Shown piece after piece: positions 1-64,000 of a stretch of DNA of 64,000 bases (its first letter is position 1; the number at the start of each line of letters is the position of its first letter). The stretch is from Candidatus Binatia bacterium. GTDB lineage: Bacteria; Desulfobacterota; Binatia; Bin18. The notes below the pieces were generated by a model that saw only the letters and a list, made by a program, of their open reading frames with translations, searched no databases and had not been told where the DNA came from. Position numbers and translations under genes: made by a program. Location of the stretch: assembly GCA_022826945.1 (NCBI GenBank), contig JAJDTY010000073.1, forward strand, positions 310,001-374,000, given 5' to 3'.

Positions 1-197
1 CCGGGCTTGGCCAGTGCAGCTTGAATATCGATATTCGTAATTTTGGCGTGGGCGTACGGACTGCGAACAAAGGCGACCGCCAGCATGTCGGGGAATATGA
101 GGTCATCAACATATTGGGTTTTTCCCAGTAAAACGCGCGGGTCTTCGACCCGGCGCACCTGCGCCCCCAGCATTTTTCCGGTTCCCTCACGACTCAT
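1..197 (-). CDS. Molybdopterin-binding subunit of a xanthine dehydrogenase/CoxL-family hydroxylase (N-terminal part only)
   Basis: The gene runs off the left edge; only about 65 N-terminal residues are present. They read MSREGTGKMLGAQVRRVEDP and onward, with the RRVEDPRVLLGK and FVRSPYAHAKI segments typical of the start of CoxL/XdhB large subunits. The segment is closely similar to the start of the complete large subunit just upstream in the operon (239-2617), so this is a second tandem paralogue, separated from it by about 40 bases. It would catalyse hydroxylation at a molybdopterin cofactor, using the small and medium subunits encoded upstream. The rest of the gene, with the catalytic Glu, is outside the window, so substrate and integrity cannot be judged. 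Confidence 0.85.
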   Translation of the reverse strand, partial: MSREGTGKMLGAQVRRVEDPRVLLGKTQYVDDLIFPDMLAVAFVRSPYAHAKITNIDIQAALAKP

Positions 198-238
198 GGA
201 TGACCCTCCGGTCAAAGGCACGCTGCTGTCATTCGCTA

Positions 239-2617
239 TCAGGCGGCGGCTTTATGCCGTTCAATCCAACCCAACACCCGTTCCGGAGTGAGGGGAATCG
301 CATCGACCCGTACCTCAAATGGCGCCAGCGCGTCGGCAACCGCATTCGCGATCGCTGCCGGGGGAGCGATCGCCCCACCCTCGCCAACGCCTTTGATACC
401 GTGAGGTGTGTGCGGAGATGGACTTTCAATATGACCGATCTCCACCTGCGGGACATCGAGAGCGGTTGGGATCAGATAATCCATCAACGTCCCCGTCAAA
501 AACTGGCCGTTCTCATCGTACAGAGCGTGTTCGTACAGGGCCGTGCCGATTCCCTGCGCCACGCCGCCCTGAATCTGACCATCAACGACGGTGGGGTTGA
601 TGATCGTGCCGCAGTCTTCCACCACAATATACCGCAGCAGGGTGACCTTGCCGGTATCGCTGTCCACTTCGACCAGAGCGATATGGGTCGCGTTGGCATG
701 TGTGGACGGTGGGGGTTCGTAGTGGGCCGTGGCGTCCAGACCGGGCTCTTCATCTTGCGGGAGACTGCCGGCCTGCACCAGCACGCGGTGAGCAAGCGCC
801 TTGATGGGCATCAGCGGAGTGGCGTCCGCTTTGCGCCGGATCATCCCTTCTGCCAACTCCAGATCGTCATCTGGCACTTCGGTCATACGCGAGGCGATGC
901 GCAACATCTTGTCGCGCAATTTTTGGGACGCCTTGGAGATCGCGCCCCCTCCGGTGACGGCACTCCGACTGCCCCAGGTGCCCATGCCATAGGGAACGGC
1001 GTTCGTATCACCCTCGATGATTTTGACATCAGCAAGCGGAACGCCGAGTTCGTCAGCCGCCACCTGAGCTAAGGTTGTTTCGTGACTCTGGCCGTGGGAG
1101 TGGGTCCCAACCAGCACAGTGACCTTACCCGCGACATCCATGCGCACGGTTGCCGATTCATAGCCGCCCAGATTCAGTCCCATCGAGGCAAAGGCCGCCG
1201 AGCTCGGTGCCGTGCCTTCCAGATAACAGCCGATACCGATCCCCAGGTAGCGGCCCTGGGTGCGGGCCCGATGCTGTTCGGCTCTGCACTCCTGGTAGCC
1301 CAGAATGTCCAGCGCCTTCTGGAGGGATTCACGGTGGCTCCCGCTCTCGACTTCCGCTCCGATAATGGTGGTATACGGATGCTCTTCTTTTCGGATCATA
1401 TTCCGCAGCCGAATCTCGGCCGGGTCAAGCTTCAGTTTTTGGGCAGCCAAATCCATGAGCCGCTCCATGGTCAGCACTCCAATCGGCAGCCCCACCCCGC
1501 GATACACCCCAATAGTGGTTTTATTGGTGGCAACCGACACGGCTTCGAAACTGAAGGTCGGGGTCTTATACGGCCCAGGCATGCTGGAGGCGGCGTGACC
1601 GGCTTCAAACGCAGACCCCCAGGGGTATTCGGAATACGCACCCACATCGCCGACAAACCGGCCCCTGATGCCGAGGATGGTTCCGTCCTGCCGAATGGCA
1701 AGTTCGGCCTGGACGGCTTGCTGTTTGGCGTGGAGCGAGGCGGACAGATTTTCGCGGCGGTCTTCAATCCATTTGACCGGGCGACCAAGACGGCGCGCGA
1801 GGTGGGCGGACACGGCCTCCTCGGGAAAGAGGTGGCCCTTTTGCCCGAACCCACCACCAACATCCGGGGCGACCACGCGGATATGATGTTCAGGGAAATC
1901 CAGGACCAGGGCAATATGTGAGCGGAGCACATGCGGCACCTGCGTGGACGACCACACAGTCAGCGTGTCTGTCGCAGGCTCGAAAGACGCCACACAGCCC
2001 CGCGTCTCCATGGGCAGGGCCATATGGCGGCCGGTGGTGAGGCGCTCTGAAACAACGCAGTCAGCCTCCTGAAACGCTTTAGCCACGTCCCCAATCTCGG
2101 CCTGGAGTGTTTGCATAACGTTATCGCCCCACTCCTCGTGCACGAGCGGGGCGTCCGCGGCGAGGGCCTGTTCGACATCGGACACTGGCGTAAGCGGCTC
2201 GTACTCCACGTCGATCAAACCGGCGGCGTCTTCTGCCGCATAGCGGTCGGCAGCTACCACAACTGCCACGGCCTCACCCACAAAACGCACTTTGTCCTGG
2301 GCCAGGACGGGCCAATCGCAGGGTTTATGCGTGGGGGCTTTAGCTGGCTCATATTCGACTCGGAGCGGCTTAATCGCCTCGGCAATATCGGCTCCGGTTA
2401 ACACAAGCTGGACGCCGGGTTGATTCCGGGCCGCGTCCGCATCAATAGACACAATCCGCGCATGCGCGTACGGGCTGCGGACAAAGGCGAGAGCAAGCGA
2501 GTTGGGCAGGTCGAGATCGTCCACATACTGCGATTTGCCCAACAAGACACGGGGGTCTTCGACCCGGCGTACCTGCGCGCCGACCATTTTTCCGGTTCCA
2601 CCTTGGGAGGATGCCAT
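239..2617 (-). CDS. Molybdenum hydroxylase large subunit, CoxL/XdhB family
   Basis: The product is 792 residues, normal for the molybdopterin subunit of xanthine dehydrogenase/carbon monoxide dehydrogenase-type enzymes. The ATG at 2617 (MASSQGGTGKMVG) is chosen because the frame upstream overlaps the 2Fe-2S gene and reads as unrelated sequence. Visible family motifs are RRVEDPRVLLGK near the N-terminus, DVGGGFGQKGHLFPEEA in the middle and GVGEGGAIAPPAAIANAV near the C-terminus, whose Glu is the usual catalytic base. The loop that in true form I CO dehydrogenases reads AYxCSFR is VYRGVGLPIG here (around residue 380), so CO oxidation by that mechanism is unlikely and the substrate is unknown (perhaps an aromatic, N-heterocyclic or aldehyde compound). 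Start and preceding stop are 11 bases apart, consistent with one operon. Confidence 0.93.
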   Translation of the reverse strand: MASSQGGTGKMVGAQVRRVEDPRVLLGKSQYVDDLDLPNSLALAFVRSPYAHARIVSIDADAARNQPGVQLVLTGADIAEAIKPLRVEYEPAKAPTHKPCDWPVLAQDKVRFVGEAVAVVVAADRYAAEDAAGLIDVEYEPLTPVSDVEQALAADAPLVHEEWGDNVMQTLQAEIGDVAKAFQEADCVVSERLTTGRHMALPMETRGCVASFEPATDTLTVWSSTQVPHVLRSHIALVLDFPEHHIRVVAPDVGGGFGQKGHLFPEEAVSAHLARRLGRPVKWIEDRRENLSASLHAKQQAVQAELAIRQDGTILGIRGRFVGDVGAYSEYPWGSAFEAGHAASSMPGPYKTPTFSFEAVSVATNKTTIGVYRGVGLPIGVLTMERLMDLAAQKLKLDPAEIRLRNMIRKEEHPYTTIIGAEVESGSHRESLQKALDILGYQECRAEQHRARTQGRYLGIGIGCYLEGTAPSSAAFASMGLNLGGYESATVRMDVAGKVTVLVGTHSHGQSHETTLAQVAADELGVPLADVKIIEGDTNAVPYGMGTWGSRSAVTGGGAISKASQKLRDKMLRIASRMTEVPDDDLELAEGMIRRKADATPLMPIKALAHRVLVQAGSLPQDEEPGLDATAHYEPPPSTHANATHIALVEVDSDTGKVTLLRYIVVEDCGTIINPTVVDGQIQGGVAQGIGTALYEHALYDENGQFLTGTLMDYLIPTALDVPQVEIGHIESPSPHTPHGIKGVGEGGAIAPPAAIANAVADALAPFEVRVDAIPLTPERVLGWIERHKAAA

Positions 2618-2628
2618 ATGCCGGTGTC

Positions 2629-3120
2629 CTAGGATTGGGATTGTTCTGCAACCGCCTGAACGGCTTTGATGATATTCGCATAGCCGGTACAGCGGCACAG
2701 ATTGCCGGACAGTCCGTGCCGGATTTCTTCTTCGCTCGGCTGCGGATTCTTGTTGAGAAGATCCACCGCGCTCATGAGAAACCCGGATGTGCAGAAACCG
2801 CATTGGAGCGCATGGTTATCCCAAAAGGCTTGCTGCAGCGGATGCATCTCATCACCATCGGCAAGCCCCTCAAGCGTTTGGACTTCCGCCCCATCGGCCT
2901 GAACGGCAAAGAGTAAACACGACCGCACACTTTCGCCGTCCATAATGATAGTGCACGCGCCGCACACCCCGTGTTCGCAGCCGAGATGGGTAGCGGTCAG
3001 ACCCAGGTCATGGCGAATGAAGTCGGCCAGGAGCCGGCGTACCGGCACTTCACGTTCGTACTCGTGGCCGTTGACGCGGACGCGAATGGTCTGGCGTTCG
3101 GTGAATTGTGTTGCTGCCAT
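2629..3120 (-). CDS. 2Fe-2S small subunit of molybdenum hydroxylase (CoxS type)
   Basis: The product is 163 residues. It has the plant-type ferredoxin cluster motif CEHGVCGACT with a fourth Cys in VRSCLLFAV, followed by the second, all-helical cluster domain with CGFC and CRCTGY. This subunit passes electrons from the molybdopterin site to FAD in the medium subunit. It sits between the FAD subunit gene (14 bases upstream) and the large subunit (11 bases downstream), the usual M-S-L order. All eight cluster cysteines are present, so the enzyme looks functional. Confidence 0.95.
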   Translation of the reverse strand: MAATQFTERQTIRVRVNGHEYEREVPVRRLLADFIRHDLGLTATHLGCEHGVCGACTIIMDGESVRSCLLFAVQADGAEVQTLEGLADGDEMHPLQQAFWDNHALQCGFCTSGFLMSAVDLLNKNPQPSEEEIRHGLSGNLCRCTGYANIIKAVQAVAEQSQS

Positions 3121-3134
3121 ATCCCTTCCCCCTA

Positions 3135-3995
3135 TTACGCGGACCAGGCTTCTTTGAGTGCGCGTTGTGTCAGCACCTTGACCATTCTGCGTCGATAGTC
3201 GGCCGAACCGTGGACGTCCCCTGACGGATCGACCGCAGCGGCAGCTTTTTCCGCAGCAGCGGTCAGGACCGCAGCGTCTCCCTGACTACCGACGACAATG
3301 GGTTCCACGTCGGCAACGTGGAGGGGCGTGGAATGCGCTCCCCCAACAGCCAGTGAGGCTGCTGAGCACGTGCCGCTGTCGTCCAGCGTCAACTGGCATG
3401 CAATGGCGACGATGGCAAAATCGCCCGGTCGGCGGCACAGCTCCTGGAATCCCCAGACCGCGCCCGCAGGAGCGACCGGGAAACGGATTTCACTCAAAAT
3501 TTCAGTCGGCTCAATCGCAGTCATGAGTGGAGCAAGAAAAAATTCGCGCGCCGCAACCGTCCGGGAGTTGTCCTGAGAACGCAGCACGAGCTGGGCGTCT
3601 AGGGCCACGGCGACTAAGGGCCATTCCGCGGCAGGGTCGGCATGGACTAGGCTGCCCCCAATGGTTCCCCGGTTCCGTATCGCCAAGTGGCCGACCTCGG
3701 CCGCAGCCCGGCTTAGCAGAGGTTGGGCGGCCTGAGCCTCATCGGACACTTCGATCTGTCTATGCCGCGTCATTGCGCCAATACACAGGGCGTCATTGTC
3801 CCGCTTGATATAGGCGAGATCATCCAAGCCGTTCAGATCGACAATCGACTCAACCGAGGCCATGCGCAGGTTAAGCAAGGGCACGAAACTCTGCCCGCCA
3901 GCTAGGACTTTAGCCTCATCACCACCCGCCTGCAGCAAAGCCAAGGCTTCGTCAACAGAGCCGGGACGCGCATATTTGAATGGTGCTGGTTTCAT
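3135..3995 (-). CDS. FAD-binding subunit of molybdenum hydroxylase (CoxM type)
   Basis: The product is 286 residues, normal for CoxM/XdhA-type FAD subunits. The N-terminal MKPAPFKYARPGSVDEALAL and LAGGQSFVPLLNLRMA (FAD pyrophosphate loop) are typical, as is the second FAD motif around RNRGTIGGSLVHADPAAEWP. It transfers electrons from the 2Fe-2S subunit to the external acceptor. It is the first gene of the minus-strand operon, divergent from the DUF917/hydantoinase operon; the 136-base gap between them should hold both promoters. Confidence 0.94.
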   Translation of the reverse strand: MKPAPFKYARPGSVDEALALLQAGGDEAKVLAGGQSFVPLLNLRMASVESIVDLNGLDDLAYIKRDNDALCIGAMTRHRQIEVSDEAQAAQPLLSRAAAEVGHLAIRNRGTIGGSLVHADPAAEWPLVAVALDAQLVLRSQDNSRTVAAREFFLAPLMTAIEPTEILSEIRFPVAPAGAVWGFQELCRRPGDFAIVAIACQLTLDDSGTCSAASLAVGGAHSTPLHVADVEPIVVGSQGDAAVLTAAAEKAAAAVDPSGDVHGSADYRRRMVKVLTQRALKEAWSA

Positions 3996-4057
3996 ATCCT
4001 CCAGCTAGCAGGTTTCAGATTTCAGGGCAAACAAAAAGAGAGTGAGATGGGTTTTGG

Positions 4058-4086
4058 TTGACATCCGGAGCACCCGACCGTAGGAC
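4058..4086 (+). promoter_or_regulatory. Candidate sigma70-type promoter for the DUF917 operon
   Basis: TTGACA (4058-4063) and TAGGAC (4081-4086) are separated by exactly 17 bases and lie 46 bases before the DUF917 start. The -35 box is perfect and the -10 box is mediocre. The site lies in the divergent gap between the CoxM-type gene and the DUF917 gene. Confidence 0.4.
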
Positions 4087-4131
4087 GGGACACATGATAT
4101 ATGATCGCCGGGACCGAGAGATTCTTGTACT

Positions 4132-5196
4132 ATGATGCAGCTTGACGTGCGGGCCATTCAGGACATCGCCCTAGGAGCCGCCGTTCTTGGAACCGGAGGT
4201 GGCGGCGACCCGACGCTGGGCCGGCTCATGGCACAACAGGCCGTTACCCAACACGGCCCGATTTCGCTGCTTTCGCTTGATGAACTCGCAGATGAGGGGT
4301 GGGTTATTCCCACCGCAATGATGGGCGCGCCTACGGTTTTGGTTGAGAAAATTCCGAGCGGGAACGAGGTGATCGAGGCGTTCCAGATGATCGAGCGTCA
4401 CCTGCAATGTCAGGCGACCGCTACCATGTCAATCGAGGCAGGTGGTGTCAACTCCATGATACCGCTTGTTGTTGCCGCCACCCTGCGTATTCCAGTGCTC
4501 GACGCGGACGGAATGGGCCGCGCATTTCCTGAGCTTCAGATGGTCACCCCGACCCTACACGGAGTAGCGGCGACACCGATGGTCGTCGCGGATGAAAAAG
4601 GCAATCAGGTGTTGCTGCAAACGCCGGACAATCGTTGGACTGAACGTTTGGCCCGAACGGCGACCATAGCGATGGGCTGTTCTGCTTGTATTGCGCTGTA
4701 TGCCATGCAAGGCCGCGTTGCGAAACGCGCCCTGATTCCGGGGACTCTTAGTCTCGCCGCTCAGATCGGTCAAACGCTCCGTACCAGTCAACAAACCAAT
4801 CCTATTCAAGCGCTGACCAGCCTGCTGGCCGGCCGCCAACTGTGTCAGGGAAAAATCACGGATGTTCAGCGCCGAACCGAAGGCGGGTTTGCTCGGGGCG
4901 AGGTCGAGATCACGGGAGCCGGCCCCGACGCTGGACAAACGTTTCGGCTGTCGTTCCAAAATGAAAATCTCGTTTTCTGGCGCGGCGACCGGCCTGAGGT
5001 CACGGTACCCGACCTGTTGAGCGTGGTTGACGAACAGACGGGGCTACCAATTACCACTGAGGCGCTCAGGTATGGCTTGCGCATCGCGGTGTTAGCCTTT
5101 CCGTGCCACGCCCAGTGGCGCACCCCCGAGGGGATTGCGCTGGTGGGGCCACGGTATTTTGGCTACGACATAGACTATGTCCCCCTCCACAGCTGA
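4132..5196 (+). CDS. DUF917 family protein (S-methylthiohydantoin desulfurase/hydantoinase-associated)
   Basis: The product is 354 residues with the DUF917 opening: an 'AVLGTGGGGDP' glycine-rich motif near residues 18-28, then a conserved GGVNSMIPLVVAA region and DADGMGRAFPELQM. DUF917 proteins are regularly encoded next to short HyuA-like proteins; some are described as S-methyl-thiohydantoin desulfurases. The stop overlaps the start of the next gene by 20 bases, indicating translational coupling. Two ATGs lie at the start (4132 and 4135). Substrate cannot be assigned from sequence; the neighbouring full hydantoinase pair and molybdenum hydroxylase suggest catabolism of a cyclic amide or heterocycle. 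Confidence 0.85.
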   Translation: MMQLDVRAIQDIALGAAVLGTGGGGDPTLGRLMAQQAVTQHGPISLLSLDELADEGWVIPTAMMGAPTVLVEKIPSGNEVIEAFQMIERHLQCQATATMSIEAGGVNSMIPLVVAATLRIPVLDADGMGRAFPELQMVTPTLHGVAATPMVVADEKGNQVLLQTPDNRWTERLARTATIAMGCSACIALYAMQGRVAKRALIPGTLSLAAQIGQTLRTSQQTNPIQALTSLLAGRQLCQGKITDVQRRTEGGFARGEVEITGAGPDAGQTFRLSFQNENLVFWRGDRPEVTVPDLLSVVDEQTGLPITTEALRYGLRIAVLAFPCHAQWRTPEGIALVGPRYFGYDIDYVPLHS

Positions 5197-6793
5197 ACCC
5201 ACAGATCAGGCTGAGCAGGCCCGCCGCCGAGACCGCTCGTTTCGGCTCGGCATCGATGTTGGCGGCACACACACCGATGCCGTGATTCTCGATGCCACGG
5301 ACCAGATTATTGCGAGTACCAAGGCACCAACCACTTCGGATATCACCACCGGGATTGTCCAGGCCCTGCAAGACGTCCTCACTGTCTCTCAGCTCCCTCC
5401 AGACACAATCACCTATGCTATGCTCGGTACCACGCACTGCACGAATGCCGTGGTCACTCGCCGGGAGCTCAATTCGGTCGGGGTTATCCGCCTTGGGGCT
5501 CCCGCGACCCGCGCGGTCGAGCCGCTCCTGACCTGGCCTGCCGATCTCAAGCGTGTTGTCGGCGTTCAACATGCCATTCTTCACGGCGGACATGAGTATA
5601 ACGGCGAACCCTTGTCAGAACTGGACGATCAGGAAGTGCGACAGACTGTCCGCACATTCAAAGGACACGTTCACGCTATTGCCGTCACCGGAGTATTTTC
5701 TTCGGTCAATGCGGCCCATGAGTTGCGTGTCCGTGAGATCGTACGGGATGAACTGGGCGCTGATATGCCCGTCAGTCTGTCAAGTGAAATCGGTAGTATC
5801 AGCCTGCTGGAGCGCGAGAATGCGACCGTCCTGAATGCAGCCTTAATGCGTGTGGCGCAGCGGGCGATGAAGGGCTTCGAACGGGCCGTTCGTCAGCTCA
5901 ACATCCCGGCGACCCTTTTTTTGGGACAAAATGACGGGAGCCTGATGTCTCTGGACTATGCCGTACAGTATCCCATTTTCACGATTGCCTCAGGTCCGGC
6001 CAATAGTATCCGTGGAGCATCTGCGTTAAGCCAGCTTCGCGACGCCATTATCGTGGACATTGGTGGGACTACGACTGATATCGGGGTGCTGTACAAAGGC
6101 TTTCCACGCGAGTCACAATTAGCTGTCGAGATTGGCGGGGTGGCCACTAATTTCCGCATGCCGGATCTGATTTCGATCGGTTTGGGTGGCGGAAGTCGGG
6201 TTCACCCGGAAGAAGCAATTTGCGTTGGACCGGACAGCGTTGGCTATCGGCTTCAAGCGGAAGCCAGGGTGTTTGGCGGCTCGCAGCTTACCGCGACAGA
6301 CTTGGCCGTCGCAGCCGGACGGATACAACTCGGCAATCCCGACCAGGTCCAAGCACTCTCCAAAACGACGCTCGATCAGGGTCTAAGTTATATTCGGCAC
6401 ACCCTTGAAGATTATATCGATCGCGTCAAACTATCGGCCGACCCGGTTCCGGTCGTTGCGGTTGGCGGTGGTAACATTTTGTTTCCCGACACGCTCCGAG
6501 GTGTATCTGAGATTATCCGGCCGGAACAGGCTGGAGTTGCCAACGCCATTGGCGTGGCGATTGCGCAAGTCAGCGGGACAGTGGACAGCGTGTTTTCTCT
6601 GGAAGAGCTGAGCCGGACCGAAGCCCTGGACCAAGCGACAGCCCTGGCCCGTGAGCGCGCTATCGCAGCCGGTGCCGAACCAGATGGAGTTGAGGTACTC
6701 GACCTCGAAGAAGTCCCCCTCGCCTATTTACCGGGCAATGCGGTGCGGATCAAAGTCAAAGCGGTGGGGAGTCTGAGAATGGTACCAGATTGA
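5177..6793 (+). CDS. Short hydantoinase A/oxoprolinase-family protein
   Basis: The product is 538 residues. The N-terminal actin-like ATPase motif GIDVGGTHTDAVILDA (about residues 29-44) marks the hydantoinase/oxoprolinase N-terminal domain. A second nucleotide-binding motif, VDIGGTTTDIGVLYKG, lies near residue 293, and SIGLGGGSRVHPE follows. It is shorter than ordinary HyuA (about 680 residues) and lacks the C-terminal extension, as is usual for the partner of DUF917 proteins. The start at 5177 overlaps the DUF917 stop by 20 bases. It is expected to couple ATP use to opening or activation of a cyclic amide, probably acting with DUF917. Confidence 0.87.
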   Translation: MSPSTAEPTDQAEQARRRDRSFRLGIDVGGTHTDAVILDATDQIIASTKAPTTSDITTGIVQALQDVLTVSQLPPDTITYAMLGTTHCTNAVVTRRELNSVGVIRLGAPATRAVEPLLTWPADLKRVVGVQHAILHGGHEYNGEPLSELDDQEVRQTVRTFKGHVHAIAVTGVFSSVNAAHELRVREIVRDELGADMPVSLSSEIGSISLLERENATVLNAALMRVAQRAMKGFERAVRQLNIPATLFLGQNDGSLMSLDYAVQYPIFTIASGPANSIRGASALSQLRDAIIVDIGGTTTDIGVLYKGFPRESQLAVEIGGVATNFRMPDLISIGLGGGSRVHPEEAICVGPDSVGYRLQAEARVFGGSQLTATDLAVAAGRIQLGNPDQVQALSKTTLDQGLSYIRHTLEDYIDRVKLSADPVPVVAVGGGNILFPDTLRGVSEIIRPEQAGVANAIGVAIAQVSGTVDSVFSLEELSRTEALDQATALARERAIAAGAEPDGVEVLDLEEVPLAYLPGNAVRIKVKAVGSLRMVPD

Positions 6794-6805
6794 GAAAGAG
6801 CAACA

Positions 6806-7390
6806 ATGAAAACATGTACCATGATCCTGAAATCACCCGTTCTCCTTGTCTCCGTCGTCACCTTATGCGTGCTTTTCCCGGCTTCTGTCTATCCCATAGG
6901 GATTGGTACTGGAGTTGGAGGGCTGGGAACGGGGAGACCGGGCGCAGATGACGAGAACTCGCGCTTCCCCATAAAGGTCAGGCTGGAAGGATTCCTCCAG
7001 TACATGCCGGCAGTCAGCCAGCGACCTGAACTCGATGTCGTCACCTTGGGTATTGCACGCTATGGCGAGCAGTATCCGTTTGTCGTCGTCGCAATTGAAG
7101 CCGTGGACTTGCCACGGCTCACTCCTCGCCGTTTGCTCGGCATTGTGAAAAAGTGGCAACTCAATTTCGATATCGTCGGTCCTGAAGACCTGCTGTCAGA
7201 AGTAGCCCAGGCTCTCCCCGGAACCCCGTTAACCATTGTGGGCTTTTTAACTCCCCGCAAGCGAATATTTCAGCTCTGGAGCGTCGAGGGATTTGGGTTT
7301 GATATGCCTGACAGAGAGAGGCAAGCCGAGCTACTGCTTAAGAAGGAACCTGAGTCTCTACCTGCCGAAGGCAGTACAGAAGATGACTAG
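6806..7390 (+). CDS. Secreted protein of unknown function
   Basis: The product is 194 residues. It begins with a clear signal peptide: a short basic start, a hydrophobic LLVSVVTLCVLF core and a likely cleavage after the ASVYP region near residue 30. The mature part opens with a Gly-rich stretch (GIGTGVGGLGTG), then a mixed alpha/beta domain of about 150 residues with no cysteines in that part. I do not recognise a family. It starts 12 bases after the short HyuA-like gene on the same strand, so it may be cotranscribed, but no function follows from that. Confidence 0.75.
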   Translation: MKTCTMILKSPVLLVSVVTLCVLFPASVYPIGIGTGVGGLGTGRPGADDENSRFPIKVRLEGFLQYMPAVSQRPELDVVTLGIARYGEQYPFVVVAIEAVDLPRLTPRRLLGIVKKWQLNFDIVGPEDLLSEVAQALPGTPLTIVGFLTPRKRIFQLWSVEGFGFDMPDRERQAELLLKKEPESLPAEGSTEDD

Positions 7391-7652
7391 AATGACCATG
7401 GCAACCTTCTCTCGTTCGGCCTAGGTACTCCGTTGGAAATGTCCATTTTAGGCAAATGGATAGTGTAAAACCCCCGGAATTATAGATTTTGACTATAGTC
7501 AGTTATATTCTGTTTTTGAAATGTGCCCACCAACGAACTCTCTAGGCTGCTTCCCAAAAGCTTTTCTTAGCGCCGGATTCATCGTATAGCTAGGGCGAGC
7601 GGTAGGCCTCAGCAATAGACTCCGCGCTTAGGATGAATGGACGGGGATTGTT
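7391..7652. other. Non-coding gap between two hydantoinase gene groups
   Basis: This 262-base stretch has no convincing gene and is AT-richer than its flanks. It contains a 7-bp inverted repeat TCCATTT/AAATGGA with a 5-base loop (7442-7460), possibly a weak terminator for the upstream operon. It also holds the 10-base palindrome GACTATAGTC (7491-7500), which could be an operator for the hyuA gene that follows. No well-spaced -35/-10 pair was found. Confidence 0.4.
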
Positions 7653-9704
7653 ATGCGTATTGCCGTTGATGTTGGTGGCACGTTTACGGATGTGATCCTT
7701 CTGGACGAGGAGACCCAGGAACTGCGACTAGAGAAAGTCGAGACCACGCCGCACAATCCGGCCAGCGGCGTCCTGCAGGGATTTCATAAAGCGGACGCAA
7801 GACCCGGTACGATCGACTATTTCGTGCATGGAACGACTCTGGGACTCAATGCCTTGCTGACCCGCACGGCCGCCCAGGTGGCTATTCTGACTACCAAAGG
7901 ATTTCGCGACGTGTATGAATTGGGTCGCACGGCCCGCGACCCTATGTATGACCTCACCTACCGGAAGCCCCGCCCCCTCGTACCTCGCTATCTCGCCTTT
8001 GAGGTGACCGAGCGTATGGATTATCAGGGCAATGTGCTGACCGCCTTTGACGAACAAGAAGCCAGAGCAGTGGCTCGTAAACTGCGCGAATACGGTGTCG
8101 AAGCGGTGGCAGTGTGTTTTCTGCATAGCTACGCCAACCCTCAACACGAGTTGGCGGCGCAGACCGTCCTGCAGCAGGAGTGCCCAAGCCTCTTCGTCAC
8201 GCTGTCTCACCAGCTCAGCCGCGAATATCGGGAGTATGAGCGGACCAGTACGACCGTGATTGATGCCGGTATTAAACCAATCGTGCGCAACTATTTGGAA
8301 CAACTCGACGGTGAGTTGCGGGCCGGTGGCTTTGCGGGCCACTTCCTGCTGACGCGCTCGGGCGGTGGAGCCATGACTGTAGCATCGGCAAAAGAACAGC
8401 CGGTGCATTTGGTGCTGTCCGGACCGGCAGGTGGCGTGATCGGCGCAAGCGCGCTGAGTTCGCTCGTTGGGGCGCAGAATCTGATCACGCTGGATATGGG
8501 TGGGACGAGCCTGGACGCCTCACTCATTGTTGACGGTCACGCACAGGTTGATAACGATGCCGCCTTTGAGCATCTTCCGATCTCCCTCCCTATTCTCGAT
8601 ATTAAGACAATCGGAGCTGGCGGCGGGAGTATCGGCTGGATCGATGAGGGTGGCCATTTGCAAATGGGACCGCACAGCGCCGGGTCCATACCGGGCCCGG
8701 CCTGCTATGCCAAGGGAGGTCAGCAACCAACCTTCACCGACGCCGCCCTGCTGGCCGGCTATCTTGATCCAGCCAATTTTCTTGGAGGTGAAATCGACCT
8801 TGCTCCGGAGCCGGCTCACCGGGCACTCCAGGAGCAGCTTGCTGCTCCGCTGGGTCTTTCCGTGCCCCAGGTGGCAACCGGCATGTTACGCATGAGTGAG
8901 GCGAAAATTACGGGTGCGATCCGTGAGATCTCAATCGAACGCGGCTTTCACCCCGGAGATTTCGCCCTGTTCGCCTTTGGCGGCGGCGGCGGTTTTGTGG
9001 CGTCCGGCGTAGCACGGGAACTCGGGCTGCCGCGCGTAATCATTCCCCCCGGTCCGGCAAATTTCTCTGCCCTGGGAATGCTGATGGTCGATGTGGTCCA
9101 CGATTTTTCTCAGACCTTGGTCACCGACCTCTATACTGCAGACCTCGCAGCCATTCGCGCGGCCTATGCACTCTTAGCCCAACAGGGGACGTACGTCCTT
9201 GAACAAGATGGCTTCAGTCCTACCGACCGGCGCCTTATCCGCTCGGCAGAGCTCCGCTACCAAGGCCAGGAGCATACGGTGAATATTACGCTTCCTGAGC
9301 ATGAGATCACCAGTGGTGATCTCAGCCAAATGACCGACATGTTTAATGAATCTCACCGTATTCAGTACGGTCATAGTATGGACGATCCGATTGAGCTGGT
9401 GACGCTACGCATGCGCGCGGTCGGACTGCTCCCGCGCCCACACCTGCCAAAGATCGCCTCAGGCACGGGGAGTGTCGAAGTCGCGCGAAAAGGGGAACGA
9501 CAGGTCTACCGGCCAAGCCCCAATCAAAACGAGTATCAAGTCAATTACGCCGTGTATGATCGCCTCAAACTGCGCCGCTCGGATCAGCTTGTGGGCCCGG
9601 CCATCATCGAGGAGCCGACGTCGACCACGCTCCTCCATGCAGGCGATGCAATGACGGTTGGAGAGTATGGAGAGTTAGTCCTGACTATTGGAGAGTTGTC
9701 CTAA
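7653..9704 (+). CDS. Hydantoinase/oxoprolinase subunit A (HyuA family)
   Basis: The product is 683 residues, full length for HyuA. It begins MRIAVDVGGTFTDVILLDEE, the N-terminal hydantoinase/oxoprolinase motif. The second phosphate-binding motif LDMGGTSLDASLI lies around residues 280-292, followed by GAGGGSIGWID, and FAFGGGGGFVASGVA is near residue 440. With HyuB, encoded 18 bases downstream, it forms an ATP-dependent amidohydrolase or carboxylase (N-methylhydantoinase, 5-oxoprolinase, acetone or acetophenone carboxylase are the known activities). Which of these applies is not decided by the sequence. A GGGGAT stretch lies 8 bases before the ATG. Confidence 0.92.
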   Translation: MRIAVDVGGTFTDVILLDEETQELRLEKVETTPHNPASGVLQGFHKADARPGTIDYFVHGTTLGLNALLTRTAAQVAILTTKGFRDVYELGRTARDPMYDLTYRKPRPLVPRYLAFEVTERMDYQGNVLTAFDEQEARAVARKLREYGVEAVAVCFLHSYANPQHELAAQTVLQQECPSLFVTLSHQLSREYREYERTSTTVIDAGIKPIVRNYLEQLDGELRAGGFAGHFLLTRSGGGAMTVASAKEQPVHLVLSGPAGGVIGASALSSLVGAQNLITLDMGGTSLDASLIVDGHAQVDNDAAFEHLPISLPILDIKTIGAGGGSIGWIDEGGHLQMGPHSAGSIPGPACYAKGGQQPTFTDAALLAGYLDPANFLGGEIDLAPEPAHRALQEQLAAPLGLSVPQVATGMLRMSEAKITGAIREISIERGFHPGDFALFAFGGGGGFVASGVARELGLPRVIIPPGPANFSALGMLMVDVVHDFSQTLVTDLYTADLAAIRAAYALLAQQGTYVLEQDGFSPTDRRLIRSAELRYQGQEHTVNITLPEHEITSGDLSQMTDMFNESHRIQYGHSMDDPIELVTLRMRAVGLLPRPHLPKIASGTGSVEVARKGERQVYRPSPNQNEYQVNYAVYDRLKLRRSDQLVGPAIIEEPTSTTLLHAGDAMTVGEYGELVLTIGELS

Positions 9705-9722
9705 GACGGACAGGAGAATGCG

Positions 9723-11462
9723 ATGCAGACGGTCGATCCCATTACGGTTGAAGTGATCCATAATTATTTACTGTCCGCTGCCCGTGAGATGAACCGTAAC
9801 CTGATGCGCACGGCGTATAACACGATCGTGTATGAGGTACGGGATTTCGGACTGGGCCTGTATGACCGTCACTGCCGCTTGCTGGCGGAAGCGCCGGGAC
9901 TCGCGATTTTTACTCGGGCGAATGATTACGCGCTCAAAAAAATCGTGGAGTTTCTGGGCGAGGATAATATTCATCCGGGCGACGTGATTCTGCTGAATTA
10001 TCCGTTCTGGAGTTCGACCCATACTCTTGATGTGACGGCTTCGTCCCCGATTTTCTATGATGATGAATTGGTCGGTTTTACCGCAGTCAAAATCCACTGG
10101 CTGGACTTGGACCAGAAAGATGCGGGCTATTGCCTCGATACCACGGACATGCACCAGGAAGGCCTGTTTTTCCCGTGCTCGAAAATCTACAAGCGTGGAG
10201 TACTGAATAAAGAGCTCGAAGATATCATCCGCTTTAACTGCCGTATGCCCGAGCGGGTTCTGGGCGATATGAACGCCCAGATCTCGTCGTGTCGAACGGG
10301 GGAACGACGGGTCCAAGAGCTGGTTAAGAAATTTGGTCTTGAAACCTTTACCCAGGCAACGGCACAGATTCTTGATCACGGGGAACGGCTGGCACGGGCT
10401 CGTCTGGCTGCTCTGCCCAAAGGCAGTTGGTCGGCCGAGGACTGGGTGGATGATGACGGGATTGATAAAGAGACCATGCTCAAAATAAAGGCAACCGTCA
10501 CCATCTCAGAAGATGAGTTGCTGGTTGATTTCACCGGCTCTTCGGCTGCAGTCAAAGGTCCGGTGAATATTCCCATCGGGCTCACCATGGGCGTAGGGGC
10601 GCTCATATTCAAGGCGATTACAACGCCGGATACACCGGCCAACGACGGCAACTTTCGTCCGCTACGGGTTGAGGCTCCGCCGGGCAGCCTGATGCATGCG
10701 GTCCCGCCGGCGGCAACGTTTACCCTGTGGCCCGGTGTCTTGGCGACTGAGGTCGTCACCAAGGCGCTCGCCCAAGGCATACCGGATATTGTTCCCGCCT
10801 GTTCAGGGGGAGACCTGTGTTCCATGATGGGGGTCGGCACCCATCCGCGCACGGGAAAAATCTGGCTTGAAAGTACGAACGAGGGGGTCGGCTTTGGTGG
10901 CCACGCGGACGGCGATGGGGAACACGGCATTATGCATTTGACAGAACCGGGCTGCCAGAACGTTCCCATTGAAGTCATGGAAACGAAAGCGCCCTTGTTG
11001 ATCGAACGGTACGGTTTGCGTCAGGACTCGGGCGGTACAGGTGAACATCCGGGGGGACTAGGAGTAAGCCGTGCATATCGATTCCTGGCTGAGGCGTCGG
11101 CACTGACGCTGATCAAAAAGACGAAAACCCGCCCCTGGGGCATGGCTGGCGGTCATACCGGAGAGAATTGTCACGTGATTCTTCGTCCTGGGACAGACCA
11201 GGAGCAAATCACCGGGATGGTCTATGAAGCCATGGCTCCGGGTGAGGTTCTGGTGAACTGTTCCGGTGGGGGTGGCGGCTGGGGGAATCCGCTGAATCGC
11301 GACCCGGAAAAGGTGCTCAACGATGTGAGGAACGAATATATTTCGCTGACGAGCGCCGAGCGAGATTATGGCGTCGTTATTGACCCGGACACCTTAACGG
11401 TAGAGGCGGCGGCAACCGAGACATTACGAAACGAGAAGAAGACCAGTGCTGAGACAATGTGA
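9723..11462 (+). CDS. Hydantoinase/oxoprolinase subunit B (HyuB family)
   Basis: The product is 579 residues, normal for HyuB. The N-terminus MQTVDPITVEVIHNYLLSAAREMNR, the DFTGSSAAVKGPVNIP region and the C-terminal GENCHV, CSGGGGGWGNPLNRDPEKV segments are family hallmarks. It is the partner of the HyuA encoded 18 bases upstream. The stop is followed within about 30 bases by an intrinsic terminator hairpin. The last 12 or so residues (NEKKTSAETM) are a non-conserved tail. Confidence 0.92.
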   Translation: MQTVDPITVEVIHNYLLSAAREMNRNLMRTAYNTIVYEVRDFGLGLYDRHCRLLAEAPGLAIFTRANDYALKKIVEFLGEDNIHPGDVILLNYPFWSSTHTLDVTASSPIFYDDELVGFTAVKIHWLDLDQKDAGYCLDTTDMHQEGLFFPCSKIYKRGVLNKELEDIIRFNCRMPERVLGDMNAQISSCRTGERRVQELVKKFGLETFTQATAQILDHGERLARARLAALPKGSWSAEDWVDDDGIDKETMLKIKATVTISEDELLVDFTGSSAAVKGPVNIPIGLTMGVGALIFKAITTPDTPANDGNFRPLRVEAPPGSLMHAVPPAATFTLWPGVLATEVVTKALAQGIPDIVPACSGGDLCSMMGVGTHPRTGKIWLESTNEGVGFGGHADGDGEHGIMHLTEPGCQNVPIEVMETKAPLLIERYGLRQDSGGTGEHPGGLGVSRAYRFLAEASALTLIKKTKTRPWGMAGGHTGENCHVILRPGTDQEQITGMVYEAMAPGEVLVNCSGGGGGWGNPLNRDPEKVLNDVRNEYISLTSAERDYGVVIDPDTLTVEAAATETLRNEKKTSAETM

Positions 11463-11490
11463 CGTGGGGACCACCGATGAATTTTTGCCC

Positions 11491-11952
11491 CTAGCCGTCT
11501 TCAGACGGCTTTTCCAGGCGGCGACGGCGGGCGGTCAGGAGCGACTCAAAAGCTGCTCTGACCTCGGGATTATCGATAGGCGGAATGGTGACATCACGAA
11601 ACTGTGGCAGTGTCCGTTGCGGAGGGGACGGCGGCGCGACATCCTTCCCTCGTATTGGCCCCCGCCCAAAATAGATCTGCGTAATCGCCTCCGCCCCAAT
11701 GAGGCGATTCAGTCGGCGACGGATACGCTCCTTCACAAACTGTAACTCTTGCATCAGAGCGGGATGCAAGACCGTCACAAAAAGTTTTCCATTCCGAAAT
11801 TTGGTCGGCTGCGCCTTTTTTGCATTGGCTGGACCGACGACCTCAGGCCACACTTCCCAGACCCGATACACGCGCAGTTTCTCGGGCTTGGCGCTGTCAG
11901 GAAAAACAGTGCGTAAGACCCCTGCGACGGAATTCCAGTACGAACTCTTCAT
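11491..11952 (-). CDS. DUF721 (DciA-like) protein
   Basis: The product is 153 residues from the ATG at 11952. GGGGAG sits about 4 bases upstream of it and the frame's earlier ATG codons (11964, 11985) have poorer sites. The WNSVAGVLRTVF and RVWEVWPEVVGPANAKKAQP segments followed by LFVTVLHPALMQELQFVKERI match the DUF721 fold, which in many bacteria includes the replicative-helicase loader DciA. A basic helical end (RRRLNRLIGAEAI) is also typical. The C-terminal 40 residues look disordered. The gene converges on hyuB, and its last codons lie inside the hyuB terminator. Confidence 0.72.
   Translation of the reverse strand: MKSSYWNSVAGVLRTVFPDSAKPEKLRVYRVWEVWPEVVGPANAKKAQPTKFRNGKLFVTVLHPALMQELQFVKERIRRRLNRLIGAEAITQIYFGRGPIRGKDVAPPSPPQRTLPQFRDVTIPPIDNPEVRAAFESLLTARRRRLEKPSEDG
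11493..11513 (+). terminator. Rho-independent terminator of the hyuAB operon
   Basis: AGCCGTC-TTCA-GACGGCT is a perfect 7-bp stem with a four-base loop, followed by TTTT. It begins 31 bases after the hyuB stop. The hairpin lies inside the 3' end of the convergent DUF721 gene, so its sequence also encodes that protein's last residues. Confidence 0.75.
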
Positions 11953-12123
11953 TTGGCTCCCCATTTCTACACTAGAATAGAGCAAAATTCACAAAAACAG
12001 AAGAGATTTTCATATACCAGGGCTTGGGCTACAAGGAACTTGACACACAAGATATAGTATGCAATTCAGTTTTCTCACCCTTTATTCTTTAACGTTTTGT
12101 TTAGTTGTGGAGAGGAGGCGGCC

Positions 12124-14976
12124 ATGGCGGCGAAGGTGCGGAGGGAAGAGCGGACGGAGGCAACAGTCAAGGCAGATGGGGAATCCGTGGCAGAACAATC
12201 CAAGCAGCAAACGGTCCAGAAAGGCACAGGCCTGACGATTCAGCGCCATTTCACCCAACCGGACATGGATCCGTTCGATACGGTTGAATGGGAAAAGCGG
12301 AGTGCCGTAATATCGGGCGAAAACGGAGAGGTGGTTTTTGAACAGCACGAAGTCGATATCCCAAAATCCTGGTCCCAACTCGCGACCAACGTCGTGGTTT
12401 CAAAATATTTCCGAGGTCCGCTCGGAACCCCACAGCGAGAGTCCAGTGTCCGCCAGATGATCGGGCGCGTGGTCAACACGATTACCACCTGGGGGAAGCA
12501 GGGCAACTATTTTGCCGGTACAGACGACGCGCAGGCCTTTTCAGACGAATTAACCCATTTACTTGTCCAGCAAAAATTGGCCTTTAATAGTCCAGTCTGG
12601 TTCAACGTCGGCGTCGAGCCCCACCCCCAATGCTCGGCCTGTTTTATTCTGTCGGTCGACGACACGATGGACTCCATCTTGGATTGGTATCGTAGAGAAG
12701 GAGTGATTTTTAAGGGCGGCTCGGGGTCGGGTGTCAATCTGTCCGCAATCCGCTCGTCAAAAGAGCAGTTGGGTGGCGGTGGAACAGCGTCGGGACCGGT
12801 TTCTTTCATGCGGGCCGCAGATGCCTCTGCCGGAGTCATCAAGTCTGGCGGGAAAACGCGCCGCGCCGCGAAAATGGTTGTCCTCAACGCTGACCATCCG
12901 GATATCGTCGAGTTTATTCAGTGTAAGGCTGAGGAGGAGAAAAAAGCCTGGACCTTGATTGAGGCCGGTTATGATGGCTCCATCGACGGGGATGCGTATA
13001 GCTCTATTTTCTTCCAGAATGCCAACAACTCGGTTCGAGCAACTGATGGCTTTATGCGGGCCGTGGTGAATAACACCGAGTGGCAGACACATTATGTCCT
13101 GACCGGTGATCCGTGCGCGTCCTATCAGGCGCGAGACCTCATGCAGATGATTGCCACGGCAACGCATCACTGCGGCGATCCAGGCATGCAGTTCGATACC
13201 ACCATTAATGACTGGCATACCTGTCCGAATACTGGTCGGATTAATGCCTCGAACCCGTGCTCGGAGTATATGCACCTTGACGATAGCGCCTGTAATTTGG
13301 CCTCGCTCAATCTACTCAGATTCCTCAAAGACGACGGGAGCTTTGACACCGCTGCGTTTAAGCACGCCGTCGATATCAGCATCACAGCACAGGATATCAT
13401 CGTCGATAATTCAAGCTATCCAACGGAGGGAATCACCGCCAATGCCAAGGCGTTTCGTGAACTCGGCCTTGGTTATGCCAACCTCGGCGCCCTCCTGATG
13501 TCCCTCGGCCTGCCCTATGATTCAGAAGCCGGACGGCAGTACGCCGGGGCGGTCACTGCCCTGATGACGGGCCAGGCCTATCTACAGTCGGCTCGCATTG
13601 CCGAAGAGATTGGACCTTTTTCCGGGTATGCAAAAAACAGTAAGCCCATGCTGAAAGTCGTCGACAAGCACCGCTCCTATGCGTATAAGCTGGACCCCGC
13701 CCTCGTTCCGCTTGATCTGTTATCGGACGCGCGTAAGGCCTGGGACGAAGCCTTGCTGCTGGGACAAGCCGCTGGTTATCGCAATTCGCAAGCGAGCGTA
13801 TTAGCGCCAACTGGCACCATTGCTTTCATGATGGACTGTGACACCACAGGCGTTGAACCTGATATCGCCTTGGTCAAATACAAACGCCTCGTCGGTGGCG
13901 GCATGCTCAAGATCGTGAACAATACGGTTCCTCGCTCCCTCAAACGGCTCGGCTACGACAGCAAAGAAATCCAGTCTATTGTGGAATATATCGACGAGCA
14001 TGAAACGATCGAGGGCTCTCCCTATTTACGCGACGAACATCTCAACGTGTTTGACTGTGCATTTAAACCGGCGAATGGGAGTCGGACGATTCATCATTTA
14101 GGCCATTTGCGCATGATGGGTGCGGTTCAGCCCTTTATTTCCGGGGCAATCTCAAAAACGATTAATATGCCCAACGATGCCACAGTCGAAGACATCACCC
14201 ATGCCTATATCGAAGCCTGGAAGCTCGGACTGAAGGCCGTCGCTATCTATCGGGACGGCTGTAAACGGGTTCAGCCCCTCGGAACACAGAAACAGTCTCC
14301 TCAATCGGGACAGCCAGCCGACCAGACCGTCGCTCCGGCTGAGCCAAAACCGACCCGCAGGCATTTGCCGGAAGACCGGAGTGCTATTTGTCACAAGTTC
14401 GAGATTGCCGGGCATGAAGGCTATATTCACATCGGCTTTTATGAGGACGGGACGCCGGGTGAAATGTTCATCCGTATGGCGAAAGAAGGCAGCACGATTT
14501 CGGGCTTAATGGACACGATCGCCACTCTGACCTCGGTCTCGTTGCAGTATGGTGTGCCACTCGAAGCCTTGGTCTCTAAATTCAGCCACGTCCGATTTGA
14601 GCCGTCAGGCTTCACCCGGAACCCCGATATTCCGTTTGCGAAATCCTTAACGGATTATATCTTCCGCTTTCTGGGCACCCGTTTCTTGTCCACCGAGCAG
14701 AAACAGGATGCAGGATTAGCTGCAACAGAGCCCGACTCCCTCCAGACTGATACTCATACGCCAGCACCTGTCGTATCGGTGGAACACGTCGCAGGGGTAC
14801 CACCCGCTGCTATTGATGAGCGTGTACCACAAACATCGGCGGACACTTCCTATACCCGTCCGACCTGGCAGGCCCAAGCCGATGCACCAAGTTGTGCGGA
14901 CTGTGGATCAATCATGATCCGAAACGGGTCGTGTTACAAGTGTCTGGATTGTGGTTCAACAAGCGGCTGTTCGTAG
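12124..14976 (+). CDS. nrdJ: Adenosylcobalamin-dependent (class II) ribonucleotide reductase
   Basis: The product is 950 residues from the ATG at 12124, which has a strong GGAGAGGAGG site 6 bases upstream; a TTG nine codons earlier is an unlikely start. It reduces ribonucleotides to deoxyribonucleotides with a B12-generated thiyl radical. Active-site motifs are visible: NPCSEYMHLDDSACNLASLNL, with the catalytic Asn-Cys-Glu set, and PTGTIAFMMDCDTTGVEP in the phosphate-binding region. The C-terminus ends with a zinc-ribbon-like segment, CADCG...CYKCLDCG, typical of the long NrdJ form. No gene for a metal-cofactor (class I) enzyme is nearby. The gene stands alone, with a 110-base linker-like segment rich in Pro, Thr and Gln before the zinc ribbon. 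Confidence 0.96.
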   Translation: MAAKVRREERTEATVKADGESVAEQSKQQTVQKGTGLTIQRHFTQPDMDPFDTVEWEKRSAVISGENGEVVFEQHEVDIPKSWSQLATNVVVSKYFRGPLGTPQRESSVRQMIGRVVNTITTWGKQGNYFAGTDDAQAFSDELTHLLVQQKLAFNSPVWFNVGVEPHPQCSACFILSVDDTMDSILDWYRREGVIFKGGSGSGVNLSAIRSSKEQLGGGGTASGPVSFMRAADASAGVIKSGGKTRRAAKMVVLNADHPDIVEFIQCKAEEEKKAWTLIEAGYDGSIDGDAYSSIFFQNANNSVRATDGFMRAVVNNTEWQTHYVLTGDPCASYQARDLMQMIATATHHCGDPGMQFDTTINDWHTCPNTGRINASNPCSEYMHLDDSACNLASLNLLRFLKDDGSFDTAAFKHAVDISITAQDIIVDNSSYPTEGITANAKAFRELGLGYANLGALLMSLGLPYDSEAGRQYAGAVTALMTGQAYLQSARIAEEIGPFSGYAKNSKPMLKVVDKHRSYAYKLDPALVPLDLLSDARKAWDEALLLGQAAGYRNSQASVLAPTGTIAFMMDCDTTGVEPDIALVKYKRLVGGGMLKIVNNTVPRSLKRLGYDSKEIQSIVEYIDEHETIEGSPYLRDEHLNVFDCAFKPANGSRTIHHLGHLRMMGAVQPFISGAISKTINMPNDATVEDITHAYIEAWKLGLKAVAIYRDGCKRVQPLGTQKQSPQSGQPADQTVAPAEPKPTRRHLPEDRSAICHKFEIAGHEGYIHIGFYEDGTPGEMFIRMAKEGSTISGLMDTIATLTSVSLQYGVPLEALVSKFSHVRFEPSGFTRNPDIPFAKSLTDYIFRFLGTRFLSTEQKQDAGLAATEPDSLQTDTHTPAPVVSVEHVAGVPPAAIDERVPQTSADTSYTRPTWQAQADAPSCADCGSIMIRNGSCYKCLDCGSTSGCS

Positions 14977-15082
14977 ATTTTGTCCAGCGGGGGAGAGAAT
15001 GCGCTGTGGGGAAAGGGAGGCAAGGGGCAGCATAGTGAGGGAAATGAGGATGCCTCTCTGTGACGGGCCGGTACCAAACCGG

Positions 15083-15106
15083 GCGGGGCGCTATACAGCG
15101 CCCCGC
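15083..15106. repeat. Perfect 10-bp hairpin GCGGGGCGCT-ATAC-AGCGCCCCGC
   Basis: Two perfectly complementary 10-base arms flank a 4-base loop about 105 bases after the nrdJ stop. No T-run follows on either strand, so it is not a standard intrinsic terminator, although such a stable stem could still block transcription or protect a 3' end. Confidence 0.6.
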
Positions 15107-15181
15107 GGTTGGCCTCGGGCGGGGCGAGCGGACGGATTGCTCTCGGTGGCAAGAACCTAGCCGATTTTTTGAATATGACTT

Positions 15182-15218
15182 CCATGAGCGGTAACGGGTT
15201 CAACAGCCCTGCTCATGG
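15182..15218. repeat. Stem-loop with CCATGAGC/GCTCATGG outer arms
   Basis: The outer arms of 8 bases (15182-15189 and 15211-15218) pair perfectly. Inside, GGG and CCC can form a second short stem around a TTCAACAG loop. It lies 75 bases after the first hairpin, and together they give the gap a structured look. No T-run follows. Confidence 0.5.
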
Positions 15219-15247
15219 CCCGGGCCTGATCGGTTTCCCGCGACACC

Positions 15248-15436
15248 TCAATTACTCAGCGTCACCGGCATGGGGATAGGGTAGGCATACGAAATGCCAT
15301 AAATCAGATGCGGACCTGCTGATTTGGCCATTTTCATTTCTTTTGGCTTGGTCCGTGGAGAGATGTGTAAGACAAAGCCGTTTTTTGCTGTCAACAGACG
15401 CTGTTGCCCGCGCAATTTCTTTCCTGAAGGCTGCAT
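15248..15436 (-). CDS. Possible small protein, doubtful
   Basis: This is an open frame of 62 codons starting ATG at 15436. The predicted protein is basic at its N-terminus and has a hydrophobic LIYGISYAYPIPMPV end. No good ribosome-binding site precedes the ATG and I recognise no family. It lies 33 bases downstream of the next small gene on the same strand. It may be chance. Confidence 0.22.
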   Translation of the reverse strand: MQPSGKKLRGQQRLLTAKNGFVLHISPRTKPKEMKMAKSAGPHLIYGISYAYPIPMPVTLSN

Positions 15437-15469
15437 AGTGTGTAAGCGGATTCTTTTGGTATGTCCGGG

Positions 15470-15733
15470 CTAGTGGCCAACTTCTTTGGCCAATCCTGAA
15501 GAGTTGGTCTCCTCGGCCTGATCAAGTAAATAACCAAGTTCCCGTAGCCCTTCATTCATATGGTAGGCGACGGACAAGAGTGAGCCATAGGTATCCTCGT
15601 CCGGATCGTACAATTTGAGGTGATCGTTGATGACACGCAGGAGCTCCCGTATCTGCTCTTCAGCATGTATGAGATGCTCACATGGAGCCAGCCCCTCCCC
15701 TGTTTCATTGAGCAATGTTGCCATGGCTTGCAT
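15470..15733 (-). CDS. Small helical protein of unknown function
   Basis: The frame encodes 87 residues starting MQAMATLLNETGEG (a second ATG lies three codons in). The sequence is acidic and helical (HAEEQIRELLRVINDHLKLYDPDEDTYGSLLSVAYHMNEGLRELGYLL), which looks like a real soluble protein rather than noise. An AGG about 11 bases before the ATG is a weak binding site. No family is recognised and the neighbours give no clue. Confidence 0.5.
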   Translation of the reverse strand: MQAMATLLNETGEGLAPCEHLIHAEEQIRELLRVINDHLKLYDPDEDTYGSLLSVAYHMNEGLRELGYLLDQAEETNSSGLAKEVGH

Positions 15734-15884
15734 TGTAGCCGACCTGCTTCGTATCGCCTAGTGGGAGACATATTTCCCTGACCTCTACACAGCGGTCTTG
15801 ACTCGCAGAGGGAAAAAGAGGTCTGATATACGCATAGAGATGATGTGTCGGACTCGTGTTCCAGTAAAGCATATCGGAGGCATT

Positions 15885-16670
15885 GTGAGACGCATATATA
15901 TGGGTCTATTAGCCCTCGTCGTAAGCTTCAGCCCTGTTGAGCTACTCGCAGCGGACCCCCAAGATCATATTGATAGCGGCCGCCAATTTGAGAGCGAGAT
16001 GCGCTGGGGTGAGGCCATGGCCGAATACCACTGGATTCTCACCGAAATTGACGAGAACCATGTGGAGGCGCACTATCGTCTCGGCGTTGTTCGCGAAAAA
16101 GTTGGTGCAATAGAAGACGCCATTCAATCCTATAAAACCGTCCTGCAACTCAACCCCAGCCACCCTGGGGCAAAGAGCTTTCTTGAGGGGTATTATGTGA
16201 ACGAAGGGATTGCGTTTCGCCGAGAACAGCAATTTGACAAGGCCAAGGCCGCATTCCAGCAGGCCCTCCAGATTAATGGCTCCTCGGCGGCCGCCCGTTT
16301 TGAGTTGGGCCAGGAGTTCGCACGCCAAGGGCAGCTTGATCAAGCGATACAGCAATACCAGGAATCGATTCGACTCGACCCAAGCAAGAGTACCGCCCAT
16401 ACGCGCCTGGCCGCGGCATACACAGAAAAAGGGCAATACGAACAGGCTATTCAGGCCTACCAAGAGGTCATTAAACAGCACCCCCGGGACCCTGCCGCAC
16501 ACGATGGACTCGGCGTTGCGTACAGTAAAACCGGACAGCGAGAGAAAGCCATAGAAACACTCGGGCAGGCGGTTCGGTTTTATCTCGTTCGAGGGGAACG
16601 CGAACAGGCCAGGCCCGCCTATGAGCTCCAAAAGAAACTGTTAACGGAAAAAAATTCAGGGAAGAAGTAA
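15885..16670 (+). CDS. Exported tetratricopeptide-repeat protein
   Basis: The GTG at 15885 is preceded by GGAGG with a 4-base spacer. It gives an N-terminus MRRIYMGLLALVVSFSPVELLA-ADP, a good signal peptide; longer versions from 15840 or 15798 are possible. The mature protein is a row of about six TPR units. Examples are the repeats beginning WGEAMAEYHWIL, AIEDAIQSYKTVLQLNPSHP, FDKAKAAFQQALQING, LDQAIQQYQESIRLDPS, YEQAIQAYQEVIKQHPRD and REKAIETLGQAVRFY. TPR arrays mediate protein-protein contacts; this one would act in the periplasm. The gene converges on the hopanoid cluster and no partner is evident. Confidence 0.85.
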   Translation: MRRIYMGLLALVVSFSPVELLAADPQDHIDSGRQFESEMRWGEAMAEYHWILTEIDENHVEAHYRLGVVREKVGAIEDAIQSYKTVLQLNPSHPGAKSFLEGYYVNEGIAFRREQQFDKAKAAFQQALQINGSSAAARFELGQEFARQGQLDQAIQQYQESIRLDPSKSTAHTRLAAAYTEKGQYEQAIQAYQEVIKQHPRDPAAHDGLGVAYSKTGQREKAIETLGQAVRFYLVRGEREQARPAYELQKKLLTEKNSGKK

Positions 16671-16673
16671 GTC

Positions 16674-16697
16674 ATCGGAAGTCGTCCTCATTCCGAT
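16674..16697. terminator. Possible shared hairpin between convergent genes
   Basis: ATCGGAA (16674-16680) and TTCCGAT (16691-16697) form a 7-bp stem with a 10-base loop immediately after the TPR gene stop and over the end of hpnG. The loop is long and the downstream T-run is poor, so this is only a weak terminator candidate. Confidence 0.35.
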
Positions 16698-17452
16698 AGA
16701 TCCATCGTGTCAAGCCTTGGAAAGAACGTCCGGCATACGCGCGAGATCGTTTCGGCAGCCCGTCTCCGGCATTGCTGAAGTCGGATGAAAAAGGGCAGAT
16801 GCTGTGGATGGGTTGCGATATGAGCCATCGCTTTGGAGAGTCGGATTTTCCCTTCTGCGGTTGTGACTCCTCTCATAGGTGGAATGGCCATATCAACCGA
16901 ATCAAGAATAATGCGCAAGACTAAAAAGGGCAGCGTGCGCTCTGCAGCAAAGGTAGCGTGCACTCCGCTTTCCATCTCAACGGCAATACAATCCGTCTCT
17001 CGCCCTCGCTTTTCTTTTTCCTGTCGAGTAAAGAGGACACGGGGACTCGTGACGATTCCCCCTTCAATCGTTGCTACGCCTGCCTGCTGAGCGGCGTCCC
17101 GGGCAGCACGGAAAAGGCGACTATCGACGCCAAACGTATCGAGTTGCCCTTCTCGTTCCTCGGTATACATACGCAAAGCCGGAGCCAGAACGAGTTGGCC
17201 AGCGGTAAGCTCTGGAATTAACGCTCCCGCGCAACCAACAGAGAGCACGGCCGAAAGCGGTGTATCCGTAAATTCTTTGATTGTCTGACGAGCCCGCCGC
17301 GGACCTATCCCCCCGGTAACAATGAGAATATCCCGACGTCCACTGGATCCGCGCCAAACTCCCTCTCCCTCTCGCCGTACTTGACGCAACACCGAACGCA
17401 CAGCTGCGCTTTCCCAGGCAAGCGCAGTAAAGACAACGATAGGCCGTGACAT
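16688..17452 (-). CDS. hpnG: Hopanoid-associated phosphorylase (HpnG type)
   Basis: The product is 254 residues from the ATG at 17452; an earlier ATG nine codons upstream begins 3 bases after hpnB. The fold is the MTA/SAH nucleosidase and purine nucleoside phosphorylase superfamily. LIVTGGIGPRRARQTI, VLSVGCAGAL and the conserved CIAVEMESGVHATFA (substrate-binding Met-Glu-Ser) are visible, and an Asp lies in IILDSVD. HpnG is thought to release adenine from adenosylhopane to give ribosylhopane during side-chain synthesis. Assignment to HpnG rather than a generic nucleosidase rests on the adjacent hpnB and hpnA. It is the last gene of the three-gene minus-strand operon. Confidence 0.8.
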   Translation of the reverse strand: MSRPIVVFTALAWESAAVRSVLRQVRREGEGVWRGSSGRRDILIVTGGIGPRRARQTIKEFTDTPLSAVLSVGCAGALIPELTAGQLVLAPALRMYTEEREGQLDTFGVDSRLFRAARDAAQQAGVATIEGGIVTSPRVLFTRQEKEKRGRETDCIAVEMESGVHATFAAERTLPFLVLRIILDSVDMAIPPMRGVTTAEGKIRLSKAMAHIATHPQHLPFFIRLQQCRRRAAETISRVCRTFFPRLDTMDLSE

Positions 17453-17482
17453 ACTAACCCCTGTCCAAACGCATTCCACGAC

Positions 17483-18691
17483 CTAACGCCAGTCGACGCG
17501 TTTTTTCCGTAAGTGGCGGAATGCCGAATCGAGAGTCATCCCTTCATAAAGCATTGCGGCCAACGGCAAACTGAAGCCCCAGACGCTGCGTAAATCAAAA
17601 AAGCGAACACCAGGGATATACAGCGTGGTCATCAGGCCCCAGGCGATCCCCCCTTCGAGCATCAAAAGGAGAACCAGCCGTGCCGAAACCTCGATATCAA
17701 CAATCGAAGGAAGACCGAAAAACACGAGGCCGGAGAGAAAAAAAATGGGAGGGAGACCAAACGCAATGGCGAGGCCGACAACAGTGCCAATGAGCCGAAG
17801 CCAAGAATAGTTGAGCTCAGTAAAGGCAGTCCGTCGGACCATACGCCAGAGACTGTCTACCGTATCGTAGACACGCAGACTTTTGACGTCAGTGCGACTC
17901 AGGCAGAGCCGAATCGGGAGTCCTACTCTCTTCACCAATTGGCCGAGAGTCACATCGTCTATAATCTGGTCCCGTAAAGCCCGAAATCCACCAATACGGA
18001 TGAGGGCCTGAGAGGCGAGCAAGATACATCCGCCAGCCGATGCGGCAGTTGTTTTCCGGGAGTCGTTTACCCAACGCAGAGGATATAACAGGATAAAGAA
18101 GAGAACAAAGGGCGGGATGAGCAGGCGTTCGGCGAAGGACACACAACGCAGACGAGCCATCCGACTATTGAGCGCGAGCTGTCCAGCTTCACTTTCTATC
18201 ACTAAGTGTCGGAGAGAATCGGGGGCATGCCAAATGTCGGCATCGGTCAGAAGAAGATAGTCGGGAAGGTCCTCATTCGAACCCGGCGCAAATCCACATT
18301 CCACCGCTCCTTGCTGGAGCGCCCACATTTTACCAACCCAGCCAGCTGGGAGTGTTGTCCCTGAAACAACACGCAGGCGGTCTGTAGCCTTGGCCTGCTC
18401 AGCGATTGCAGCAGCAACAGTCGCAGTTTGATCATGGGAGCGATCATCAATGACACTTACCGAGAATGGCCCTGGATAGTCTTGATGCAGCAGAGAAGAT
18501 AGCGTCTCGCGCAGTACCGCTGCTTCGTTTCTGGCCGGGATTAAAACCTGAACAGACGGCCAGTGATGCGGCTCAAGAGGTAGAACATTATCCTCTCCAA
18601 CAGGGCGAAAATTCCACGGACGCGCCGGATGCAGCGCTATACCGACCCAAATGAACAGAGCAAGTGCCCCGAGCACGAGACAAATTGCCAC
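17483..18691 (-). CDS. hpnB: Hopanoid-associated glycosyltransferase (HpnB type)
   Basis: The product is 402 residues. An N-terminal membrane segment (ICLVLGALALFIWVGIAL) is followed by a GT2 domain. VQVLIPARNEAAVL and the nucleotide-sugar Asp motifs VIDDRSHDQT and LLTDADIWH mark it, and QxxRW-like features are replaced by the RRTAFTELNYSW segment. Three hydrophobic helices follow near the C-terminus (VVGLAIAFGLPPIFFLSGLVF and others). HpnB-type proteins are found in hopanoid clusters and are thought to modify the bacteriohopanepolyol head group at the inner membrane. It starts 33 bases after hpnA and ends 30 bases before the chosen hpnG start. Confidence 0.88.
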   Translation of the reverse strand: MAICLVLGALALFIWVGIALHPARPWNFRPVGEDNVLPLEPHHWPSVQVLIPARNEAAVLRETLSSLLHQDYPGPFSVSVIDDRSHDQTATVAAAIAEQAKATDRLRVVSGTTLPAGWVGKMWALQQGAVECGFAPGSNEDLPDYLLLTDADIWHAPDSLRHLVIESEAGQLALNSRMARLRCVSFAERLLIPPFVLFFILLYPLRWVNDSRKTTAASAGGCILLASQALIRIGGFRALRDQIIDDVTLGQLVKRVGLPIRLCLSRTDVKSLRVYDTVDSLWRMVRRTAFTELNYSWLRLIGTVVGLAIAFGLPPIFFLSGLVFFGLPSIVDIEVSARLVLLLMLEGGIAWGLMTTLYIPGVRFFDLRSVWGFSLPLAAMLYEGMTLDSAFRHLRKKRVDWR

Positions 18692-18724
18692 ACCAGTCCT
18701 CCTAGAGGGATAGAGGCATCCCCC

Positions 18725-19717
18725 CTACCCTTTCACATAGTCGTGCGCGCGGAACCACGTAATCGCCTTGTGGAAGGCTTCACGTACAGGAGTTTGCGGA
18801 AGTCCTAATTCATGTATGGCCCTAGCCGGACTGAAAAACATTTTTTTCCTACTCAGTCGGACTCCAACGGGAGGGGCGAAAGGCTCACGACCGGGAATAA
18901 GACGAGCGAGTGCCGCATCACCATAGGCAACCCCTAAGGCGAGCGCATACGGCACCTTGAAGCGGGGCGCTGGACGGTCGGTGAGTTCGGCGAGGAGTTG
19001 GAGGATTTGTTGGAGTGTCAGGTTCTCATTGCCGAGAATATATTTTTCTCCTATTTTTCCATGAGCGGCAGCCAAAAGATGGCCCTGGGCTACATCCTCA
19101 ACGTCGACCACATTCAGCCCCGTGTCCACATAGCCCGGCATATTCCCGTTTAGGAAATCCACAATCAACTTGCCGGTGGGAGTGGGCTTGATATCCCCTC
19201 TACCAACGGGGGTGCTCGGGTTCACGATAACAATGGGTAAGCCGTCTTGGGCATACTGCAGCGCCACTTGTTCGGCCAGGAATTTGCTCCGTTTGTAATG
19301 CCCGATCATATCAGCGAGACTGACCGGAGTATCTTCCGCGCCTTGACCGCCATCCCTCGGAATACCAAGCGTCGCTACAGAACTCGTGTACACGACTTTT
19401 TCTACCCCGACCTCACGCGCCGCGCGTAAAATATTCTCCGTGCCGAGGACATTGCAGTCGTACATGTCTTGCTTACGACGGACCCATAATTTGTATAGCG
19501 CGGCAACATGATAGACTTGGTGACAGCCGCGGGTCGCCTGAAGAACACTCTGATAGGCCCGCACATCGCCGGTAACAACATCGACCGGGAGATCTTTCAC
19601 CAAATCGGTATTTGCCGTCTGGCGCATGAGGACGCGGACGTGTGAGCCGGCCTGAACGAGTGCACGGGCAACCGCTCCACCAACAAAACCAGACGCGCCA
19701 GTTACCAATACGGGCAT
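18725..19717 (-). CDS. hpnA: Hopanoid-associated sugar epimerase (HpnA type)
   Basis: The product is 330 residues, an extended short-chain dehydrogenase/NAD-dependent epimerase. It opens with the Rossmann motif VTGASGFVGGAVARAL. TSSVATLGIP carries the catalytic Ser region and HYKRSKFLAE the Tyr-x3-Lys pair; NPSTPVGRGDIKPTPTG is characteristic of the HpnA/dihydroflavonol-reductase-like group. It is the first gene of the hpnA-hpnB-hpnG operon. No squalene-hopene cyclase or hpnH is in the window, so cyclisation and side-chain attachment must be encoded elsewhere. Confidence 0.9.
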   Translation of the reverse strand: MPVLVTGASGFVGGAVARALVQAGSHVRVLMRQTANTDLVKDLPVDVVTGDVRAYQSVLQATRGCHQVYHVAALYKLWVRRKQDMYDCNVLGTENILRAAREVGVEKVVYTSSVATLGIPRDGGQGAEDTPVSLADMIGHYKRSKFLAEQVALQYAQDGLPIVIVNPSTPVGRGDIKPTPTGKLIVDFLNGNMPGYVDTGLNVVDVEDVAQGHLLAAAHGKIGEKYILGNENLTLQQILQLLAELTDRPAPRFKVPYALALGVAYGDAALARLIPGREPFAPPVGVRLSRKKMFFSPARAIHELGLPQTPVREAFHKAITWFRAHDYVKG

Positions 19718-19818
19718 AGCCCCTTCCCGTAGATTGCCTCTCTTCAGGTGTCAAGGGTATAGGTTCACCGGCTTGGGTCTGTTATGAGAAGAAAAGCGTT
19801 TTTATGAGGAGGCAGGCT

Positions 19819-20142
19819 ATGGCTGATATTCAGCAGGTTTCAGATTCCAGTTTTGACGGTGATGTTCTGAAGGCGGATGTCCCGGTTCTGATCGATTTTT
19901 GGGCTCCGTGGTGTGGCCCCTGTCGGGCTATTGCACCGATTGTTGAGGAACTCGCCAGCGAATATGATGGTAGGCTCAAGATTGTCAAAATGAACGTCGA
20001 CGACAATCCCCAGACACCGGCCCAGTACGGGGTTCGGGGCATTCCGAATCTTATTTTGTTCAAGGATGGCGAAGTCAAGCAGCAAATTGTCGGGGCGGTT
20101 CCGAAGGCGCATCTCGTAAAAGCTATTGATGACTTTGTCTAA
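19819..20142 (+). CDS. trxA: Thioredoxin
   Basis: The product is 107 residues, the normal length for cytoplasmic thioredoxin. It is taken from the ATG at 19819 with GAGGAGG about 8 bases upstream; an in-frame ATG five codons earlier overlaps the binding site. The redox motif WCGPC lies in [12 protein letters not shown] and the cis-Pro region is [11 protein letters not shown]. It keeps protein dithiols reduced and could serve both NrdJ and the peroxiredoxin in this window. It is a single gene, divergent from hpnA and convergent with rodA. Confidence 0.97.
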
Positions 20143-20158
20143 GGTAGTCAGCGGGCAT

Positions 20159-21262
20159 TCAAAAGAACAGGCGTCTAGTGCTCACATTGAGCGCTAGGCC
20201 AATCGCCACCATCGTCGTGAGTAAGGAAGAACCTCCGTAGCTCAAAAAGGGCAAGGGCACTCCGACGACAGGCAGCACTCCGACATTCATCCCGGCATTG
20301 ATCACAATCTGCCAGAACACGATCCCGGCGACCCCAACGGAGAGGAGTAAACCGAACCGTTCACGCGCCCGGAGAGCAATGACAAGCAGACGTGCCAACA
20401 AGACGCCGTATAATATCAATAGGCCAAGGGCTCCGACAAATCCCCACTCTTCAGCAAAGACGGCAAAGACAAAATCTGTATGCTTTTCAGGCAGAAAGTC
20501 GAGACGATTCTGTGTCCCCAGCAGGAACCCTTTGCCCCAGACCCCCCCTGACCCAACCGTCACCTGTGACTGGATCATATGGTAGCCTGCGCCGAGGGGA
20601 TCGACATCCGGGTATAAGAACGACAAGACTCTTTGCTGCTGGTAGGGTTTGAGATAAGCCCAGATGAAAGGCAGAATACTCCCACCGGCCAGAGCAAGAA
20701 CAGATAAGGACTGCAAGCGCAGACCCGCCGTAAAAGTCAAAGTGAGAAAGAGAAGTCCCAGCGTGATGGTAGTTCCAAGATTAGGCTGCCAGAGGACGAG
20801 GACCGCCGGAGCGGAAAAAAATGCGGCTGGAGCGAGAATATCTCTGATACCATATCCTCCCGGAGGTACGGTGCGGTGATACCAGCGGGCCAGCACGAGG
20901 AGCAGACCAATTTTCATGAATTCAGCCGGCTGGAGAGAAAATATACCAATGTAGATCCAGCGACGTGCCCCTCCGCCAAAGGAGCCAATAAGGGGTACGA
21001 GGACAAGGAGACCGAGGGCCGCTCCGTACAAGAGATAGGCCCACTGCTCGAGCCGGCGATAGTCAATAGCAAAGGCGAGACCCATCCCGCAAAAGCCCAC
21101 GGCAGCCCAGGTGAGCTGTCGTATGAACTGCGGACTCGCCTGCGGAGACCCGTCATAGGTTGCGCTGTAGAGCCCAAGCAGGCCAAGACCCAGCAGCCCG
21201 ACCGTCAGACAAAATAGTATCCAGTCGAAATGCTCAACCAGCCGTCTGTCGAATCCCATCAT
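20159..21262 (-). CDS. rodA: Rod-shape peptidoglycan glycosyltransferase RodA
   Basis: The product is 367 residues from the ATG pair at 21262/21259 (MMGFDRRLVEHFDWILF); this start overlaps the end of mrdA by 29 bases. Ten or so membrane segments and the SEDS signature region are present: QPNLGTTITLGLLFL and the C-terminal PVVGVPLPFLSYGGSSLL. RodA polymerises glycan strands together with PBP2, encoded directly upstream. The longer in-frame reading to 21361 lies inside mrdA and is not homologous. It is the last gene of the mreBCD-mrdA-rodA operon. Confidence 0.94.
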   Translation of the reverse strand: MMGFDRRLVEHFDWILFCLTVGLLGLGLLGLYSATYDGSPQASPQFIRQLTWAAVGFCGMGLAFAIDYRRLEQWAYLLYGAALGLLVLVPLIGSFGGGARRWIYIGIFSLQPAEFMKIGLLLVLARWYHRTVPPGGYGIRDILAPAAFFSAPAVLVLWQPNLGTTITLGLLFLTLTFTAGLRLQSLSVLALAGGSILPFIWAYLKPYQQQRVLSFLYPDVDPLGAGYHMIQSQVTVGSGGVWGKGFLLGTQNRLDFLPEKHTDFVFAVFAEEWGFVGALGLLILYGVLLARLLVIALRARERFGLLLSVGVAGIVFWQIVINAGMNVGVLPVVGVPLPFLSYGGSSLLTTMVAIGLALNVSTRRLFF

Positions 21263-23096
21263 TTTCCAGATTCCGTTGCTCAACGATGCGAAAGTATGCC
21301 TCCAAAACCTGACGAACAACAGGTGCAGCGGCGGCTCCCCCTCCCTTACCGGCGTGTTCAATCAGACAGGCAACAGCAATTTGAGGATTCTGGACCGGTG
21401 CAAATGCGATAAACCAGGCATGATCGCGGTGGTGGCGAGGGACTTCCTCTTCTTCATCATGTATACGACTCACCACCTGAGAGGTCCCCGTCTTACCAGC
21501 GACTTCAACGGAAGGAAGGAACGCTTTCTTTCCCGTTCCCCGCTCACCATGCACCACTTCTCGCATGCCATCTCGAACAACGTGGAGATGCTCTTCAGGG
21601 ATATCAATGCGCGTAACGACCTCTGGAGAATAGGTCTGAATAGACTCCCCATCAGCGTCGCTCACTTGTGTGACAAAGAAAGGACGATAGACGACTCCCC
21701 CGTTTGCAAGCGCCGCGGTCGCAACAGCCATCTGGATAGGTGTTGTGAGGACATAGCTTTGCCCGATCACAACGGATAGCGTCTCCCCCTCGTACCATGG
21801 GGCGTTGAAACGACGCCGTTTCCATTCGACGTCGGGAATCACGCCCGATGCCGCTTCAAGCTGGAGCTTGAGATCTTGACCCAGCCAAAACCGACGAGCG
21901 TGCTGAGCAATATTCTGTATCCCGAGACGCAGTCCAACCTTATAGAAATAAACATCACACGACTGGGCGAGGGCTTGTTTCAAATCTACCCAGCCATGCC
22001 CAGGCCGCTTCCAGCAGTGGAAGGTGCGCCCGCCAAAGGGTAGGCCGCCCTGACAGTTGAACTGCGTCTCAGGTGTAATAATCCCTTCCTCCAGCGCCGC
22101 CAGCGCCATAAAGGGCTTAAATGTAGAGCCCGGAGGATATTGGCCCCGAAGGGCCCGATTGGTCAGTGGACGTAGGGGATCCTCTACGAGCGTCCGCCAT
22201 TCGTCGGGCTTGATACTGAGCGCAAAAAGATTGGGATCAAATGTGGGACGACTGGCCAGAGCCAAAACCTCGCCGGTCTCGACGGCAATGACCACAACGG
22301 ATCCCTCTGCCTCTCCTAGAGCCTGTTCGACCTGTTCTTGCAGTTCAACATCAAGCGTTAGGTGTAAATTATATCCGGGCCGGGTCTTCACTTCGTCTAA
22401 AACACGTAACTTTCTTCCCGTTGCATCAACTTCAATCTGTTGTCCACCATTATATCCACGCAGATATTCTTCCCAGGCTTTCTCCAATCCGACCTTGCCA
22501 ACAAGGTCGCCCTGCCGGTACCTCTTGTTTTTAGTAATCTCGGTCTGATTCACTTCACCGATGTAGCCGACGAGGTGGGCAGCAAGGTTCCCAGCGGTAT
22601 AGAAGCGCTTGAGACTCGCCTCAACAGTGACACCGGGCAAGTCTAACTGGTGAGCTTCGATCGCGGCCAGCGTATCCCAAGAGATATCACGGGCTATAGA
22701 GATGCCTTCGTATGCGGGTCGACGTGGATTTCGGGGAGCCTTTCCCTCTAGAAAACCTGCCGCCTCGGGCAAATATGATACGAGAGTATGGAGCGTTGTC
22801 AGACGATCTTGCACGTCTTCCGGGACCAGAATGACATCAAACGACGGATGATTTCCGGCGACGACCTGTCCGGTTCGATCAAGCATGAGACCTCGTATAG
22901 ACGGCAGCCGCTTCAGGCGAATACGGTTCTTTTCCGACAGTGTTCGGAAACGATCACCCTCAACGATCTGCAGCTGCCACAAACGAAAGCCCAGAGCACT
23001 AAAAACAAACAGGACGATGAGACTAATGATACCGATGCGACGGTAGCACGCAGTAAGCGTTTCCTGAGACGCAAAGACCGCTGACCGCTCGTCCAT
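21234..23096 (-). CDS. mrdA: Penicillin-binding protein 2
   Basis: The product is 620 residues, the usual size for PBP2. An N-terminal membrane anchor (IGIISLIVLFVFSALGF, about residues 22-38) is followed by the dimerisation domain with RGLMLDRTGQVVAGN. The transpeptidase domain has the active Ser in PPGSTFKPFMALAALE, the SxD-type motif AQSCDVYFYK and the KTG motif VAGKTGTSQV. It cross-links peptidoglycan during elongation as partner of RodA. Its start abuts the mreD stop and its 3' end overlaps rodA, so the three genes are translated as a unit. Confidence 0.97.
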   Translation of the reverse strand: MDERSAVFASQETLTACYRRIGIISLIVLFVFSALGFRLWQLQIVEGDRFRTLSEKNRIRLKRLPSIRGLMLDRTGQVVAGNHPSFDVILVPEDVQDRLTTLHTLVSYLPEAAGFLEGKAPRNPRRPAYEGISIARDISWDTLAAIEAHQLDLPGVTVEASLKRFYTAGNLAAHLVGYIGEVNQTEITKNKRYRQGDLVGKVGLEKAWEEYLRGYNGGQQIEVDATGRKLRVLDEVKTRPGYNLHLTLDVELQEQVEQALGEAEGSVVVIAVETGEVLALASRPTFDPNLFALSIKPDEWRTLVEDPLRPLTNRALRGQYPPGSTFKPFMALAALEEGIITPETQFNCQGGLPFGGRTFHCWKRPGHGWVDLKQALAQSCDVYFYKVGLRLGIQNIAQHARRFWLGQDLKLQLEAASGVIPDVEWKRRRFNAPWYEGETLSVVIGQSYVLTTPIQMAVATAALANGGVVYRPFFVTQVSDADGESIQTYSPEVVTRIDIPEEHLHVVRDGMREVVHGERGTGKKAFLPSVEVAGKTGTSQVVSRIHDEEEEVPRHHRDHAWFIAFAPVQNPQIAVACLIEHAGKGGGAAAAPVVRQVLEAYFRIVEQRNLENDGIRQTAG

Positions 23097-23666
23097 TTAT
23101 ACCCTGGCGATAGCGCGCTCCCCCCTTGCCAGGAGGACAAAGATGAGCGGAGTCAGGGAGAGAGCTAAGAGTAAATCCCACAGCACGTATTGTGTGAGAA
23201 AAGACCAAATAGGAGCGACTGCCCAGTGTCCTTCGAGCAGCGCGAGAAAGGTGCCTGCCTTCAAGAGAACTGCGCCGGCAACGAGTCCGAGGACACAGAG
23301 AGGATTCTGAATCCATAGCCTTTGGGATAGGAGTTTTGTCACGGTAAAAACAAGACTCATGGCAAGAGTCCACATCCCCGCTGGAGCCCCTGAACAGCTA
23401 TCCAGCATATACCCCAAGAAAAAAGCACTCGCTGCCCCAGCCATGGCACCATGGTAAATGCCGAGATAGACACAGAAGATGAGTAACAGGTCAGGCACAA
23501 ATGGGAAATGCGGGAAAGCCGTTGTTTGTAAAAGAACCGCTCCGACTCCGCAGGCTCCGAGGAGACCAAAGGTCCGGAGCTTATTCGTTTCTGAAAGGCT
23601 CGGCTCCTGCTCGGACGACAGCTGGAGCAACCACCAAGACTTCTTCGATCTCTGCGAGTTCGGCAC
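23097..23666 (-). CDS. mreD: Rod-shape-determining protein MreD
   Basis: The product is 189 residues and very hydrophobic, with about five membrane segments (for example LLLIFCVYLGIYHGAMAGAASAFFLGYMLD). FVPDLLLIFCVYLGI with PDL and LGYMLDSCSGAPAGMWTLAMS is the typical MreD pattern. From the ATG at 23666 it overlaps mreC by 86 bases, which is long; translation may start further in. It belongs to the elongasome membrane core with MreC and RodA. Confidence 0.88.
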   Translation of the reverse strand: MPNSQRSKKSWWLLQLSSEQEPSLSETNKLRTFGLLGACGVGAVLLQTTAFPHFPFVPDLLLIFCVYLGIYHGAMAGAASAFFLGYMLDSCSGAPAGMWTLAMSLVFTVTKLLSQRLWIQNPLCVLGLVAGAVLLKAGTFLALLEGHWAVAPIWSFLTQYVLWDLLLALSLTPLIFVLLARGERAIARV

Positions 23667-24432
23667 TGAGCGTAACCTCTATGTCTTGGAATATCTCGTC
23701 ATCTCGTGAGGTGACACGCGTTACGCGCCCAATCTGCTGCCCTTTCGGAAAGACCCCATCAAGCCCAGAAGTAATGATCACATCCCCAACCGCGACATCG
23801 CTACCCCGCTGAACATATTTCAGTTGACAGTTCCCAGCAATGGAGCCAGACACGATCCCAGAGACGCGCGAACGCTGAACAAGGGCGTCGACCCCGCTAT
23901 TGGCGGAAGAGATCAGGAGAAGGTGGGCGGCATGTGGACTAACAGACACAATTTTTCCTACAACACCAGCTGGGGTGAGTACCGCCATTTCCTTCTGAAT
24001 TCCGTGCCGTTCCCCTTTGTCTAACACCGCCGTATGCGTCCATGTCCCCGGATTTCGTCCAATCACGCGTGCGGCAATTGACGCATCTGAGCTTTGCGTT
24101 CGTAAACCCAGTAAGAGCTCTAAGCGCTGATTTGCCAGCTCTAATTCGAACAGCCGTTCCTGCGTCTGCTCAAGCGCTTCAAGCCGAGCGCGAAGCTTTT
24201 CATTGTTTTGATGGACGGAGAGTAGGTCACGATATTGGTCAAGGACTTTTCCTGTGCCCTGGACCACTACCGTCGCTCCGACTTGAAGGGGTTTCATCAC
24301 TTCGAGAAACAGCACGCCAACAGGGTCGATACGGTACGGAGACCGGGCGTTCACGGTCGCCAACAGCAACGCGACAAAAAGAAAGAAACCGCAGGATAAG
24401 AGCAGACGATATCTGTACAGGATCTCAAGCAT
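23581..24432 (-). CDS. mreC: Rod-shape-determining protein MreC
   Basis: The product is 283 residues. It has one N-terminal membrane segment (LLLSCGFFLFVALLLATV), a coiled-coil of about 50 residues (NNEKLRARLEALEQTQERLFELE) and the C-terminal beta-barrel domain. GRNPGTWTHTAVLDKGERHGI and VLTPAGVVGKIVSVSPHAAHLLLI in that domain are typical. MreC organises the cell-wall elongation complex from the periplasmic side. It begins 9 bases after mreB and overlaps mreD. Confidence 0.95.
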   Translation of the reverse strand: MLEILYRYRLLLSCGFFLFVALLLATVNARSPYRIDPVGVLFLEVMKPLQVGATVVVQGTGKVLDQYRDLLSVHQNNEKLRARLEALEQTQERLFELELANQRLELLLGLRTQSSDASIAARVIGRNPGTWTHTAVLDKGERHGIQKEMAVLTPAGVVGKIVSVSPHAAHLLLISSANSGVDALVQRSRVSGIVSGSIAGNCQLKYVQRGSDVAVGDVIITSGLDGVFPKGQQIGRVTRVTSRDDEIFQDIEVTLSAELAEIEEVLVVAPAVVRAGAEPFRNE

Positions 24433-24441
24433 GCTTCACAC

Positions 24442-25482
<1,041 letters not shown>

Positions 25483-25536
25483 TTATTTCCTTCGTTCTTC
25501 AAGCGGACCTAATAGAACAAGGTTTCTAGCAGAATT

Positions 25537-25564
25537 TTGGTAATAGGGCAAGTTCTTGTAATAC
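25537..25564 (+). promoter_or_regulatory. Candidate promoter for the PpiD-type gene
   Basis: TTGGTA (25537-25542) and TAATAC (25559-25564) are separated by 16 bases in the divergent gap between mreB and the PpiD-type gene, 55 bases before the latter's ATG. Both boxes are recognisable but not strong. Confidence 0.3.
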
Positions 25565-25619
25565 ATTTGTTTTTTCTTCAATATTGACCATGGCATGATG
25601 AAACAGGAGGTCAACCCAT

Positions 25620-27536
25620 ATGCTTGACTTTATGCGTCAACGGGCTCGGTCAATATGGATCAAAGCGCTCTTTTTGGTTATTGCGCTTGTCTTCGTGTTT
25701 TTTGGTATTGGGAGCTTTGGAGACGATGCACAAGTGCAAATCATCGTAACGGTCGATGATGAGCCTATCACCCTTCAGGAATTCCAGCGCGCCTATCGGA
25801 ATGTCGAGGCCAACTACCGGGAAGTCTATAAAGAGCGTTTTACTCCAGAGCTCGCCCAGCAAATGAATCTGCGACAGCAGACGCTTGATCAACTCGTTGA
25901 TACGAAGTTGCTGGCCAAAGAAGCGCGCCGAATTGGCTTCAGAGCATCAGATGAAGACGTGCGGCAGGAGATCGCCGCCTCCCCCACCTTTCACAGCTAC
26001 GGCTCTTTCAGCCCGGATCGCTACCGTCGGCTCTTACGGTATTTACGGATGACTCCCCAGGAATTTGAAGAGCAGCAACGGAACCGGCTCGTTATCGAGA
26101 GATTCCAAAATTTCATTAACGGATCAATCCGCGCTACGGATTATGAGGTAGAGGAATTATTTCGTTTTGAACAAGAACAAGTGAATCTGGCCTTCCTCAA
26201 AATCGCCTCGGCGGATTTGGTTGATCTAGTCACGATCACTAAACAGCAGGTACGCGAATTTTACACCAACAACACGGAATCTTTTCGGATACCGGAGCGT
26301 GTCCGACTGCATTATGTCTCGTATGCACCGGAAGACTTTGAAGCAGAGGCCCCGGTCTCTGAGGATGAGGTGCTCGATTTTTACAACACCCATAAAGAGG
26401 AGCGCTTTACGGAAGAGAAACAGGTCCAAGCCCGTCATATTCTCTTCTCTCTGGCTGACGGCGTCTCAGATGAAAGGAAAGCGGACACGCGAAGCACAGC
26501 GCAAGGGATACTCGAAAGAGTACGCGGAGGAGAAGATTTTGCCGCCTTGGCCGAGGAATATTCACAGGATACGGGAACGGCAGGCAACGGCGGCGATCTC
26601 GGCTTTTTTGGGCGTGACCGTATGGTCAAGCCGTTTGAAGAGGCCGCCTTCGGCATGGAGATTGGACAAGTAAGCGACCTCGTCGAAACAACCTTCGGCT
26701 TTCACATCATCAAGGTTGAGGCAATCCAGCCTGAGCACATCAAACCGCTTGAAGAAGTCGCCGATACGGTCACCGAAGAATTGCAGGAACAAAAAAGTCG
26801 GGCCATTGCAGAGAAACGGGCACGCGAGGATCGAAAGAACATCGCCGATGGTACGACGCTCTTACAGTTTGCTGAATCCATGGGATTAGAGGCAAAGGAA
26901 ACCCCGCTTGTCAATCAGAACGAGACAATTCCAGGCCTTGGTCGCCGTCCAAAACTCGTTGAAACCGCCCTCGGACAATCACCAGGACAAATCAGCGATC
27001 CCGTTCAAGTTGATAACACTTGGTTCCTGGTATCGCTCGCGGAACGGGCGCCCTCTCGGATTCCAGAATTTACGGCAGTGCAAGAAGAGGTTGAAGAACA
27101 GTACCGGAGTGAACAGGCCGAACGCTTAGCCCAGGAGAAAGCGGACAAACTCCTCACGAAACTCAAGGAGACAAAAGATCTGGCCAGTTTGGCAAAAGCA
27201 GAAGCGCTCACAGTAGAGGAGACTGGGACGTTTGCGCGTCGGGGCGGCTATATTCCAAAGATCGGTGTTGTGCCGGATCTGAAAACCGAGGCATTTCGAT
27301 TAACACCGGAAGCCCCCGTCGCCTCCCAGAGTTATACATGGGGAGGGAGTACCTTTATTGCCGTTCTTAAGGAATATATTCCTGCTGATCTGGAACAGCT
27401 CGAAGAGCAGCGGGATGACCTTCGTCAGTCGCTCCTCCAAAGGAAGAAAACGGCAGCCTATCAGGAGCTCACGAAATATTTAAAAGAGCGGGCAAAGATT
27501 GAATATAATCAGCGGAATCTGTTAAGCGCACTCTAA
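25620..27536 (+). CDS. Membrane-anchored peptidyl-prolyl isomerase, PpiD type
   Basis: The product is 638 residues, typical of PpiD. A short cytosolic N-terminus (MLDFMRQRARSIWIK) is followed by a single membrane helix ALFLVIALVFVFFGIGSFG, a SurA/PpiD N-terminal domain (VDDEPITLQEFQRAYRN) and a parvulin domain at about residues 265-370. The parvulin domain contains QARHILFSL, GGDLGFFGRDRMV and FGFHIIKVE. The remaining residues form a second, degenerate isomerase-like part. It would act as a periplasmic chaperone for newly exported proteins. GGAGG lies 8 bases before the ATG. The next gene, a selenoprotein peroxiredoxin, follows 40 bases downstream. Confidence 0.9.
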   Translation: MLDFMRQRARSIWIKALFLVIALVFVFFGIGSFGDDAQVQIIVTVDDEPITLQEFQRAYRNVEANYREVYKERFTPELAQQMNLRQQTLDQLVDTKLLAKEARRIGFRASDEDVRQEIAASPTFHSYGSFSPDRYRRLLRYLRMTPQEFEEQQRNRLVIERFQNFINGSIRATDYEVEELFRFEQEQVNLAFLKIASADLVDLVTITKQQVREFYTNNTESFRIPERVRLHYVSYAPEDFEAEAPVSEDEVLDFYNTHKEERFTEEKQVQARHILFSLADGVSDERKADTRSTAQGILERVRGGEDFAALAEEYSQDTGTAGNGGDLGFFGRDRMVKPFEEAAFGMEIGQVSDLVETTFGFHIIKVEAIQPEHIKPLEEVADTVTEELQEQKSRAIAEKRAREDRKNIADGTTLLQFAESMGLEAKETPLVNQNETIPGLGRRPKLVETALGQSPGQISDPVQVDNTWFLVSLAERAPSRIPEFTAVQEEVEEQYRSEQAERLAQEKADKLLTKLKETKDLASLAKAEALTVEETGTFARRGGYIPKIGVVPDLKTEAFRLTPEAPVASQSYTWGGSTFIAVLKEYIPADLEQLEEQRDDLRQSLLQRKKTAAYQELTKYLKERAKIEYNQRNLLSAL

Positions 27537-27576
27537 CCGGCAACAGTCCAGCCTGGCCAGAGGGAGAACAAGCATC

Positions 27577-28020
27577 ATGTTGCAAATAGGAGACACGGCA
27601 CCGGACTTTACAGTGAAGACACACGAAGGCAACGATCTGTCTTTATCGTCTTTACGTGGCAAAAAGGTCCTTTTATGGTTTTATCCAAAAGCCGATACTC
27701 CTGGCTGAACGATTGAGGGTCGTGGGTTCTGCGACCAGATTGAAGACTTTAAATCACAAAATGTTGAGGTCTTGGGAATCAGCTTTGACACGGTTGAGGA
27801 AAACGCCGCTTTTGCGAAAAAATTCAGCTTTCCGTACGCGCTCCTGTGTGACACGACTCGAAGTATAGGCTTGGCGTATGGTGCGTGTCAGGATGCCAGC
27901 GCGAGCTTTGCCAATCGGATCAGTTACCTGATCGATGAGGAGGGCAAGGTGCAGCGCGTATACGCTTCCGTCAATCCCCGCGTTCACCCTGCTGAGGTTC
28001 TGGCCGATCTTGTTTCGTAG
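27577..28020 (+). CDS. Selenocysteine-containing peroxiredoxin (Bcp/PrxQ type), UGA read as Sec
   Basis: Read through one in-frame TGA (27706-27708, codon 44), the gene encodes 147 residues beginning MLQIGDTAPDFTVKTHEGND. The TGA falls exactly where Bcp/PrxQ peroxiredoxins have the peroxidatic cysteine: YPKADTPG-U-TIEGRGFCDQIEDF. Homology continues without a break after the TGA (VEVLGISFDTVEENAAF, FPYALLCDTTRSIGLAYG). A bacterial SECIS-like hairpin starts 9 bases after the TGA. It would reduce hydroperoxides with a selenol. The usual resolving Cys at +5 is absent; the nearest is Cys52 at +8. The start is an ATG with GGGAG about 12 bases upstream. Tools that stop at TGA would split it into a 43-residue fragment and a headless protein starting near 27772. 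selA/selB/selC are not in the window. Confidence 0.92.
27706..27736 (+). promoter_or_regulatory. bSECIS-like element with its UGA codon
   Basis: The UGA codon is followed by 9 bases and then GGTCGT (27718-27723), a loop GGGTTCT, and GCGACC (27731-27736). This is a 6-bp stem including one G-U pair at the top. The loop begins with G, and the distance from UGA to the loop is 15 bases, close to the range reported for bacterial SECIS elements. It would bind SelB and direct Sec insertion. Confidence 0.75.
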
Positions 28021-29208
28021 CTAGTGCTGGAGGGATTTGTCCTGCCCGTACTTGCTCTTCGCCCCCTCCAGAGCGGCCTCATATATCAGCTTGAGCGCAA
28101 TATTTTTTTCTTGGGCGAGGCGTTTACAGTCGTCATATTCTGGAGCACAGTTGACCTGCCCGTTGGGCTGATAGGCAATCTTGACTCTGACCGGACCGTA
28201 CTTGGTTTGGATCTCTTTCTGCTCTCGCCGGAGGGCCAGGCGATCAACCGGATAGGAGCGGATGCCTAGTGTCGATGTCTCGTTAAAAATTATGTTGGAA
28301 AGCTGGCCCTGATCCTGAGGGGCGCATAAAACCCAGAGGAGAATTCCCGGTCGATTCTTCTTCATTTGAAGCGGTGAGAAAAAGACATCCCGTGCTCCCG
28401 CAGCAAAAAGTTGCTCCATGACATGCTCGTACCACTCGGGATTGAGGTCATCGATATTCGTCTCTAGCACAAGCAGTTGTTCGTGTCGCACCTCAGAGAC
28501 CGAGTGGCCAAGACAGACCCGTAGAACATTGGGTCGATCGGACAGAGTACGTGCTCCTGCGCCATAGCCGACCTGCGTAATGGAAAACAAGGGTGGCCCC
28601 GGTTGGGCCATGACAGCGAGAATCGCCGCCCCGGTAGGCGTGACCAGTTCAGACTGGCCGTCCTCGAATCGAACGGGCATTCCTTTTACGAGTTCCGCAG
28701 TAGCAGGACCGGGCACGGGCAAGGTGCCGTGACGAGAGGATACGAATCCGCTTCCCATGGGAAGCGGGCTGGTGTACACGGCCTGTATCCCTAAAGCTTC
28801 AAAGCCGATAGCCGTACCGACAATATCGAGAATCGAATCAACCGCCCCAACCTCATGAAAGTGAACGTCCGTAACTGAAGTATTATGAACGTGAGCCTCG
28901 GCTTCAGCCAGCCGGGTAAAAATCTTGAGCGCAGTTGTTCTGACCGTTTCGCTGAGCGGGCTCACCTCCAGCATGTCGGCAATGGAACGAAAGCTGCGCT
29001 CGTGCTGTTGGGCCCCGACGCTTACATCGAACTTGATCGCACGGATGCCATGTTGAATCCGCTCTGATTGATGCAGTGTGTAGCCATCGAGCGGAAGCTT
29101 GGAGAATTCGGTTTTCAGCAGATCAAGCGATAGACCCAGGTCAAGGAGCGCGCCGATGACCATGTCGCCGCTGATACCGGAGAAAGCATCGAAATAGACA
29201 ATTTTCAT
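28021..29208 (-). CDS. larC: Nickel insertion protein LarC (DUF111)
   Basis: The product is 395 residues in a single uninterrupted frame. It begins MKIVYFDAFSGISGDMVIGALLDLG, the DUF111 hallmark, and contains DVHFHEVGAVDSILDIVGTAIG and the C-terminal ETNIDDLNPEWYEHVMEQLFAAGARDVFFSP. LarC inserts nickel into the pyridinium-dithiocarboxylate cofactor of lactate racemase-family enzymes. larA, larB and larE are not seen here; a NiCoT-type nickel permease gene lies 99 bases upstream on the same strand, supporting a nickel role. Its stop directly abuts the peroxiredoxin stop on the other strand. Confidence 0.93.
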   Translation of the reverse strand: MKIVYFDAFSGISGDMVIGALLDLGLSLDLLKTEFSKLPLDGYTLHQSERIQHGIRAIKFDVSVGAQQHERSFRSIADMLEVSPLSETVRTTALKIFTRLAEAEAHVHNTSVTDVHFHEVGAVDSILDIVGTAIGFEALGIQAVYTSPLPMGSGFVSSRHGTLPVPGPATAELVKGMPVRFEDGQSELVTPTGAAILAVMAQPGPPLFSITQVGYGAGARTLSDRPNVLRVCLGHSVSEVRHEQLLVLETNIDDLNPEWYEHVMEQLFAAGARDVFFSPLQMKKNRPGILLWVLCAPQDQGQLSNIIFNETSTLGIRSYPVDRLALRREQKEIQTKYGPVRVKIAYQPNGQVNCAPEYDDCKRLAQEKNIALKLIYEAALEGAKSKYGQDKSLQH

Positions 29209-29307
29209 AATCTCGCTCGGAGCGTGTCAGACCCGCACTTCATTGAGGCACTGCTCCAATTTTCCATAGCCAGACCATCTGGATTGGGCGGACATAAGAG
29301 GAAAATC

Positions 29308-30015
29308 TCAAACCAGAGCATACGCATTGGTGACACTCAGCTCATAAATAATCCAGATTCCTAATGCCACGCTTGTAGCACCGGCCGCAATACGGAGAGA
29401 TAGGTTTGCCCCTTGGAGGTGTTTTTGCGTGAGCGAGAAGAAGAAACCAAAGGCGAGACTCGCAGCCCCCATGCCCAGTACGGACCCACAGCCAAAAGAC
29501 GCTATATAGAGCAGGCTTTCCACCGGAGACGGAGCCGTTGCCACGGTCAGCAAGAGCACAGCGGCGCTGCCGGCTAATCCGTGGACCAGACCGACGAGGA
29601 GAGGCTTCCATCCTGTTTCTCCTCCATGTTGATGGGAGTGCTCCGGGCCCTCTACATGTGTATGAAAGTGGAGGTGCGTGTTTTCTCCATGCGTATGTTG
29701 GTGGAGGTGAAGACGCCGGCGCCGGCAGTCGAAGAGAGTCAGGAATCCTAAACCGACCAGCATGACTCCAACCAAGCCTTCCAGAGAAAGCTCCAGTACG
29801 GGGGGAATGCTCACCTGAAGGATGAGAACAACGCCGCCGACGGCCAGGAGCGTGGCCGAGTGGCCAAGCCCCCAGACGACACCAAAACGGACACTTTTCC
29901 ATAGAGAGCGCTTAGGCGTCACGAGTGTTGAGACAGCAACGAGGTGGTCGGCCTCAAAAGCATGCCTGAGCCCGAGTAAAAAACCAAAGACAAGAACCGA
30001 TGCGAAACTCACCAC
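29308..30015 (-). CDS. Nickel/cobalt permease (NiCoT/UreH-like)
   Basis: The product is 235 residues starting at GTG 30015 after a G-rich binding site. The first helix carries the NiCoT signature RHAFEADHLVAVSTL, and about six membrane segments follow. A cytosolic loop near residues 100-132 is very His-rich (HLHQHTHGENTHLHFHTHVEGPEHSHQH), probably a metal-binding buffer. GLVHGLAGSAAVLLL is a second family motif. It is likely to import Ni2+ for the cofactor made by LarC, encoded next. Co2+ for B12 (needed by NrdJ) is a possible alternative. Confidence 0.88.
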   Translation of the reverse strand: MVSFASVLVFGFLLGLRHAFEADHLVAVSTLVTPKRSLWKSVRFGVVWGLGHSATLLAVGGVVLILQVSIPPVLELSLEGLVGVMLVGLGFLTLFDCRRRRLHLHQHTHGENTHLHFHTHVEGPEHSHQHGGETGWKPLLVGLVHGLAGSAAVLLLTVATAPSPVESLLYIASFGCGSVLGMGAASLAFGFFFSLTQKHLQGANLSLRIAAGATSVALGIWIIYELSVTNAYALV

Positions 30016-30142
30016 TCACATCCCCCTTCCATGACTCCCTTCGTAGCACAGGGGAGGCAGCTATGTCTCGGCCACTTACGTCTCAGCCGAGACCCAGGTG
30101 CTTGCGTTGGCCTAGGTGGACGACTGTGGTAAAAAAATAGGG

Positions 30143-30463
30143 ATGATACGGGCTGTTTTCTTGAGCTTTGTCTGTTTCAGTCTGGCGCTCAGCGCGCCCA
30201 TCCTGGCGCAGCCTTCACACTATGGCGATGCGGGGGACAATATCGGGACGTGGAAGTGGGGGTCAACATCGCCGCGTCAGGCTGATGATTTTGAAGAAGA
30301 GGATGACTACTACGGGACAACCTGGGAACAGATGTATGAGGACCGTCTGTATGAGCAGGAACTCGAGAAGGAAGACGAGCCTGATTCATTTTCGCTGTTG
30401 AGTGCTCCTGTCAAGATCTGGCGTTTCTTTTGGCCCCAAAAAGACAAAGACACGCTTGAGTAG
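30143..30463 (+). CDS. Small acidic secreted protein of unknown function
   Basis: The product is 106 residues from the ATG at 30143; a GTG at 30116 would put nine charged residues ahead of the signal peptide. The start MIRAVFLSFVCFSLALSAPILAQ is a good signal peptide. The mature part is acidic (DDFEEEDDYYGTTWEQMYEDRLYEQELEKEDEPD) and ends with a Trp/Phe-rich KIWRFFWPQKDKD. No family recognised. The stop codon lies within a hairpin shared with the convergent CusF-like gene. Confidence 0.6.
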   Translation: MIRAVFLSFVCFSLALSAPILAQPSHYGDAGDNIGTWKWGSTSPRQADDFEEEDDYYGTTWEQMYEDRLYEQELEKEDEPDSFSLLSAPVKIWRFFWPQKDKDTLE

Positions 30464-30487
30464 GACGCAAAACCCGGTTGTGTCCTA
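30461..30487. terminator. Bidirectional hairpin containing both stop codons
   Basis: TAGGACGCAA (30461-30470) pairs with TTGTGTCCTA (30478-30487) through ten positions, one of them G-U, around a 7-base loop. The left arm begins with the stop codon of the plus-strand gene and the right arm ends with the complement of the stop codon of the minus-strand gene. It probably terminates both transcripts, though neither side has a long T-run. Confidence 0.6.
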
Positions 30488-30814
30488 GCCGCTACCCCCC
30501 TTCCCTTCCGCGGTTGGCACCGCAATTTTTTTAACAGCAACCAGATACAAGGTCAGCTTTGTCCGCTCCAGGGTAAAACGGATATGGTCGCCTGGCTTGA
30601 GGTTATGGAGCAGACTAGGCTTATTCACTTCAAAGCTCATAGTCATGGCATCCATAAAGCCTGGAATGTCTTCGTGCGCGACGACAACGCGTCGGTCTGG
30701 GATCACGACCTTTTCGACAATCCCTTCACCCGTGAGAATTTCAGGAGCAGGTACAGGACCGCAACCTGCACTCATCCCAAAGAGCGCGCACAAAACAAGA
30801 CTGAATGTCTTCAC
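30485..30814 (-). CDS. CusF-like copper-binding lipoprotein
   Basis: The product is 109 residues. The N-terminus MKTFSLVLCALFGMSAGCGPVP has a lipobox ending in Cys18. The mature protein is a CusF-like small beta-barrel: GEGIVEKVVIPDRRVVVAHEDIPGFMDAMTMSFEV carries the His and two Met positions (HEDIPGFMDAMTM) that bind Cu(I) in CusF. HDI/LKPGDHIRFTLE is also typical. It likely carries or buffers periplasmic copper, which may matter for the copper monooxygenase operon about 8 kb away. It is followed by a NIPSNAP gene upstream on the same strand (22-base gap). Confidence 0.85.
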   Translation of the reverse strand: MKTFSLVLCALFGMSAGCGPVPAPEILTGEGIVEKVVIPDRRVVVAHEDIPGFMDAMTMSFEVNKPSLLHNLKPGDHIRFTLERTKLTLYLVAVKKIAVPTAEGKGGSG

Positions 30815-30835
30815 AGCGACGAAGAGGCGGGCGTT

Positions 30836-31150
30836 TTATTGCATGGGAGAAAATTTCGTTGGGCTCAGAATTTTATTGCTCTGACTGAGGATCACCCCAC
30901 GCAGACGCTTGGCCACTTCAGCTCGGCGCGGGTCCTTGGCCCAACGTGCCCACTTTTCCTGTCGCTCATTCAGGTCGTTATATGCCCAGAGGTGGACGAC
31001 TTCGTTCAGCTGGCCAATCTCGCTATACCAGAATCCAGCGGGCTTAATGCCGTGTTCCGCTACGCCGGGCAGGATAATCGTTTCTGCAACTTCGAGATAT
31101 TCGGCCAGACCGCCAAAGGCGAGTTGGTAGGTTCGCAACTCATAAATCAT
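30836..31150 (-). CDS. NIPSNAP family protein
   Basis: The product is 104 residues from the ATG at 31150, preceded by AGGAGG with a 4-base spacer. MIYELRTYQLAFGGLAEYLEVAE and the LNEVVHLWAYNDLNERQEKWARW segment are typical NIPSNAP (ferredoxin-like dimeric alpha-beta barrel) sequence. The biochemical role of bacterial NIPSNAPs is unsettled. It lies 22 bases upstream of the CusF-like gene and is probably cotranscribed with it. Confidence 0.85.
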   Translation of the reverse strand: MIYELRTYQLAFGGLAEYLEVAETIILPGVAEHGIKPAGFWYSEIGQLNEVVHLWAYNDLNERQEKWARWAKDPRRAEVAKRLRGVILSQSNKILSPTKFSPMQ

Positions 31151-31286
31151 AAGGCCTCCTCCACAAAGGATACAATCCTCCATCTATCCCACCCGAGTCA
31201 TAAGTCAAGCTTGCAGATCGCTTGACTCTTCCGCCTCTCTTCCGTTACAGCTCACACATATCGGACGAGAAAAAGAGGAGGAAGCC

Positions 31287-31859
31287 ATGGCTCTTGATCC
31301 CAAGAAAACAGCGCTTATCGTCATAGACGTTCAGAATGACTACTTTGATGGGAAATGGCCCATCCCGGATGGAAACGCGGCACTAGACAACGTCGAAGCC
31401 GCGATTGAAGCCAGCCAACAAACGGGAGCCAAAGTCATCTATGTTCAGCACGAAGTCCTGAACCCCGAGCGGGGGATTTTCATTCGGGGCACCAATGGCT
31501 TTGAACTCCACCCGCGCCTCCACCCGCGCCCCGAGGACCATCGTATCGTCAAACATTATCCCGGATCATTTTCCAAAACCGATCTGGAAGAAACCCTGCG
31601 AAAAGACGGTATCGAGACCTTGATCATCTCGGGTTATATGACGCATATGTGCTGCGATACAACCGCGCGCGAGGGGTTTCAGCGCGATTTTCGCGTCTTA
31701 TTTCTGAACGATGCAACCGCGACGCGCGACGGTGCGCACCCTACGCTGGGCAAGATAGCGCATAGTGAATTACACCGCTCCACCCTGATCACCCAAGCGT
31801 CGATGTTCGCCGAGGTCCTCCCCACCCAGGAGCTGGTTGAGCGTTTGCAGACGAGTTAG
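31287..31859 (+). CDS. Isochorismatase-like cysteine hydrolase
   Basis: The product is 190 residues. The family triad is visible: Asp14 (VIDVQNDYF), Lys89 (RIVKHYPGSF) and Cys122 (GYMTHMCCDTTAREG), with the expected cis-peptide region before it. Such enzymes hydrolyse amides or ureides (nicotinamidase, N-carbamoylsarcosine amidase, ureidoacrylate hydrolase and others); the substrate cannot be chosen from sequence. It is a single gene preceded by GAGGAGG 6 bases before the ATG, and converges on a luciferase-like oxidoreductase. Confidence 0.9.
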   Translation: MALDPKKTALIVIDVQNDYFDGKWPIPDGNAALDNVEAAIEASQQTGAKVIYVQHEVLNPERGIFIRGTNGFELHPRLHPRPEDHRIVKHYPGSFSKTDLEETLRKDGIETLIISGYMTHMCCDTTAREGFQRDFRVLFLNDATATRDGAHPTLGKIAHSELHRSTLITQASMFAEVLPTQELVERLQTS

Positions 31860-31906
31860 ACACGTCGGATAAAGCGGAGAGACCGGGTGTCGCCGAGTCC
31901 CTCCGC

Positions 31907-32917
31907 TCACTTCCTGAAATACGGGATAATGTGTTCGCCCAGTAGTTCCACTACCCGGTAGGCGTGAGAGGCTTCCATGCCTGGCCACCAGATTCGGAAA
32001 ATAAAATGCTCAATCCCGAGTTGGCGATGGTGGGCTTCGATTTGTTCAGTGACCTCTTCAACGCTGCCCAGAATAAAACGATCCCTGGCCAGTTGCTCAA
32101 ACGATACGCGAAACGATTCCTCGCCGGGTAGTTCCTTGTCCTGTCCCCAGTCGGCATAGGCTTGATATTTTTTCTCCAAATATGGCTGAGCAATCGCCAA
32201 CGATTCGTCATGCGTTTTAGCGACGTGCATTTCCTTGATAATGGGGACCTCCGGCACGTCGGTATGGCCAGCCGCGGCCAGCGTGTCTTTATACAAGCCC
32301 ATCTGCCGTTGCAACGTATGGGTAGTGGCGTGCGGGTTCATAAGCCATGAACACCCCAACCGGCCGGCACGCTCAATGGCACTGTCATTGTTCGCAGCAA
32401 TCCAGATAGGCGGATGTGGCTGCTGGACGGGCCGAATCGTACTCGTCGCATTTTCTATAGTGAAATGGTTGCCCTGGAAGGACACGTTCTCTTCTGTCCA
32501 CAGGCGACAGATGAGTTCCAGGGCCTCCTCAAAACGAGGGATACGGTCACGACGACGCGTATTAAACCCCTGATACTCGATATCTCGATAGCCGAGACCA
32601 ACACCAAATACGGCGCGCCCTTCGCTGATGACATCAAGCGAGGCCACATCTTCGGCCAAACCCACTGGGCTATACAGCGGGAGCAGAATCACAGACAGTA
32701 CGAGTGACATCGAACCACTCTCGGCCGCCAGCCGCGACAGTAGAGGCAGGCTTTGGATATTCTGATACGGCGGAGCGAGAAAGTGCTGACCGCAGGCAAT
32801 CGAGTCGAGGCCAGCATCCCGCGCGAGGCGGGTCAGTTCAAACGTTTCCCTCAATCGTTTAACGGGCGAATCCGTTCGGGGATGCTGAGGCATGGCCATG
32901 ATGCCAAATTTGATCAT
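31907..32917 (-). CDS. LLM-class flavin-dependent oxidoreductase
   Basis: The product is 336 residues with a bacterial-luciferase-like TIM barrel. MIKFGIMAMPQHP, LTRLARDAGLDSIACGQHFLAPP, LDVISEGRAVFGVGLGYRDIEYQGF and RPVQQPHPPIWIAANND are the standard landmarks. The cofactor (FMN or F420) and substrate are not determined. Near the end RDRFILGSVEEVTEQIEAHHRQLGIEHF is the usual C-terminal subdomain. It lies 74 bases downstream of another member of the superfamily on the same strand. Confidence 0.9.
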   Translation of the reverse strand: MIKFGIMAMPQHPRTDSPVKRLRETFELTRLARDAGLDSIACGQHFLAPPYQNIQSLPLLSRLAAESGSMSLVLSVILLPLYSPVGLAEDVASLDVISEGRAVFGVGLGYRDIEYQGFNTRRRDRIPRFEEALELICRLWTEENVSFQGNHFTIENATSTIRPVQQPHPPIWIAANNDSAIERAGRLGCSWLMNPHATTHTLQRQMGLYKDTLAAAGHTDVPEVPIIKEMHVAKTHDESLAIAQPYLEKKYQAYADWGQDKELPGEESFRVSFEQLARDRFILGSVEEVTEQIEAHHRQLGIEHFIFRIWWPGMEASHAYRVVELLGEHIIPYFRK

Positions 32918-32991
32918 GCAGCTTCTCCTAGAGAAAAAGGGCGATCACAAGCGGACCGCCCCTTCCTTATCCTGTTGATGGTCCGTTCCCC

Positions 32992-33849
32992 CTAGAGCAC
33001 CTCTTTGGCCAAAGACTCCAACTCTGCGAGGACGGCGTTCTCGCCTTCCTCACTCTGTGTCAGCCATATGGTGACATGGTCCACGCCAGCGGATTGCAGC
33101 TCGCTGATTTCCTCCTTGGTGCGGAATTTACCGGGCCAGCCAAAGGCCAGGACAGAGATTTCTTTTGGATCGCGACCAGCCTGTTCGGCCATCTCGTTGA
33201 GGCGCTGTCGCCCGGCTTTAATGTCTTCCACAGGGGACAGAACCGGCATCCAGCCGTCTCCCCATTCGACCACCCGCTTAAAGACATATTTTGACGAGCC
33301 GCCCATATAGACCGGCGGATGAGGTTTTCGGGCAGGTTTCGGGAAGGAACGGACAGCGGGGAAGTCGTAGTACTTACCGTGATATTCGGCCTCGTCCTGC
33401 GTCCAGAGCTCCTTCATGGCCAGGACGGCGTCTTTGGTTTGTCCCCAGCGGTGATCGAAATCACCTCCCATGATCTCCGTCTCTTCTCTCAGCCAGCCTG
33501 CCCCAATGCCAAAGATAAAACGGCCACCCGAGAAATGATCTAGGGTTGCGACTTCTTTGGCTAATTCAAGCGGATTGCGCTCCGGGATCAGACAAATCCC
33601 CGTGCCGAGTTCAATCGTTTTGGTCACAGCCGAGGCCCGCGCCAATGACACAAACGGATCGGTAATGCGGCCATACTCGTCTGGAATGATGCCGTCTTCC
33701 GAGGCTGGGTAGGGCGAACTGGTTTTGACCGGAATAATCGCGTGTTCAGGTACCCAATAAGACCCAAAGCCCAATTCCTCTGCGCGTTTTGCAATAATGG
33801 CCGGATCAACCGATCTATCGATGCAAAACTCGAAAACTCCGATTTTCAT
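32992..33849 (-). CDS. LLM-class oxidoreductase, probably F420-dependent
   Basis: The product is 285 residues. It begins MKIGVFEFCIDRSVDPAIIAKRAEELGFGSYWVPEH and contains GGRFIFGIGAGWLREETEIMG, typical of the compact LLM group that includes F420-dependent members (TIGR03619-like). RKPHPPVYMGGSSKYVFKRVVEWGDGWMPV is the second half of the barrel. F420 use is inferred from family resemblance only. AAGGAGG lies 6 bases before the ATG. It is the first gene of a two-gene unit with the oxidoreductase at 31907. Confidence 0.88.
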   Translation of the reverse strand: MKIGVFEFCIDRSVDPAIIAKRAEELGFGSYWVPEHAIIPVKTSSPYPASEDGIIPDEYGRITDPFVSLARASAVTKTIELGTGICLIPERNPLELAKEVATLDHFSGGRFIFGIGAGWLREETEIMGGDFDHRWGQTKDAVLAMKELWTQDEAEYHGKYYDFPAVRSFPKPARKPHPPVYMGGSSKYVFKRVVEWGDGWMPVLSPVEDIKAGRQRLNEMAEQAGRDPKEISVLAFGWPGKFRTKEEISELQSAGVDHVTIWLTQSEEGENAVLAELESLAKEVL

Positions 33850-34019
33850 ATATCCCTCCTTGTCTTCTGTCTTGATATCGCGCTGCTGACTCTATCACGG
33901 GCCTCTTGGCACGCCTAGCAGAGATAGTGTCCTTTCGCGGAATTCTTCGATAGTATGCTCGACGTCTTCATGATTTCAGGCGCCAGCGCGCTGTCGTACC
34001 AGAGGGAGGATTGACACCT

Positions 34020-34646
34020 ATGCGGATGATTTTAGTCGGGCCACCGGGGGCGGGCAAAGGGACGCAGGCCGTCCATCTCGTTGAACGGTTCAAGATTTCT
34101 CATATCTCAACCGGTGATATGCTCCGCGCGGCGGTCAGTGAAGGGACCGAGTTAGGCAAACAGGCGGACGGCTATATGAAGGCCGGTGGATTGGTGCCGG
34201 ATGACCTCGTCATCGCGATGGTGATAGAACGGATTGGAAAACCTGACTGTGCAAAGGGATTTATGTTGGACGGCTTTCCACGGACCCGACCCCAGGCTGA
34301 GGCCCTGGATGTCGAACTGCAGAAGGCCGGGGTTGCCCTGGATGTCGTGCTGCAAATTGAAGTCCCGGACGATTTGATTGTCGAACGCATTACCGGGCGA
34401 CGCCTGGATCCCGATACGGGCGATATTTACCATATGAAATTCAAACCGCCGCCGGCAGATATTGCCGGCCGGGTGATGCAGCGCAAGGATGACACCGAAG
34501 AGGCCTGCCGAGCCAGGCTCGAAAAATACCACTCGGAAACGGCTCCAATTATCCCTTTTTATGCGGCCCAAGGAACGCTGAAACGGGTGGATGGTAACGC
34601 CGCCCCGGACGAAGTCAGCCGGCGTATTGAGCAAGTGCTGGGTTAG
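34020..34646 (+). CDS. adk: Adenylate kinase
   Basis: The product is 208 residues from the ATG at 34020 (a TTG three codons earlier is possible). The P-loop GPPGAGKGTQA, the AMP-binding ISTGDMLRAAV and FMLDGFPRTRPQAEALD, and a long LID segment (GRRLDPDTGDIYHMKFKPPP) are all present. The LID has no zinc cysteines. It equilibrates ATP, ADP and AMP. Unusually it is not near ribosomal genes. The gene ends 18 bases before a large palindrome. Confidence 0.97.
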   Translation: MRMILVGPPGAGKGTQAVHLVERFKISHISTGDMLRAAVSEGTELGKQADGYMKAGGLVPDDLVIAMVIERIGKPDCAKGFMLDGFPRTRPQAEALDVELQKAGVALDVVLQIEVPDDLIVERITGRRLDPDTGDIYHMKFKPPPADIAGRVMQRKDDTEEACRARLEKYHSETAPIIPFYAAQGTLKRVDGNAAPDEVSRRIEQVLG

Positions 34647-34664
34647 AAGCTTGGACGTATACTA

Positions 34665-34696
34665 ACGGAGGGGCACTGCATGCAGTGCCCCTCCGT
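34665..34696. terminator. 32-base perfect palindrome between convergent genes
   Basis: ACGGAGGGGCACTGCA and its exact reverse complement follow one another without a gap, between the adk stop and the 3' end of the PQQ dehydrogenase gene. As RNA it forms a very stable stem (14 bp with a 4-base loop) on either strand and most likely terminates both transcripts. No T-run follows, so termination strength is uncertain. Confidence 0.65.
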
Positions 34697-34722
34697 CTCA
34701 GACCGATATCGGCATTGCGCTT

Positions 34723-36408
34723 TTACGGCAGAGCAAATACCGCAACGGCGCTCCCCGGTGTGGTATGGGGATATTTCCCTACGATGTCCACGACCAAGCC
34801 TCCGGCGCCACTGGGAACGGCAACGTATTGTTTGTCCCCAACTTTGTATGAGATCGGTTGTCCCCGAACCGCGGACCCGGTCTGAAACTTCCATAAGACT
34901 TCGCCCGTTGCATCATCCAAGGCAAGCGCGAACCCCTTTTGGTTGCCCGTAAAGACGAGTCCGCCGGCTGTGGCGAGCGCCCCCCCCACCATCGGCCACT
35001 CGTCCTTATAGCGCCACTTCACCTCGCCGGTGGTTGGGTCTATGGCCGTGACGTGGCCGTAGGCCGTGCCGAGGTCGCCCTGCGTTTGTCCAGGCCCTCC
35101 GCCCCAGAAGGGGATACCCTTAATGAAAATGGATCTAGCCTTTTCCATTTTACCGCAACTCTCGATCGTCGGGACGAAGATGAGGTTGGCCAGCGGACTG
35201 TAGGCCGCGGCATACGAGCCGTTTTGTCCCCCTACGTTCCCAGGACAGATAAGTTCGGGATTGCCTCCCTCCATCGGCACATACTGAGGGTCAACAATCG
35301 GACGGCCATTTTCGTCCAGCCCTTCCGCCCAGTTGAGTTGCTCAACATACTGAGAGCCGTGCAGGAACTTCCCATCCCCACGATTCAGGACATACATATA
35401 TCCGTTCCGATTGGGCTGGGCTAAGGCTTTCACAGACTCCCCGCTGCGCGTGACGTCGAGCAGAAACATGCCCGTGTTGCCATCATAGTCCCAGACGTCG
35501 TGCGGGGTGAATTGGAAATACCACTTGATCTCACCGCTGTCCGGGTCAAGGGCTAACGCCGAGTTCGTATAGAGATTATCGCCCTCACGTCCGTCACCGT
35601 TCCAGTCGGGGGCTGGGTTGCCCGTCGCCCAGTACACCAAGTCAAGGTCCGCATCATACGAGCCAGTCACCCAGGCCGGACCGCCGCCCTGTTTATACGA
35701 ATCACCGGCCCAGGTCTCGACACCGGGCTCTCCTTCGTCAGGCACAGTATAACGGCGCCACTTACGCTCCCCGGTCTCAAGATCATAGGCATCGATATAC
35801 CCGCGGATACCATATTCACCGCCCGCAATACCAACAATGACGTTATCTCGAACAATCAGGGGGGCCAGGGTAAAGCTGAAGCCACCCGCATAGTCGTCAG
35901 CTTTAGTGTTCCACACAACCGCGCCGGTTTTTCTGTCGAGCGCGACAACACGCGCATCCAGGGTGGCCATAATGACCTTATCTCCAGCCAGTGCCACACC
36001 CCGATTGCCCGGTCCGCAGCAAATTCGCATATCGTCCGGCAATTCATGATCATACTTCCAGAGCGGTTTGCCCGTTGCAGCGTCTAAGGCAAACAGTTTG
36101 TTGTAGGCCGCAGTTAGATACATGACGCCATCGGCAACCACCGGCGATGCTTGCATTTGTGCCGGCACACCGGTTTGGAATATCCAGTCGGCCTGAAGTT
36201 TTTTGACGTTTCCGCGGTCAATATCCTTTAGTGGACTGAACCGCCAGCCGGCGTAATTCCCGCCGTACATCAACCAGTCATTGGCCGGCTCCTGGAGCAG
36301 GCGCTCCTGCGTCACCGGCTGAAGCGCGTCGGCGTAAAGCGCGCCGGGAGAGAGAAACATGAGAGAGACTGTTATTGCTAAAAATCTGCACGACCAGGAA
36401 CCTCGCAT
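34723..36408 (-). CDS. PQQ-dependent alcohol dehydrogenase, lanthanide type
   Basis: The product is 561 residues from the ATG at 36408 (GGAGG 9 bases upstream), with a signal peptide (FLAITVSLMFLSPGALYADA). The eight-bladed propeller motifs are clear: the vicinal cysteine pair C130-C131 (RICCGPGNRG), the Glu ligand E198 in GGEYGIRG, the Asn ligand N264 in TGNPAPDWN, and the catalytic Asp307. Asp309 lies two residues on (HDVWDYDGN), the extra Asp that marks lanthanide-dependent enzymes such as XoxF and ExaF; calcium-dependent MxaF has Ala there. There is no C-terminal cytochrome c domain (no CxxCH), so an external acceptor is needed, and the cupredoxin encoded just upstream is a candidate. As the last gene of the monooxygenase operon, it likely oxidises the alcohol that enzyme makes, in the periplasm. 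Confidence 0.93.
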   Translation of the reverse strand: MRGSWSCRFLAITVSLMFLSPGALYADALQPVTQERLLQEPANDWLMYGGNYAGWRFSPLKDIDRGNVKKLQADWIFQTGVPAQMQASPVVADGVMYLTAAYNKLFALDAATGKPLWKYDHELPDDMRICCGPGNRGVALAGDKVIMATLDARVVALDRKTGAVVWNTKADDYAGGFSFTLAPLIVRDNVIVGIAGGEYGIRGYIDAYDLETGERKWRRYTVPDEGEPGVETWAGDSYKQGGGPAWVTGSYDADLDLVYWATGNPAPDWNGDGREGDNLYTNSALALDPDSGEIKWYFQFTPHDVWDYDGNTGMFLLDVTRSGESVKALAQPNRNGYMYVLNRGDGKFLHGSQYVEQLNWAEGLDENGRPIVDPQYVPMEGGNPELICPGNVGGQNGSYAAAYSPLANLIFVPTIESCGKMEKARSIFIKGIPFWGGGPGQTQGDLGTAYGHVTAIDPTTGEVKWRYKDEWPMVGGALATAGGLVFTGNQKGFALALDDATGEVLWKFQTGSAVRGQPISYKVGDKQYVAVPSGAGGLVVDIVGKYPHTTPGSAVAVFALP

Positions 36409-36513
36409 GAGTAATGCCTCCTCAGAGTAATTGCCAATCGAAAAATGTGGTCGAACCCTACTGATTTTTATACCAGAGGTCAAGAAAGTGGACACGGCAT
36501 ACGCCCTGGACTC

Positions 36514-37242
36514 TTAGGCAAAGAGGCGCAATCTTCTCCCCGCGAAGAGCGCCCCGGCAATACCGAGCAGCACGAGCGCTCCGTGCGTCCAGCCGTTCCA
36601 GACGCGCACATACGGGTCCCGCAGACGCGGTCCGGTTATGCCGGGAATACTGGGGAGATCCCCATCTCCGGCACCAACTTTGAGCTGCGCCTTCATGCCC
36701 TTTTCCATATGCTGAGAAACGTCACAGTGCACCAGATAGGTCTTGTCTCCGGGTGGGAGAATAAAAGTGCCGGTCCGCTGTCCTTTACCCGCCACCTCAA
36801 GCGTGAACATACCCATGGGATAGATATAGCGCGGCAGGCCGTGCAGCATCCACTGGTGACGAACGGTGTCCGTATTGATGAGCGTTACCGTGAGTTTCGT
36901 ACATGGCGCAAAATTCCATTCGTTTCGATCATACGCAAACATCGTTCCCGGCTGGGCAAATTCTTTACCGGCACGAACAGTGATCTCGCGTTCACCAGAG
37001 AGGCGAGGACAGCCCCGGGGGAGTTGGTCCGTATTTTCATTCATCACCATACCCGCAGTGTCGAGTTGCATCCCATGATGCGCATGATGATGGTGAGACT
37101 CGTGCTCCTGAGTCGAGCCAACCTCGATTGATAACAAGACGGACAAGGTGCACACGATCAGTGTAGAGACCGTTCTCCGGGATTGCCCTCCCCGGAACAC
37201 CTCTGCCCCCTTCTGACTATTTTTCCTCAGAAAAAATCCCAT
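36514..37242 (-). CDS. Membrane-bound cupredoxin with His-rich N-terminus
   Basis: The product is 242 residues from the ATG at 37242 (GGAA 6 bases upstream; a TTG four codons earlier is possible). Order: signal peptide or anchor (residues 24-45), a His-rich stretch EHESHHHHAHHGM (about 46-58), a cupredoxin domain (about 78-190), and a C-terminal membrane helix (about 219-236). Candidate type 1 copper ligands are His129 (VRHQWMLHG), Cys173, His178 and Met183 (HCDVSQHMEKGM). It would be a blue copper electron carrier on the outer face of the inner membrane. It starts 14 bases after the multicopper oxidase stop and ends 105 bases before the PQQ dehydrogenase. Confidence 0.85.
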   Translation of the reverse strand: MGFFLRKNSQKGAEVFRGGQSRRTVSTLIVCTLSVLLSIEVGSTQEHESHHHHAHHGMQLDTAGMVMNENTDQLPRGCPRLSGEREITVRAGKEFAQPGTMFAYDRNEWNFAPCTKLTVTLINTDTVRHQWMLHGLPRYIYPMGMFTLEVAGKGQRTGTFILPPGDKTYLVHCDVSQHMEKGMKAQLKVGAGDGDLPSIPGITGPRLRDPYVRVWNGWTHGALVLLGIAGALFAGRRLRLFA

Positions 37243-37256
37243 CGAAGATTCCAATC

Positions 37257-38951
37257 TTACCGGTATCGAACCAGTCGTTTACTCAAAGCGAAGACCGCAC
37301 CGATAAGGAGACCGATACCTATCCCAAGTATAAGGGCATAACTCAAGGGCAGGGAACGAGCGCTGGCCTCCCCAAGCAGACCGAAGTCTTTCAGTCCGGC
37401 CCAGATGGGAAGCTTTTTTTGATAATATCCCTTAGTAAAAAACGGCGCCCAGTCCATCCCCTGCGTTTTCGGCTGACCGGATGTGTCCAAATAGTCCTGG
37501 TAGACAATAGCACTAATATTTCCACCAGGGTTGATCCCGTCAGTAGTGATAGCTTTTTCCTTGTGATCGTGGAGCAGCCAGACGCCTGGCCCATAATTAT
37601 GCAGGCCGTCATTAGTAGTATTGAGAAGAAGATCCACCCGTTGAGCCGGACTAATCCAGACCACGTCGCGAGTGATTTGCGCAGCCGGATTATGTTCGAC
37701 ACCATCATAATGCGTCAGCGTGACTTTATGCCCATGCGTATGCAGAGAAATGCCTTCTGCTCCGCCGTTCAGCACACGCAGTTTGACGTGTTCATTCGGA
37801 GCAACAACAATCAGCGACTCACGGGTCGTGTAGGGAAAGGAGCGGCCATTGAGCAAGAAATAGTCAGGGTCTTGATCTGTAATATCATAGCGGCGATTAG
37901 TCGCTTCGGCGATTAATCGCGGATCACCCGCGGTCTGAATAATATTATTCAACGCCGAGTCAATGTCCTGGTAGTGCAGATCGAACTCCCGGTCATAGGA
38001 CTCTCTGACTGCGGCAGAGGCAGCGCGCACCCGGCCAGCTCCGATATTGAGCGTTTGGAGCCAGTTATTCGGCCGGTTGTCCTCAACCACAAACATCCCC
38101 TGGAGCCCCATCAGAATGTGGATATGCGGCTGGACATGACAATGATAAAACATCGTACCCGTTTGACGTGGGGTCATTTCATAGGTGCGACTCTCCCCTG
38201 GTGAGACCGGCATTTCGCTCGCAATCGGCACTCCATCATTTCCCTCGCCAGTGACGTCAACAAAGGGATGGTCAACTCCGTGGAAGTGTATGGTGTGCGG
38301 CAGATAGTGCGTATTCTCCAGGGTTACCCGGAGCGTATCCCCTTGCTCTACACGAATCACCGGAGACGGGGCTCGCAAGGTCGGATGTGCCCACTCGCTC
38401 TCAAAATTTTCAGTCGCCATGCCGCGCGATTTTGGCGCAAATACCCACAGCCCCGGCTGGACACCCGGCGCAATGGCGTAGGCGGGAAACGGTGCAGGAT
38501 CATCCGGCGAGTGCCCATTCAGTTCTACAACTTCAAGCCGGATATGAATCTCGTCAGGATCACCATCCCCGTCTCTGTCGTTCTCTTTCACCACGGTATT
38601 GGGTGTCAGCCGGGTCTCCATAAGGGTGTGCAGACCAATATTATTCGTTCCTTTGACGAAGGCCGCAATTTCTGCCGGATTGTCCGGCTCACACACGGGT
38701 GAGGCTTCTATGGCAACATCTTCAAGAGTCTGAGATTCCCGCCAGTCTGCATGTCTATCCAGACAGAACGGCTCCACACTGACAGGATTTATTTGACGGC
38801 TGGGAGGCGGCTCCTGGTAGGACTCTTCACCAAGATATTGATATGCAATGTCTTGTACTGGACGGGGAAGCCAGGCACGCGGTACGAGAAAAAGCGTACC
38901 AATAGCAAGCACACCAAGCAAAAAGAAGAAGAGCAGACCGCGGAGCCACAT
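37257..38951 (-). CDS. Membrane-anchored multicopper oxidase
   Basis: The product is 564 residues with an N-terminal helix (residues 5-24) and a C-terminal helix (537-556), both membrane anchors. Copper motifs: HTIHFHG (H219, H222, H224), YHCHVQPHIHILMG (H270, C271, H272, H276, H278, M281), SLHTHGHKV (H404, H406, H408) and LLHDH (H461, H463). The Cys-bearing type 1-like motif lies in the first cupredoxin domain rather than at the C-terminus as in three-domain laccases. A calcium-loop-like DRDGDGDPDE lies at 125-134. It may reoxidise the neighbouring cupredoxin, or oxidise Cu(I); the reaction is not shown by sequence. It lies 58 bases after the small His-start protein gene, in the monooxygenase operon. 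Confidence 0.88.
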   Translation of the reverse strand: MWLRGLLFFFLLGVLAIGTLFLVPRAWLPRPVQDIAYQYLGEESYQEPPPSRQINPVSVEPFCLDRHADWRESQTLEDVAIEASPVCEPDNPAEIAAFVKGTNNIGLHTLMETRLTPNTVVKENDRDGDGDPDEIHIRLEVVELNGHSPDDPAPFPAYAIAPGVQPGLWVFAPKSRGMATENFESEWAHPTLRAPSPVIRVEQGDTLRVTLENTHYLPHTIHFHGVDHPFVDVTGEGNDGVPIASEMPVSPGESRTYEMTPRQTGTMFYHCHVQPHIHILMGLQGMFVVEDNRPNNWLQTLNIGAGRVRAASAAVRESYDREFDLHYQDIDSALNNIIQTAGDPRLIAEATNRRYDITDQDPDYFLLNGRSFPYTTRESLIVVAPNEHVKLRVLNGGAEGISLHTHGHKVTLTHYDGVEHNPAAQITRDVVWISPAQRVDLLLNTTNDGLHNYGPGVWLLHDHKEKAITTDGINPGGNISAIVYQDYLDTSGQPKTQGMDWAPFFTKGYYQKKLPIWAGLKDFGLLGEASARSLPLSYALILGIGIGLLIGAVFALSKRLVRYR

Positions 38952-39009
38952 CGTTCAACATGTACTGTGAACAGGGCGTTCGGGAAAGGGGGGCTGTCCG
39001 TTTCAACTG

Positions 39010-39564
39010 CTATCCCTTGAGCAGGGGCGAAGCCTTTTTCACAGGAAACGGCGGCCAACCGAGTTTGCCACCAACGACGTAATACCCCACGCCACAACCA
39101 ATAAGCAGGCCCGCGATCAAGACCAGCGTGGTATTTGAGAGTGAAGCGACGCGAATTGGAAACCGCACCGCCCCATCAACCCCATCAACTGTCATCAGGG
39201 CCGTATATTGTCCAGGCGTGTCAAAATTGACTTCGGCATTCACCACGCCGCTAGGGTATACCCGCGGCGGGATGTCAAGTAACAGTCGCGGTTCAGCAGT
39301 ATTGGTTTCCTCAATAATGCGAACCGCGGCCGATTTCTTGCGCAGTTCAGGATCAATCAGATCAAAAACGAGAATTGCACTCCCAGTCTGGGGAACGCTC
39401 CGGCAGAATTCCTCGGTGGCATACTCCTGCGGTTGGTAGGCAGAAAAATGGACCAGATAGACGCCTGCACGCTCTATGCAGGGGTCCAGGTCCATAGCCA
39501 CCCCCCCATGTCCCCAAGCTCCTATTGGGACGAGGAGCATGGGAACAAGGAGGAACAGTTTCAC
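39010..39564 (-). CDS. Small secreted membrane protein with predicted N-terminal His (copy 2 of a pair)
   Basis: The product is 184 residues from GTG 39564. The signal peptide ends ...PIGAWG, with cleavage predicted before His19, so the mature protein would begin HGGVAMDLDPC. Cys29, His39 and Cys54 follow with the spacing C-x9-H-x14-C, then a beta-rich domain and a C-terminal membrane helix near residues 144-165 (VLIAGLLIGCGVGYYVV). The homologue at 42994-43566, at the other end of pmoCAB, has the same spacing. An N-terminal His plus an internal His is the arrangement of copper 'histidine brace' proteins, so copper delivery to the monooxygenase is my inference. I do not recognise a named family; it lacks the Met/Cys-rich motif of PmoD. 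Confidence 0.8.
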   Translation of the reverse strand: MKLFLLVPMLLVPIGAWGHGGVAMDLDPCIERAGVYLVHFSAYQPQEYATEEFCRSVPQTGSAILVFDLIDPELRKKSAAVRIIEETNTAEPRLLLDIPPRVYPSGVVNAEVNFDTPGQYTALMTVDGVDGAVRFPIRVASLSNTTLVLIAGLLIGCGVGYYVVGGKLGWPPFPVKKASPLLKG

Positions 39565-39583
39565 AGCGCTGTCCAGTTGCGCT

Positions 39584-39613
39584 CCAGAGCGAGCCGCATG
39601 CTTCCCGCTCTGG
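39584..39613 (-). repeat. Hairpin just after pmoB
   Basis: CCAGAGCG (39584-39591) and CGCTCTGG (39606-39613) form a perfect 8-bp stem with a 14-base loop. It begins 3 bases after the pmoB stop in the direction of transcription and 20 bases before the next start. It may stabilise the upstream pmoCAB mRNA or partly attenuate transcription into the oxidase and dehydrogenase genes. Confidence 0.5.
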
Positions 39614-39616
39614 CCC

Positions 39617-40873
39617 TTATGGCAGATAGGTTGAACGAAACTGAGTTGGAACTACATTTGAACGGACCGTCACCAACTCATGACCATCGTTCCCATTCTC
39701 AAAGCGTAAGACTGCACCAATAAACTGCTGCGGCGCTTGCGTCGGGATGAGGCGTTCCGTCCCGAAAATCTGGCTTGAAACGGTCAGGGTCAGCTCTTTT
39801 GTTTCATCCGGAGCAATCGGTCCATCCGGCTGTACTTCGAGGCGACCAACAAAATCACGCGGACCGGCCTTGGCTTGCTCGGCTTCCGGTCCGTTCACAA
39901 AGGTCGCCATTGCTATAGTCAGTTGCTTGAGTTCGATGTCACTCTCGATAACATTCGTCACCTGGACCTTCATCTCAAGCGTTTCACTCGCTTCGTCATA
40001 TGTCGCCCCGCTGGCCTGAGCCTCGGCCATCTTCTCACCGGAAGAAATGAATTCCGGTGTAAACCAGTCCGTTTGCTGCGGCCACCGAACCGGCGCATTT
40101 GACGTGGCATATGTCCAACCGACAACCAGCATTACCAGGGTCACGCCCACGATGACATTCATCCACATATGGTCACGGGGCGTGATGAGACCGATATCGG
40201 GAGCATCGTCGTTCACCGGAAGCTGGACGGTGACGGCAAGATTAGTCACCGTTCTTTTATTCGTCGTCCAATACAGTATCCAGGCGACCCCCAGGACAAA
40301 CCCGGCAAACGACCACCACCAGACAAATGCGCCGCCATACGTGCTGAGTTCAATCGTCTCACCGGACAGCAGGGTGAGCGGGAAGGAGAACGGCTCCGCG
40401 CTGGGTTTGACGGTCACCCATTCGCCAGGTCCAATCAGGGTCCCAGTCCCGTATACGGCGATCCCAGGATGTACATGCCAGTCCCCAGGCTCTTTGCCAA
40501 CAAGCTCCATTTCAAACTCGTAAATTCCTCCCTTTTGGGCAAAGAACGATCCGATCGCAGCCGTTCCGTTGACAAAACGCTCTTTGAGCACAAAGACCGG
40601 CCCGGGGACGACCGGCATAATAGAAGCGATTTCCGGCGTTTCTAGCGTATGTGGCCAGGTCTCGAGAATCTTGACCGACCCCGTAACCTTGACCGGCTCT
40701 CCAACCTCAATTTCAGTCGGCGACACACTGACGTTGAAGAAAGCCGTGGTCATGTTTTTCAAGAACGGCTCGTCGGCAGCCTCACCGTGGGCAAAAGCGT
40801 TTGGCGTATTGGCAACGATAGCGGCCAGTACGAATAACACGCCAACACTGCCAAGCACGAATCGCTTACCCAT
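39617..40873 (-). CDS. pmoB: Copper membrane monooxygenase subunit B (PmoB/AmoB family)
   Basis: The product is 418 residues, close to methanotroph PmoB. The signal peptide ends NAFA and the mature N-terminus is His29 (HGEAADE), matching His33 of Methylococcus PmoB. The other two CuB ligands are H133 and H135 in GDWHVHPGIAVYGTG, matching His137/139. Order: N-terminal cupredoxin, two membrane helices (about 190-207 and 241-258), C-terminal cupredoxin. With PmoA and PmoC it forms the membrane enzyme that hydroxylates methane, short alkanes or ammonia; the substrate is not decided. Its start overlaps the preceding small gene by 8 bases, with AGGAGGG 8 bases upstream. Confidence 0.95.
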   Translation of the reverse strand: MGKRFVLGSVGVLFVLAAIVANTPNAFAHGEAADEPFLKNMTTAFFNVSVSPTEIEVGEPVKVTGSVKILETWPHTLETPEIASIMPVVPGPVFVLKERFVNGTAAIGSFFAQKGGIYEFEMELVGKEPGDWHVHPGIAVYGTGTLIGPGEWVTVKPSAEPFSFPLTLLSGETIELSTYGGAFVWWWSFAGFVLGVAWILYWTTNKRTVTNLAVTVQLPVNDDAPDIGLITPRDHMWMNVIVGVTLVMLVVGWTYATSNAPVRWPQQTDWFTPEFISSGEKMAEAQASGATYDEASETLEMKVQVTNVIESDIELKQLTIAMATFVNGPEAEQAKAGPRDFVGRLEVQPDGPIAPDETKELTLTVSSQIFGTERLIPTQAPQQFIGAVLRFENGNDGHELVTVRSNVVPTQFRSTYLP

Positions 40874-41207
40874 CGGCCACCCTCCTGGTTTCAGGCTGCT
40901 CGTCTGGGAGTTGGGGCTTGGTTTCTATGACACGCAATCGGGGCTTGCGCTTAATGCGAATGACCGGACCCGTTTCCGGCAACCCGCGTCCGTCCGTCTC
41001 TGTACTCTTCGATGCTGGCCACAAAACCACCAGCCAATAACACACAAAGGCTAAGATGCTTGCGGTAATGACGGGCGGGGCTATTTCAGAGATATTCATA
41101 CCGTGCGCATACACGGGGGAAGGAAACAGAGACAGGCCGGCAAGAAGAGCCATGAGCACAGAGCAGACTCTTCCGTATCGGGCGGGCTGCTGAGGTTCGA
41201 AAGACAT
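40866..41207 (-). CDS. Small secreted one-helix protein between pmoA and pmoB, predicted N-terminal His
   Basis: The product is 113 residues from the ATG at 41207 (GAGGTG about 5 bases upstream; an ATG four codons earlier is possible). The signal peptide ends PVYA, so the mature protein would begin HGMNISEIAPP with His35, the same start pattern as PmoB (HGE). One membrane helix (about residues 43-63) and a basic, Pro-rich 50-residue tail follow. Known pmoCAB, amoCAB and hmoCAB operons normally have nothing between A and B. It starts 19 bases after pmoA and overlaps pmoB by 8 bases, so it is likely made in step with the enzyme. It may be an extra subunit or a copper chaperone; no family recognised. 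Confidence 0.8.
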   Translation of the reverse strand: MSFEPQQPARYGRVCSVLMALLAGLSLFPSPVYAHGMNISEIAPPVITASILAFVCYWLVVLWPASKSTETDGRGLPETGPVIRIKRKPRLRVIETKPQLPDEQPETRRVADG

Positions 41208-41226
41208 ACCGCACCTCATATTTGTC

Positions 41227-42030
41227 TCACACCGTTTTCAGATAGCGCCGAATCGGCCACACGGCCAGATACCGGCCAATAAACTGACCGATCCAGTAGC
41301 CAACAAAAGCCGCCGTTCCGGCAAAGGCCAGCGAAACGTATTGCGTCTCACCCAGGAAACTCCGCAACGCGCCGCGTTCGATCAGCCGGAGGTATTCCGG
41401 GGTTTGAGAGCGGATATAGGCAATGCCCTGAACATCAGCAACCGTCACCACATGATCCATAAAATAGGCCGGTTGGAGAAAGGCAGCTAAGGGGACGTAA
41501 TTATAGGCCCACACCGCGATCGCCCACACGTGGGCACCGATCAGCGAAGTAAGGATAAAACTCTTGGTTTTCATTAAGGTCCAGTCCATCAATATCCCGG
41601 CGCAAACGACGGAGGCAGGCCACACGAAGTTCATAGGGTAGGTCGCTGCGAGGTCCCACTGGAAATACCGCCCAACCCAGGCCGCAAAAAACAAGCAACA
41701 CGCGGTGTAGGTCGCACCAGTCGGAAAGCGCCAAGCCGTCCACTGGATGTATTGCAGCGTCGAGGGAATAATGATCGTGGCAAAGGCCGTGACCACCGGC
41801 CACCACTGCGGGTCTTTCCAATCTGTCCAGAAATCCCAGTCACCGGCAAATAACTGCTTCGTGATATCAGCGGCACCTGCTACCACGAAAACTGCCGTGG
41901 TCCAAAAGACAAGATCCCACTTCCAATCAACCCACTTATATTTCTTGTTGAGCAGTTCTTTGAGTTCGAGCCGCCGTTGCCGTTCCGCTGCATCTGCGAT
42001 GTCGGTTACGGTTGTAGTTTCCGTCGCCAT
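41227..42030 (-). CDS. pmoA: Copper membrane monooxygenase subunit A (PmoA/AmoA family)
   Basis: The product is 267 residues from the ATG at 42030 (AGGAAG 7 bases upstream). Seven or so membrane helices are predicted. The family signature GDWDFWTDWKD is at residues 63-73, and ADVQGIAYIRSQTPEYLRLIERGALRSF matches the conserved C-terminal region of PmoA. Two features differ from classical PmoA: the His pair just before GDWDFW in Methylococcus is replaced (AADITKQLFA), and the GKDVAP segment after 'RSF' is replaced by LGETQYVS. This points to a divergent monooxygenase clade rather than a proteobacterial methanotroph or nitrifier. It forms the membrane core with PmoC. Confidence 0.95.
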   Translation of the reverse strand: MATETTTVTDIADAAERQRRLELKELLNKKYKWVDWKWDLVFWTTAVFVVAGAADITKQLFAGDWDFWTDWKDPQWWPVVTAFATIIIPSTLQYIQWTAWRFPTGATYTACCLFFAAWVGRYFQWDLAATYPMNFVWPASVVCAGILMDWTLMKTKSFILTSLIGAHVWAIAVWAYNYVPLAAFLQPAYFMDHVVTVADVQGIAYIRSQTPEYLRLIERGALRSFLGETQYVSLAFAGTAAFVGYWIGQFIGRYLAVWPIRRYLKTV

Positions 42031-42094
42031 GCGCACTTCCTCTCTGCACGAGGATTTTCGATCCGTTTATCGACCAAGCCCCACACCGCCGTTA

Positions 42095-42943
42095 TTAGTC
42101 GGCGGCGATCGGCGACTCAAGCGAGGCTTCTGGGTTCGTATCCTCTTCGATCTTCTCTATCTCGAACATGCGCACTAGCGTCTCGCCCCATACCGCAAAC
42201 ATGCCTGCCGCAAGCCAGCCATAAATCACAAACGGCCAGTGGAATGGAACAGAGAAAATCTCCTCGGAAATCCACAGGCTGTGGCCCCATTCATTTGCGG
42301 CAACCGCCATACATTCGAGCACACAGGCACTGATCAGCAGAAAGAACGACCAAGGAAATCCTTTGTCTCTTCCGTACAGCGCAGGGATATGGAACCGCCC
42401 GTAGATATAGGTCCCGACGGCCAATATGACTGAGAGGGGGAAGAAAAAGTAGAACATCGGGATATGGGTCGGGGTGAATGCCGTGTCACGAACCATGGTT
42501 TGGTGCCATGATCCGTCCCAGTTCGGCCAGAAGCTAGCCATCAGATAGATAGCCAGACTCGTCGCGCCAATGAGGCTCCACAAAATCGCAATCCGGCGCG
42601 TCTCTTCGGCGGGTGAGCATTCTTGTCCTTCAATGGCCCGGCCATTCCGGATGAGCCAGCCCAACCACACACCGCTGAATATGCCTAAGACGATCAATTC
42701 ACCCCAGAACAGCGTCCAGTAATACATCGTGAATTCAGCGCTTGCTGAGTTCAGTCCGGCGGTGAACATAAAGGCGTAGTTCCAGTACCAGAAAAAGACA
42801 TTGGCCAACATGATCAGCCCGCACCCCCAGAAGAGAGGATGCCAGCCGACTGACCAATCAGTCGGATTGGCGGGATTGCCAGTTGTCATGGAACCATCGC
42901 CGGAACCTTTTGGTGCATTTTGTACTGCTTGCGCCTGAGCCAT
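42095..42943 (-). CDS. pmoC: Copper membrane monooxygenase subunit C (PmoC/AmoC family)
   Basis: The product is 282 residues with about six membrane helices. The metal-site motif D-x3-H-x12-H is intact: Asp143, His147 and His160 (NWDGSWHQTMVRDTAFTPTH), matching Asp156, His160 and His173 of Methylococcus PmoC (the CuC/CuD region, thought to be near the active site). N-terminal 25 residues are polar and low-complexity. GAGGAGG lies 8 bases before the ATG. The 3' end lies in a small hairpin (CCGCCG/CGGCGG, 42086-42105) spanning the stop, 56 bases before pmoA. It is the first catalytic-subunit gene, giving the usual C-A-B order. Confidence 0.95.
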   Translation of the reverse strand: MAQAQAVQNAPKGSGDGSMTTGNPANPTDWSVGWHPLFWGCGLIMLANVFFWYWNYAFMFTAGLNSASAEFTMYYWTLFWGELIVLGIFSGVWLGWLIRNGRAIEGQECSPAEETRRIAILWSLIGATSLAIYLMASFWPNWDGSWHQTMVRDTAFTPTHIPMFYFFFPLSVILAVGTYIYGRFHIPALYGRDKGFPWSFFLLISACVLECMAVAANEWGHSLWISEEIFSVPFHWPFVIYGWLAAGMFAVWGETLVRMFEIEKIEEDTNPEASLESPIAAD

Positions 42944-42958
42944 GCCTATTCCTCCTCG

Positions 42959-42980
42959 ATAGTAATAACGACGTTACTAT
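42959..42980 (-). promoter_or_regulatory. Inverted repeat next to the pmoC ribosome-binding site
   Basis: ATAGTAA (42959-42965) and TTACTAT (42974-42980) form a 7-bp AT-rich stem with an 8-base loop that itself contains the palindrome AACGACGTT core. On the transcript it ends just ahead of GAGGAGG of pmoC. It could be an operator, an mRNA processing or stability site, or a translational control hairpin. Confidence 0.4.
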
Positions 42981-42993
42981 ATACTCTCTTGCT

Positions 42994-43566
42994 TTATTTC
43001 ACCAGTTCTTCTCTACTCCGAGCAGTGAGCTTATAACGAATCACCGAGACTGCAAGAACGATAACCACCCCGAGGGTAATCAGCGCTGGTCCGACTAAGG
43101 CCTTATACCATGCCGCAACCTGAAAGGGAAATGCAAATTTGCGCGGTTCGCGTTCCTCTGCAAGTCCGAGCATCACTCGCACTTCATAGCGCAGTCCCGC
43201 TTTCACAACGACTTCAGTGTTGGCCACGCCACGTTCATATACTTGGAAAGGCAGGGACAGGATCGTACTCGACTGTCCGGATTCATCTGCAGCAACGAGT
43301 TCAACACTGAACGGACTTTCCCAGAGATCGGGCGTCACGTCCACGACCAGAAAGGCGTTCCCCACGCGCGGGATTTCTTCACAGTATTCCGTGACTGGAT
43401 CGAATTGAGTCTGATAAAAGGTAATATGCAAGAGCGAAGCACCGACCTCCCGTCGGCACGGGTCTCCAGGCCCCCTGTCTCGATGCCCCCAGGATAACGC
43501 GGGAAGCACCAGGCAAAGCGTCGCTACTACAGTGAGAAGTGAGAAGATTCGGCGAGATCGTCTCAT
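42994..43566 (-). CDS. Small secreted membrane protein with predicted N-terminal His (copy 1 of a pair)
   Basis: The product is 190 residues. The signal peptide (MRRSRRIFSLLTVVATLCLV...ALSWG) is followed by His28, so the mature protein would start HRDRGPGDPC. Cys37, His47 and Cys62 keep the C-x9-H-x14-C spacing of the homologue at 39010-39564; DPC, LLHITFYQ, EYC and RVGNAFLVVD align with DPC, LVHFSAYQ, EFC and QTGSAILVFD there. One C-terminal membrane helix (VGPALITLGVVIVLAVSVI) leaves a short basic cytosolic tail. It is the first gene of the operon, 50 bases before pmoC. A periplasmic copper-handling role is inferred from the His-first start and context. No named family recognised. Confidence 0.82.
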   Translation of the reverse strand: MRRSRRIFSLLTVVATLCLVLPALSWGHRDRGPGDPCRREVGASLLHITFYQTQFDPVTEYCEEIPRVGNAFLVVDVTPDLWESPFSVELVAADESGQSSTILSLPFQVYERGVANTEVVVKAGLRYEVRVMLGLAEEREPRKFAFPFQVAAWYKALVGPALITLGVVIVLAVSVIRYKLTARSREELVK

Positions 43567-43608
43567 CAGTCAATTCTTACGGAATTTCAGGTATTGACCA
43601 CCGGCACT

Positions 43609-43637
43609 GAGATAGCAGGATGCAGGAGTGGGGACAA
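43609..43637 (-). promoter_or_regulatory. Candidate promoter of the monooxygenase operon
   Basis: On the minus strand TTGTCC (43632-43637) and TATCTC (43609-43614) are exactly 17 bases apart, in the 91-base gap before the first gene of the operon. Neither box is perfect. Confidence 0.32.
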
Positions 43638-43657
43638 CTGCTGAGCAGGAGACCTCC

Positions 43658-44542
43658 TTAGTGCAGAGCCCTATCAATATCGATAAAAAACGAGAGGAGG
43701 GCCGTATTGAGCGCTGGCCATTGCCGATGAGTGCCAGTTCCTTCGCAGTATATGGTTTTGCTGTTTGCCCCACACCTTGAGTAAGCCACACAGCCGTTTT
43801 CATCCTTCTCAACTGAACCGGCGCGGCACTGATTACACGCAGCCAACCAAGCAGCCGTCTCGGCCCCGTAGCCGGGGAAAAGATGATCGTTCGCACTGTG
43901 CATAATCAGAGCGGGCAGAGTTTCTGGACACGAGAATGTTTCGAGGTCGGCCCGCCTGAACCCGGCTGCACTCGGCGCCACCGCAGTCGGGATGTGGCGA
44001 GTCTCGTCCAAAAGCGCGAGTGCCAGGGCAACCGTTCCACCGTCAGAATGGCCGGTCATATAGACTCGCTCTTTATCAACACACCATTTTTTGGCGATGA
44101 GTCGCGGGATCGTACCGAGTTCAGGAATGACTTCCAGTGAAAGACGGCGGGAGTCAGCATAGGCAATGATAAAGCCGGCCGTCGTCGCCGCAAAGGTCAA
44201 ATTTGTCAGGCGCTCGGAGCGAAAACGACTTGAGCCTGCCGGGGCATAGACCATGAGGAGCGGGTGAAGAATGCCTGGATTATAGTTGGCAGGCGTCCGA
44301 ACCGTATATTTAATTTCGTGTTCGGTCTGCTCATCGTTGCTCATACCACCCGGACCGCTCTGCTCACCGAGAGGACATGGTCCGGCGTTGAGATCATTGC
44401 CGTACCTGTGTCGGCCTAACTGCGGTGGTTCACCTGATAACTTCGAACACCCCCAGAGGACGAGCACAACGATACAGAGTACCCGGTACTGGAGCGTGCT
44501 CACGGATATAGGATGACAGCTGAATCTCTCCGCTTGTCCCAC
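43658..44542 (-). CDS. Poly(3-hydroxybutyrate) depolymerase-like esterase lipoprotein
   Basis: The product is an alpha/beta-hydrolase of the LpqC/PHB depolymerase type. The nucleophile motif is GHSDGG, and the C-terminal HRQWPALN region should hold the catalytic His; NDHLFPGYGAE gives a likely Asp. A lipobox-like LVLWGC follows a hydrophobic stretch, so a lipoprotein is likely. The start is uncertain: GTG 44542 has GGAG 7 bases upstream, while ATG 44590 and GTG 44503 are alternatives. Several cysteines in the C-terminal third (CNQCRAG, CVAYSRCG) suggest disulfides. It lies upstream of the monooxygenase operon on the same strand; a link in function is not shown. Confidence 0.78.
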   Translation of the reverse strand: MGQAERFSCHPISVSTLQYRVLCIVVLVLWGCSKLSGEPPQLGRHRYGNDLNAGPCPLGEQSGPGGMSNDEQTEHEIKYTVRTPANYNPGILHPLLMVYAPAGSSRFRSERLTNLTFAATTAGFIIAYADSRRLSLEVIPELGTIPRLIAKKWCVDKERVYMTGHSDGGTVALALALLDETRHIPTAVAPSAAGFRRADLETFSCPETLPALIMHSANDHLFPGYGAETAAWLAACNQCRAGSVEKDENGCVAYSRCGANSKTIYCEGTGTHRQWPALNTALLSFFIDIDRALH

Positions 44543-44629
44543 TAGTCTTCTCCTGCTTGCCGCGTCAACGCGTCTCAGTTTATACTGCATGCTCTACCTG
44601 AGGGAACAGCAATCGGTAAGGAGGGACGT

Positions 44630-45745
44630 ATGCTCTCGGTTTTTTCAGCCCCAAGCCACTACGTACAGGGGAAGAACGCCACCGCAGCCTTGGGAACGGA
44701 AATGCAGCGCATCGGCTTGCAGGGACCGGCGTGTATTGTTGCCGGGAAAAGTGCCATTCGACTGCTCTCGGAGGTCTGGCAGAAACATTTAAACGATGCC
44801 AGCATCACCCACGTCGTCCACCAGTTCGGGGGGGAGTGCTCCTATCCTGAAATCGAACGTATCAAAGAAACAGCACGGGAGAATAAGGCCCAGGTCATTA
44901 TTGGAGCGGGCGGAGGCAAGGTCTTGGACGCGGCCCGGGCCGCGGCGGACGATCTCGATCTTCCCGTCGTCAACTGTCCAAGCATTGCCTCAAGCGACGC
45001 ACCGTGCAGCGCGCTGTCGGTGATCTATACTCCCGAGGGAGTATTCCAGGAATATCGCTTTTATCGAAAGAACCCGGATTTGGTTGTTGTGGATACCTAT
45101 GTCGTCGCCCAAGCTCCAGCCAGGCTGCTGGTGGCAGGGATGGGAGATGCGCTGGCCACGTGGTTCGAGGCTAAAACCTGTGTTGCCGGTCATGTCCAGA
45201 ATATGCGTGGGGGAGCCTCAACGCGCAGCGCCGAAAAGCTGGCGGAGCTGTGCTACAATATCCTGGTTGAAGACGGTCCGGATGCGAAACGGGCCGTGGA
45301 ACGTCACGTTGTCAATCCAGCCCTGGAGCGGCTGGTGGAAGCCAACACTCTGCTGTCAGGTTTGGGCTTCGAGTCCTCAGGTCTTGCCGCAGCCCATGCC
45401 ATCCATAATGGCCTCACCGCAGCCCCACTCACCCATCCCTACTATCATGGGGAAAAAGTTGCCTACGGTCTTATCTCCCAGTTAGTGCTCGAAGGTCAGC
45501 CACGCTCGGTTATCGATCCGGTTCTGGAGTTTTCATCAGCGGTCGGCCTGCCCATTACCCTGGCCGAGATCGGACTCAACGAATTCCCAGAAGACATGCT
45601 TGAACAAGTGGCGACGCGGGCGACCGCGGAAGGAGAAACCATCCACAACGAACCGTTTGACGTCCAGCCTGATATGGTTGCCGACGCGATCCTGGCCGCG
45701 GATTCGATAGGTCGCGCCTGGCAAGCCATGCACGAGACGCAGTGA
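44630..45745 (+). CDS. Glycerol dehydrogenase-like iron/zinc alcohol dehydrogenase
   Basis: The product is 371 residues of the GldA group. NAD-binding GAGGGKVLDAARAAAD and metal ligands Asp (GMGDALATWFEA) and two His (GLAAAHAIHNGL, YYHGEKVAYGL) are all present. PSIASSDAPCSALSVIYTPEG is typical of glycerol dehydrogenases. It would oxidise glycerol or a similar polyol to the ketone with NAD+, in the cytoplasm. GGAGG lies 6 bases before the ATG. It is a single gene, divergent from the esterase. Confidence 0.9.
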   Translation: MLSVFSAPSHYVQGKNATAALGTEMQRIGLQGPACIVAGKSAIRLLSEVWQKHLNDASITHVVHQFGGECSYPEIERIKETARENKAQVIIGAGGGKVLDAARAAADDLDLPVVNCPSIASSDAPCSALSVIYTPEGVFQEYRFYRKNPDLVVVDTYVVAQAPARLLVAGMGDALATWFEAKTCVAGHVQNMRGGASTRSAEKLAELCYNILVEDGPDAKRAVERHVVNPALERLVEANTLLSGLGFESSGLAAAHAIHNGLTAAPLTHPYYHGEKVAYGLISQLVLEGQPRSVIDPVLEFSSAVGLPITLAEIGLNEFPEDMLEQVATRATAEGETIHNEPFDVQPDMVADAILAADSIGRAWQAMHETQ

Positions 45746-45837
45746 GACACGCGAAGGCGGATGGCAAGCGCAACGTCCGAGGTTGTCCTTTTAGCGTGGA
45801 CGCGCCTAGAGCAAATTACGATGCTGTGTAGCCGCCC

Positions 45838-45912
45838 GTCATTCTTGCGAAAACAGGCATCCAGGCCCCCGGCCCTCTGGCTGCTGGATGCCGGATCAAG
45901 TCCGGCATGATG
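45838..45912. repeat. Intergenic interspersed-repeat-like element
   Basis: The element opens with GTCATTCTTGCGAAAACAGG and has GGCATCCAG (45856-45864) matched by CTGGATGCC (45884-45892). A second, nested hairpin ATGCCGGA-TCAAG-TCCGGCAT (45888-45908) follows. The pattern 'GTCATTCCCGCGAAAGCGGG...CTGGAT...CCGGCATGA' is a familiar class of repeats scattered between genes in many proteobacterial genomes. It sits between convergent genes, where it may also act as a terminator. Confidence 0.6.
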
Positions 45913-45951
45913 AGAGCGGACTGGCACGGCTACAACTTATCGTAAACCGCT

Positions 45952-47289
45952 CTAGCCGCCTCCCTTCCCCTCCTCAAACACTAATCTGCCCTCACGCTCC
46001 TGAGCCTCAATCAAGGTCCGCACGTCAGGTGACAAATTGATAGAGCGTGAGTCGGGGAATTTCCCCTCTTCGAGCGGGGGCCGCAGGTAGAATTCGTCCG
46101 GCGAGTTGAGACTCATCAGGCCCTTGGGCGGAGCCAGGAACCATTCGCGGCGCATGAAGCCCGAGCTGAAGAAAATTTTTTTATCTTCCTCTGTCCATTT
46201 CTGTGGAATAAAGCCATGGGTCGAGGCGGACAGGAAGTCAATGGACACGTCCCACCACAGGTCAAACTGAACCGCATAGCCGTGTTCCTGAAAAGCCGGG
46301 TTGGCAAGAGTAGCAATTCGGGTGTTTACGAAACTCAGCTGCCCCTGTTGGTCATACTCTTCCATTCTCAGGGGAAAGAACGCGTATTGGTCAACCCAGT
46401 AAATCAGCTTATGGGCATAGTAGTCACGTAGCCATTCGGACTTTGGTATGGCTTCGAGCACATAGCATTTGACCCCGCCGTCTGTGGTATAGAGCGGATA
46501 TTCTTTGCCCATGAGGGAGAGATCTTTGGCGTCAACCTCAACATACTGCCCTTTCTCGTCGGTCAGCACGGCGGTTTGGCGCGTCTTGGGGAAACGCACC
46601 GTCTGATGCAAAACATCCGTCCCGAGAATGCGCCACGAGAACTCCCAGGCATCCCGTCCGATCAAATTATCGAATGTTGCCGCGCTATTGGGTAAGCGGT
46701 CTTCCCGCCGAGGTTGGGGCTGACGACGGATCCGCCGGAGCGATGGGGAATAGGCAAACATGTCTATTTTCGTCCGGAACGTCTGATCCGTCCGATAGCC
46801 TATCCATAAAGTCTGATTCCCATACCGTTCGGGTGGAGAGACGCTTTGAGAGAGCCAGCGATAGATTTCCTGGCCGGGCTGGGCCGCGTACAGATGTTCT
46901 CCAAACCCATTCTCGGGAAAATACAAGATGGGAATAAGCGTCACGCGTTGGTCCATAAATCCCGAGTTCGTCACCGAGAACGCCATGTCGATCAGGATAC
47001 AGTCCCAGAACGGCGAGTGGGGGAACTCCATCGCCCGTAGCGCCATTTCTTCCGCCGTATAGGGCGGCTGGAACGGGAAGGACTCGGCCGGCAGATAGGG
47101 TACGCTGGCATCCCGCGGTGTGTCCGTACGGAAATCCAGCGCTCTTTTTTCTTCGGCCGTAAGCTCGGCAGCCGTTGTCCAGGTTTTCTGCGGCGGACCG
47201 TCTTGGTCTGCCGCCACAGTCCCCAGACTACCAGAACACAGCAGGCAGCAGACAAGCAGCCACAAGAGCTGGCGCGCGCGAAGAGCCAT
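45952..47289 (-). CDS. DUF1329 family envelope protein (paralogue 1)
   Basis: The product is 445 residues from the ATG at 47289, which lies 1 base after the stop of the gene upstream. It has a signal peptide (LLWLLVCCLLCSGSLGTVAA). FRTDTPRDASVPYLPAESFPFQPPYTAEEMALRAMEFPHSPFW and the RRIRRQPQPRREDRLPNSAATFDNLIGRDAWEFSWRILGTDV core are typical DUF1329. These proteins resemble the lipoprotein carrier fold (LolB-like) and are usually encoded with a DUF1302 porin, as here. A role in moving a hydrophobic substrate across the envelope is inferred. It is closely similar in motif order to the next gene. Confidence 0.88.
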   Translation of the reverse strand: MALRARQLLWLLVCCLLCSGSLGTVAADQDGPPQKTWTTAAELTAEEKRALDFRTDTPRDASVPYLPAESFPFQPPYTAEEMALRAMEFPHSPFWDCILIDMAFSVTNSGFMDQRVTLIPILYFPENGFGEHLYAAQPGQEIYRWLSQSVSPPERYGNQTLWIGYRTDQTFRTKIDMFAYSPSLRRIRRQPQPRREDRLPNSAATFDNLIGRDAWEFSWRILGTDVLHQTVRFPKTRQTAVLTDEKGQYVEVDAKDLSLMGKEYPLYTTDGGVKCYVLEAIPKSEWLRDYYAHKLIYWVDQYAFFPLRMEEYDQQGQLSFVNTRIATLANPAFQEHGYAVQFDLWWDVSIDFLSASTHGFIPQKWTEEDKKIFFSSGFMRREWFLAPPKGLMSLNSPDEFYLRPPLEEGKFPDSRSINLSPDVRTLIEAQEREGRLVFEEGKGGG

Positions 47290-47290
47290 C

Positions 47291-48649
47291 TTACTGTTGC
47301 GCTTTGACCTCAATGAGCGGAGAGGAGATGTCGAAGACCAGATATCCGGCTTCTTCTTGCAAGCGGTAGCGCTGCGCAAGCTCTGCGGAGATGGTAACGC
47401 TCCGGTCTTGCGGGAATTTTTCTGGATACAAGAGCGGGCGGAGAAAGAATTTTTCCGGAGAATAGACCAGAGATTGGGATTTGAGCGGATACTTGAGCCA
47501 ACTGCGGCGCATGAAGTCGGGCTCGAACATCGTCTCTCGGTCTTCCTGGGGCCACTCCTTCACCCAGTGGGCGTCATGAGCGCTATAGCTCATCAAGTCG
47601 AGGGCGAGGTCATAGTAGACCGTAAACAGTCCGGCATAGCCGCGTTCTTCCAGTGCCGGGTTGGCGAGATAGGCATTCCGCACCTCAATCATCCGCAGTT
47701 GATTGTCGTTATCGTACTGCTCGATACGCAGCGGATAGAAGCTGTGCTGATCGAACCAGTATATCAGCCGGCTCATACGGTAGTGCGGCAACCAGTCTTC
47801 TTTCCTAGTCGCCTCAACCACATAACAGGCCACTCCACCGTCTTCAGTATAATGCGGATAGGTATCGCCCAGCATTTTAATCTGATCCGACGGGACCTCA
47901 TTAAAACTCCCGTCGGGCGTGGCCAGGGTGACCGTCGGGCGGGTATTTGGGAAACGAATAGTCTCGTGCAGCACATCCGTGCCAAGCAGGCGCCACGAGA
48001 ACTCCCAGGCATCGCGTCCCACCACATCGTCAAAAGTCTGGACATTATTGGGGAAGCGCGCGTCCCGGCGGGGCTGAGGCTGACGGCGTACGCGGCGCAG
48101 GTTTGGGCTGTAGATGAAATTGTCGAGTTTGGTTGTTTCTTCCTTGTCCGTCCGTCTCAAGATCCACAGGTCCTGAAGACCCTGGTTCTCGGGCGGATAG
48201 GTATAGAAGAAGACCATCCGAAAATAGGCGTCCCCTGGTGCCATGCTGAGCTGGCCGGGCACCCCATACTCGTCCGGGATATAATGGCTATAGGCTAGCG
48301 TGATACCTTCATCCAGAAAGCCGGTGCTGGTAATCGCGCCGAACACATCGGCCATAGCGTGCGACCAGCGGGCGATGTGCGGGAATTCCATGGCCCGATA
48401 GCCCATCTCTTCCGCGGTATAAGGCGGCTGAAAAGGATAGGCTTCTGCCGGGAGGTAGGGAATCGTCGTATCGCGGGGGGTGTCGACCCGGAAATCAAGA
48501 CGCGATTTTTCCGCCTCGGACAGCTCCTCTATCGTTTTCCAGGCCTTCTGGTGGCCGCCGTTCTGCTCAGCCACCCCTGCGGTCGATACAGCCAAGCTGA
48601 AGAGAAAAGAGAAGGCCAAGCCCGTCAGGAAAAAAAGGCGTCTGTTCAT
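47291..48649 (-). CDS. DUF1329 family envelope protein (paralogue 2)
   Basis: The product is 452 residues with a signal peptide (MNRRLFFLTGLAFSFLFSLAVSTAGVA). It shares with its neighbour FRVDTPRDTTIPYLPAEAYPFQPPYTAEEM, RRVRRQPQPRRDARFPNNVQTFDDVVGRDAWEFSWRLLGTDV and PEKFFLRPLLYPEKFPQDRSV, so the two arose by tandem duplication. Stop and next start are 1 base apart. It follows the DUF1302 porin gene by 61 bases. A long open frame exists on the opposite strand but is only a shadow of this GC-rich coding sequence. Confidence 0.9.
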   Translation of the reverse strand: MNRRLFFLTGLAFSFLFSLAVSTAGVAEQNGGHQKAWKTIEELSEAEKSRLDFRVDTPRDTTIPYLPAEAYPFQPPYTAEEMGYRAMEFPHIARWSHAMADVFGAITSTGFLDEGITLAYSHYIPDEYGVPGQLSMAPGDAYFRMVFFYTYPPENQGLQDLWILRRTDKEETTKLDNFIYSPNLRRVRRQPQPRRDARFPNNVQTFDDVVGRDAWEFSWRLLGTDVLHETIRFPNTRPTVTLATPDGSFNEVPSDQIKMLGDTYPHYTEDGGVACYVVEATRKEDWLPHYRMSRLIYWFDQHSFYPLRIEQYDNDNQLRMIEVRNAYLANPALEERGYAGLFTVYYDLALDLMSYSAHDAHWVKEWPQEDRETMFEPDFMRRSWLKYPLKSQSLVYSPEKFFLRPLLYPEKFPQDRSVTISAELAQRYRLQEEAGYLVFDISSPLIEVKAQQ

Positions 48650-48710
48650 AAGGTGATCGTCTATTGAGAGCGCTCCGAAACGGGGATGCTCTTCCTTTCA
48701 AGCAGGTCGG

Positions 48711-50339
48711 TCAGAACTCATAACTCAGTTCCCAGCCGATATTGTCCCATTTGTTAAATTGACCGTACAGGTCAGTCCGATCACCGCTACTAAACGCCGT
48801 ATAAATGAGGCGGCCCGTAATGAATTGGGAAAAGCGGTAGCTCGAAACGAATTTCGTTTTTATGCCCTGCCACTTCTTCTGCGGCAGACTGATCACTGGA
48901 ACGACGGTCAGTTCTAAACGCAAACGGTCGCGGGTGAAGCGAAACGGACGCCCAATAAACATAACCGGAAGGAGGCTCATTTCATCTCCAATCCCTCCGC
49001 CAAAGCCACCGCCGAGATTGCGACGCCAGTCAAAGGTATACAACAGGGAAGGCTGTATAATCGCGGAGGTGTTGCCGGGAAAGGCGAACTCCAGCGCAAT
49101 CGCGGCCCGCAAGGTGTCACGCCGAATGATCCCAGAGTTGAGGTATCCTTCCCGTGCGCGATCCTGATGGTCAAAGTCGGCGAAAGGCACGTCTTTGGTC
49201 CACAAGCCCTCAACCCGCAGCACAATCGGCAGTTCGCCGACAAGCGGCATATTCGAGAGGGCGGAAGCATAATCGGCGGTGATACCCAGATGATGCAGGC
49301 GGGTAAAGCGAGGCTGAAAGATCAGATAGGGGTCTCCGGCGGCGTCAATATCGCGATCGACAATGAAGGACGTCGGGTTTTTATTCCAGGCGTAATAGTA
49401 GATGAGACCCCAGGTGAGCGGCTCCATGGAAACGTCCAGGCGCAGGCCGTATTGATGGTCACCGAAGTCTCCCGCAGACGGCCGCTTCGTCTCTCTGAAC
49501 TGATCCCCTGTCGCATCCTGCCGGCCGTCCAGGATCGCTTTCGTCTCCGTATCCCTAGGCGAAGCCAGAGGCGAGTACCACGGCGAGCCGGGAACCGGAT
49601 TGCGGTCCTGCTCAAAGTTCGGAATCCATAGGAAGTTGAGAGAATTTGCCCCAAAGAAATAGGTCACATTTGCCATCCAGGCCGGCAGCCGGCGCCACTC
49701 GTAGTCACTCGCCTCAAGCTGGACGGACTCGCGTCTGTCCATACCATTGATGACGTCAATGTATTGACCGTCCATTTTTCCCCAGGCGATTTGCTGCTTG
49801 CCCAAGACGACGTCAAGGTTATGGGTGCGATAGCTGATATATAACTCGCGTACGATGCGCTCGAAGTTATGGTAGGCGCGGAATGTCTCACTCGTCCGGG
49901 GGGCAAACAGACCGGCGGAATCCTGCCAGTTGTACACGCTGTCGTACATGAAGTTATTGATATTAGTGATTTCGATATTGGGTGAGACTTGGTAGTGGAG
50001 TTCCAATTCCAACAAATTCTGCATCTGGGAAAAACGAAAGTCTTTCTGTCGATTGCCGACGCGGCGGTCGCCCGAGAGTTGGATATCAGACCATTGGCGG
50101 AGAAATCCCCGGAACGTCAGGGCCGGGACTTGACGTTCGACGGGCTGGCGGATGTAGCGCCCGGCCGGATCAAATGTAGACAGAAATCGGTCAAAGCGTG
50201 ACCAGGCATTCACAACCGCATCAACCTGTTTGTCCATGAAATAGCCATAACAGGGAGAAACATTGGCCGAGATCGCCAGGAGTAACAGTCCGCCGAGGAT
50301 GCGACTGACTACAGGTGGAAGCCCGCGTTTACCGTGCAT
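48711..50339 (-). CDS. DUF1302 outer-membrane porin-like protein
   Basis: The product is 542 residues. It has a signal peptide (ISRILGGLLLLAISANVSPCYG region) and then a long series of amphipathic beta-strands. The sequence ends WDNIGWELSYEF, with C-terminal Phe as in many outer-membrane barrels. WSDIQLSGDRRVGN, LELELHYQVSPNIEITNINNFMYDS and LDVVLGKQQIAWGKMDG are typical of DUF1302. Such proteins are thought to admit hydrophobic or aromatic substrates, and they accompany DUF1329 genes. It lies 13 bases downstream of the CoA-transferase at 50353. Confidence 0.85.
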   Translation of the reverse strand: MHGKRGLPPVVSRILGGLLLLAISANVSPCYGYFMDKQVDAVVNAWSRFDRFLSTFDPAGRYIRQPVERQVPALTFRGFLRQWSDIQLSGDRRVGNRQKDFRFSQMQNLLELELHYQVSPNIEITNINNFMYDSVYNWQDSAGLFAPRTSETFRAYHNFERIVRELYISYRTHNLDVVLGKQQIAWGKMDGQYIDVINGMDRRESVQLEASDYEWRRLPAWMANVTYFFGANSLNFLWIPNFEQDRNPVPGSPWYSPLASPRDTETKAILDGRQDATGDQFRETKRPSAGDFGDHQYGLRLDVSMEPLTWGLIYYYAWNKNPTSFIVDRDIDAAGDPYLIFQPRFTRLHHLGITADYASALSNMPLVGELPIVLRVEGLWTKDVPFADFDHQDRAREGYLNSGIIRRDTLRAAIALEFAFPGNTSAIIQPSLLYTFDWRRNLGGGFGGGIGDEMSLLPVMFIGRPFRFTRDRLRLELTVVPVISLPQKKWQGIKTKFVSSYRFSQFITGRLIYTAFSSGDRTDLYGQFNKWDNIGWELSYEF

Positions 50340-50352
50340 GAAAGATATTTCC

Positions 50353-51597
50353 TTACTCGTATTCTACAGGTGTTGGGCGGCTGACTAGGATACCGTCCTG
50401 CGCTAGCCGCTCCAGTTGGTCAGCAGTATAGTCCAAATAATTGCTGAGGATGGGCTCATTGTGCTCGCCCAAATCTGGCGCTTCAAATGGGGCATCGGTT
50501 CTAGCCGGACTCGAAAAGCGGAACGGGAACCCGGGCAGAACAAAGTCACCTAACACTTTATCCTGTATTGGTCGGATAGCTTCCCGCTCAAGCAAATGGG
50601 GATGATTGACGACTTCCGGAATGGTCAGGACAGGTGCGGCCGGCACGCGTTCGCGGTGCAGAGCCGCGACCGCCTCTTCCCGATTCGGCATGGTATCGAG
50701 CCAGACTTCGATGGCTTGAATGAGTTCTTTTTTATGATGGACCCGATCCCGGTTGGTACGGAAGCGTGGATCTTCCACAAATTCCGGATGTCCAATGGTC
50801 CGCGCCACGCCTTGCCATTGATGGTCAAGGGCGCCCACGATGACCACGAACCCATCTTTCGCCTGAAAAATACCGCACGGGGCCAGCCCCATATGATGGG
50901 CACCACTCCGGGTCGGGACGAATTTGCCACCCGAGGCGCTATGCGACTGGATCGTAAAATCATGGGAGTGGATATAGGCATCGAGCAGCGACACGTCGAT
51001 ATACTGGCCTTCGCCTGTCCGCTCACGGTGCAGCAGCGCACACGCAATCGCGCCAAAGGCGTGCACCCCAGTACTCACATCGCCAATCGCAGCCTGGGGC
51101 ATGGCAGGCGCCCGGCCGCGTTCGCCAGTGACTTCATTGAAGCCAGAATACGCTTGGGCGATGAAATCATAACCGGGTACATGGGACAGCGGACCGGTCT
51201 GACCAAGGGCTGAAATTGAGCACATGATGATACACGGATTCAGCTTTTGCAGTTCTTCATAGGCAAAACCGAGCCGTTTGATCGCACCCGGACTATAGTT
51301 CTCGACCACCACATCCATATGCGGAATGAGCCCGCGTACGATGTCCCGCCCCTCCTCCGTCTTCAGGTTCACGCACAGGCTTTGTTTGCAGACGTTGTGC
51401 TGAATGAAATAACCACTGCGGCCCTTTTTCAGAATCCCGTTGAGGCGGGCCGGGTCTCCTTTTGGAGCCTGCTCAACTTTAATGACCTCAGCCCCCATTT
51501 CAGCTAGTAGGCGTGTCGTCGTCGGTCCAGCGACAATTTGTGTAAAGTCCAGCACTTTATAGCCAGCTAGCATACCCTGACGTGACGCGCCTGCCAT
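50353..51597 (-). CDS. CaiB/BaiF family (class III) CoA-transferase 1
   Basis: The product is 414 residues. MLAGYKVLDFTQIVAGPTTTRLLAEMGAEVIKVE is the family N-terminus and SALGQTGPLSHVPGYDFIAQAYSG the middle. The catalytic Asp is in AAIGDVSTGVHAFGAIACALLHRERTG. Such enzymes transfer CoA between carboxylic acids. It is the fourth of four consecutive CoA-transferases in transcription order and leads into the porin/DUF1329 genes with a 13-base gap. Substrate unknown. Confidence 0.92.
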   Translation of the reverse strand: MAGASRQGMLAGYKVLDFTQIVAGPTTTRLLAEMGAEVIKVEQAPKGDPARLNGILKKGRSGYFIQHNVCKQSLCVNLKTEEGRDIVRGLIPHMDVVVENYSPGAIKRLGFAYEELQKLNPCIIMCSISALGQTGPLSHVPGYDFIAQAYSGFNEVTGERGRAPAMPQAAIGDVSTGVHAFGAIACALLHRERTGEGQYIDVSLLDAYIHSHDFTIQSHSASGGKFVPTRSGAHHMGLAPCGIFQAKDGFVVIVGALDHQWQGVARTIGHPEFVEDPRFRTNRDRVHHKKELIQAIEVWLDTMPNREEAVAALHRERVPAAPVLTIPEVVNHPHLLEREAIRPIQDKVLGDFVLPGFPFRFSSPARTDAPFEAPDLGEHNEPILSNYLDYTADQLERLAQDGILVSRPTPVEYE

Positions 51598-51805
51598 ACT
51601 GAGTCCCCTTCTCTCAATAATTGTAGAGTAGTTTGGCCGAATGGCTGAATGAAGGTTCAGTTATATGAACTGCCGCGATCCTAGCCATAAGCCACCACCG
51701 ATGCAAGGTGGGGCTCTTCTGATTCTCTCATGCAGCGAGAGGCAGCTGAGCGTAACCTGTCCTACACCCGCAGTTCAGCAATCAGGCGACCCGCCCCTCC
51801 CGGAG

Positions 51806-53023
51806 TTAGGTCAAAACCTGTCCGTCCCGCAGTTTTTGCACCTCGTCGCCGGAATAGCCGAGAAGGTCCTGCAATACATAGTCCGTGTGTTGCCCGCGCT
51901 GCGGAGCTGCGGTCTGCACTTCGCACGGAGAGCCGCTCATCTGCCACGGTATACCGGCGTGAATACGTTTGCCGAATTCGGGATGCTCTTTTTGCACGAG
52001 ATAGCCACGCTCTTCGAGATGCGGATTGGTTGCCAGGTCTTTATTGCTCTGAGACGGATAGGCAGCCACGCCGGCTTTCTGCAGTACCTCCGTCACCTCC
52101 CAGCGATCGCGTTCGCTCGTCCAGGCTGTGATGATTTCTTCGAGCGCATCCTCGTTCGCCTTCCGAGCCGCCATATCAGTGAACCGCTTGTCTGTGGCCA
52201 ATTCCGGCTGGCCTATGGCCTGACATAAGGCCCGCCATTCCGCGTCACTACCACATACAATGGTCACCCATTTCTCGGCATCGCCTTTGCACTTGAAACA
52301 GCCGTGGGGTGCCATCCAACGGTCCCGGTTGCCGTCGCGTTCCGGCTGGGTCTGGTTCATCACATAATCCATAATGCCTTCGGGCATCAGAGCGAGCAGG
52401 GCTTCCCATAGTGCCAGGTCAACGTGAATCCCCTTACCGGTGCGGTGGCGATAGGCCAGCGCGGCCATGGCGGCAAACGAGCCAAAGATGCCGGCGTTCG
52501 GGTCGCCATACGAAATACCGATCTCCGCCGGTCCAACCCCCGGATAACCAGTCAAGGAGGAGATCCCTGCCAGCGGAACGGAGGCCGGCCCATAGCCCAT
52601 ATAGTGGCGTTCGGGACCGGTTTGCCCGTAGCCGCAGATTGAAATCATAATAATATCGGGTTTGAGCTCCTTGAGCGTGTCATAGCCAAAACCCATGCGG
52701 TTAATCGCCCCGGTTGAGAAGTTCTGCACGACGATATCGCTCTTGGCAATAAGTTTTTTGACAATCTCGGACGCCTCGGGCCGAGCTAGGTCGAGTTGGA
52801 GGCTTTTCTTGCCCTGACTGTATTGGTTGAAATAGCCGGCCCGGTTCGGCCCTGGTTCGTTATCCGCAAAAGGCGGGATCAGGCGAGTGACGCACGGACG
52901 CTTTTCACTCTCAATCCGAATCACTTCCGCGCCCATGTGCGCCATTTGGAGCGTACAGTACGGTCCCGCCCAGGCCCAGGTGAAATCGGTTACGCGAATG
53001 CCTTCTAATGGTCGTCGTGCCAT
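51806..53023 (-). CDS. CaiB/BaiF family (class III) CoA-transferase 2
   Basis: The product is 405 residues from the ATG at 53023, chosen for GGAG 7 bases upstream and MARRPLEGIRVTDFTWAWAGPYCTLQMAHMGAEVIRIE. SICGYGQTGPERHYMGYG and the catalytic Asp region ISYGDPNAGIFGSFAAMAALAYRHRTGKG are present. In this copy the usual 'PG(Y/F)D/AxxAQA' becomes MGYGPASVPLAG, a variant typical of one of the two chains in some heteromeric class III enzymes. A 208-base gap follows it. Confidence 0.9.
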   Translation of the reverse strand: MARRPLEGIRVTDFTWAWAGPYCTLQMAHMGAEVIRIESEKRPCVTRLIPPFADNEPGPNRAGYFNQYSQGKKSLQLDLARPEASEIVKKLIAKSDIVVQNFSTGAINRMGFGYDTLKELKPDIIMISICGYGQTGPERHYMGYGPASVPLAGISSLTGYPGVGPAEIGISYGDPNAGIFGSFAAMAALAYRHRTGKGIHVDLALWEALLALMPEGIMDYVMNQTQPERDGNRDRWMAPHGCFKCKGDAEKWVTIVCGSDAEWRALCQAIGQPELATDKRFTDMAARKANEDALEEIITAWTSERDRWEVTEVLQKAGVAAYPSQSNKDLATNPHLEERGYLVQKEHPEFGKRIHAGIPWQMSGSPCEVQTAAPQRGQHTDYVLQDLLGYSGDEVQKLRDGQVLT

Positions 53024-53071
53024 GACGTTCTCCTTTATCATCCCTTTCCAAGGTCAGGGCGGTCAGCTCCC

Positions 53072-54277
53072 CTAAATAATACCGCCCCTCTTCAGCTCAT
53101 CGATCTCGGCTTGAGAGAGCCCAATTCGGGCGTAGACCTCATTATTATGCTCGCCAAGCTGCGGCGCTGGACGACGGATGGTGTAGCCAACATCCTCCAC
53201 TTTAAAGGGAGCACCCGGATATTGCAGCGTACCGGCTACCTGATGGCTGATTTCCGTAAAGAATTCACGCGCTTTGAGGTGTTCCGAGTTTAACAGGTCG
53301 GCCATGGTATTGACTGGAGCCATGCAGATACGGCGCTCTTGACCGGCTTTATACAGGTCGGCAACCGTCCACTCTGCAGCGAACTCCTGGAGAAAGGGCA
53401 TCAGGGCATCATAGTTCTGGCCCCGGACGACGCGGTCGGCAAAAATTTCCAAGGTCGCCCACTCAGGATTACCCATCAGCTCGACAAGGCGCTGCCACTG
53501 GTCTTCTTCCACGCAAATCACAAAGAGTTTGCCGTCTTTACAGTCGAGCATGCACCAGGGATAGATAGATCGCCGACCCAGCCGTGAGGTTTCCAGGCCG
53601 CTATAGGTGTAATGCATGAAATTCATTTCCAGGATGGCGGCAATACATTCTTGGACGGAGACATCGAGGTGCTGGCCTTCGCCCGTCAGACATTTATGGT
53701 AATACGCACCGAGCGTTGCCACGCCGGCGTGTACCCCGCCCTGAAAGTCGGTCTGATGGCCAAACGCTTTGAGGGGCGGCAGGTCCGGGTAATCGGAAGC
53801 ACCCGGACTGATGAACGCCCATCCCCCGGCATTACTCGCCGTCAGATCATAGCCGTGATAGTCACTGTGCGGGCCGGTCTGACCAAAATAGGAAATCGAG
53901 GTCATGATCAGACCCGGATTGATCTGACTCAGTTTTTCGTAGTCCAGGCCGACCTCGGGCATCTCGCGCGGGCTGTAATTATGCAGCAGGATATCGGCCT
54001 GGGCACATAAACCCTGCAAGACCGCCTGCCCCTTGGATTCGTGCAGATTCAGCGTCACGCCTTGTTTATTGGCGTTCAAGTACAGAAACAGACCGCTCTT
54101 CTCGGCATGTGGGGTATCGCCGGGAAAGGGGCCTCGTTGTCGGGATACATCACCGTCCAACTCTTCGACTTTGACGACATTCGCACCAAAGTCGGCGAGC
54201 AGCTTGCCGGTATAGGCGGCAGAAACCATATTGCCGCACTCAACGACGTTGATCCCTGACAGGAGTTGTTCAGCCAT
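53072..54277 (-). CDS. CaiB/BaiF family (class III) CoA-transferase 3
   Basis: The product is 401 residues. LLSGINVVECGNMVSAAYTGKLLADFGANVVKVE and SYFGQTGPHSDYHGYDLTASNAGG are the family landmarks. The catalytic Asp lies in GHQTDFQGGVHAGVATLGAYYHKCLTGEGQ. It lies 31 bases after copy 4 and 48 bases before copy 2, so these three are likely one transcript. AGGAGG is 8 bases before the ATG. Substrate not determined. Confidence 0.92.
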   Translation of the reverse strand: MAEQLLSGINVVECGNMVSAAYTGKLLADFGANVVKVEELDGDVSRQRGPFPGDTPHAEKSGLFLYLNANKQGVTLNLHESKGQAVLQGLCAQADILLHNYSPREMPEVGLDYEKLSQINPGLIMTSISYFGQTGPHSDYHGYDLTASNAGGWAFISPGASDYPDLPPLKAFGHQTDFQGGVHAGVATLGAYYHKCLTGEGQHLDVSVQECIAAILEMNFMHYTYSGLETSRLGRRSIYPWCMLDCKDGKLFVICVEEDQWQRLVELMGNPEWATLEIFADRVVRGQNYDALMPFLQEFAAEWTVADLYKAGQERRICMAPVNTMADLLNSEHLKAREFFTEISHQVAGTLQYPGAPFKVEDVGYTIRRPAPQLGEHNNEVYARIGLSQAEIDELKRGGII

Positions 54278-54308
54278 AACAGTCCTCCTTTGTTGAGGCT
54301 TTGATTGT

Positions 54309-55538
54309 TCAAATGACGCCGCGTGCTGTCAGGGCGGCCAGTTCATCTGAGCTAAAATGTAATAAGCCAGAATAGATCTCTTGGTTATGTTCTCCGATTT
54401 CCGGCCCCGACCAACGGGCCTCGCCGGGGGTCTCGCTGAGTTTGGGAACGATGCCGGGCATTTTGAGTTCACCCAGAACCCGGTCGTGCAAGGAAACTAA
54501 CATATCGCGCGCCGCAAAATGCGGATCGTGAACGATATCGGCGATACTGTAGACCGGACCGGCGGGAATGGTTGCCTCCTCGACCAGCGGCAGCAATTCT
54601 GACAGCTCATAGGTCGCCGTCCAGTCTGAGACAATAGCATCGATGGCCTCACGATTTTCAGCCCGCACGACCTGGTTCTCAAAACGGGGATCAGTGAGTA
54701 GTTCTTCACGATTCATGAGCTTACACAGCCGCCTGAACAGACCATCGGTGTTGGCGGCAATCACAATCCATTGCTCATGTTTACACGGGTAGAGGTTGGA
54801 CGGGGCAAAGCCGGGCAGCAAGGTTCCGGTCCGTGTCCGCTGGTAGCCGGTTTTTTCGTATTCCGTCAGGGTCGCCTCCAGCACGGCAAACACAGCTTCA
54901 TATAAAGCCGTATCGATCACCTGGCCGGTTCCGCCATTGACATCACGATTGTAGAGCGCCATCAGCGTGCCCAGCGCGGCAAACATACCGGCCAGTGAGT
55001 CACCAATGCTGATACCCACCCGACAGGGGGGACGGTCCGGAAAGCCAACCAGATGGCGCAGACCGCCAAAGGCTTCGGCCACGGCGGCAAAGCCGGGTTT
55101 TTCTCGATACGGACCGGTTTGCCCATATCCGGAGACACGGGCAAAGACGAGACCCGGATTCAGCTCACGCAGAACCTCATAGCCGAGACCCCATTCTTCA
55201 AACACTCCGGGGCGAAAATTTTCCACCAGGACATCGGATTGACAGACCAAGCGGCGTAGCAGTTCCTGTCCTTCGGGGTCACGCAGGTTGAGAGAAATAC
55301 ATTTCTTATTGCGGGCAACACTCGGCCACCACAGACTTTTGCCGTCCACCAGAGACTGGCCGACCGTGCGCATGGGATCGCCCTTATGGGGCGCTTCGAC
55401 TTTAATAACTTCAGCCCCGAAGTCGGCGAGCAGGCGGGCGCAAAACGGGCCTGCCAGAAGAACTCCACATTCAATGACCCGGATACCGGCTAGCGGACCG
55501 CCGGGTTGACTGTCCTTTGTTCCCATATCGTTCCGCAT
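54309..55538 (-). CDS. CaiB/BaiF family (class III) CoA-transferase 4
   Basis: The product is 409 residues (a second ATG four codons in is an equally good start). LAGIRVIECGVLLAGPFCARLLADFGAEVIKVE, SGYGQTGPYREKPGFAAVAEAFGG and the catalytic Asp motif ISIGDSLAGMFAALGTLMALYNRD are present. It is the first gene of the minus-strand run of CoA-transferases followed by the porin and DUF1329 genes, and is divergent from the small membrane protein gene at 55656. Confidence 0.92.
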   Translation of the reverse strand: MRNDMGTKDSQPGGPLAGIRVIECGVLLAGPFCARLLADFGAEVIKVEAPHKGDPMRTVGQSLVDGKSLWWPSVARNKKCISLNLRDPEGQELLRRLVCQSDVLVENFRPGVFEEWGLGYEVLRELNPGLVFARVSGYGQTGPYREKPGFAAVAEAFGGLRHLVGFPDRPPCRVGISIGDSLAGMFAALGTLMALYNRDVNGGTGQVIDTALYEAVFAVLEATLTEYEKTGYQRTRTGTLLPGFAPSNLYPCKHEQWIVIAANTDGLFRRLCKLMNREELLTDPRFENQVVRAENREAIDAIVSDWTATYELSELLPLVEEATIPAGPVYSIADIVHDPHFAARDMLVSLHDRVLGELKMPGIVPKLSETPGEARWSGPEIGEHNQEIYSGLLHFSSDELAALTARGVI

Positions 55539-55655
55539 ATCAGCGCACGCACTGTTTCGCGGGCACGATAAGCCCTCTGGGTGTCAGGGTCAAGCTCGTC
55601 GCTGCCATAACGAACTTGCATCAAGCTGTCAAAAATGGTCAGTATGCGCAGGAGC

Positions 55656-56129
55656 ATGGATTTCAAAGCCATTGGTGCAGTTGCCGAGGTCGTGAGTGCG
55701 ATTGGCGTTATCGCCTCGCTAGTCTATCTCGCCATCCAGGTACGGCAGAATACGCGTGCGGTCCGTAACTCCACCCATCACGCCCTGACAACCACCCGAC
55801 TGGACTATATTGCCCTGGTGGCCGAGAGCCCTGATCTCTCTCGGATTTTACGCGTTGGATCGAAAGACTATGCCGCGCTGGTCGAAGACGAGCGGCACCG
55901 TTTTGATCTGATCATGTATTATTCCTTCTCCGCTGGTGAAAACTTCTTCTATCAATACACTCAAGGAGCCTTGGACCGGGAACAGTGGGAACGCTGGTGT
56001 GAGACCTTACGACAATATTTTACCCAGCAGGGTATCCGGGAGTGGTTCGCCTCGACACCACGACGGTTTAGCTCGGGTTTTTCCGACTTTTTAGAGAACG
56101 AATTCAAGAAGGCCAGTCAGACACAATGA
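55656..56129 (+). CDS. Small membrane-anchored protein of unknown function
   Basis: The product is 157 residues from the ATG at 55656 (MDFKAIGAVAEVVSAIGVIASLVYLAIQVRQNTRAV). ATGs at 55635 and 55644 are in frame, but related proteins begin near this Met-Asp. One N-terminal membrane helix is followed by a soluble helical domain of about 120 residues (SPDLSRILRVGSKDYAAL, WERWCETLRQYFTQQGIREWF). This is a common but uncharacterised bacterial architecture. The stop overlaps the next start as ATGA. Confidence 0.8.
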   Translation: MDFKAIGAVAEVVSAIGVIASLVYLAIQVRQNTRAVRNSTHHALTTTRLDYIALVAESPDLSRILRVGSKDYAALVEDERHRFDLIMYYSFSAGENFFYQYTQGALDREQWERWCETLRQYFTQQGIREWFASTPRRFSSGFSDFLENEFKKASQTQ

Positions 56130-56746
56130 AACCCGACCAGCCCCCCTTCCCCGCCGTCGATGACGACCTGGACGCCGAGGAGCAGCGCACGGCTGAAATC
56201 CTCAAGGAACTCGCCCAACTCAACAATCCGACCTGCTTTCGCTGCTCGCAATCTCTCTGCTTCCACGAGTACGTCCTGAGCGTCGTCACCGGATTCAAAA
56301 CAACGCCATACTGTACCGCCTGCCTTGCCAGTGGCTTAGGACGTTCACCTGCAAATTTCTTGAGAGACGCTTACAGTTATATCCGCCGCCAGACCTGCTA
56401 CCGCAGCGGTTGGCACTGGGCGAGCCAACAAGAAGACCAGCCCATCGAACAGCCTGCCTGTATCTGGCCCGCTACCCCTTCACAACTTGAGACTCACACA
56501 GCAACGCCTGCAGTAGATACACTAGCTGACCCGGACGACACCTGGGATGCTGGAGACATGGCCTGCGGCGAGTTGGTGTTGAAACTCCGCCTGCGTCTCA
56601 AATCCATGCAAGTGGGCCAAGTCCTGCTCCTCATCGCTCAAGACCCCGGCGCTCCCGCGGACATTCCCGCCTGGTGCAATCTCACCGGCCACCACCTCCT
56701 TTCGGCCGAACCTCCCCGGTATCAGATACAACGAAAGAATGGCTAA
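56126..56746 (+). CDS. Protein with Cys-rich N-terminus and TusA-like C-terminal domain
   Basis: The product is 206 residues, coupled to the upstream gene by an ATGA overlap. The N-terminal half holds a Cys-rich unit (CFRCSQSLCFHEYVLS...YCTACLA, about residues 37-66) that could bind zinc or an FeS cluster. The C-terminal 75 residues resemble a TusA/SirA sulfur-carrier domain (DAGDMACGELVLKLRLRLKSMQVGQVLLLIAQDPGAPADIPAWCNLTGHHLL). In TusA the sulfur-carrying Cys sits in CPxP; here it is CGEL, keeping Cys but losing both prolines. A second Cys is in AWCNLTGH. A role in sulfur transfer is inference. Confidence 0.72.
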   Translation: MKPDQPPFPAVDDDLDAEEQRTAEILKELAQLNNPTCFRCSQSLCFHEYVLSVVTGFKTTPYCTACLASGLGRSPANFLRDAYSYIRRQTCYRSGWHWASQQEDQPIEQPACIWPATPSQLETHTATPAVDTLADPDDTWDAGDMACGELVLKLRLRLKSMQVGQVLLLIAQDPGAPADIPAWCNLTGHHLLSAEPPRYQIQRKNG

Positions 56747-56782
56747 TCAGGGTTGGGCGGTGGCCCCGTAGGCCGGGTGGAG

Positions 56783-57320
56783 ATGGCCCGAGGGAGACAG
56801 ATTGTCCGTGTCCTCGCTACGCTTGCCGTGGCCTTCGGCGTAGCCGTGGTGCTCAGCTGGGGTATACTCGGATTCTTCGGGCAAAGGAGTGCCGACCGGG
56901 CCGAGCACAGTCTGGTGGGTATCCTACTGCTCTTGGGCTATATGGCGGCAAGCGGATCAATATCGGTCAGGCGGTCGGCGTTTTTTTCGCGGCTCTTGTT
57001 CCGTGCTACCTGGGAACGGTCTTCCCAGACCTGGACATTCGGCTGCTAGGTATTGGCGGCCATCGCGACCCCCTCTTCCACAGTAGTGTATCTCTCTTTG
57101 TCCTGTTCCTGTTGGTCAGAAGGCAGGTGCGCTTCCTGCATATCCGGGTGGCCGGATATGGAGTGGGCCTGGCAAGTCATCTGTGGTGGGACATCGTCCA
57201 CTACGGTGACGTCCAGTGGATGCCTGGGGTGCTGTTGACCGGCTGTGGCTCGGCGTCCACGGGCTACTCTGCCTTATGACACCAGTCAGTCGCTCGCTAC
57301 GTGGAAATGGACCAGAATGA
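56783..57320 (+). pseudogene. Frameshifted membrane-bound hydrolase (YdjM/DUF457-like)
   Basis: Three consecutive reading frames join to one protein. The first frame begins ATG 56783 (MARGRQIVRVLATLAVAFGVAVVLSWGILGF) and stays hydrophobic to about 56945. The second carries the family core, including FPDLDIRLLGIGGHRDPLFHSS and GVGLASHLWWDIVHYGDVQW, with the Asp and His residues expected for a metal-dependent hydrolase. The third, from about 57235, gives VDRLWLGVHGLLCLMTPVSRS and stops at 57318. Both shifts are in the same direction, as from two single-base losses. Decay is more likely than sequencing error but both are possible. It starts 37 bases after the TusA-like gene. Confidence 0.6.
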
Positions 57321-57339
57321 AGACTGAGGGCAGTGAACT

Positions 57340-57374
57340 ACGAGGCGGACGGGATCGTACTCCGTCCGCCTCGT
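57340..57374. terminator. Bidirectional terminator hairpin
   Basis: ACGAGGCGGACGG (57340-57352) and its exact reverse complement CCGTCCGCCTCGT (57362-57374) form a 13-bp stem with a 9-base loop. It lies between the pseudogene and the convergent LLM oxidoreductase, and TTT overlaps the end of the stem on the plus strand. Confidence 0.72.
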
Positions 57375-57387
57375 TTAGAGAGGTAAT

Positions 57388-58509
57388 TTACTTGCCAACC
57401 CGGGCTTCAGCAGCGGCCACATCGACCGGCGCTTTGGCCTGCGGGGTCCAGGCGTGCATCATCGGACCAACTTCTTTGGCAAAGAGACGCATGCTGTCTT
57501 CGACCTGATCAAACGGCTGGCTTTGGAAACTGAAGCAGCCGTTGACCTCAAATTCACCAATCTGGTCGCGCCGCGTTTCCAGCTTCTCGATGATCATGTC
57601 CGGGGTGCCCCACAGATTAGCTGCCAGAAAGTCTTCCAGAATGGCTTCATTGCCGGCTTCCCGCATCATCTTGGCCGCCTCGGCATAGTGGGCGTAGGAT
57701 TTACCGGTCTGGGCAAAGTGGTCGCCCAGCATCTCGTAGTGCTCCATCACACTGAAGTAGTAGCCCACGATTTTTTCCCGCGCGATCTCTTCCGCCTTCT
57801 TGGCATCATGCGAGCAGACAACGAAGTCGGCGCAGTTCACCGGCGGTGCCTCTTCGCCGTTATTATACTGACGATACAACTCACGGTAATTGTGGATGCC
57901 GTCGGCAACTTTATCCCACGTCGTCTGAGAGAACATCATTGCACCGAGACCGAGCCGAGCCGCGACTTCAAAAGACTCGGGCGACATGCATACCATATAG
58001 CGGCGGTCTTTGAAGCTCTTGATCGGCCGGGGGCGCACCTCAATGCGATGCTGCTTGTAGTACTTGGTGTCGGCTTCAACAAAGCCGTCTTCTAAGCCTT
58101 TGACGATAATCTCTGCGGCCTCATTGAAACGGTCGCGAGCCTCGCCCATGTCCACGCCAAAACCGGCATATTCACGCCGGGCAAGACCGCGCCCGAGTCC
58201 GAGGACTGCCCGTCCGTCCGATAGATGGTCGAGCAGGACCATTTTTTCCACCGCCCGCATGGGGTTGTTCCATGGCACGATGATAGCGCCAGTGGCCAAT
58301 TCCAGCTTTTCCGTCCTGGCGGCGATATAGCTCAGATACTGCATATTGTCCGGGCAAATAGAGTAGTCAAAAAAGTGGTGCTCCACCGGCCAGACAATAT
58401 CGAACCCCATCTCCTCGGATTCAATCGCGAGGCGGGTTTCGTTTTTGTACATCACCCGATCATCGTGCTCCTTGTGGTTTTGAAGCACCATCTGAATACC
58501 AATGCGCAT
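57388..58509 (-). CDS. LLM-class flavin-dependent oxidoreductase
   Basis: The product is 373 residues from the ATG at 58509 (AGGAG 6 bases upstream); the longer reading frame upstream is not homologous. MRIGIQMVLQNHKEHDDRVMY, LAIESEEMGFDIVWPVEHHFFDYS, LSDGRAVLGLGRGLARREYAGFGVDM and LAANLWGTPDMIIEKLETRR are LLM-family landmarks. It resembles the alkanal-monooxygenase-like subgroup. The electron donor and substrate are unknown. It stands alone, about 265 bases from the divergent hydrolase gene. Confidence 0.9.
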   Translation of the reverse strand: MRIGIQMVLQNHKEHDDRVMYKNETRLAIESEEMGFDIVWPVEHHFFDYSICPDNMQYLSYIAARTEKLELATGAIIVPWNNPMRAVEKMVLLDHLSDGRAVLGLGRGLARREYAGFGVDMGEARDRFNEAAEIIVKGLEDGFVEADTKYYKQHRIEVRPRPIKSFKDRRYMVCMSPESFEVAARLGLGAMMFSQTTWDKVADGIHNYRELYRQYNNGEEAPPVNCADFVVCSHDAKKAEEIAREKIVGYYFSVMEHYEMLGDHFAQTGKSYAHYAEAAKMMREAGNEAILEDFLAANLWGTPDMIIEKLETRRDQIGEFEVNGCFSFQSQPFDQVEDSMRLFAKEVGPMMHAWTPQAKAPVDVAAAEARVGK

Positions 58510-58774
58510 ACTGACTCCTTTCTGGTCTGACCTCCGCGCATTGCATCCATGCGGTTTGCACTCCGCTTGCTGTCGCTCTTCGTGCGCGAAGCCGTAAAGT
58601 TTTGATGACACTATCGAAATATCCACCGAGCGACAAGACGAGTCTTCAGAAAAGTTGTCATGCTAAACCTGCTCTTTTAATAGTTGATCGGCAGGACACC
58701 AGAAGTTTTCACTACAGGTTGTCCGCTGGAGCACTTCATGATGAGTATTGAGCAGTCAAGGAAAGGAAGCCTCC

Positions 58775-59716
58775 ATGCCAGCGGTCAAAAAGAGAAGCCA
58801 GGCTGTTCAATCGCCACGCCTCATCAGCGAAAGGCCACCAACGGATTACTCCATCTGGACCTTGGCCTATTGCCAGGCGGACATGCCATATGACTTCTTC
58901 GGTGGCTCAGGATTGATGAGTAACCAGGGCACAATCCAGATTCCCATGCTTTACACCGTCCTCGTCGGCGGAGCGCAAGGTCAGAAAAAACACGTGGTGC
59001 TGGTTGACGCCGGGTTCGGGAACCAAGACTGGATGTCGCGCTATCAGTTCTTTGGTTGGGAAGATCCATCGACTGTACTGGCAAAGATCGGACTCACCCC
59101 GGCAGATGTGGATGCTATTTTGGTGACACATCTGCACTTTGATCATATTGGCAACTTCTCGGCCTTTCCAAATGCGCACCTGTATATTCAGCTGGACGAG
59201 TATATGGGCTGGCTCCGCACCCTGTCCTTGCCAAAAGACTTTGGTGGAGGGGAGAGAGGCTGGATTCTGTCCTCGCTTGACCCACAGGACATTCATAACG
59301 TAGCGATCGCGATCAGTCAGGACAGGGCCACATTGATTGAGGGAGATGTCGAAGTCTTGCCGGGCATTACGGCGCACTTGGCCAAGGATTCCCATACCTT
59401 TGGCACGCAGTGGTTTGAAGTCCAAACCCGTAATGGTCTTTTTGCTATCGCTGGTGACGCGGTGTATTGGTATTCAAATATCGAGAAGATGTGGCCGCCC
59501 GGCTATAATCAGGGCAATCCGTTTAACCAGCTCTTTACCTATGAGCGCATTCGTAAAACCTTGAGTTGCGAACTCGAACGCCTCATCCCCGGCCATGACC
59601 CCCTCGTCTGGCGGCACCACCGGACATGGACCGCTGGTCCGAATGAAGTCGCTGAGGTCAACTTGGCCAAGGGACAGCGGTCTCAAAAGCATAGGAAGAA
59701 GAACAAGAAAGCGTAG
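58775..59716 (+). CDS. Metallo-beta-lactamase-fold hydrolase (lactonase-like)
   Basis: The product is 313 residues from the ATG at 58775 (AGGAAG 7 bases upstream; a TTG nine codons earlier is possible). The metal motif THLHFDHIGN (HxHxDH), a distal His in HTFGTQWF, GDAVYWYSN with the bridging Asp, and PGHDPLVW with the last His match the N-acyl-homoserine lactonase-like branch. It could open a lactone or thioester. The C-terminus is a run of Lys/Arg (KGQRSQKHRKKNKKA), unusual for the family. The 265-base gap before it shows no clear signal. Confidence 0.87.
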   Translation: MPAVKKRSQAVQSPRLISERPPTDYSIWTLAYCQADMPYDFFGGSGLMSNQGTIQIPMLYTVLVGGAQGQKKHVVLVDAGFGNQDWMSRYQFFGWEDPSTVLAKIGLTPADVDAILVTHLHFDHIGNFSAFPNAHLYIQLDEYMGWLRTLSLPKDFGGGERGWILSSLDPQDIHNVAIAISQDRATLIEGDVEVLPGITAHLAKDSHTFGTQWFEVQTRNGLFAIAGDAVYWYSNIEKMWPPGYNQGNPFNQLFTYERIRKTLSCELERLIPGHDPLVWRHHRTWTAGPNEVAEVNLAKGQRSQKHRKKNKKA

Positions 59717-59786
59717 GTGCGTCGGGTCAGGCGGGGCCAAGCGTTCTAGGAAACTGGAGGCGGGCGGACAAAAAGGTGCGGACGAA

Positions 59787-61517
59787 TCAGGCCGACTCTT
59801 CAACACCGGTGTCATATTCTTCGGGAGAAGGCGGCTCGTCTTGGGTGACGCGCATCACTTCCGACACCGTGGTAATGCCGGCACAGACTTTGCGCCAGCC
59901 ATCATCTCGGAGCGTGCGCATGCCACTCCCGACTGCGTACTCCTTCAGCACATCAGCCGATGAGCGCTTCAGAATAAGCTGGCGTAAGCCTTCATCAACG
60001 GGCATGAGTTCGAAAATTCCCTTCCGGCCCCGATAGCCGGTCATGGCACATTCTTCACACTCTCCGGCCTCATACGAGGTCACGGGTTCGGGCGCATGCC
60101 CGTTCGTTGGCAACTCCAGGTGAGGGCCCGAGGCTCGTTCGTCGACCGGACGACGACATACCGGACAAAGCTGTCTCACCAGTCGCTGGGCCATCACACC
60201 AAGCAGGGACGAAGCCAGTAAATAATCTTCCACTCCCATTTCCAGGAGACGTGATATCGCGCCAGCAGCATCATTGGTATGCAAGGTCGAGAAGACCAGG
60301 TGACCAGTCAAGGCAGACTGGATTGCGATTTCCGCCGTTTCGTAATCGCGAATCTCACCGATCATGATCACATCCGGATCCTGACGAACAATAGAGCGCA
60401 ACCCGGCGGAAAAAGTCAGCCCGATTTGTGACTTGACATGAATCTGGTTGACGCCGTTGAGCTGGTATTCAACCGGATCTTCGATCGTAATAATCTTTTT
60501 CTCGGGTGAGTTGATTTTGTCCAGGGCACCATACAGGGTGGTTGTCTTGCCACTCCCGGTGGGGCCGGTGACCAGAATCATCCCGTGAGGCTGGAAAATG
60601 AGGTTTTCGAATGCGGACAAGGTGTCTTCGGGAAACCCCAGAGATTCAAGGCTGACATCAATATTCGAGCGGTCAAGGATACGCAGCACAACGCTCTCCC
60701 CATATAGGGTCGGCAAGGTCGAAACCCGCAGGTCTACTTCACGCCCCAACATCCGCAGCTTGATGCGCCCATCTTGTGGCAGGCGGCGTTCCGCAATATT
60801 GAGCTTGGCCATAAGCTTGACCCGCGAGATCAGAGCGGCTTGCAGTTTCCGGGGCGGCGCTTCGACATCGTGCAGAATCCCGTCAATGCGGTAGCGCACG
60901 CGCAGTTCCTTTTCAAACGGCTCGATATGGATGTCCGACGCACGCTGCTCCATCGCCCGGGCAATGAGCATATTCACCAGCCGAATGACGGGAGCTTCAC
61001 TCGCAAGGTCTCGCAGATGGGCTTCATCTTCTTGATCATCTTCCAGGTACTCGACTGCGCCGACCTCCTGACCGTCTGTCTGGCCGTCCGTTACCCCGTC
61101 AGCATAATAGGTATTCAAGGTCTCAAGGATATCGCGCTCGCGCGCCAGGCGGGGTTCAAGGCGCAACTTCGTCGCCTTCTCCAGGGCTTCAATAACGTAG
61201 AAATCGCCAGGGTCAGCCATGGCAATGGTCAGTCCACCATCTTGGACTGCCAGAGGACAGACCCGCGCTTGGCGCAGAAAGTCGGTATTCATCTCGGACA
61301 AGGAGGGGGGCTGCTGCGGAAAGTCCCGCACATTCATGAGGGGGGCATGATAGTATTCAGCCAGGACCGGGAGGAGGTCATCTTCAGACATGAAGCCGAG
61401 CTCGACCAGTAAACGCTCAAGTGTTTCCCCACGCTCCTGCTGCACGAGTTGAATACGGCGTAAATCATCCTGAGAGACTTTGCCACTCTCAAGCAACATG
61501 TCTTCGAGCCTTGGCAC
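59787..61517 (-). CDS. Type II secretion/type IV pilus assembly ATPase (GspE/PilB family)
   Basis: The product is 576 residues. An N-terminal GspE domain (LLESGKVSQDDLRRIQLVQQERGETLERLLVELGFMSEDDLLPVLAEYY) is followed by an acidic linker and the ATPase core. Walker A is GPTGSGKTTTLYGAL, the Asp box ITIEDPVEYQLNG, Walker B DVIMIGEIRDYETAEIA and the His box TGHLVFSTLHTNDAAGA. A zinc-binding tetracysteine (CPVC...CEEC) lies near residues 455-490. It powers assembly of a pilus or pseudopilus from the cytoplasm. No other secretion or pilus gene is beside it here, so GspE and PilB cannot be separated. Confidence 0.93.
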   Translation of the reverse strand: MPRLEDMLLESGKVSQDDLRRIQLVQQERGETLERLLVELGFMSEDDLLPVLAEYYHAPLMNVRDFPQQPPSLSEMNTDFLRQARVCPLAVQDGGLTIAMADPGDFYVIEALEKATKLRLEPRLARERDILETLNTYYADGVTDGQTDGQEVGAVEYLEDDQEDEAHLRDLASEAPVIRLVNMLIARAMEQRASDIHIEPFEKELRVRYRIDGILHDVEAPPRKLQAALISRVKLMAKLNIAERRLPQDGRIKLRMLGREVDLRVSTLPTLYGESVVLRILDRSNIDVSLESLGFPEDTLSAFENLIFQPHGMILVTGPTGSGKTTTLYGALDKINSPEKKIITIEDPVEYQLNGVNQIHVKSQIGLTFSAGLRSIVRQDPDVIMIGEIRDYETAEIAIQSALTGHLVFSTLHTNDAAGAISRLLEMGVEDYLLASSLLGVMAQRLVRQLCPVCRRPVDERASGPHLELPTNGHAPEPVTSYEAGECEECAMTGYRGRKGIFELMPVDEGLRQLILKRSSADVLKEYAVGSGMRTLRDDGWRKVCAGITTVSEVMRVTQDEPPSPEEYDTGVEESA

Positions 61518-61597
61518 TCTGACTTCCCCAGATAGTCGGAAAAGTAAACGCGCCCAGCCTTATCCGCAGATTTTGTAGGACGTGTTTACTTTTTATG

Positions 61598-62329
61598 CTA
61601 GTAAATAAGCGCTCCGAGTCGCTCCCACCGCACCCAGCGGTCCTGGCCGTCCCACGACCAGTATATCAGAAAAGCCTTGCCTTTCACGTCTTGCGTATCA
61701 ACAAAGCCCCAGAAGCGGCTATCGTGGCTGTGGTCTCGGTTATCCCCCATGACAAATAATTTGCCGGGCGGCACGACAATAGATTCATTGGACCTCTCAG
61801 GAAGCAGGGGCGGATAATTGTCACGCGGACCGGGAATAATACGGTCAGGATTAGCAAAATGGGCGTACGGACTCTCATCCTCTACACCGTTGACAAAAAG
61901 CTGTTTATTGCGAATCTGCACCTCATCACCAGCGACGGCGACGACCCGCTTAATAAAGTCTTTAGTTTCGTCTTTTGGATAGACGAAAACAACGACGTCT
62001 CCCGATTCCGGTCGAGCCCACTCGAACACCAGGGTTTCGAAGGGATAGGGCAAGCGCAGCCCATAGGCAAACTTGCTGACCAGAATATGATCTCCAATTT
62101 GGAGCGTCGGCAGCATGGAGCCTGACGGAATTTTGAATGCCTGCACGATAAAACTCCGGATAAAAAGCGCCAGCACGAGGGCGAAGAGCAGAGCCTCGGC
62201 GTATTCACGAACGGCCGATTTCTGTTTTTTTGGGGTTGTCGGCGTGGAGAGCAGTCTGTCGCCTGTCTGTTGATTTGTCAGGCCGACAGAGCCTGCCGAC
62301 CCGTGGGCCGATGTTTTTCCTCTGGCCAT
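61598..62329 (-). CDS. lepB: Signal peptidase I
   Basis: The product is 243 residues. A 38-residue polar N-terminus precedes one membrane helix (ALLFALVLALFIRSFIVQAF). The catalytic Ser is in IPSGSMLPTLQIGD and the catalytic Lys in DFIKRVVAVAGDEV; FVMGDNRDHSHDSRFWGFV is the box E region. It removes signal peptides on the outer face of the inner membrane, and so would process the copper-enzyme proteins of this window. It follows lepA by 12 bases, the classical lepA-lepB pair. Confidence 0.96.
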   Translation of the reverse strand: MARGKTSAHGSAGSVGLTNQQTGDRLLSTPTTPKKQKSAVREYAEALLFALVLALFIRSFIVQAFKIPSGSMLPTLQIGDHILVSKFAYGLRLPYPFETLVFEWARPESGDVVVFVYPKDETKDFIKRVVAVAGDEVQIRNKQLFVNGVEDESPYAHFANPDRIIPGPRDNYPPLLPERSNESIVVPPGKLFVMGDNRDHSHDSRFWGFVDTQDVKGKAFLIYWSWDGQDRWVRWERLGALIY

Positions 62330-62341
62330 ACCCGCTACTCT

Positions 62342-64000
62342 CTACCCTCGCCGTTGCGTCTCACTCTCGCCCACCTGCAGCAGCGCCAGGAACGCCTCTT
62401 GGGGAATTTCTACCCGCCCAACCTGTTTCATCCGGCGTTTTCCTTCTTTCTGTTTCTCTAGCAGCTTTCGTTTACGGGTTATATCCCCACCATAGCATTT
62501 GGAGGTGACATTTTTGCGCAATGCCTTCACAGTTTCCCGCGCGATCACTCGACTCCCGATGGCGGCCTGGACAGCCACCTCGAACATTTGGCGCGGAATG
62601 AGGGTACGCATTTTTTGCACGAGTTCGCGTCCACGCGTATAGGCGTGATCGGCGTGGACGATCAGGGACAAGGCATCGACCATATCGCCATTAATGCAGA
62701 TATCAATCCGTACTAAGTTGGCCGGACGCATATCTAGGAATTCATAATCAAACGAGGCGTAGCCACGGCTGATCGATTTGATCCGGTCATAGAAATCAAC
62801 CACAATCTCATTGAGCGGCAGCTCATACTCCAGGGCGACGCGCGAAGCCCCCAGATATTTCATGGCGCGTTGTTCTCCGCGTCGCTCCTGACAGAGCCGC
62901 ATGACATTGCCGACGTATTCTTCGGGCACATGAATACTCGCCAAGATAAAAGGCTCTTGGATGGAATCGATTTCCTGTACCGGCGGGAGAAAGGACGGAT
63001 TCTCGACGTGCATGATTTCCCCATCGAGCGTCAGGACTTGATACTCAACCGTTGGCGTGGTGGTAATGAGGTCAAGGCCGAACTCTCGCTCCAAACGCTC
63101 CTGGACGATTTCCATATGGAGCAATCCCAGGAAACCGCAACGAAAACCAAACCCAAGGGCCAGCGAGGTTTCTTTCTCGTACGAAAAAGCGGCATCGTTG
63201 AGACGAAGTTTTTCGACCGCGTCGCGTAGTGCCTCGTAGTGTTTCGATTCGACCGGATACAGGCCGCTGAAAACCATGGGTTTTGCGGCCTTAAAGCCCG
63301 GCAACATGACTACCGTAGGACGTTGGGCTCCCGTAATCGTGTCCCCGACGCGGGCTTCTCGGACCTCTTTAATACCAGCCGTGAGAAAGCCCACTTCCCC
63401 TGGCCCGAGCGCTTTGACCGCTTGGGCGTGCGGAGCGAAAACCCCGACCTGTCCGACTTCGTACTCTTTGCCACTTGACATAAGCTGAATGGACATTCCA
63501 GGTCTCAGTACTCCGTCGAATACCCGGACGAGTACAACGGCTCCCTGGTAGGGATCAAACCAGCTATCAAAAAGCAGCGCTTTGACCGGCGCACTAGGAT
63601 CCCCCTGAGGAGGAGGCATGAGCCGCAGGATGCCCTCTAGCACCTCAGCAATCCCCCTCCCCTCTTTTGCGCTGGTTAAAACCGCGTCACTGCCATCCAG
63701 CCCAATGATGTCTTCGAGCTCTTGCCGAACGCGTTCAGGTTCCGCACTGGGCAGATCGATTTTGTTAATAACAGGAAAAATTTCAAGCTGATGATCGAGC
63801 GCAAGATAGGTGTTTGCCAGTGTTTGCGCCTCGACCCCTTGGGTCGCGTCAACGACTAGGATGGCACCTTCGCAGGCGGACAAACTGCGCGAAACCTCAT
63901 AGGCAAAATCCACATGACCGGGGGTATCAATCAGGTTCAGATAATACTCGGCGCCGTCTTGCGCCTGATAGCGCAGGCGGACGGTCCGGGCTTTAATCGT
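62342..64000 (-). CDS. lepA: Elongation factor 4 (LepA), N-terminus beyond the window
   Basis: The coding frame continues to the right edge, so the first 50 or so residues (with the P-loop) are missing. What remains starts [12 protein letters not shown] and contains the G3 motif [16 protein letters not shown] and G4 NKIDLP. The LepA-specific C-terminal domain includes [26 protein letters not shown] and [41 protein letters not shown]. It is a translational GTPase thought to back-translocate or rescue stalled ribosomes. The remaining 553 residues fit a normal protein of about 600. Confidence 0.97.

Follow-up and report, generated by a model that had tools for sequence, protein, structure and literature searches.

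A predicted copper membrane monooxygenase (CuMMO) operon from an uncultured member of the Binatota, in the same family as the sponge symbiont bin18, appears to encode a hydrocarbon-type enzyme of the Bin18 family, extended by a family-specific module for copper redox and copper loading; predicted from gene content and conserved residues, this reading has in our view an even chance of being right. The operon lies in a 64,000-nucleotide stretch of contig JAJDTY010000073.1 (assembly GCA_022826945.1), referred to here as the window. Nine open reading frames (ORFs), all on the minus strand, fill positions 34723 to 43566 where the initial annotation had placed them, in the order x1-pmoC-pmoA-x2-pmoB-x3-mco-cup-adh (Table 1). 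The monooxygenase itself is already known; the attached copper module is the part that we did not find in print.

Table 1. Genes of the operon and the adjoining esterase-like gene (window positions)
Gene	Product	Position	Strand	Evidence
Esterase-like gene	Esterase/PHA-depolymerase-like, possible tenth member	43658..44590	-	PF05448, E 6.5e-5, barely above cut-off
x1	PmoD-family protein, gene upstream of pmoC	42994..43566	-	Alignment A1 profile versus PDB 6cpd (PmoD), E 1e-20
pmoC	CuMMO subunit C	42095..42943	-	PF04896, E 1e-42
pmoA	CuMMO subunit A	41227..42036	-	PF02461, E 8e-53
x2	117-aa protein, the "x" of CAxB	40866..41219	-	8-bp overlap with pmoB
pmoB	CuMMO subunit B	39617..40873	-	PF04744, E 3e-70; aligned to 3rgb
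x3	Second PmoD-family protein	39010..39564	-	Profile and alignment; outside x1 clade
mco	Multicopper oxidase	37257..38951	-	Pfam Cu-oxidase domains; best PDB matches 2zwn, 3g5w
cup	His-rich single-domain cupredoxin	36514..37254	-	Ligands H133, C177, H182, M187
adh	PQQ alcohol dehydrogenase, predicted lanthanide type	34723..36408	-	TIGR03075, 593 bits versus cut-off 480

The gaps between the listed ORFs, in gene order, are 50, 58, 7, -8 (an overlap), 52, 58, 2, and 18 bp, and all nine genes are under purifying selection (dN/dS 0.03 to 0.21 against genome G395, locus L058). The nearly gapless gene unit that had been described is borne out, and a search for its gene order recovered all nine genes in 7/7 genomes of the window's genus, contiguous in five and split by a contig break inside cup in the other two. 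The three monooxygenase subunits, the oxidase, and the dehydrogenase are all confirmed by Pfam; x1, x2, and x3 match no family of Pfam or NCBIfam. Cytochrome c is absent from the unit, as had been claimed: none of the nine proteins carries a CXXCH motif or a Pfam cytochrome match, and cytochrome genes are found elsewhere in the genome (locus L114). The esterase-like gene, which lies 91 bp upstream of x1 on the same strand and is syntenic in nine loci (the window and L058 to L065), could count as a tenth member. Between cup and adh there is a weak hairpin resembling a terminator, in a scan that returned 19 sites versus 8.7 expected, many of them within genes; a promoter scan returned 7 versus 6.6 expected.

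The monooxygenase belongs to the CuMMO superfamily, with PF02461, PF04744, and PF04896 all matched above cut-off by contiguous genes. Across 20 PmoB and 20 PmoC sequences, chosen from the roughly 40 loci that were fetched, the mature N-terminal His and the HxH of PmoB (H29, H133, and H135) and the PmoC ligands (D143, H147, and H160, together with N217, H221, and H235) are invariant (20/20 in each case), which upholds the initial description of intact metal ligands; we take the usual copper-site names to apply to these residues. All three subunits score under the NCBIfam equivalog cut-offs and thus fall outside the canonical methane and ammonia monooxygenases: PmoA reaches 193 of 290 bits for AmoA_BACT and 162 of 318 bits for the PmoA/AmoA model, PmoB 260 of 336 and 182 of 395 bits, and PmoC 157 of 319 and 140 of 281 bits.

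The enzyme is thus divergent with intact sites, as first proposed, but it is not new. In the available text of four papers (PMC8262859, PMC11264602, PMC9999580, PMC8941161), Bin18 CuMMOs with CAB or CAxB gene order are grouped with butane-type monooxygenases of Actinobacteria and SAR324, trees set the PmoA of Binatia close to butane monooxygenases, and sponges are a reported source of pmoA transcripts; genomes of the Bin18 kind hold two pmoA copies, and the transcripts may stem from either. We rejected the idea of a new enzyme class because the window's enzyme is of the same lineage as the published Binatota CuMMO and shares the CAxB core of the Bin18/Binatales pmoCA(x)B genes (Murphy et al. 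2021, PMC8262859; Slate River metagenome-assembled genomes, PMC11264602). The available parts of those two sources describe CAB, CAxB, and CAxxB orders and PmoD and report no adjoining multicopper oxidase, cupredoxin, or dehydrogenase. Among the sequences fetched, the nearest PmoA from outside the Binatota are actinobacterial plasmid enzymes (43 to 45% identity). The PmoA tree (44 rows, L015 and L081 excluded, with actinobacterial, Methylomagnum, and two PDB references) has long deep branches with weak support, and in the PmoC tree the row of G405 is not joined to the rest of the window's family (f1), whose 13 other rows have support of only 81/89. The actinobacterial plasmid loci (Mycolicibacterium chubuense NBB4, Rhodococcus sp. 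WAY2, and Mycobacterium dioxanotrophicus) likewise have CAB order, followed by one or more small hypothetical genes, with an AMP-binding protein nearby and, in 2/3, an NDMA-dependent methanol dehydrogenase; unlike the operon here, they lack mco and cup by both annotation and profile.

Three small secreted proteins had been noted in the unit; all three are present, and two of them can now be placed in the PmoD family. x1 has a signal-like N terminus, the arrangement Cys37-x9-His47...Cys62, and a hydrophobic C-terminal helix, and PDB 6cpd was the sole match of the alignment A1 profile at E values up to 1. C37, H47, and C62 of x1 are invariant in 14/14 sequences; x1 and x3 share homology to 6cpd, two Cys residues invariant in 14/14, and a hydrophobic C-terminal segment. 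A 99/99 split in the PmoD tree sets the x1 clade apart from x3 and the other PmoD proteins. Both proteins read Cx9HxnC, with Leu in place of Met, in contrast to the CuA-forming motif Cx7MxHxnC of the PmoD comparison across alphaproteobacterial-type methane (alpha-MOB) and beta-type ammonia (beta-AOB) oxidizers (PMC6189053, available text), and we therefore ruled them out as CuA-forming PmoD. The alpha-MOB pmo operons (pmoD, copC, copD) and beta-AOB amo operons (amoE, amoD, copC, copD) in that text also combine a CuMMO with PmoD-family and copper genes, and beta-AOB operons have two PmoD-family genes, as here; their copper genes encode CopC, CopD, and PCuAC, whereas those of the window encode a multicopper oxidase and a cupredoxin. 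x2 has a signal-like segment with His39-Gly next to it (cleavage site placed by eye) and one hydrophobic helix. Its residues A38-H39, E45, P48-P49, Y61, and W67-P68 are invariant in 16/16 sequences, and a PDB search gave no match up to E 5.

PmoD-SCO1 fusions occur in related genomes; we did not find such a fusion in the available open-licence literature, supplements and gene-order figures aside. These fusions tie PmoD to a known copper-insertion factor and bear on the role of PmoD. Most x3 profile matches outside f1 (E 1e-6 to 1e-30; loci L010 to L012, L077, L081 to L083, and L085 to L088) were discarded because the profile had absorbed the SCO1 half of fused rows. L010 and L012 are SCO1/SenC by Pfam, L077, L082, and L085 to L088 were judged on sequence, a piece of L081 was viewed, and L011 and L083 fell outside both Pfam and sequence inspection.

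A membrane multicopper oxidase and a cupredoxin do adjoin the CuMMO, as Pfam Cu-oxidase domains and invariant ligands in both proteins attest. Mco is of the two-domain type. Aligned to 2zwn and 3g5w, it has all type 1 and trinuclear ligands, with a single type 1 Cys in domain 1 and, as in those enzymes, type 1 ligands in the first domain and trinuclear-site His residues in both; to this plan it adds a hydrophobic segment at each end and roughly 150 further residues at the N terminus. H219, H222, H224, H270, C271, H272, H278, M281, H404, H406, H408, H461, and H463 are invariant in 8/8 sequences; some of the ligand roles are presumed in this comparison. Cup has a Pfam match below threshold only, a His-rich N-terminal segment, and type 1 ligands that are invariant in 10/10 sequences. 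AlphaFold models from shallow alignments were too poor to use (mean pLDDT 52.4 for Cup and 37.2 for Mco); Cup is probably anchored by a C-terminal helix, which was seen only in the low-confidence model.

The distribution of cup follows the family. It is encoded in 15/16 genomes of f1 and in none of the other 132 genomes of the class (15/148 in all); across the phylum it was found in the window's own genome only (1/395), and a plasmid search gave no match. Cupredoxin and CuMMO occur together in 14/16 family genomes and are both missing from one (G403); in G406, mco-cup sits on a contig of 5.9 kb and no CuMMO was found. The mco-cup pair follows pmoB in 13/14 family CuMMO loci, yet it is not tightly joined everywhere, since 0.55 to 1.3 kb with other ORFs separates pmoB from mco in G404, G407, and G408. 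The nine genes do not form one conserved unit: mco-cup is family-wide, x3 was found in two genera, and adh follows cup in the window's genus only (7/7 genomes). That known CuMMO operons lack this set of partners agrees with our comparison, in which it was absent from all examined CuMMO loci outside the family. A multicopper oxidase beside the decayed pmoA-pmoB of G412 (L081) was rejected as a second case because it looks CopA-like by eye, and a scan of viral contigs with PmoA gave 81 stretches that fit a pattern, none confirmed. No CuMMO operon that includes a multicopper oxidase, a cupredoxin, and a dehydrogenase turned up in the available open-licence literature, including PMC8262859, PMC9999580, PMC6189053, PMC9038741, PMC12533140, PMC10030591, PMC8941161, and PMC11264602 (supplements and gene-order figures aside).

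The oxidase and the cupredoxin could instead serve copper protection, which counts against our preferred reading. Mco would then oxidize Cu(I) in the manner of CueO and Cup would act as a His-rich sink, both accompanying a copper-hungry enzyme with no part in electron flow. We regard this as a real possibility, if on balance doubtful. The His-rich segment of Cup speaks for it, and we know of no settled electron-carrier role for two-domain multicopper oxidases of this type. Other PmoD subgroups also lie near copC or multicopper oxidase genes (PMC6189053, available text). A plain sink would, however, have no need of the full type 1 ligand set of Cup, and confinement to one family, with a tie to CuMMO there, is unlike a general copper defense.

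Adh has the sequence features of lanthanide-dependent PQQ alcohol dehydrogenases (XoxF/PedH type): family membership, PQQ-site residues, and an extra Asp. C159-C160, E227, W275, N293, D336, D338, and R363 are present, within which W335-D336-Y337-D338 follows the numbering of the 590-aa ORF; we take these to be the PQQ-site residues and the extra Asp to be the lanthanide-type mark. The best PDB matches are the quinoprotein ethanol dehydrogenase 6zcv/6zcw and then the methanol dehydrogenase 4mae. Like these and the XoxF-type 6dam, Adh has vicinal Cys residues and the additional Asp; it differs in lying beside a cupredoxin, with no MoxJ-like or cytochrome partner, in a genus without recognizable pqqC or pqqE. 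No cytochrome or periplasmic binding protein gene, as in XoxFJG-type clusters, stands beside it. A 72% identical paralogue at L114 adjoins a molybdopterin/multiheme gene set and has MoxJ-like and cytochrome-like genes behind it, in contrast to the operon copy. That contrast is weakened because these MoxJ and MoxG scores lie under NCBIfam cut-offs (above those of Pfam) and the cytochrome-like protein has CxxxCH instead of CXXCH. Neither pqqC nor pqqE was found above family cut-offs in the window's genus (0/7 genomes for either gene), and the same 5/16 family genomes carry both. PQQ is therefore probably supplied from outside. Monooxygenase and alcohol dehydrogenase genes are indeed linked, as the initial annotation had it, but for the same reason its complete two-step module is doubtful.

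Alternatively, adh might be unrelated to the genes beside it: a single genus would have acquired it between cup and adk, under a promoter of its own, and the functional unit would stop at cup. The adh ORF runs out to a GTG at 36495, and its start is probably the inner ATG at 36408, which would leave a 105-bp gap holding the weak hairpin. Adh is missing after cup in G401, G402, G407, G408, and G409 (three genera), and cup therefore did not arise for adh; the contigs of G404, G405, and G406 stop soon after cup (at 0.56 kb, 1.3 kb, and 8 bp, respectively) and have little bearing on the matter. G402 carries a 78% identical adh copy upstream, beyond glda. We nevertheless think an unrelated neighbor unlikely, given a position kept in 7/7 genomes of the genus, a dN/dS of 0.04 (versus G395), the same strand as cup with no intervening gene, and a predicted alcohol-oxidizing activity that fits a CuMMO product.

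Ammonia oxidation, in which the CuMMO would yield hydroxylamine and the multicopper oxidase and cupredoxin would stand in for hydroxylamine dehydrogenase, as blue copper proteins are proposed to do in archaeal ammonia oxidizers (PMC9038741, available text), is very improbable: PmoA does score higher with AmoA_BACT than with the PmoA/AmoA model, both below cut-off, yet the available published trees point to butane monooxygenases, and the gene that joined the unit in one genus codes for an alcohol dehydrogenase rather than for an enzyme of nitrogen metabolism.

We favor a hydrocarbon-type CuMMO with its own copper module because nine genes under purifying selection stand in conserved order with all CuMMO ligands kept, because cup is restricted to f1 and accompanies CuMMO there while all expected copper ligands of Mco are invariant, because the operon adh has a cupredoxin as its neighbor where the paralogue has MoxJ-like and cytochrome-like genes, and because published trees set Binatia PmoA close to butane monooxygenases, with actinobacterial plasmid enzymes the nearest PmoA fetched from outside the Binatota. 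In the mechanism that we infer, PmoABC and x2 would hydroxylate a small substrate (a short alkane or methane), and the two PmoD-family proteins would handle copper on the periplasmic side. Membrane-bound Mco and Cup would form a copper redox pair serving the CuMMO, with Cup as electron carrier and Mco setting the redox state of both copper and carrier by passing excess electrons to oxygen. Adh, which the genus shared by the window and bin18 gained as the last gene of the unit, would oxidize the alcohol where it is made, pass its electrons to the cupredoxin in place of cytochrome c, and depend on PQQ taken up from other cells.

A stricter version, direct coupling, in which alcohol electrons would run from the PQQ dehydrogenase through the membrane cupredoxin back to the CuMMO and re-reduce it in the periplasm, while the multicopper oxidase would act as an overflow valve and neither cytochrome c nor quinol would be involved, seems to us improbable. 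What supplies electrons to copper membrane monooxygenases is a matter of long dispute; were direct coupling true, the operon would name the physiological donor of pMMO, so far not settled. The missing pqqC and pqqE predict reliance on the PQQ of neighbors, for example within a sponge. The set of partners is unusual and could help to show where CuMMOs get their electrons: Cup, Mco, and, within a single genus, Adh are tied to the CuMMO operon of this family and offer named, expressible donor candidates.

Nine consecutive ORFs occupy the minus strand of the window from 43566 down to 34723, with neighbors overlapping or separated by 2 to 58 bp (Table). The spacing between cup and adh depends on the start chosen, being 18 bp with the longest adh ORF and 105 bp with the likelier ATG, so that the tight packing described in the initial annotation holds with this one possible exception. 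Pfam and NCBIfam assign names to the five large enzymes and give no family name to the small proteins x1, x2, and x3; cup has a single, sub-threshold Pfam match (Cu-oxidase_2). All nine genes are under purifying selection in comparison with the bin18 record (G395), with dN/dS ranging from 0.03 (pmoC) to 0.21 (cup). The DUF1329 genes near the operon are syntenic in five of six fetched loci of g1, the genus of the window and bin18; the DUF1329/DUF1302 outer-membrane set is a frequent companion of hydrophobic-substrate degradation.

Table. Operon genes, their surroundings, and features of related loci (window positions unless a fetched locus, L, is named)
Feature	Location	Strand	Remark
x1	ORF 1 of operon	minus	190 aa
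pmoC	ORF 2	minus	
pmoA	ORF 3	minus	
x2	ORF 4, between pmoA and pmoB	minus	117 aa
pmoB	ORF 5	minus	
x3	ORF 6, after pmoB	minus	184 aa
mco, multicopper oxidase	ORF 7	minus	564 aa
cup, cupredoxin	ORF 8	minus	246 aa
adh, PQQ dehydrogenase	ORF 9 (last)	minus	likelier start, ATG at 36408
adk	34011-34646		convergent to operon; ends unit
Esterase-like gene	43658-44590	minus	91 bp upstream of operon; syntenic in L058-L065
Two DUF1329 proteins, one DUF1302 protein	45952-50339		upstream of operon
Interrupted DUF1329 gene	L020:640-5064		bin18 record; beyond glda; ~3 kb of other sequence inserted
Aspartyl-protease-like ORF	L022:6022-6471; L068:4918-6104; L069:11365-12684		between pmoB and mco
PmoD-SCO1/SenC fusion genes	L076:6633-7910; L084:6505-7776; L089:2066-3214; L090:11056-12201		upstream of pmoC; PF02630, E 1e-19 to 2e-17
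Tandem x2 pairs	L012:8986-9604; L088:10014-10587		between pmoA and pmoB
Second CuMMO	L013 (G000:C20:146000-163000)		window's genome; C-A-B only

Alignments contain the full set of copper membrane monooxygenase (CuMMO) ligands in the window's proteins, in agreement with the initial annotation. Mco aligns with the two-domain oxidases 2zwn and 3g5w (PDB), and the residues that we assign by alignment to its type 1 site (H219, C271, H278, and M281) and trinuclear site (H222, H224, H270, H272, H404, H406, H408, H461, and H463) are invariant in all eight aligned sequences. Cup residues H133, C177, H182, and M187 are kept in 10 of 10. Adh scores above the TIGR03075 cut-off; its closest solved structures are those of quinoprotein ethanol dehydrogenase (6zcv/6zcw), followed by methanol dehydrogenase (4mae). 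It has vicinal Cys, the other PQQ-site residues, and a WDYD motif whose extra Asp is characteristic of lanthanide enzymes.

The small proteins x1 and x3 are PmoD homologues (match to 6cpd, E 1e-20), yet their motif is Cx9HxnC. The accessible text of one study reports that a tested PmoD protein of this subgroup bound copper and lacked CuA features (PMC6189053). In x2, an invariant His lies immediately behind a signal-like segment (16/16 aligned). The mature forms of PmoB (20/20), x2 (16/16), and most PmoD-family proteins (13/14, alignment A1) thus appear to begin with His, judging by sites read by eye. In some relatives one gene encodes both a PmoD domain and a copper-chaperone domain of the SCO1/SenC type (Table), and in further relatives standalone SCO1-like genes lie a few kilobases from pmo (L010 and L012 Pfam-tested).

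Within a 148-genome class set, to which the spread counts refer, CuMMO genes are present in 29 genomes; 14 of these are among the 16 genomes of f1, the window's family, and the other 15 belong to another family, f5. The family f1 is that of bin18, which has been described as living in symbiosis with the sponge Aplysina aerophoba (PMC8262859, PMC9999580). A cupredoxin profile (E up to 1e-5) was positive in 15 of the 148 genomes, all in f1 (15/16), and at the same threshold matched the window's own genome alone among 395 drawn across the phylum. A PmoB scan of named genomes returned nine loci, several being duplicate records of the class set; eight are titled Binatia, Binatota, Desulfurellaceae bin18, or Deltaproteobacteria. 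The ninth, a MAG labeled Klebsiella pneumoniae (L022, CAMBFS010000153.1), carries a Binatota-type CuMMO-mco-cup operon and is very probably mislabeled.

Fifteen loci in f5 encode a CuMMO of the same type as the window's and share the order C-A-x2(-x2)-B as far as contigs extend (those of L071 and L089 stop ahead of pmoB); four have a fused PmoD-family gene upstream of pmoC, and none has mco or cup of the window's type. The tandem x2 pairs probably represent the published CAxxB order. Of the 14 CuMMO loci in f1, 13 have mco-cup downstream of pmoB (or of x3). The exception is G405, where the contig with the CuMMO genes stops within pmoB and mco-cup is on a separate contig. The pmoB-mco spacing in G404, G407, and G408 is 0.55, 1.2, and 1.3 kb with other ORFs inside, including a common aspartyl-protease-like one (by eye, VDTGATDSLVP). 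In G406, a contig of 5.9 kb carries mco-cup, and CuMMO was not found in this genome. The gene order that the initial annotation proposed to seek in other genomes recurs in full in g1; beyond it the order holds in part, with adh behind cup seen in g1 alone and x3, among fetched loci, in g1 and another f1 genus, g247. Adh follows cup in all seven g1 genomes, contiguously in five (the window's, G395, G397, G399, and G400) and across a contig break within cup in G396 and G398. Its place after cup is taken by a luciferase-family gene in both G401 and G402; in G402, a dehydrogenase 78% identical to adh sits beyond glda. Separately, L081 (G412:C27) holds a decayed-looking pmoA-pmoB, with a PmoD fragment and with pmoB in two frames; the multicopper oxidase nearby (642 aa) is of another kind than mco.

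In the PmoA tree, f1 enzymes form a single clade (14 rows, support 100/98) within f5 diversity, adjoining G410 and G412, which are without mco-cup. The simplest course suggested by these sequences would be that mco-cup was acquired on the f1 stem, x3 later, and adh last. PmoC gives a less clear picture of f1 history: its tree does not join G405 to the remaining 13 f1 rows, leaving that fork open, and supports those 13 at 81/89. The PmoD tree contains a 99/99 split, with x1, the f5 fusion PmoDs, and the f1 PmoDs encoded ahead of pmoC on one side, and x3, Methylomagnum, and PmoDs after pmoB of another Binatota CuMMO type on the other, the branching among these last three being open. Hence x1 and x3 probably represent separate PmoD lineages and not recent duplicates. 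The second, distant CuMMO of the window's genome (PmoA identity 36%) forms its own deep PmoA branch with copies in G397, G400, G401, and G402, and each of the nine g1 and g247 genomes has two PmoA matches. PmoA and PmoC are identical in genomes from different genera (L085 and L086; G418 and G427), reflecting either recent transfer or a binning error.

Both pqqC and pqqE exceed curated cut-offs in the same five of 16 f1 genomes (G401, G402, G405, G408, and G409) and in none of the seven g1 genomes, although two of the seven are assembled as a single contig. Even so, four or more PQQ dehydrogenase matches (E up to 1e-100) are present in every g1 genome. PQQ in g1 would come either from outside or from an unrecognized synthesis route. 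According to Murphy et al., PQQ biosynthesis is encoded in those Bin18 and Binatales genomes that bear XoxF (PMC8262859); the pqqC/pqqE markers did not reveal it in the bin18 record. An adh paralogue in the window's genome (72% identical; L114, G000:C25) has two genes behind it, one MoxJ-like but below the NCBIfam cut-off, the other a Cytochrome_CBB3-domain gene over the Pfam cut-off, with CxxxCH in place of CXXCH; genes for a molybdopterin/iron-sulfur protein and a five-CXXCH protein lie beside it. The operon adh, in contrast, neighbors the cupredoxin and adjoins no MoxJ-like, cytochrome-like, molybdopterin, or multi-CXXCH genes, and mainly for this reason we propose cup as its electron acceptor.

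The monooxygenase itself is known: the Bin18-lineage CuMMO and sponge pmoA transcripts, which could stem from either pmoA copy, appear in the accessible texts (PMC8262859, PMC11264602, PMC9999580, PMC8941161). Likewise, a pair of PmoD-type genes in one operon has been described (amoE/amoD), and another PmoD subgroup has MCO genes in the vicinity of pmoD (PMC6189053). We found no precedent for the attached mco-cup-adh set: the open-licence text available, supplements and figures apart, mentions no CuMMO operon extended by an MCO, a cupredoxin, and a dehydrogenase. As for substrate, butane monooxygenases are close to Binatia PmoA in published phylogenies (PMC8262859, PMC11264602), while sponge papers interpret the Binatia CuMMO as methane oxidation (PMC9999580, PMC8941161).

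The best overall explanation of the observed parts, ligands, linkage, and spread of this module, which we hold with about even confidence, is a CuMMO with a copper redox and loading set, in g1 with adh feeding cup. Its strongest rival, that mco and cup serve plain copper protection, is a tentative possibility that falls short of probable; rival readings overlap, and these likelihoods need not sum to one. Under the redox and loading explanation, the CuMMO would oxidize a short alkane or methane, the PmoD proteins and x2 would aid copper loading or complex stability, cup would carry electrons, and mco would remove surplus electrons or Cu(I), with oxygen as the acceptor; in g1 only, adh would oxidize the alcohol product and then feed cup. 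The operon renders the question of the CuMMO electron donor testable.
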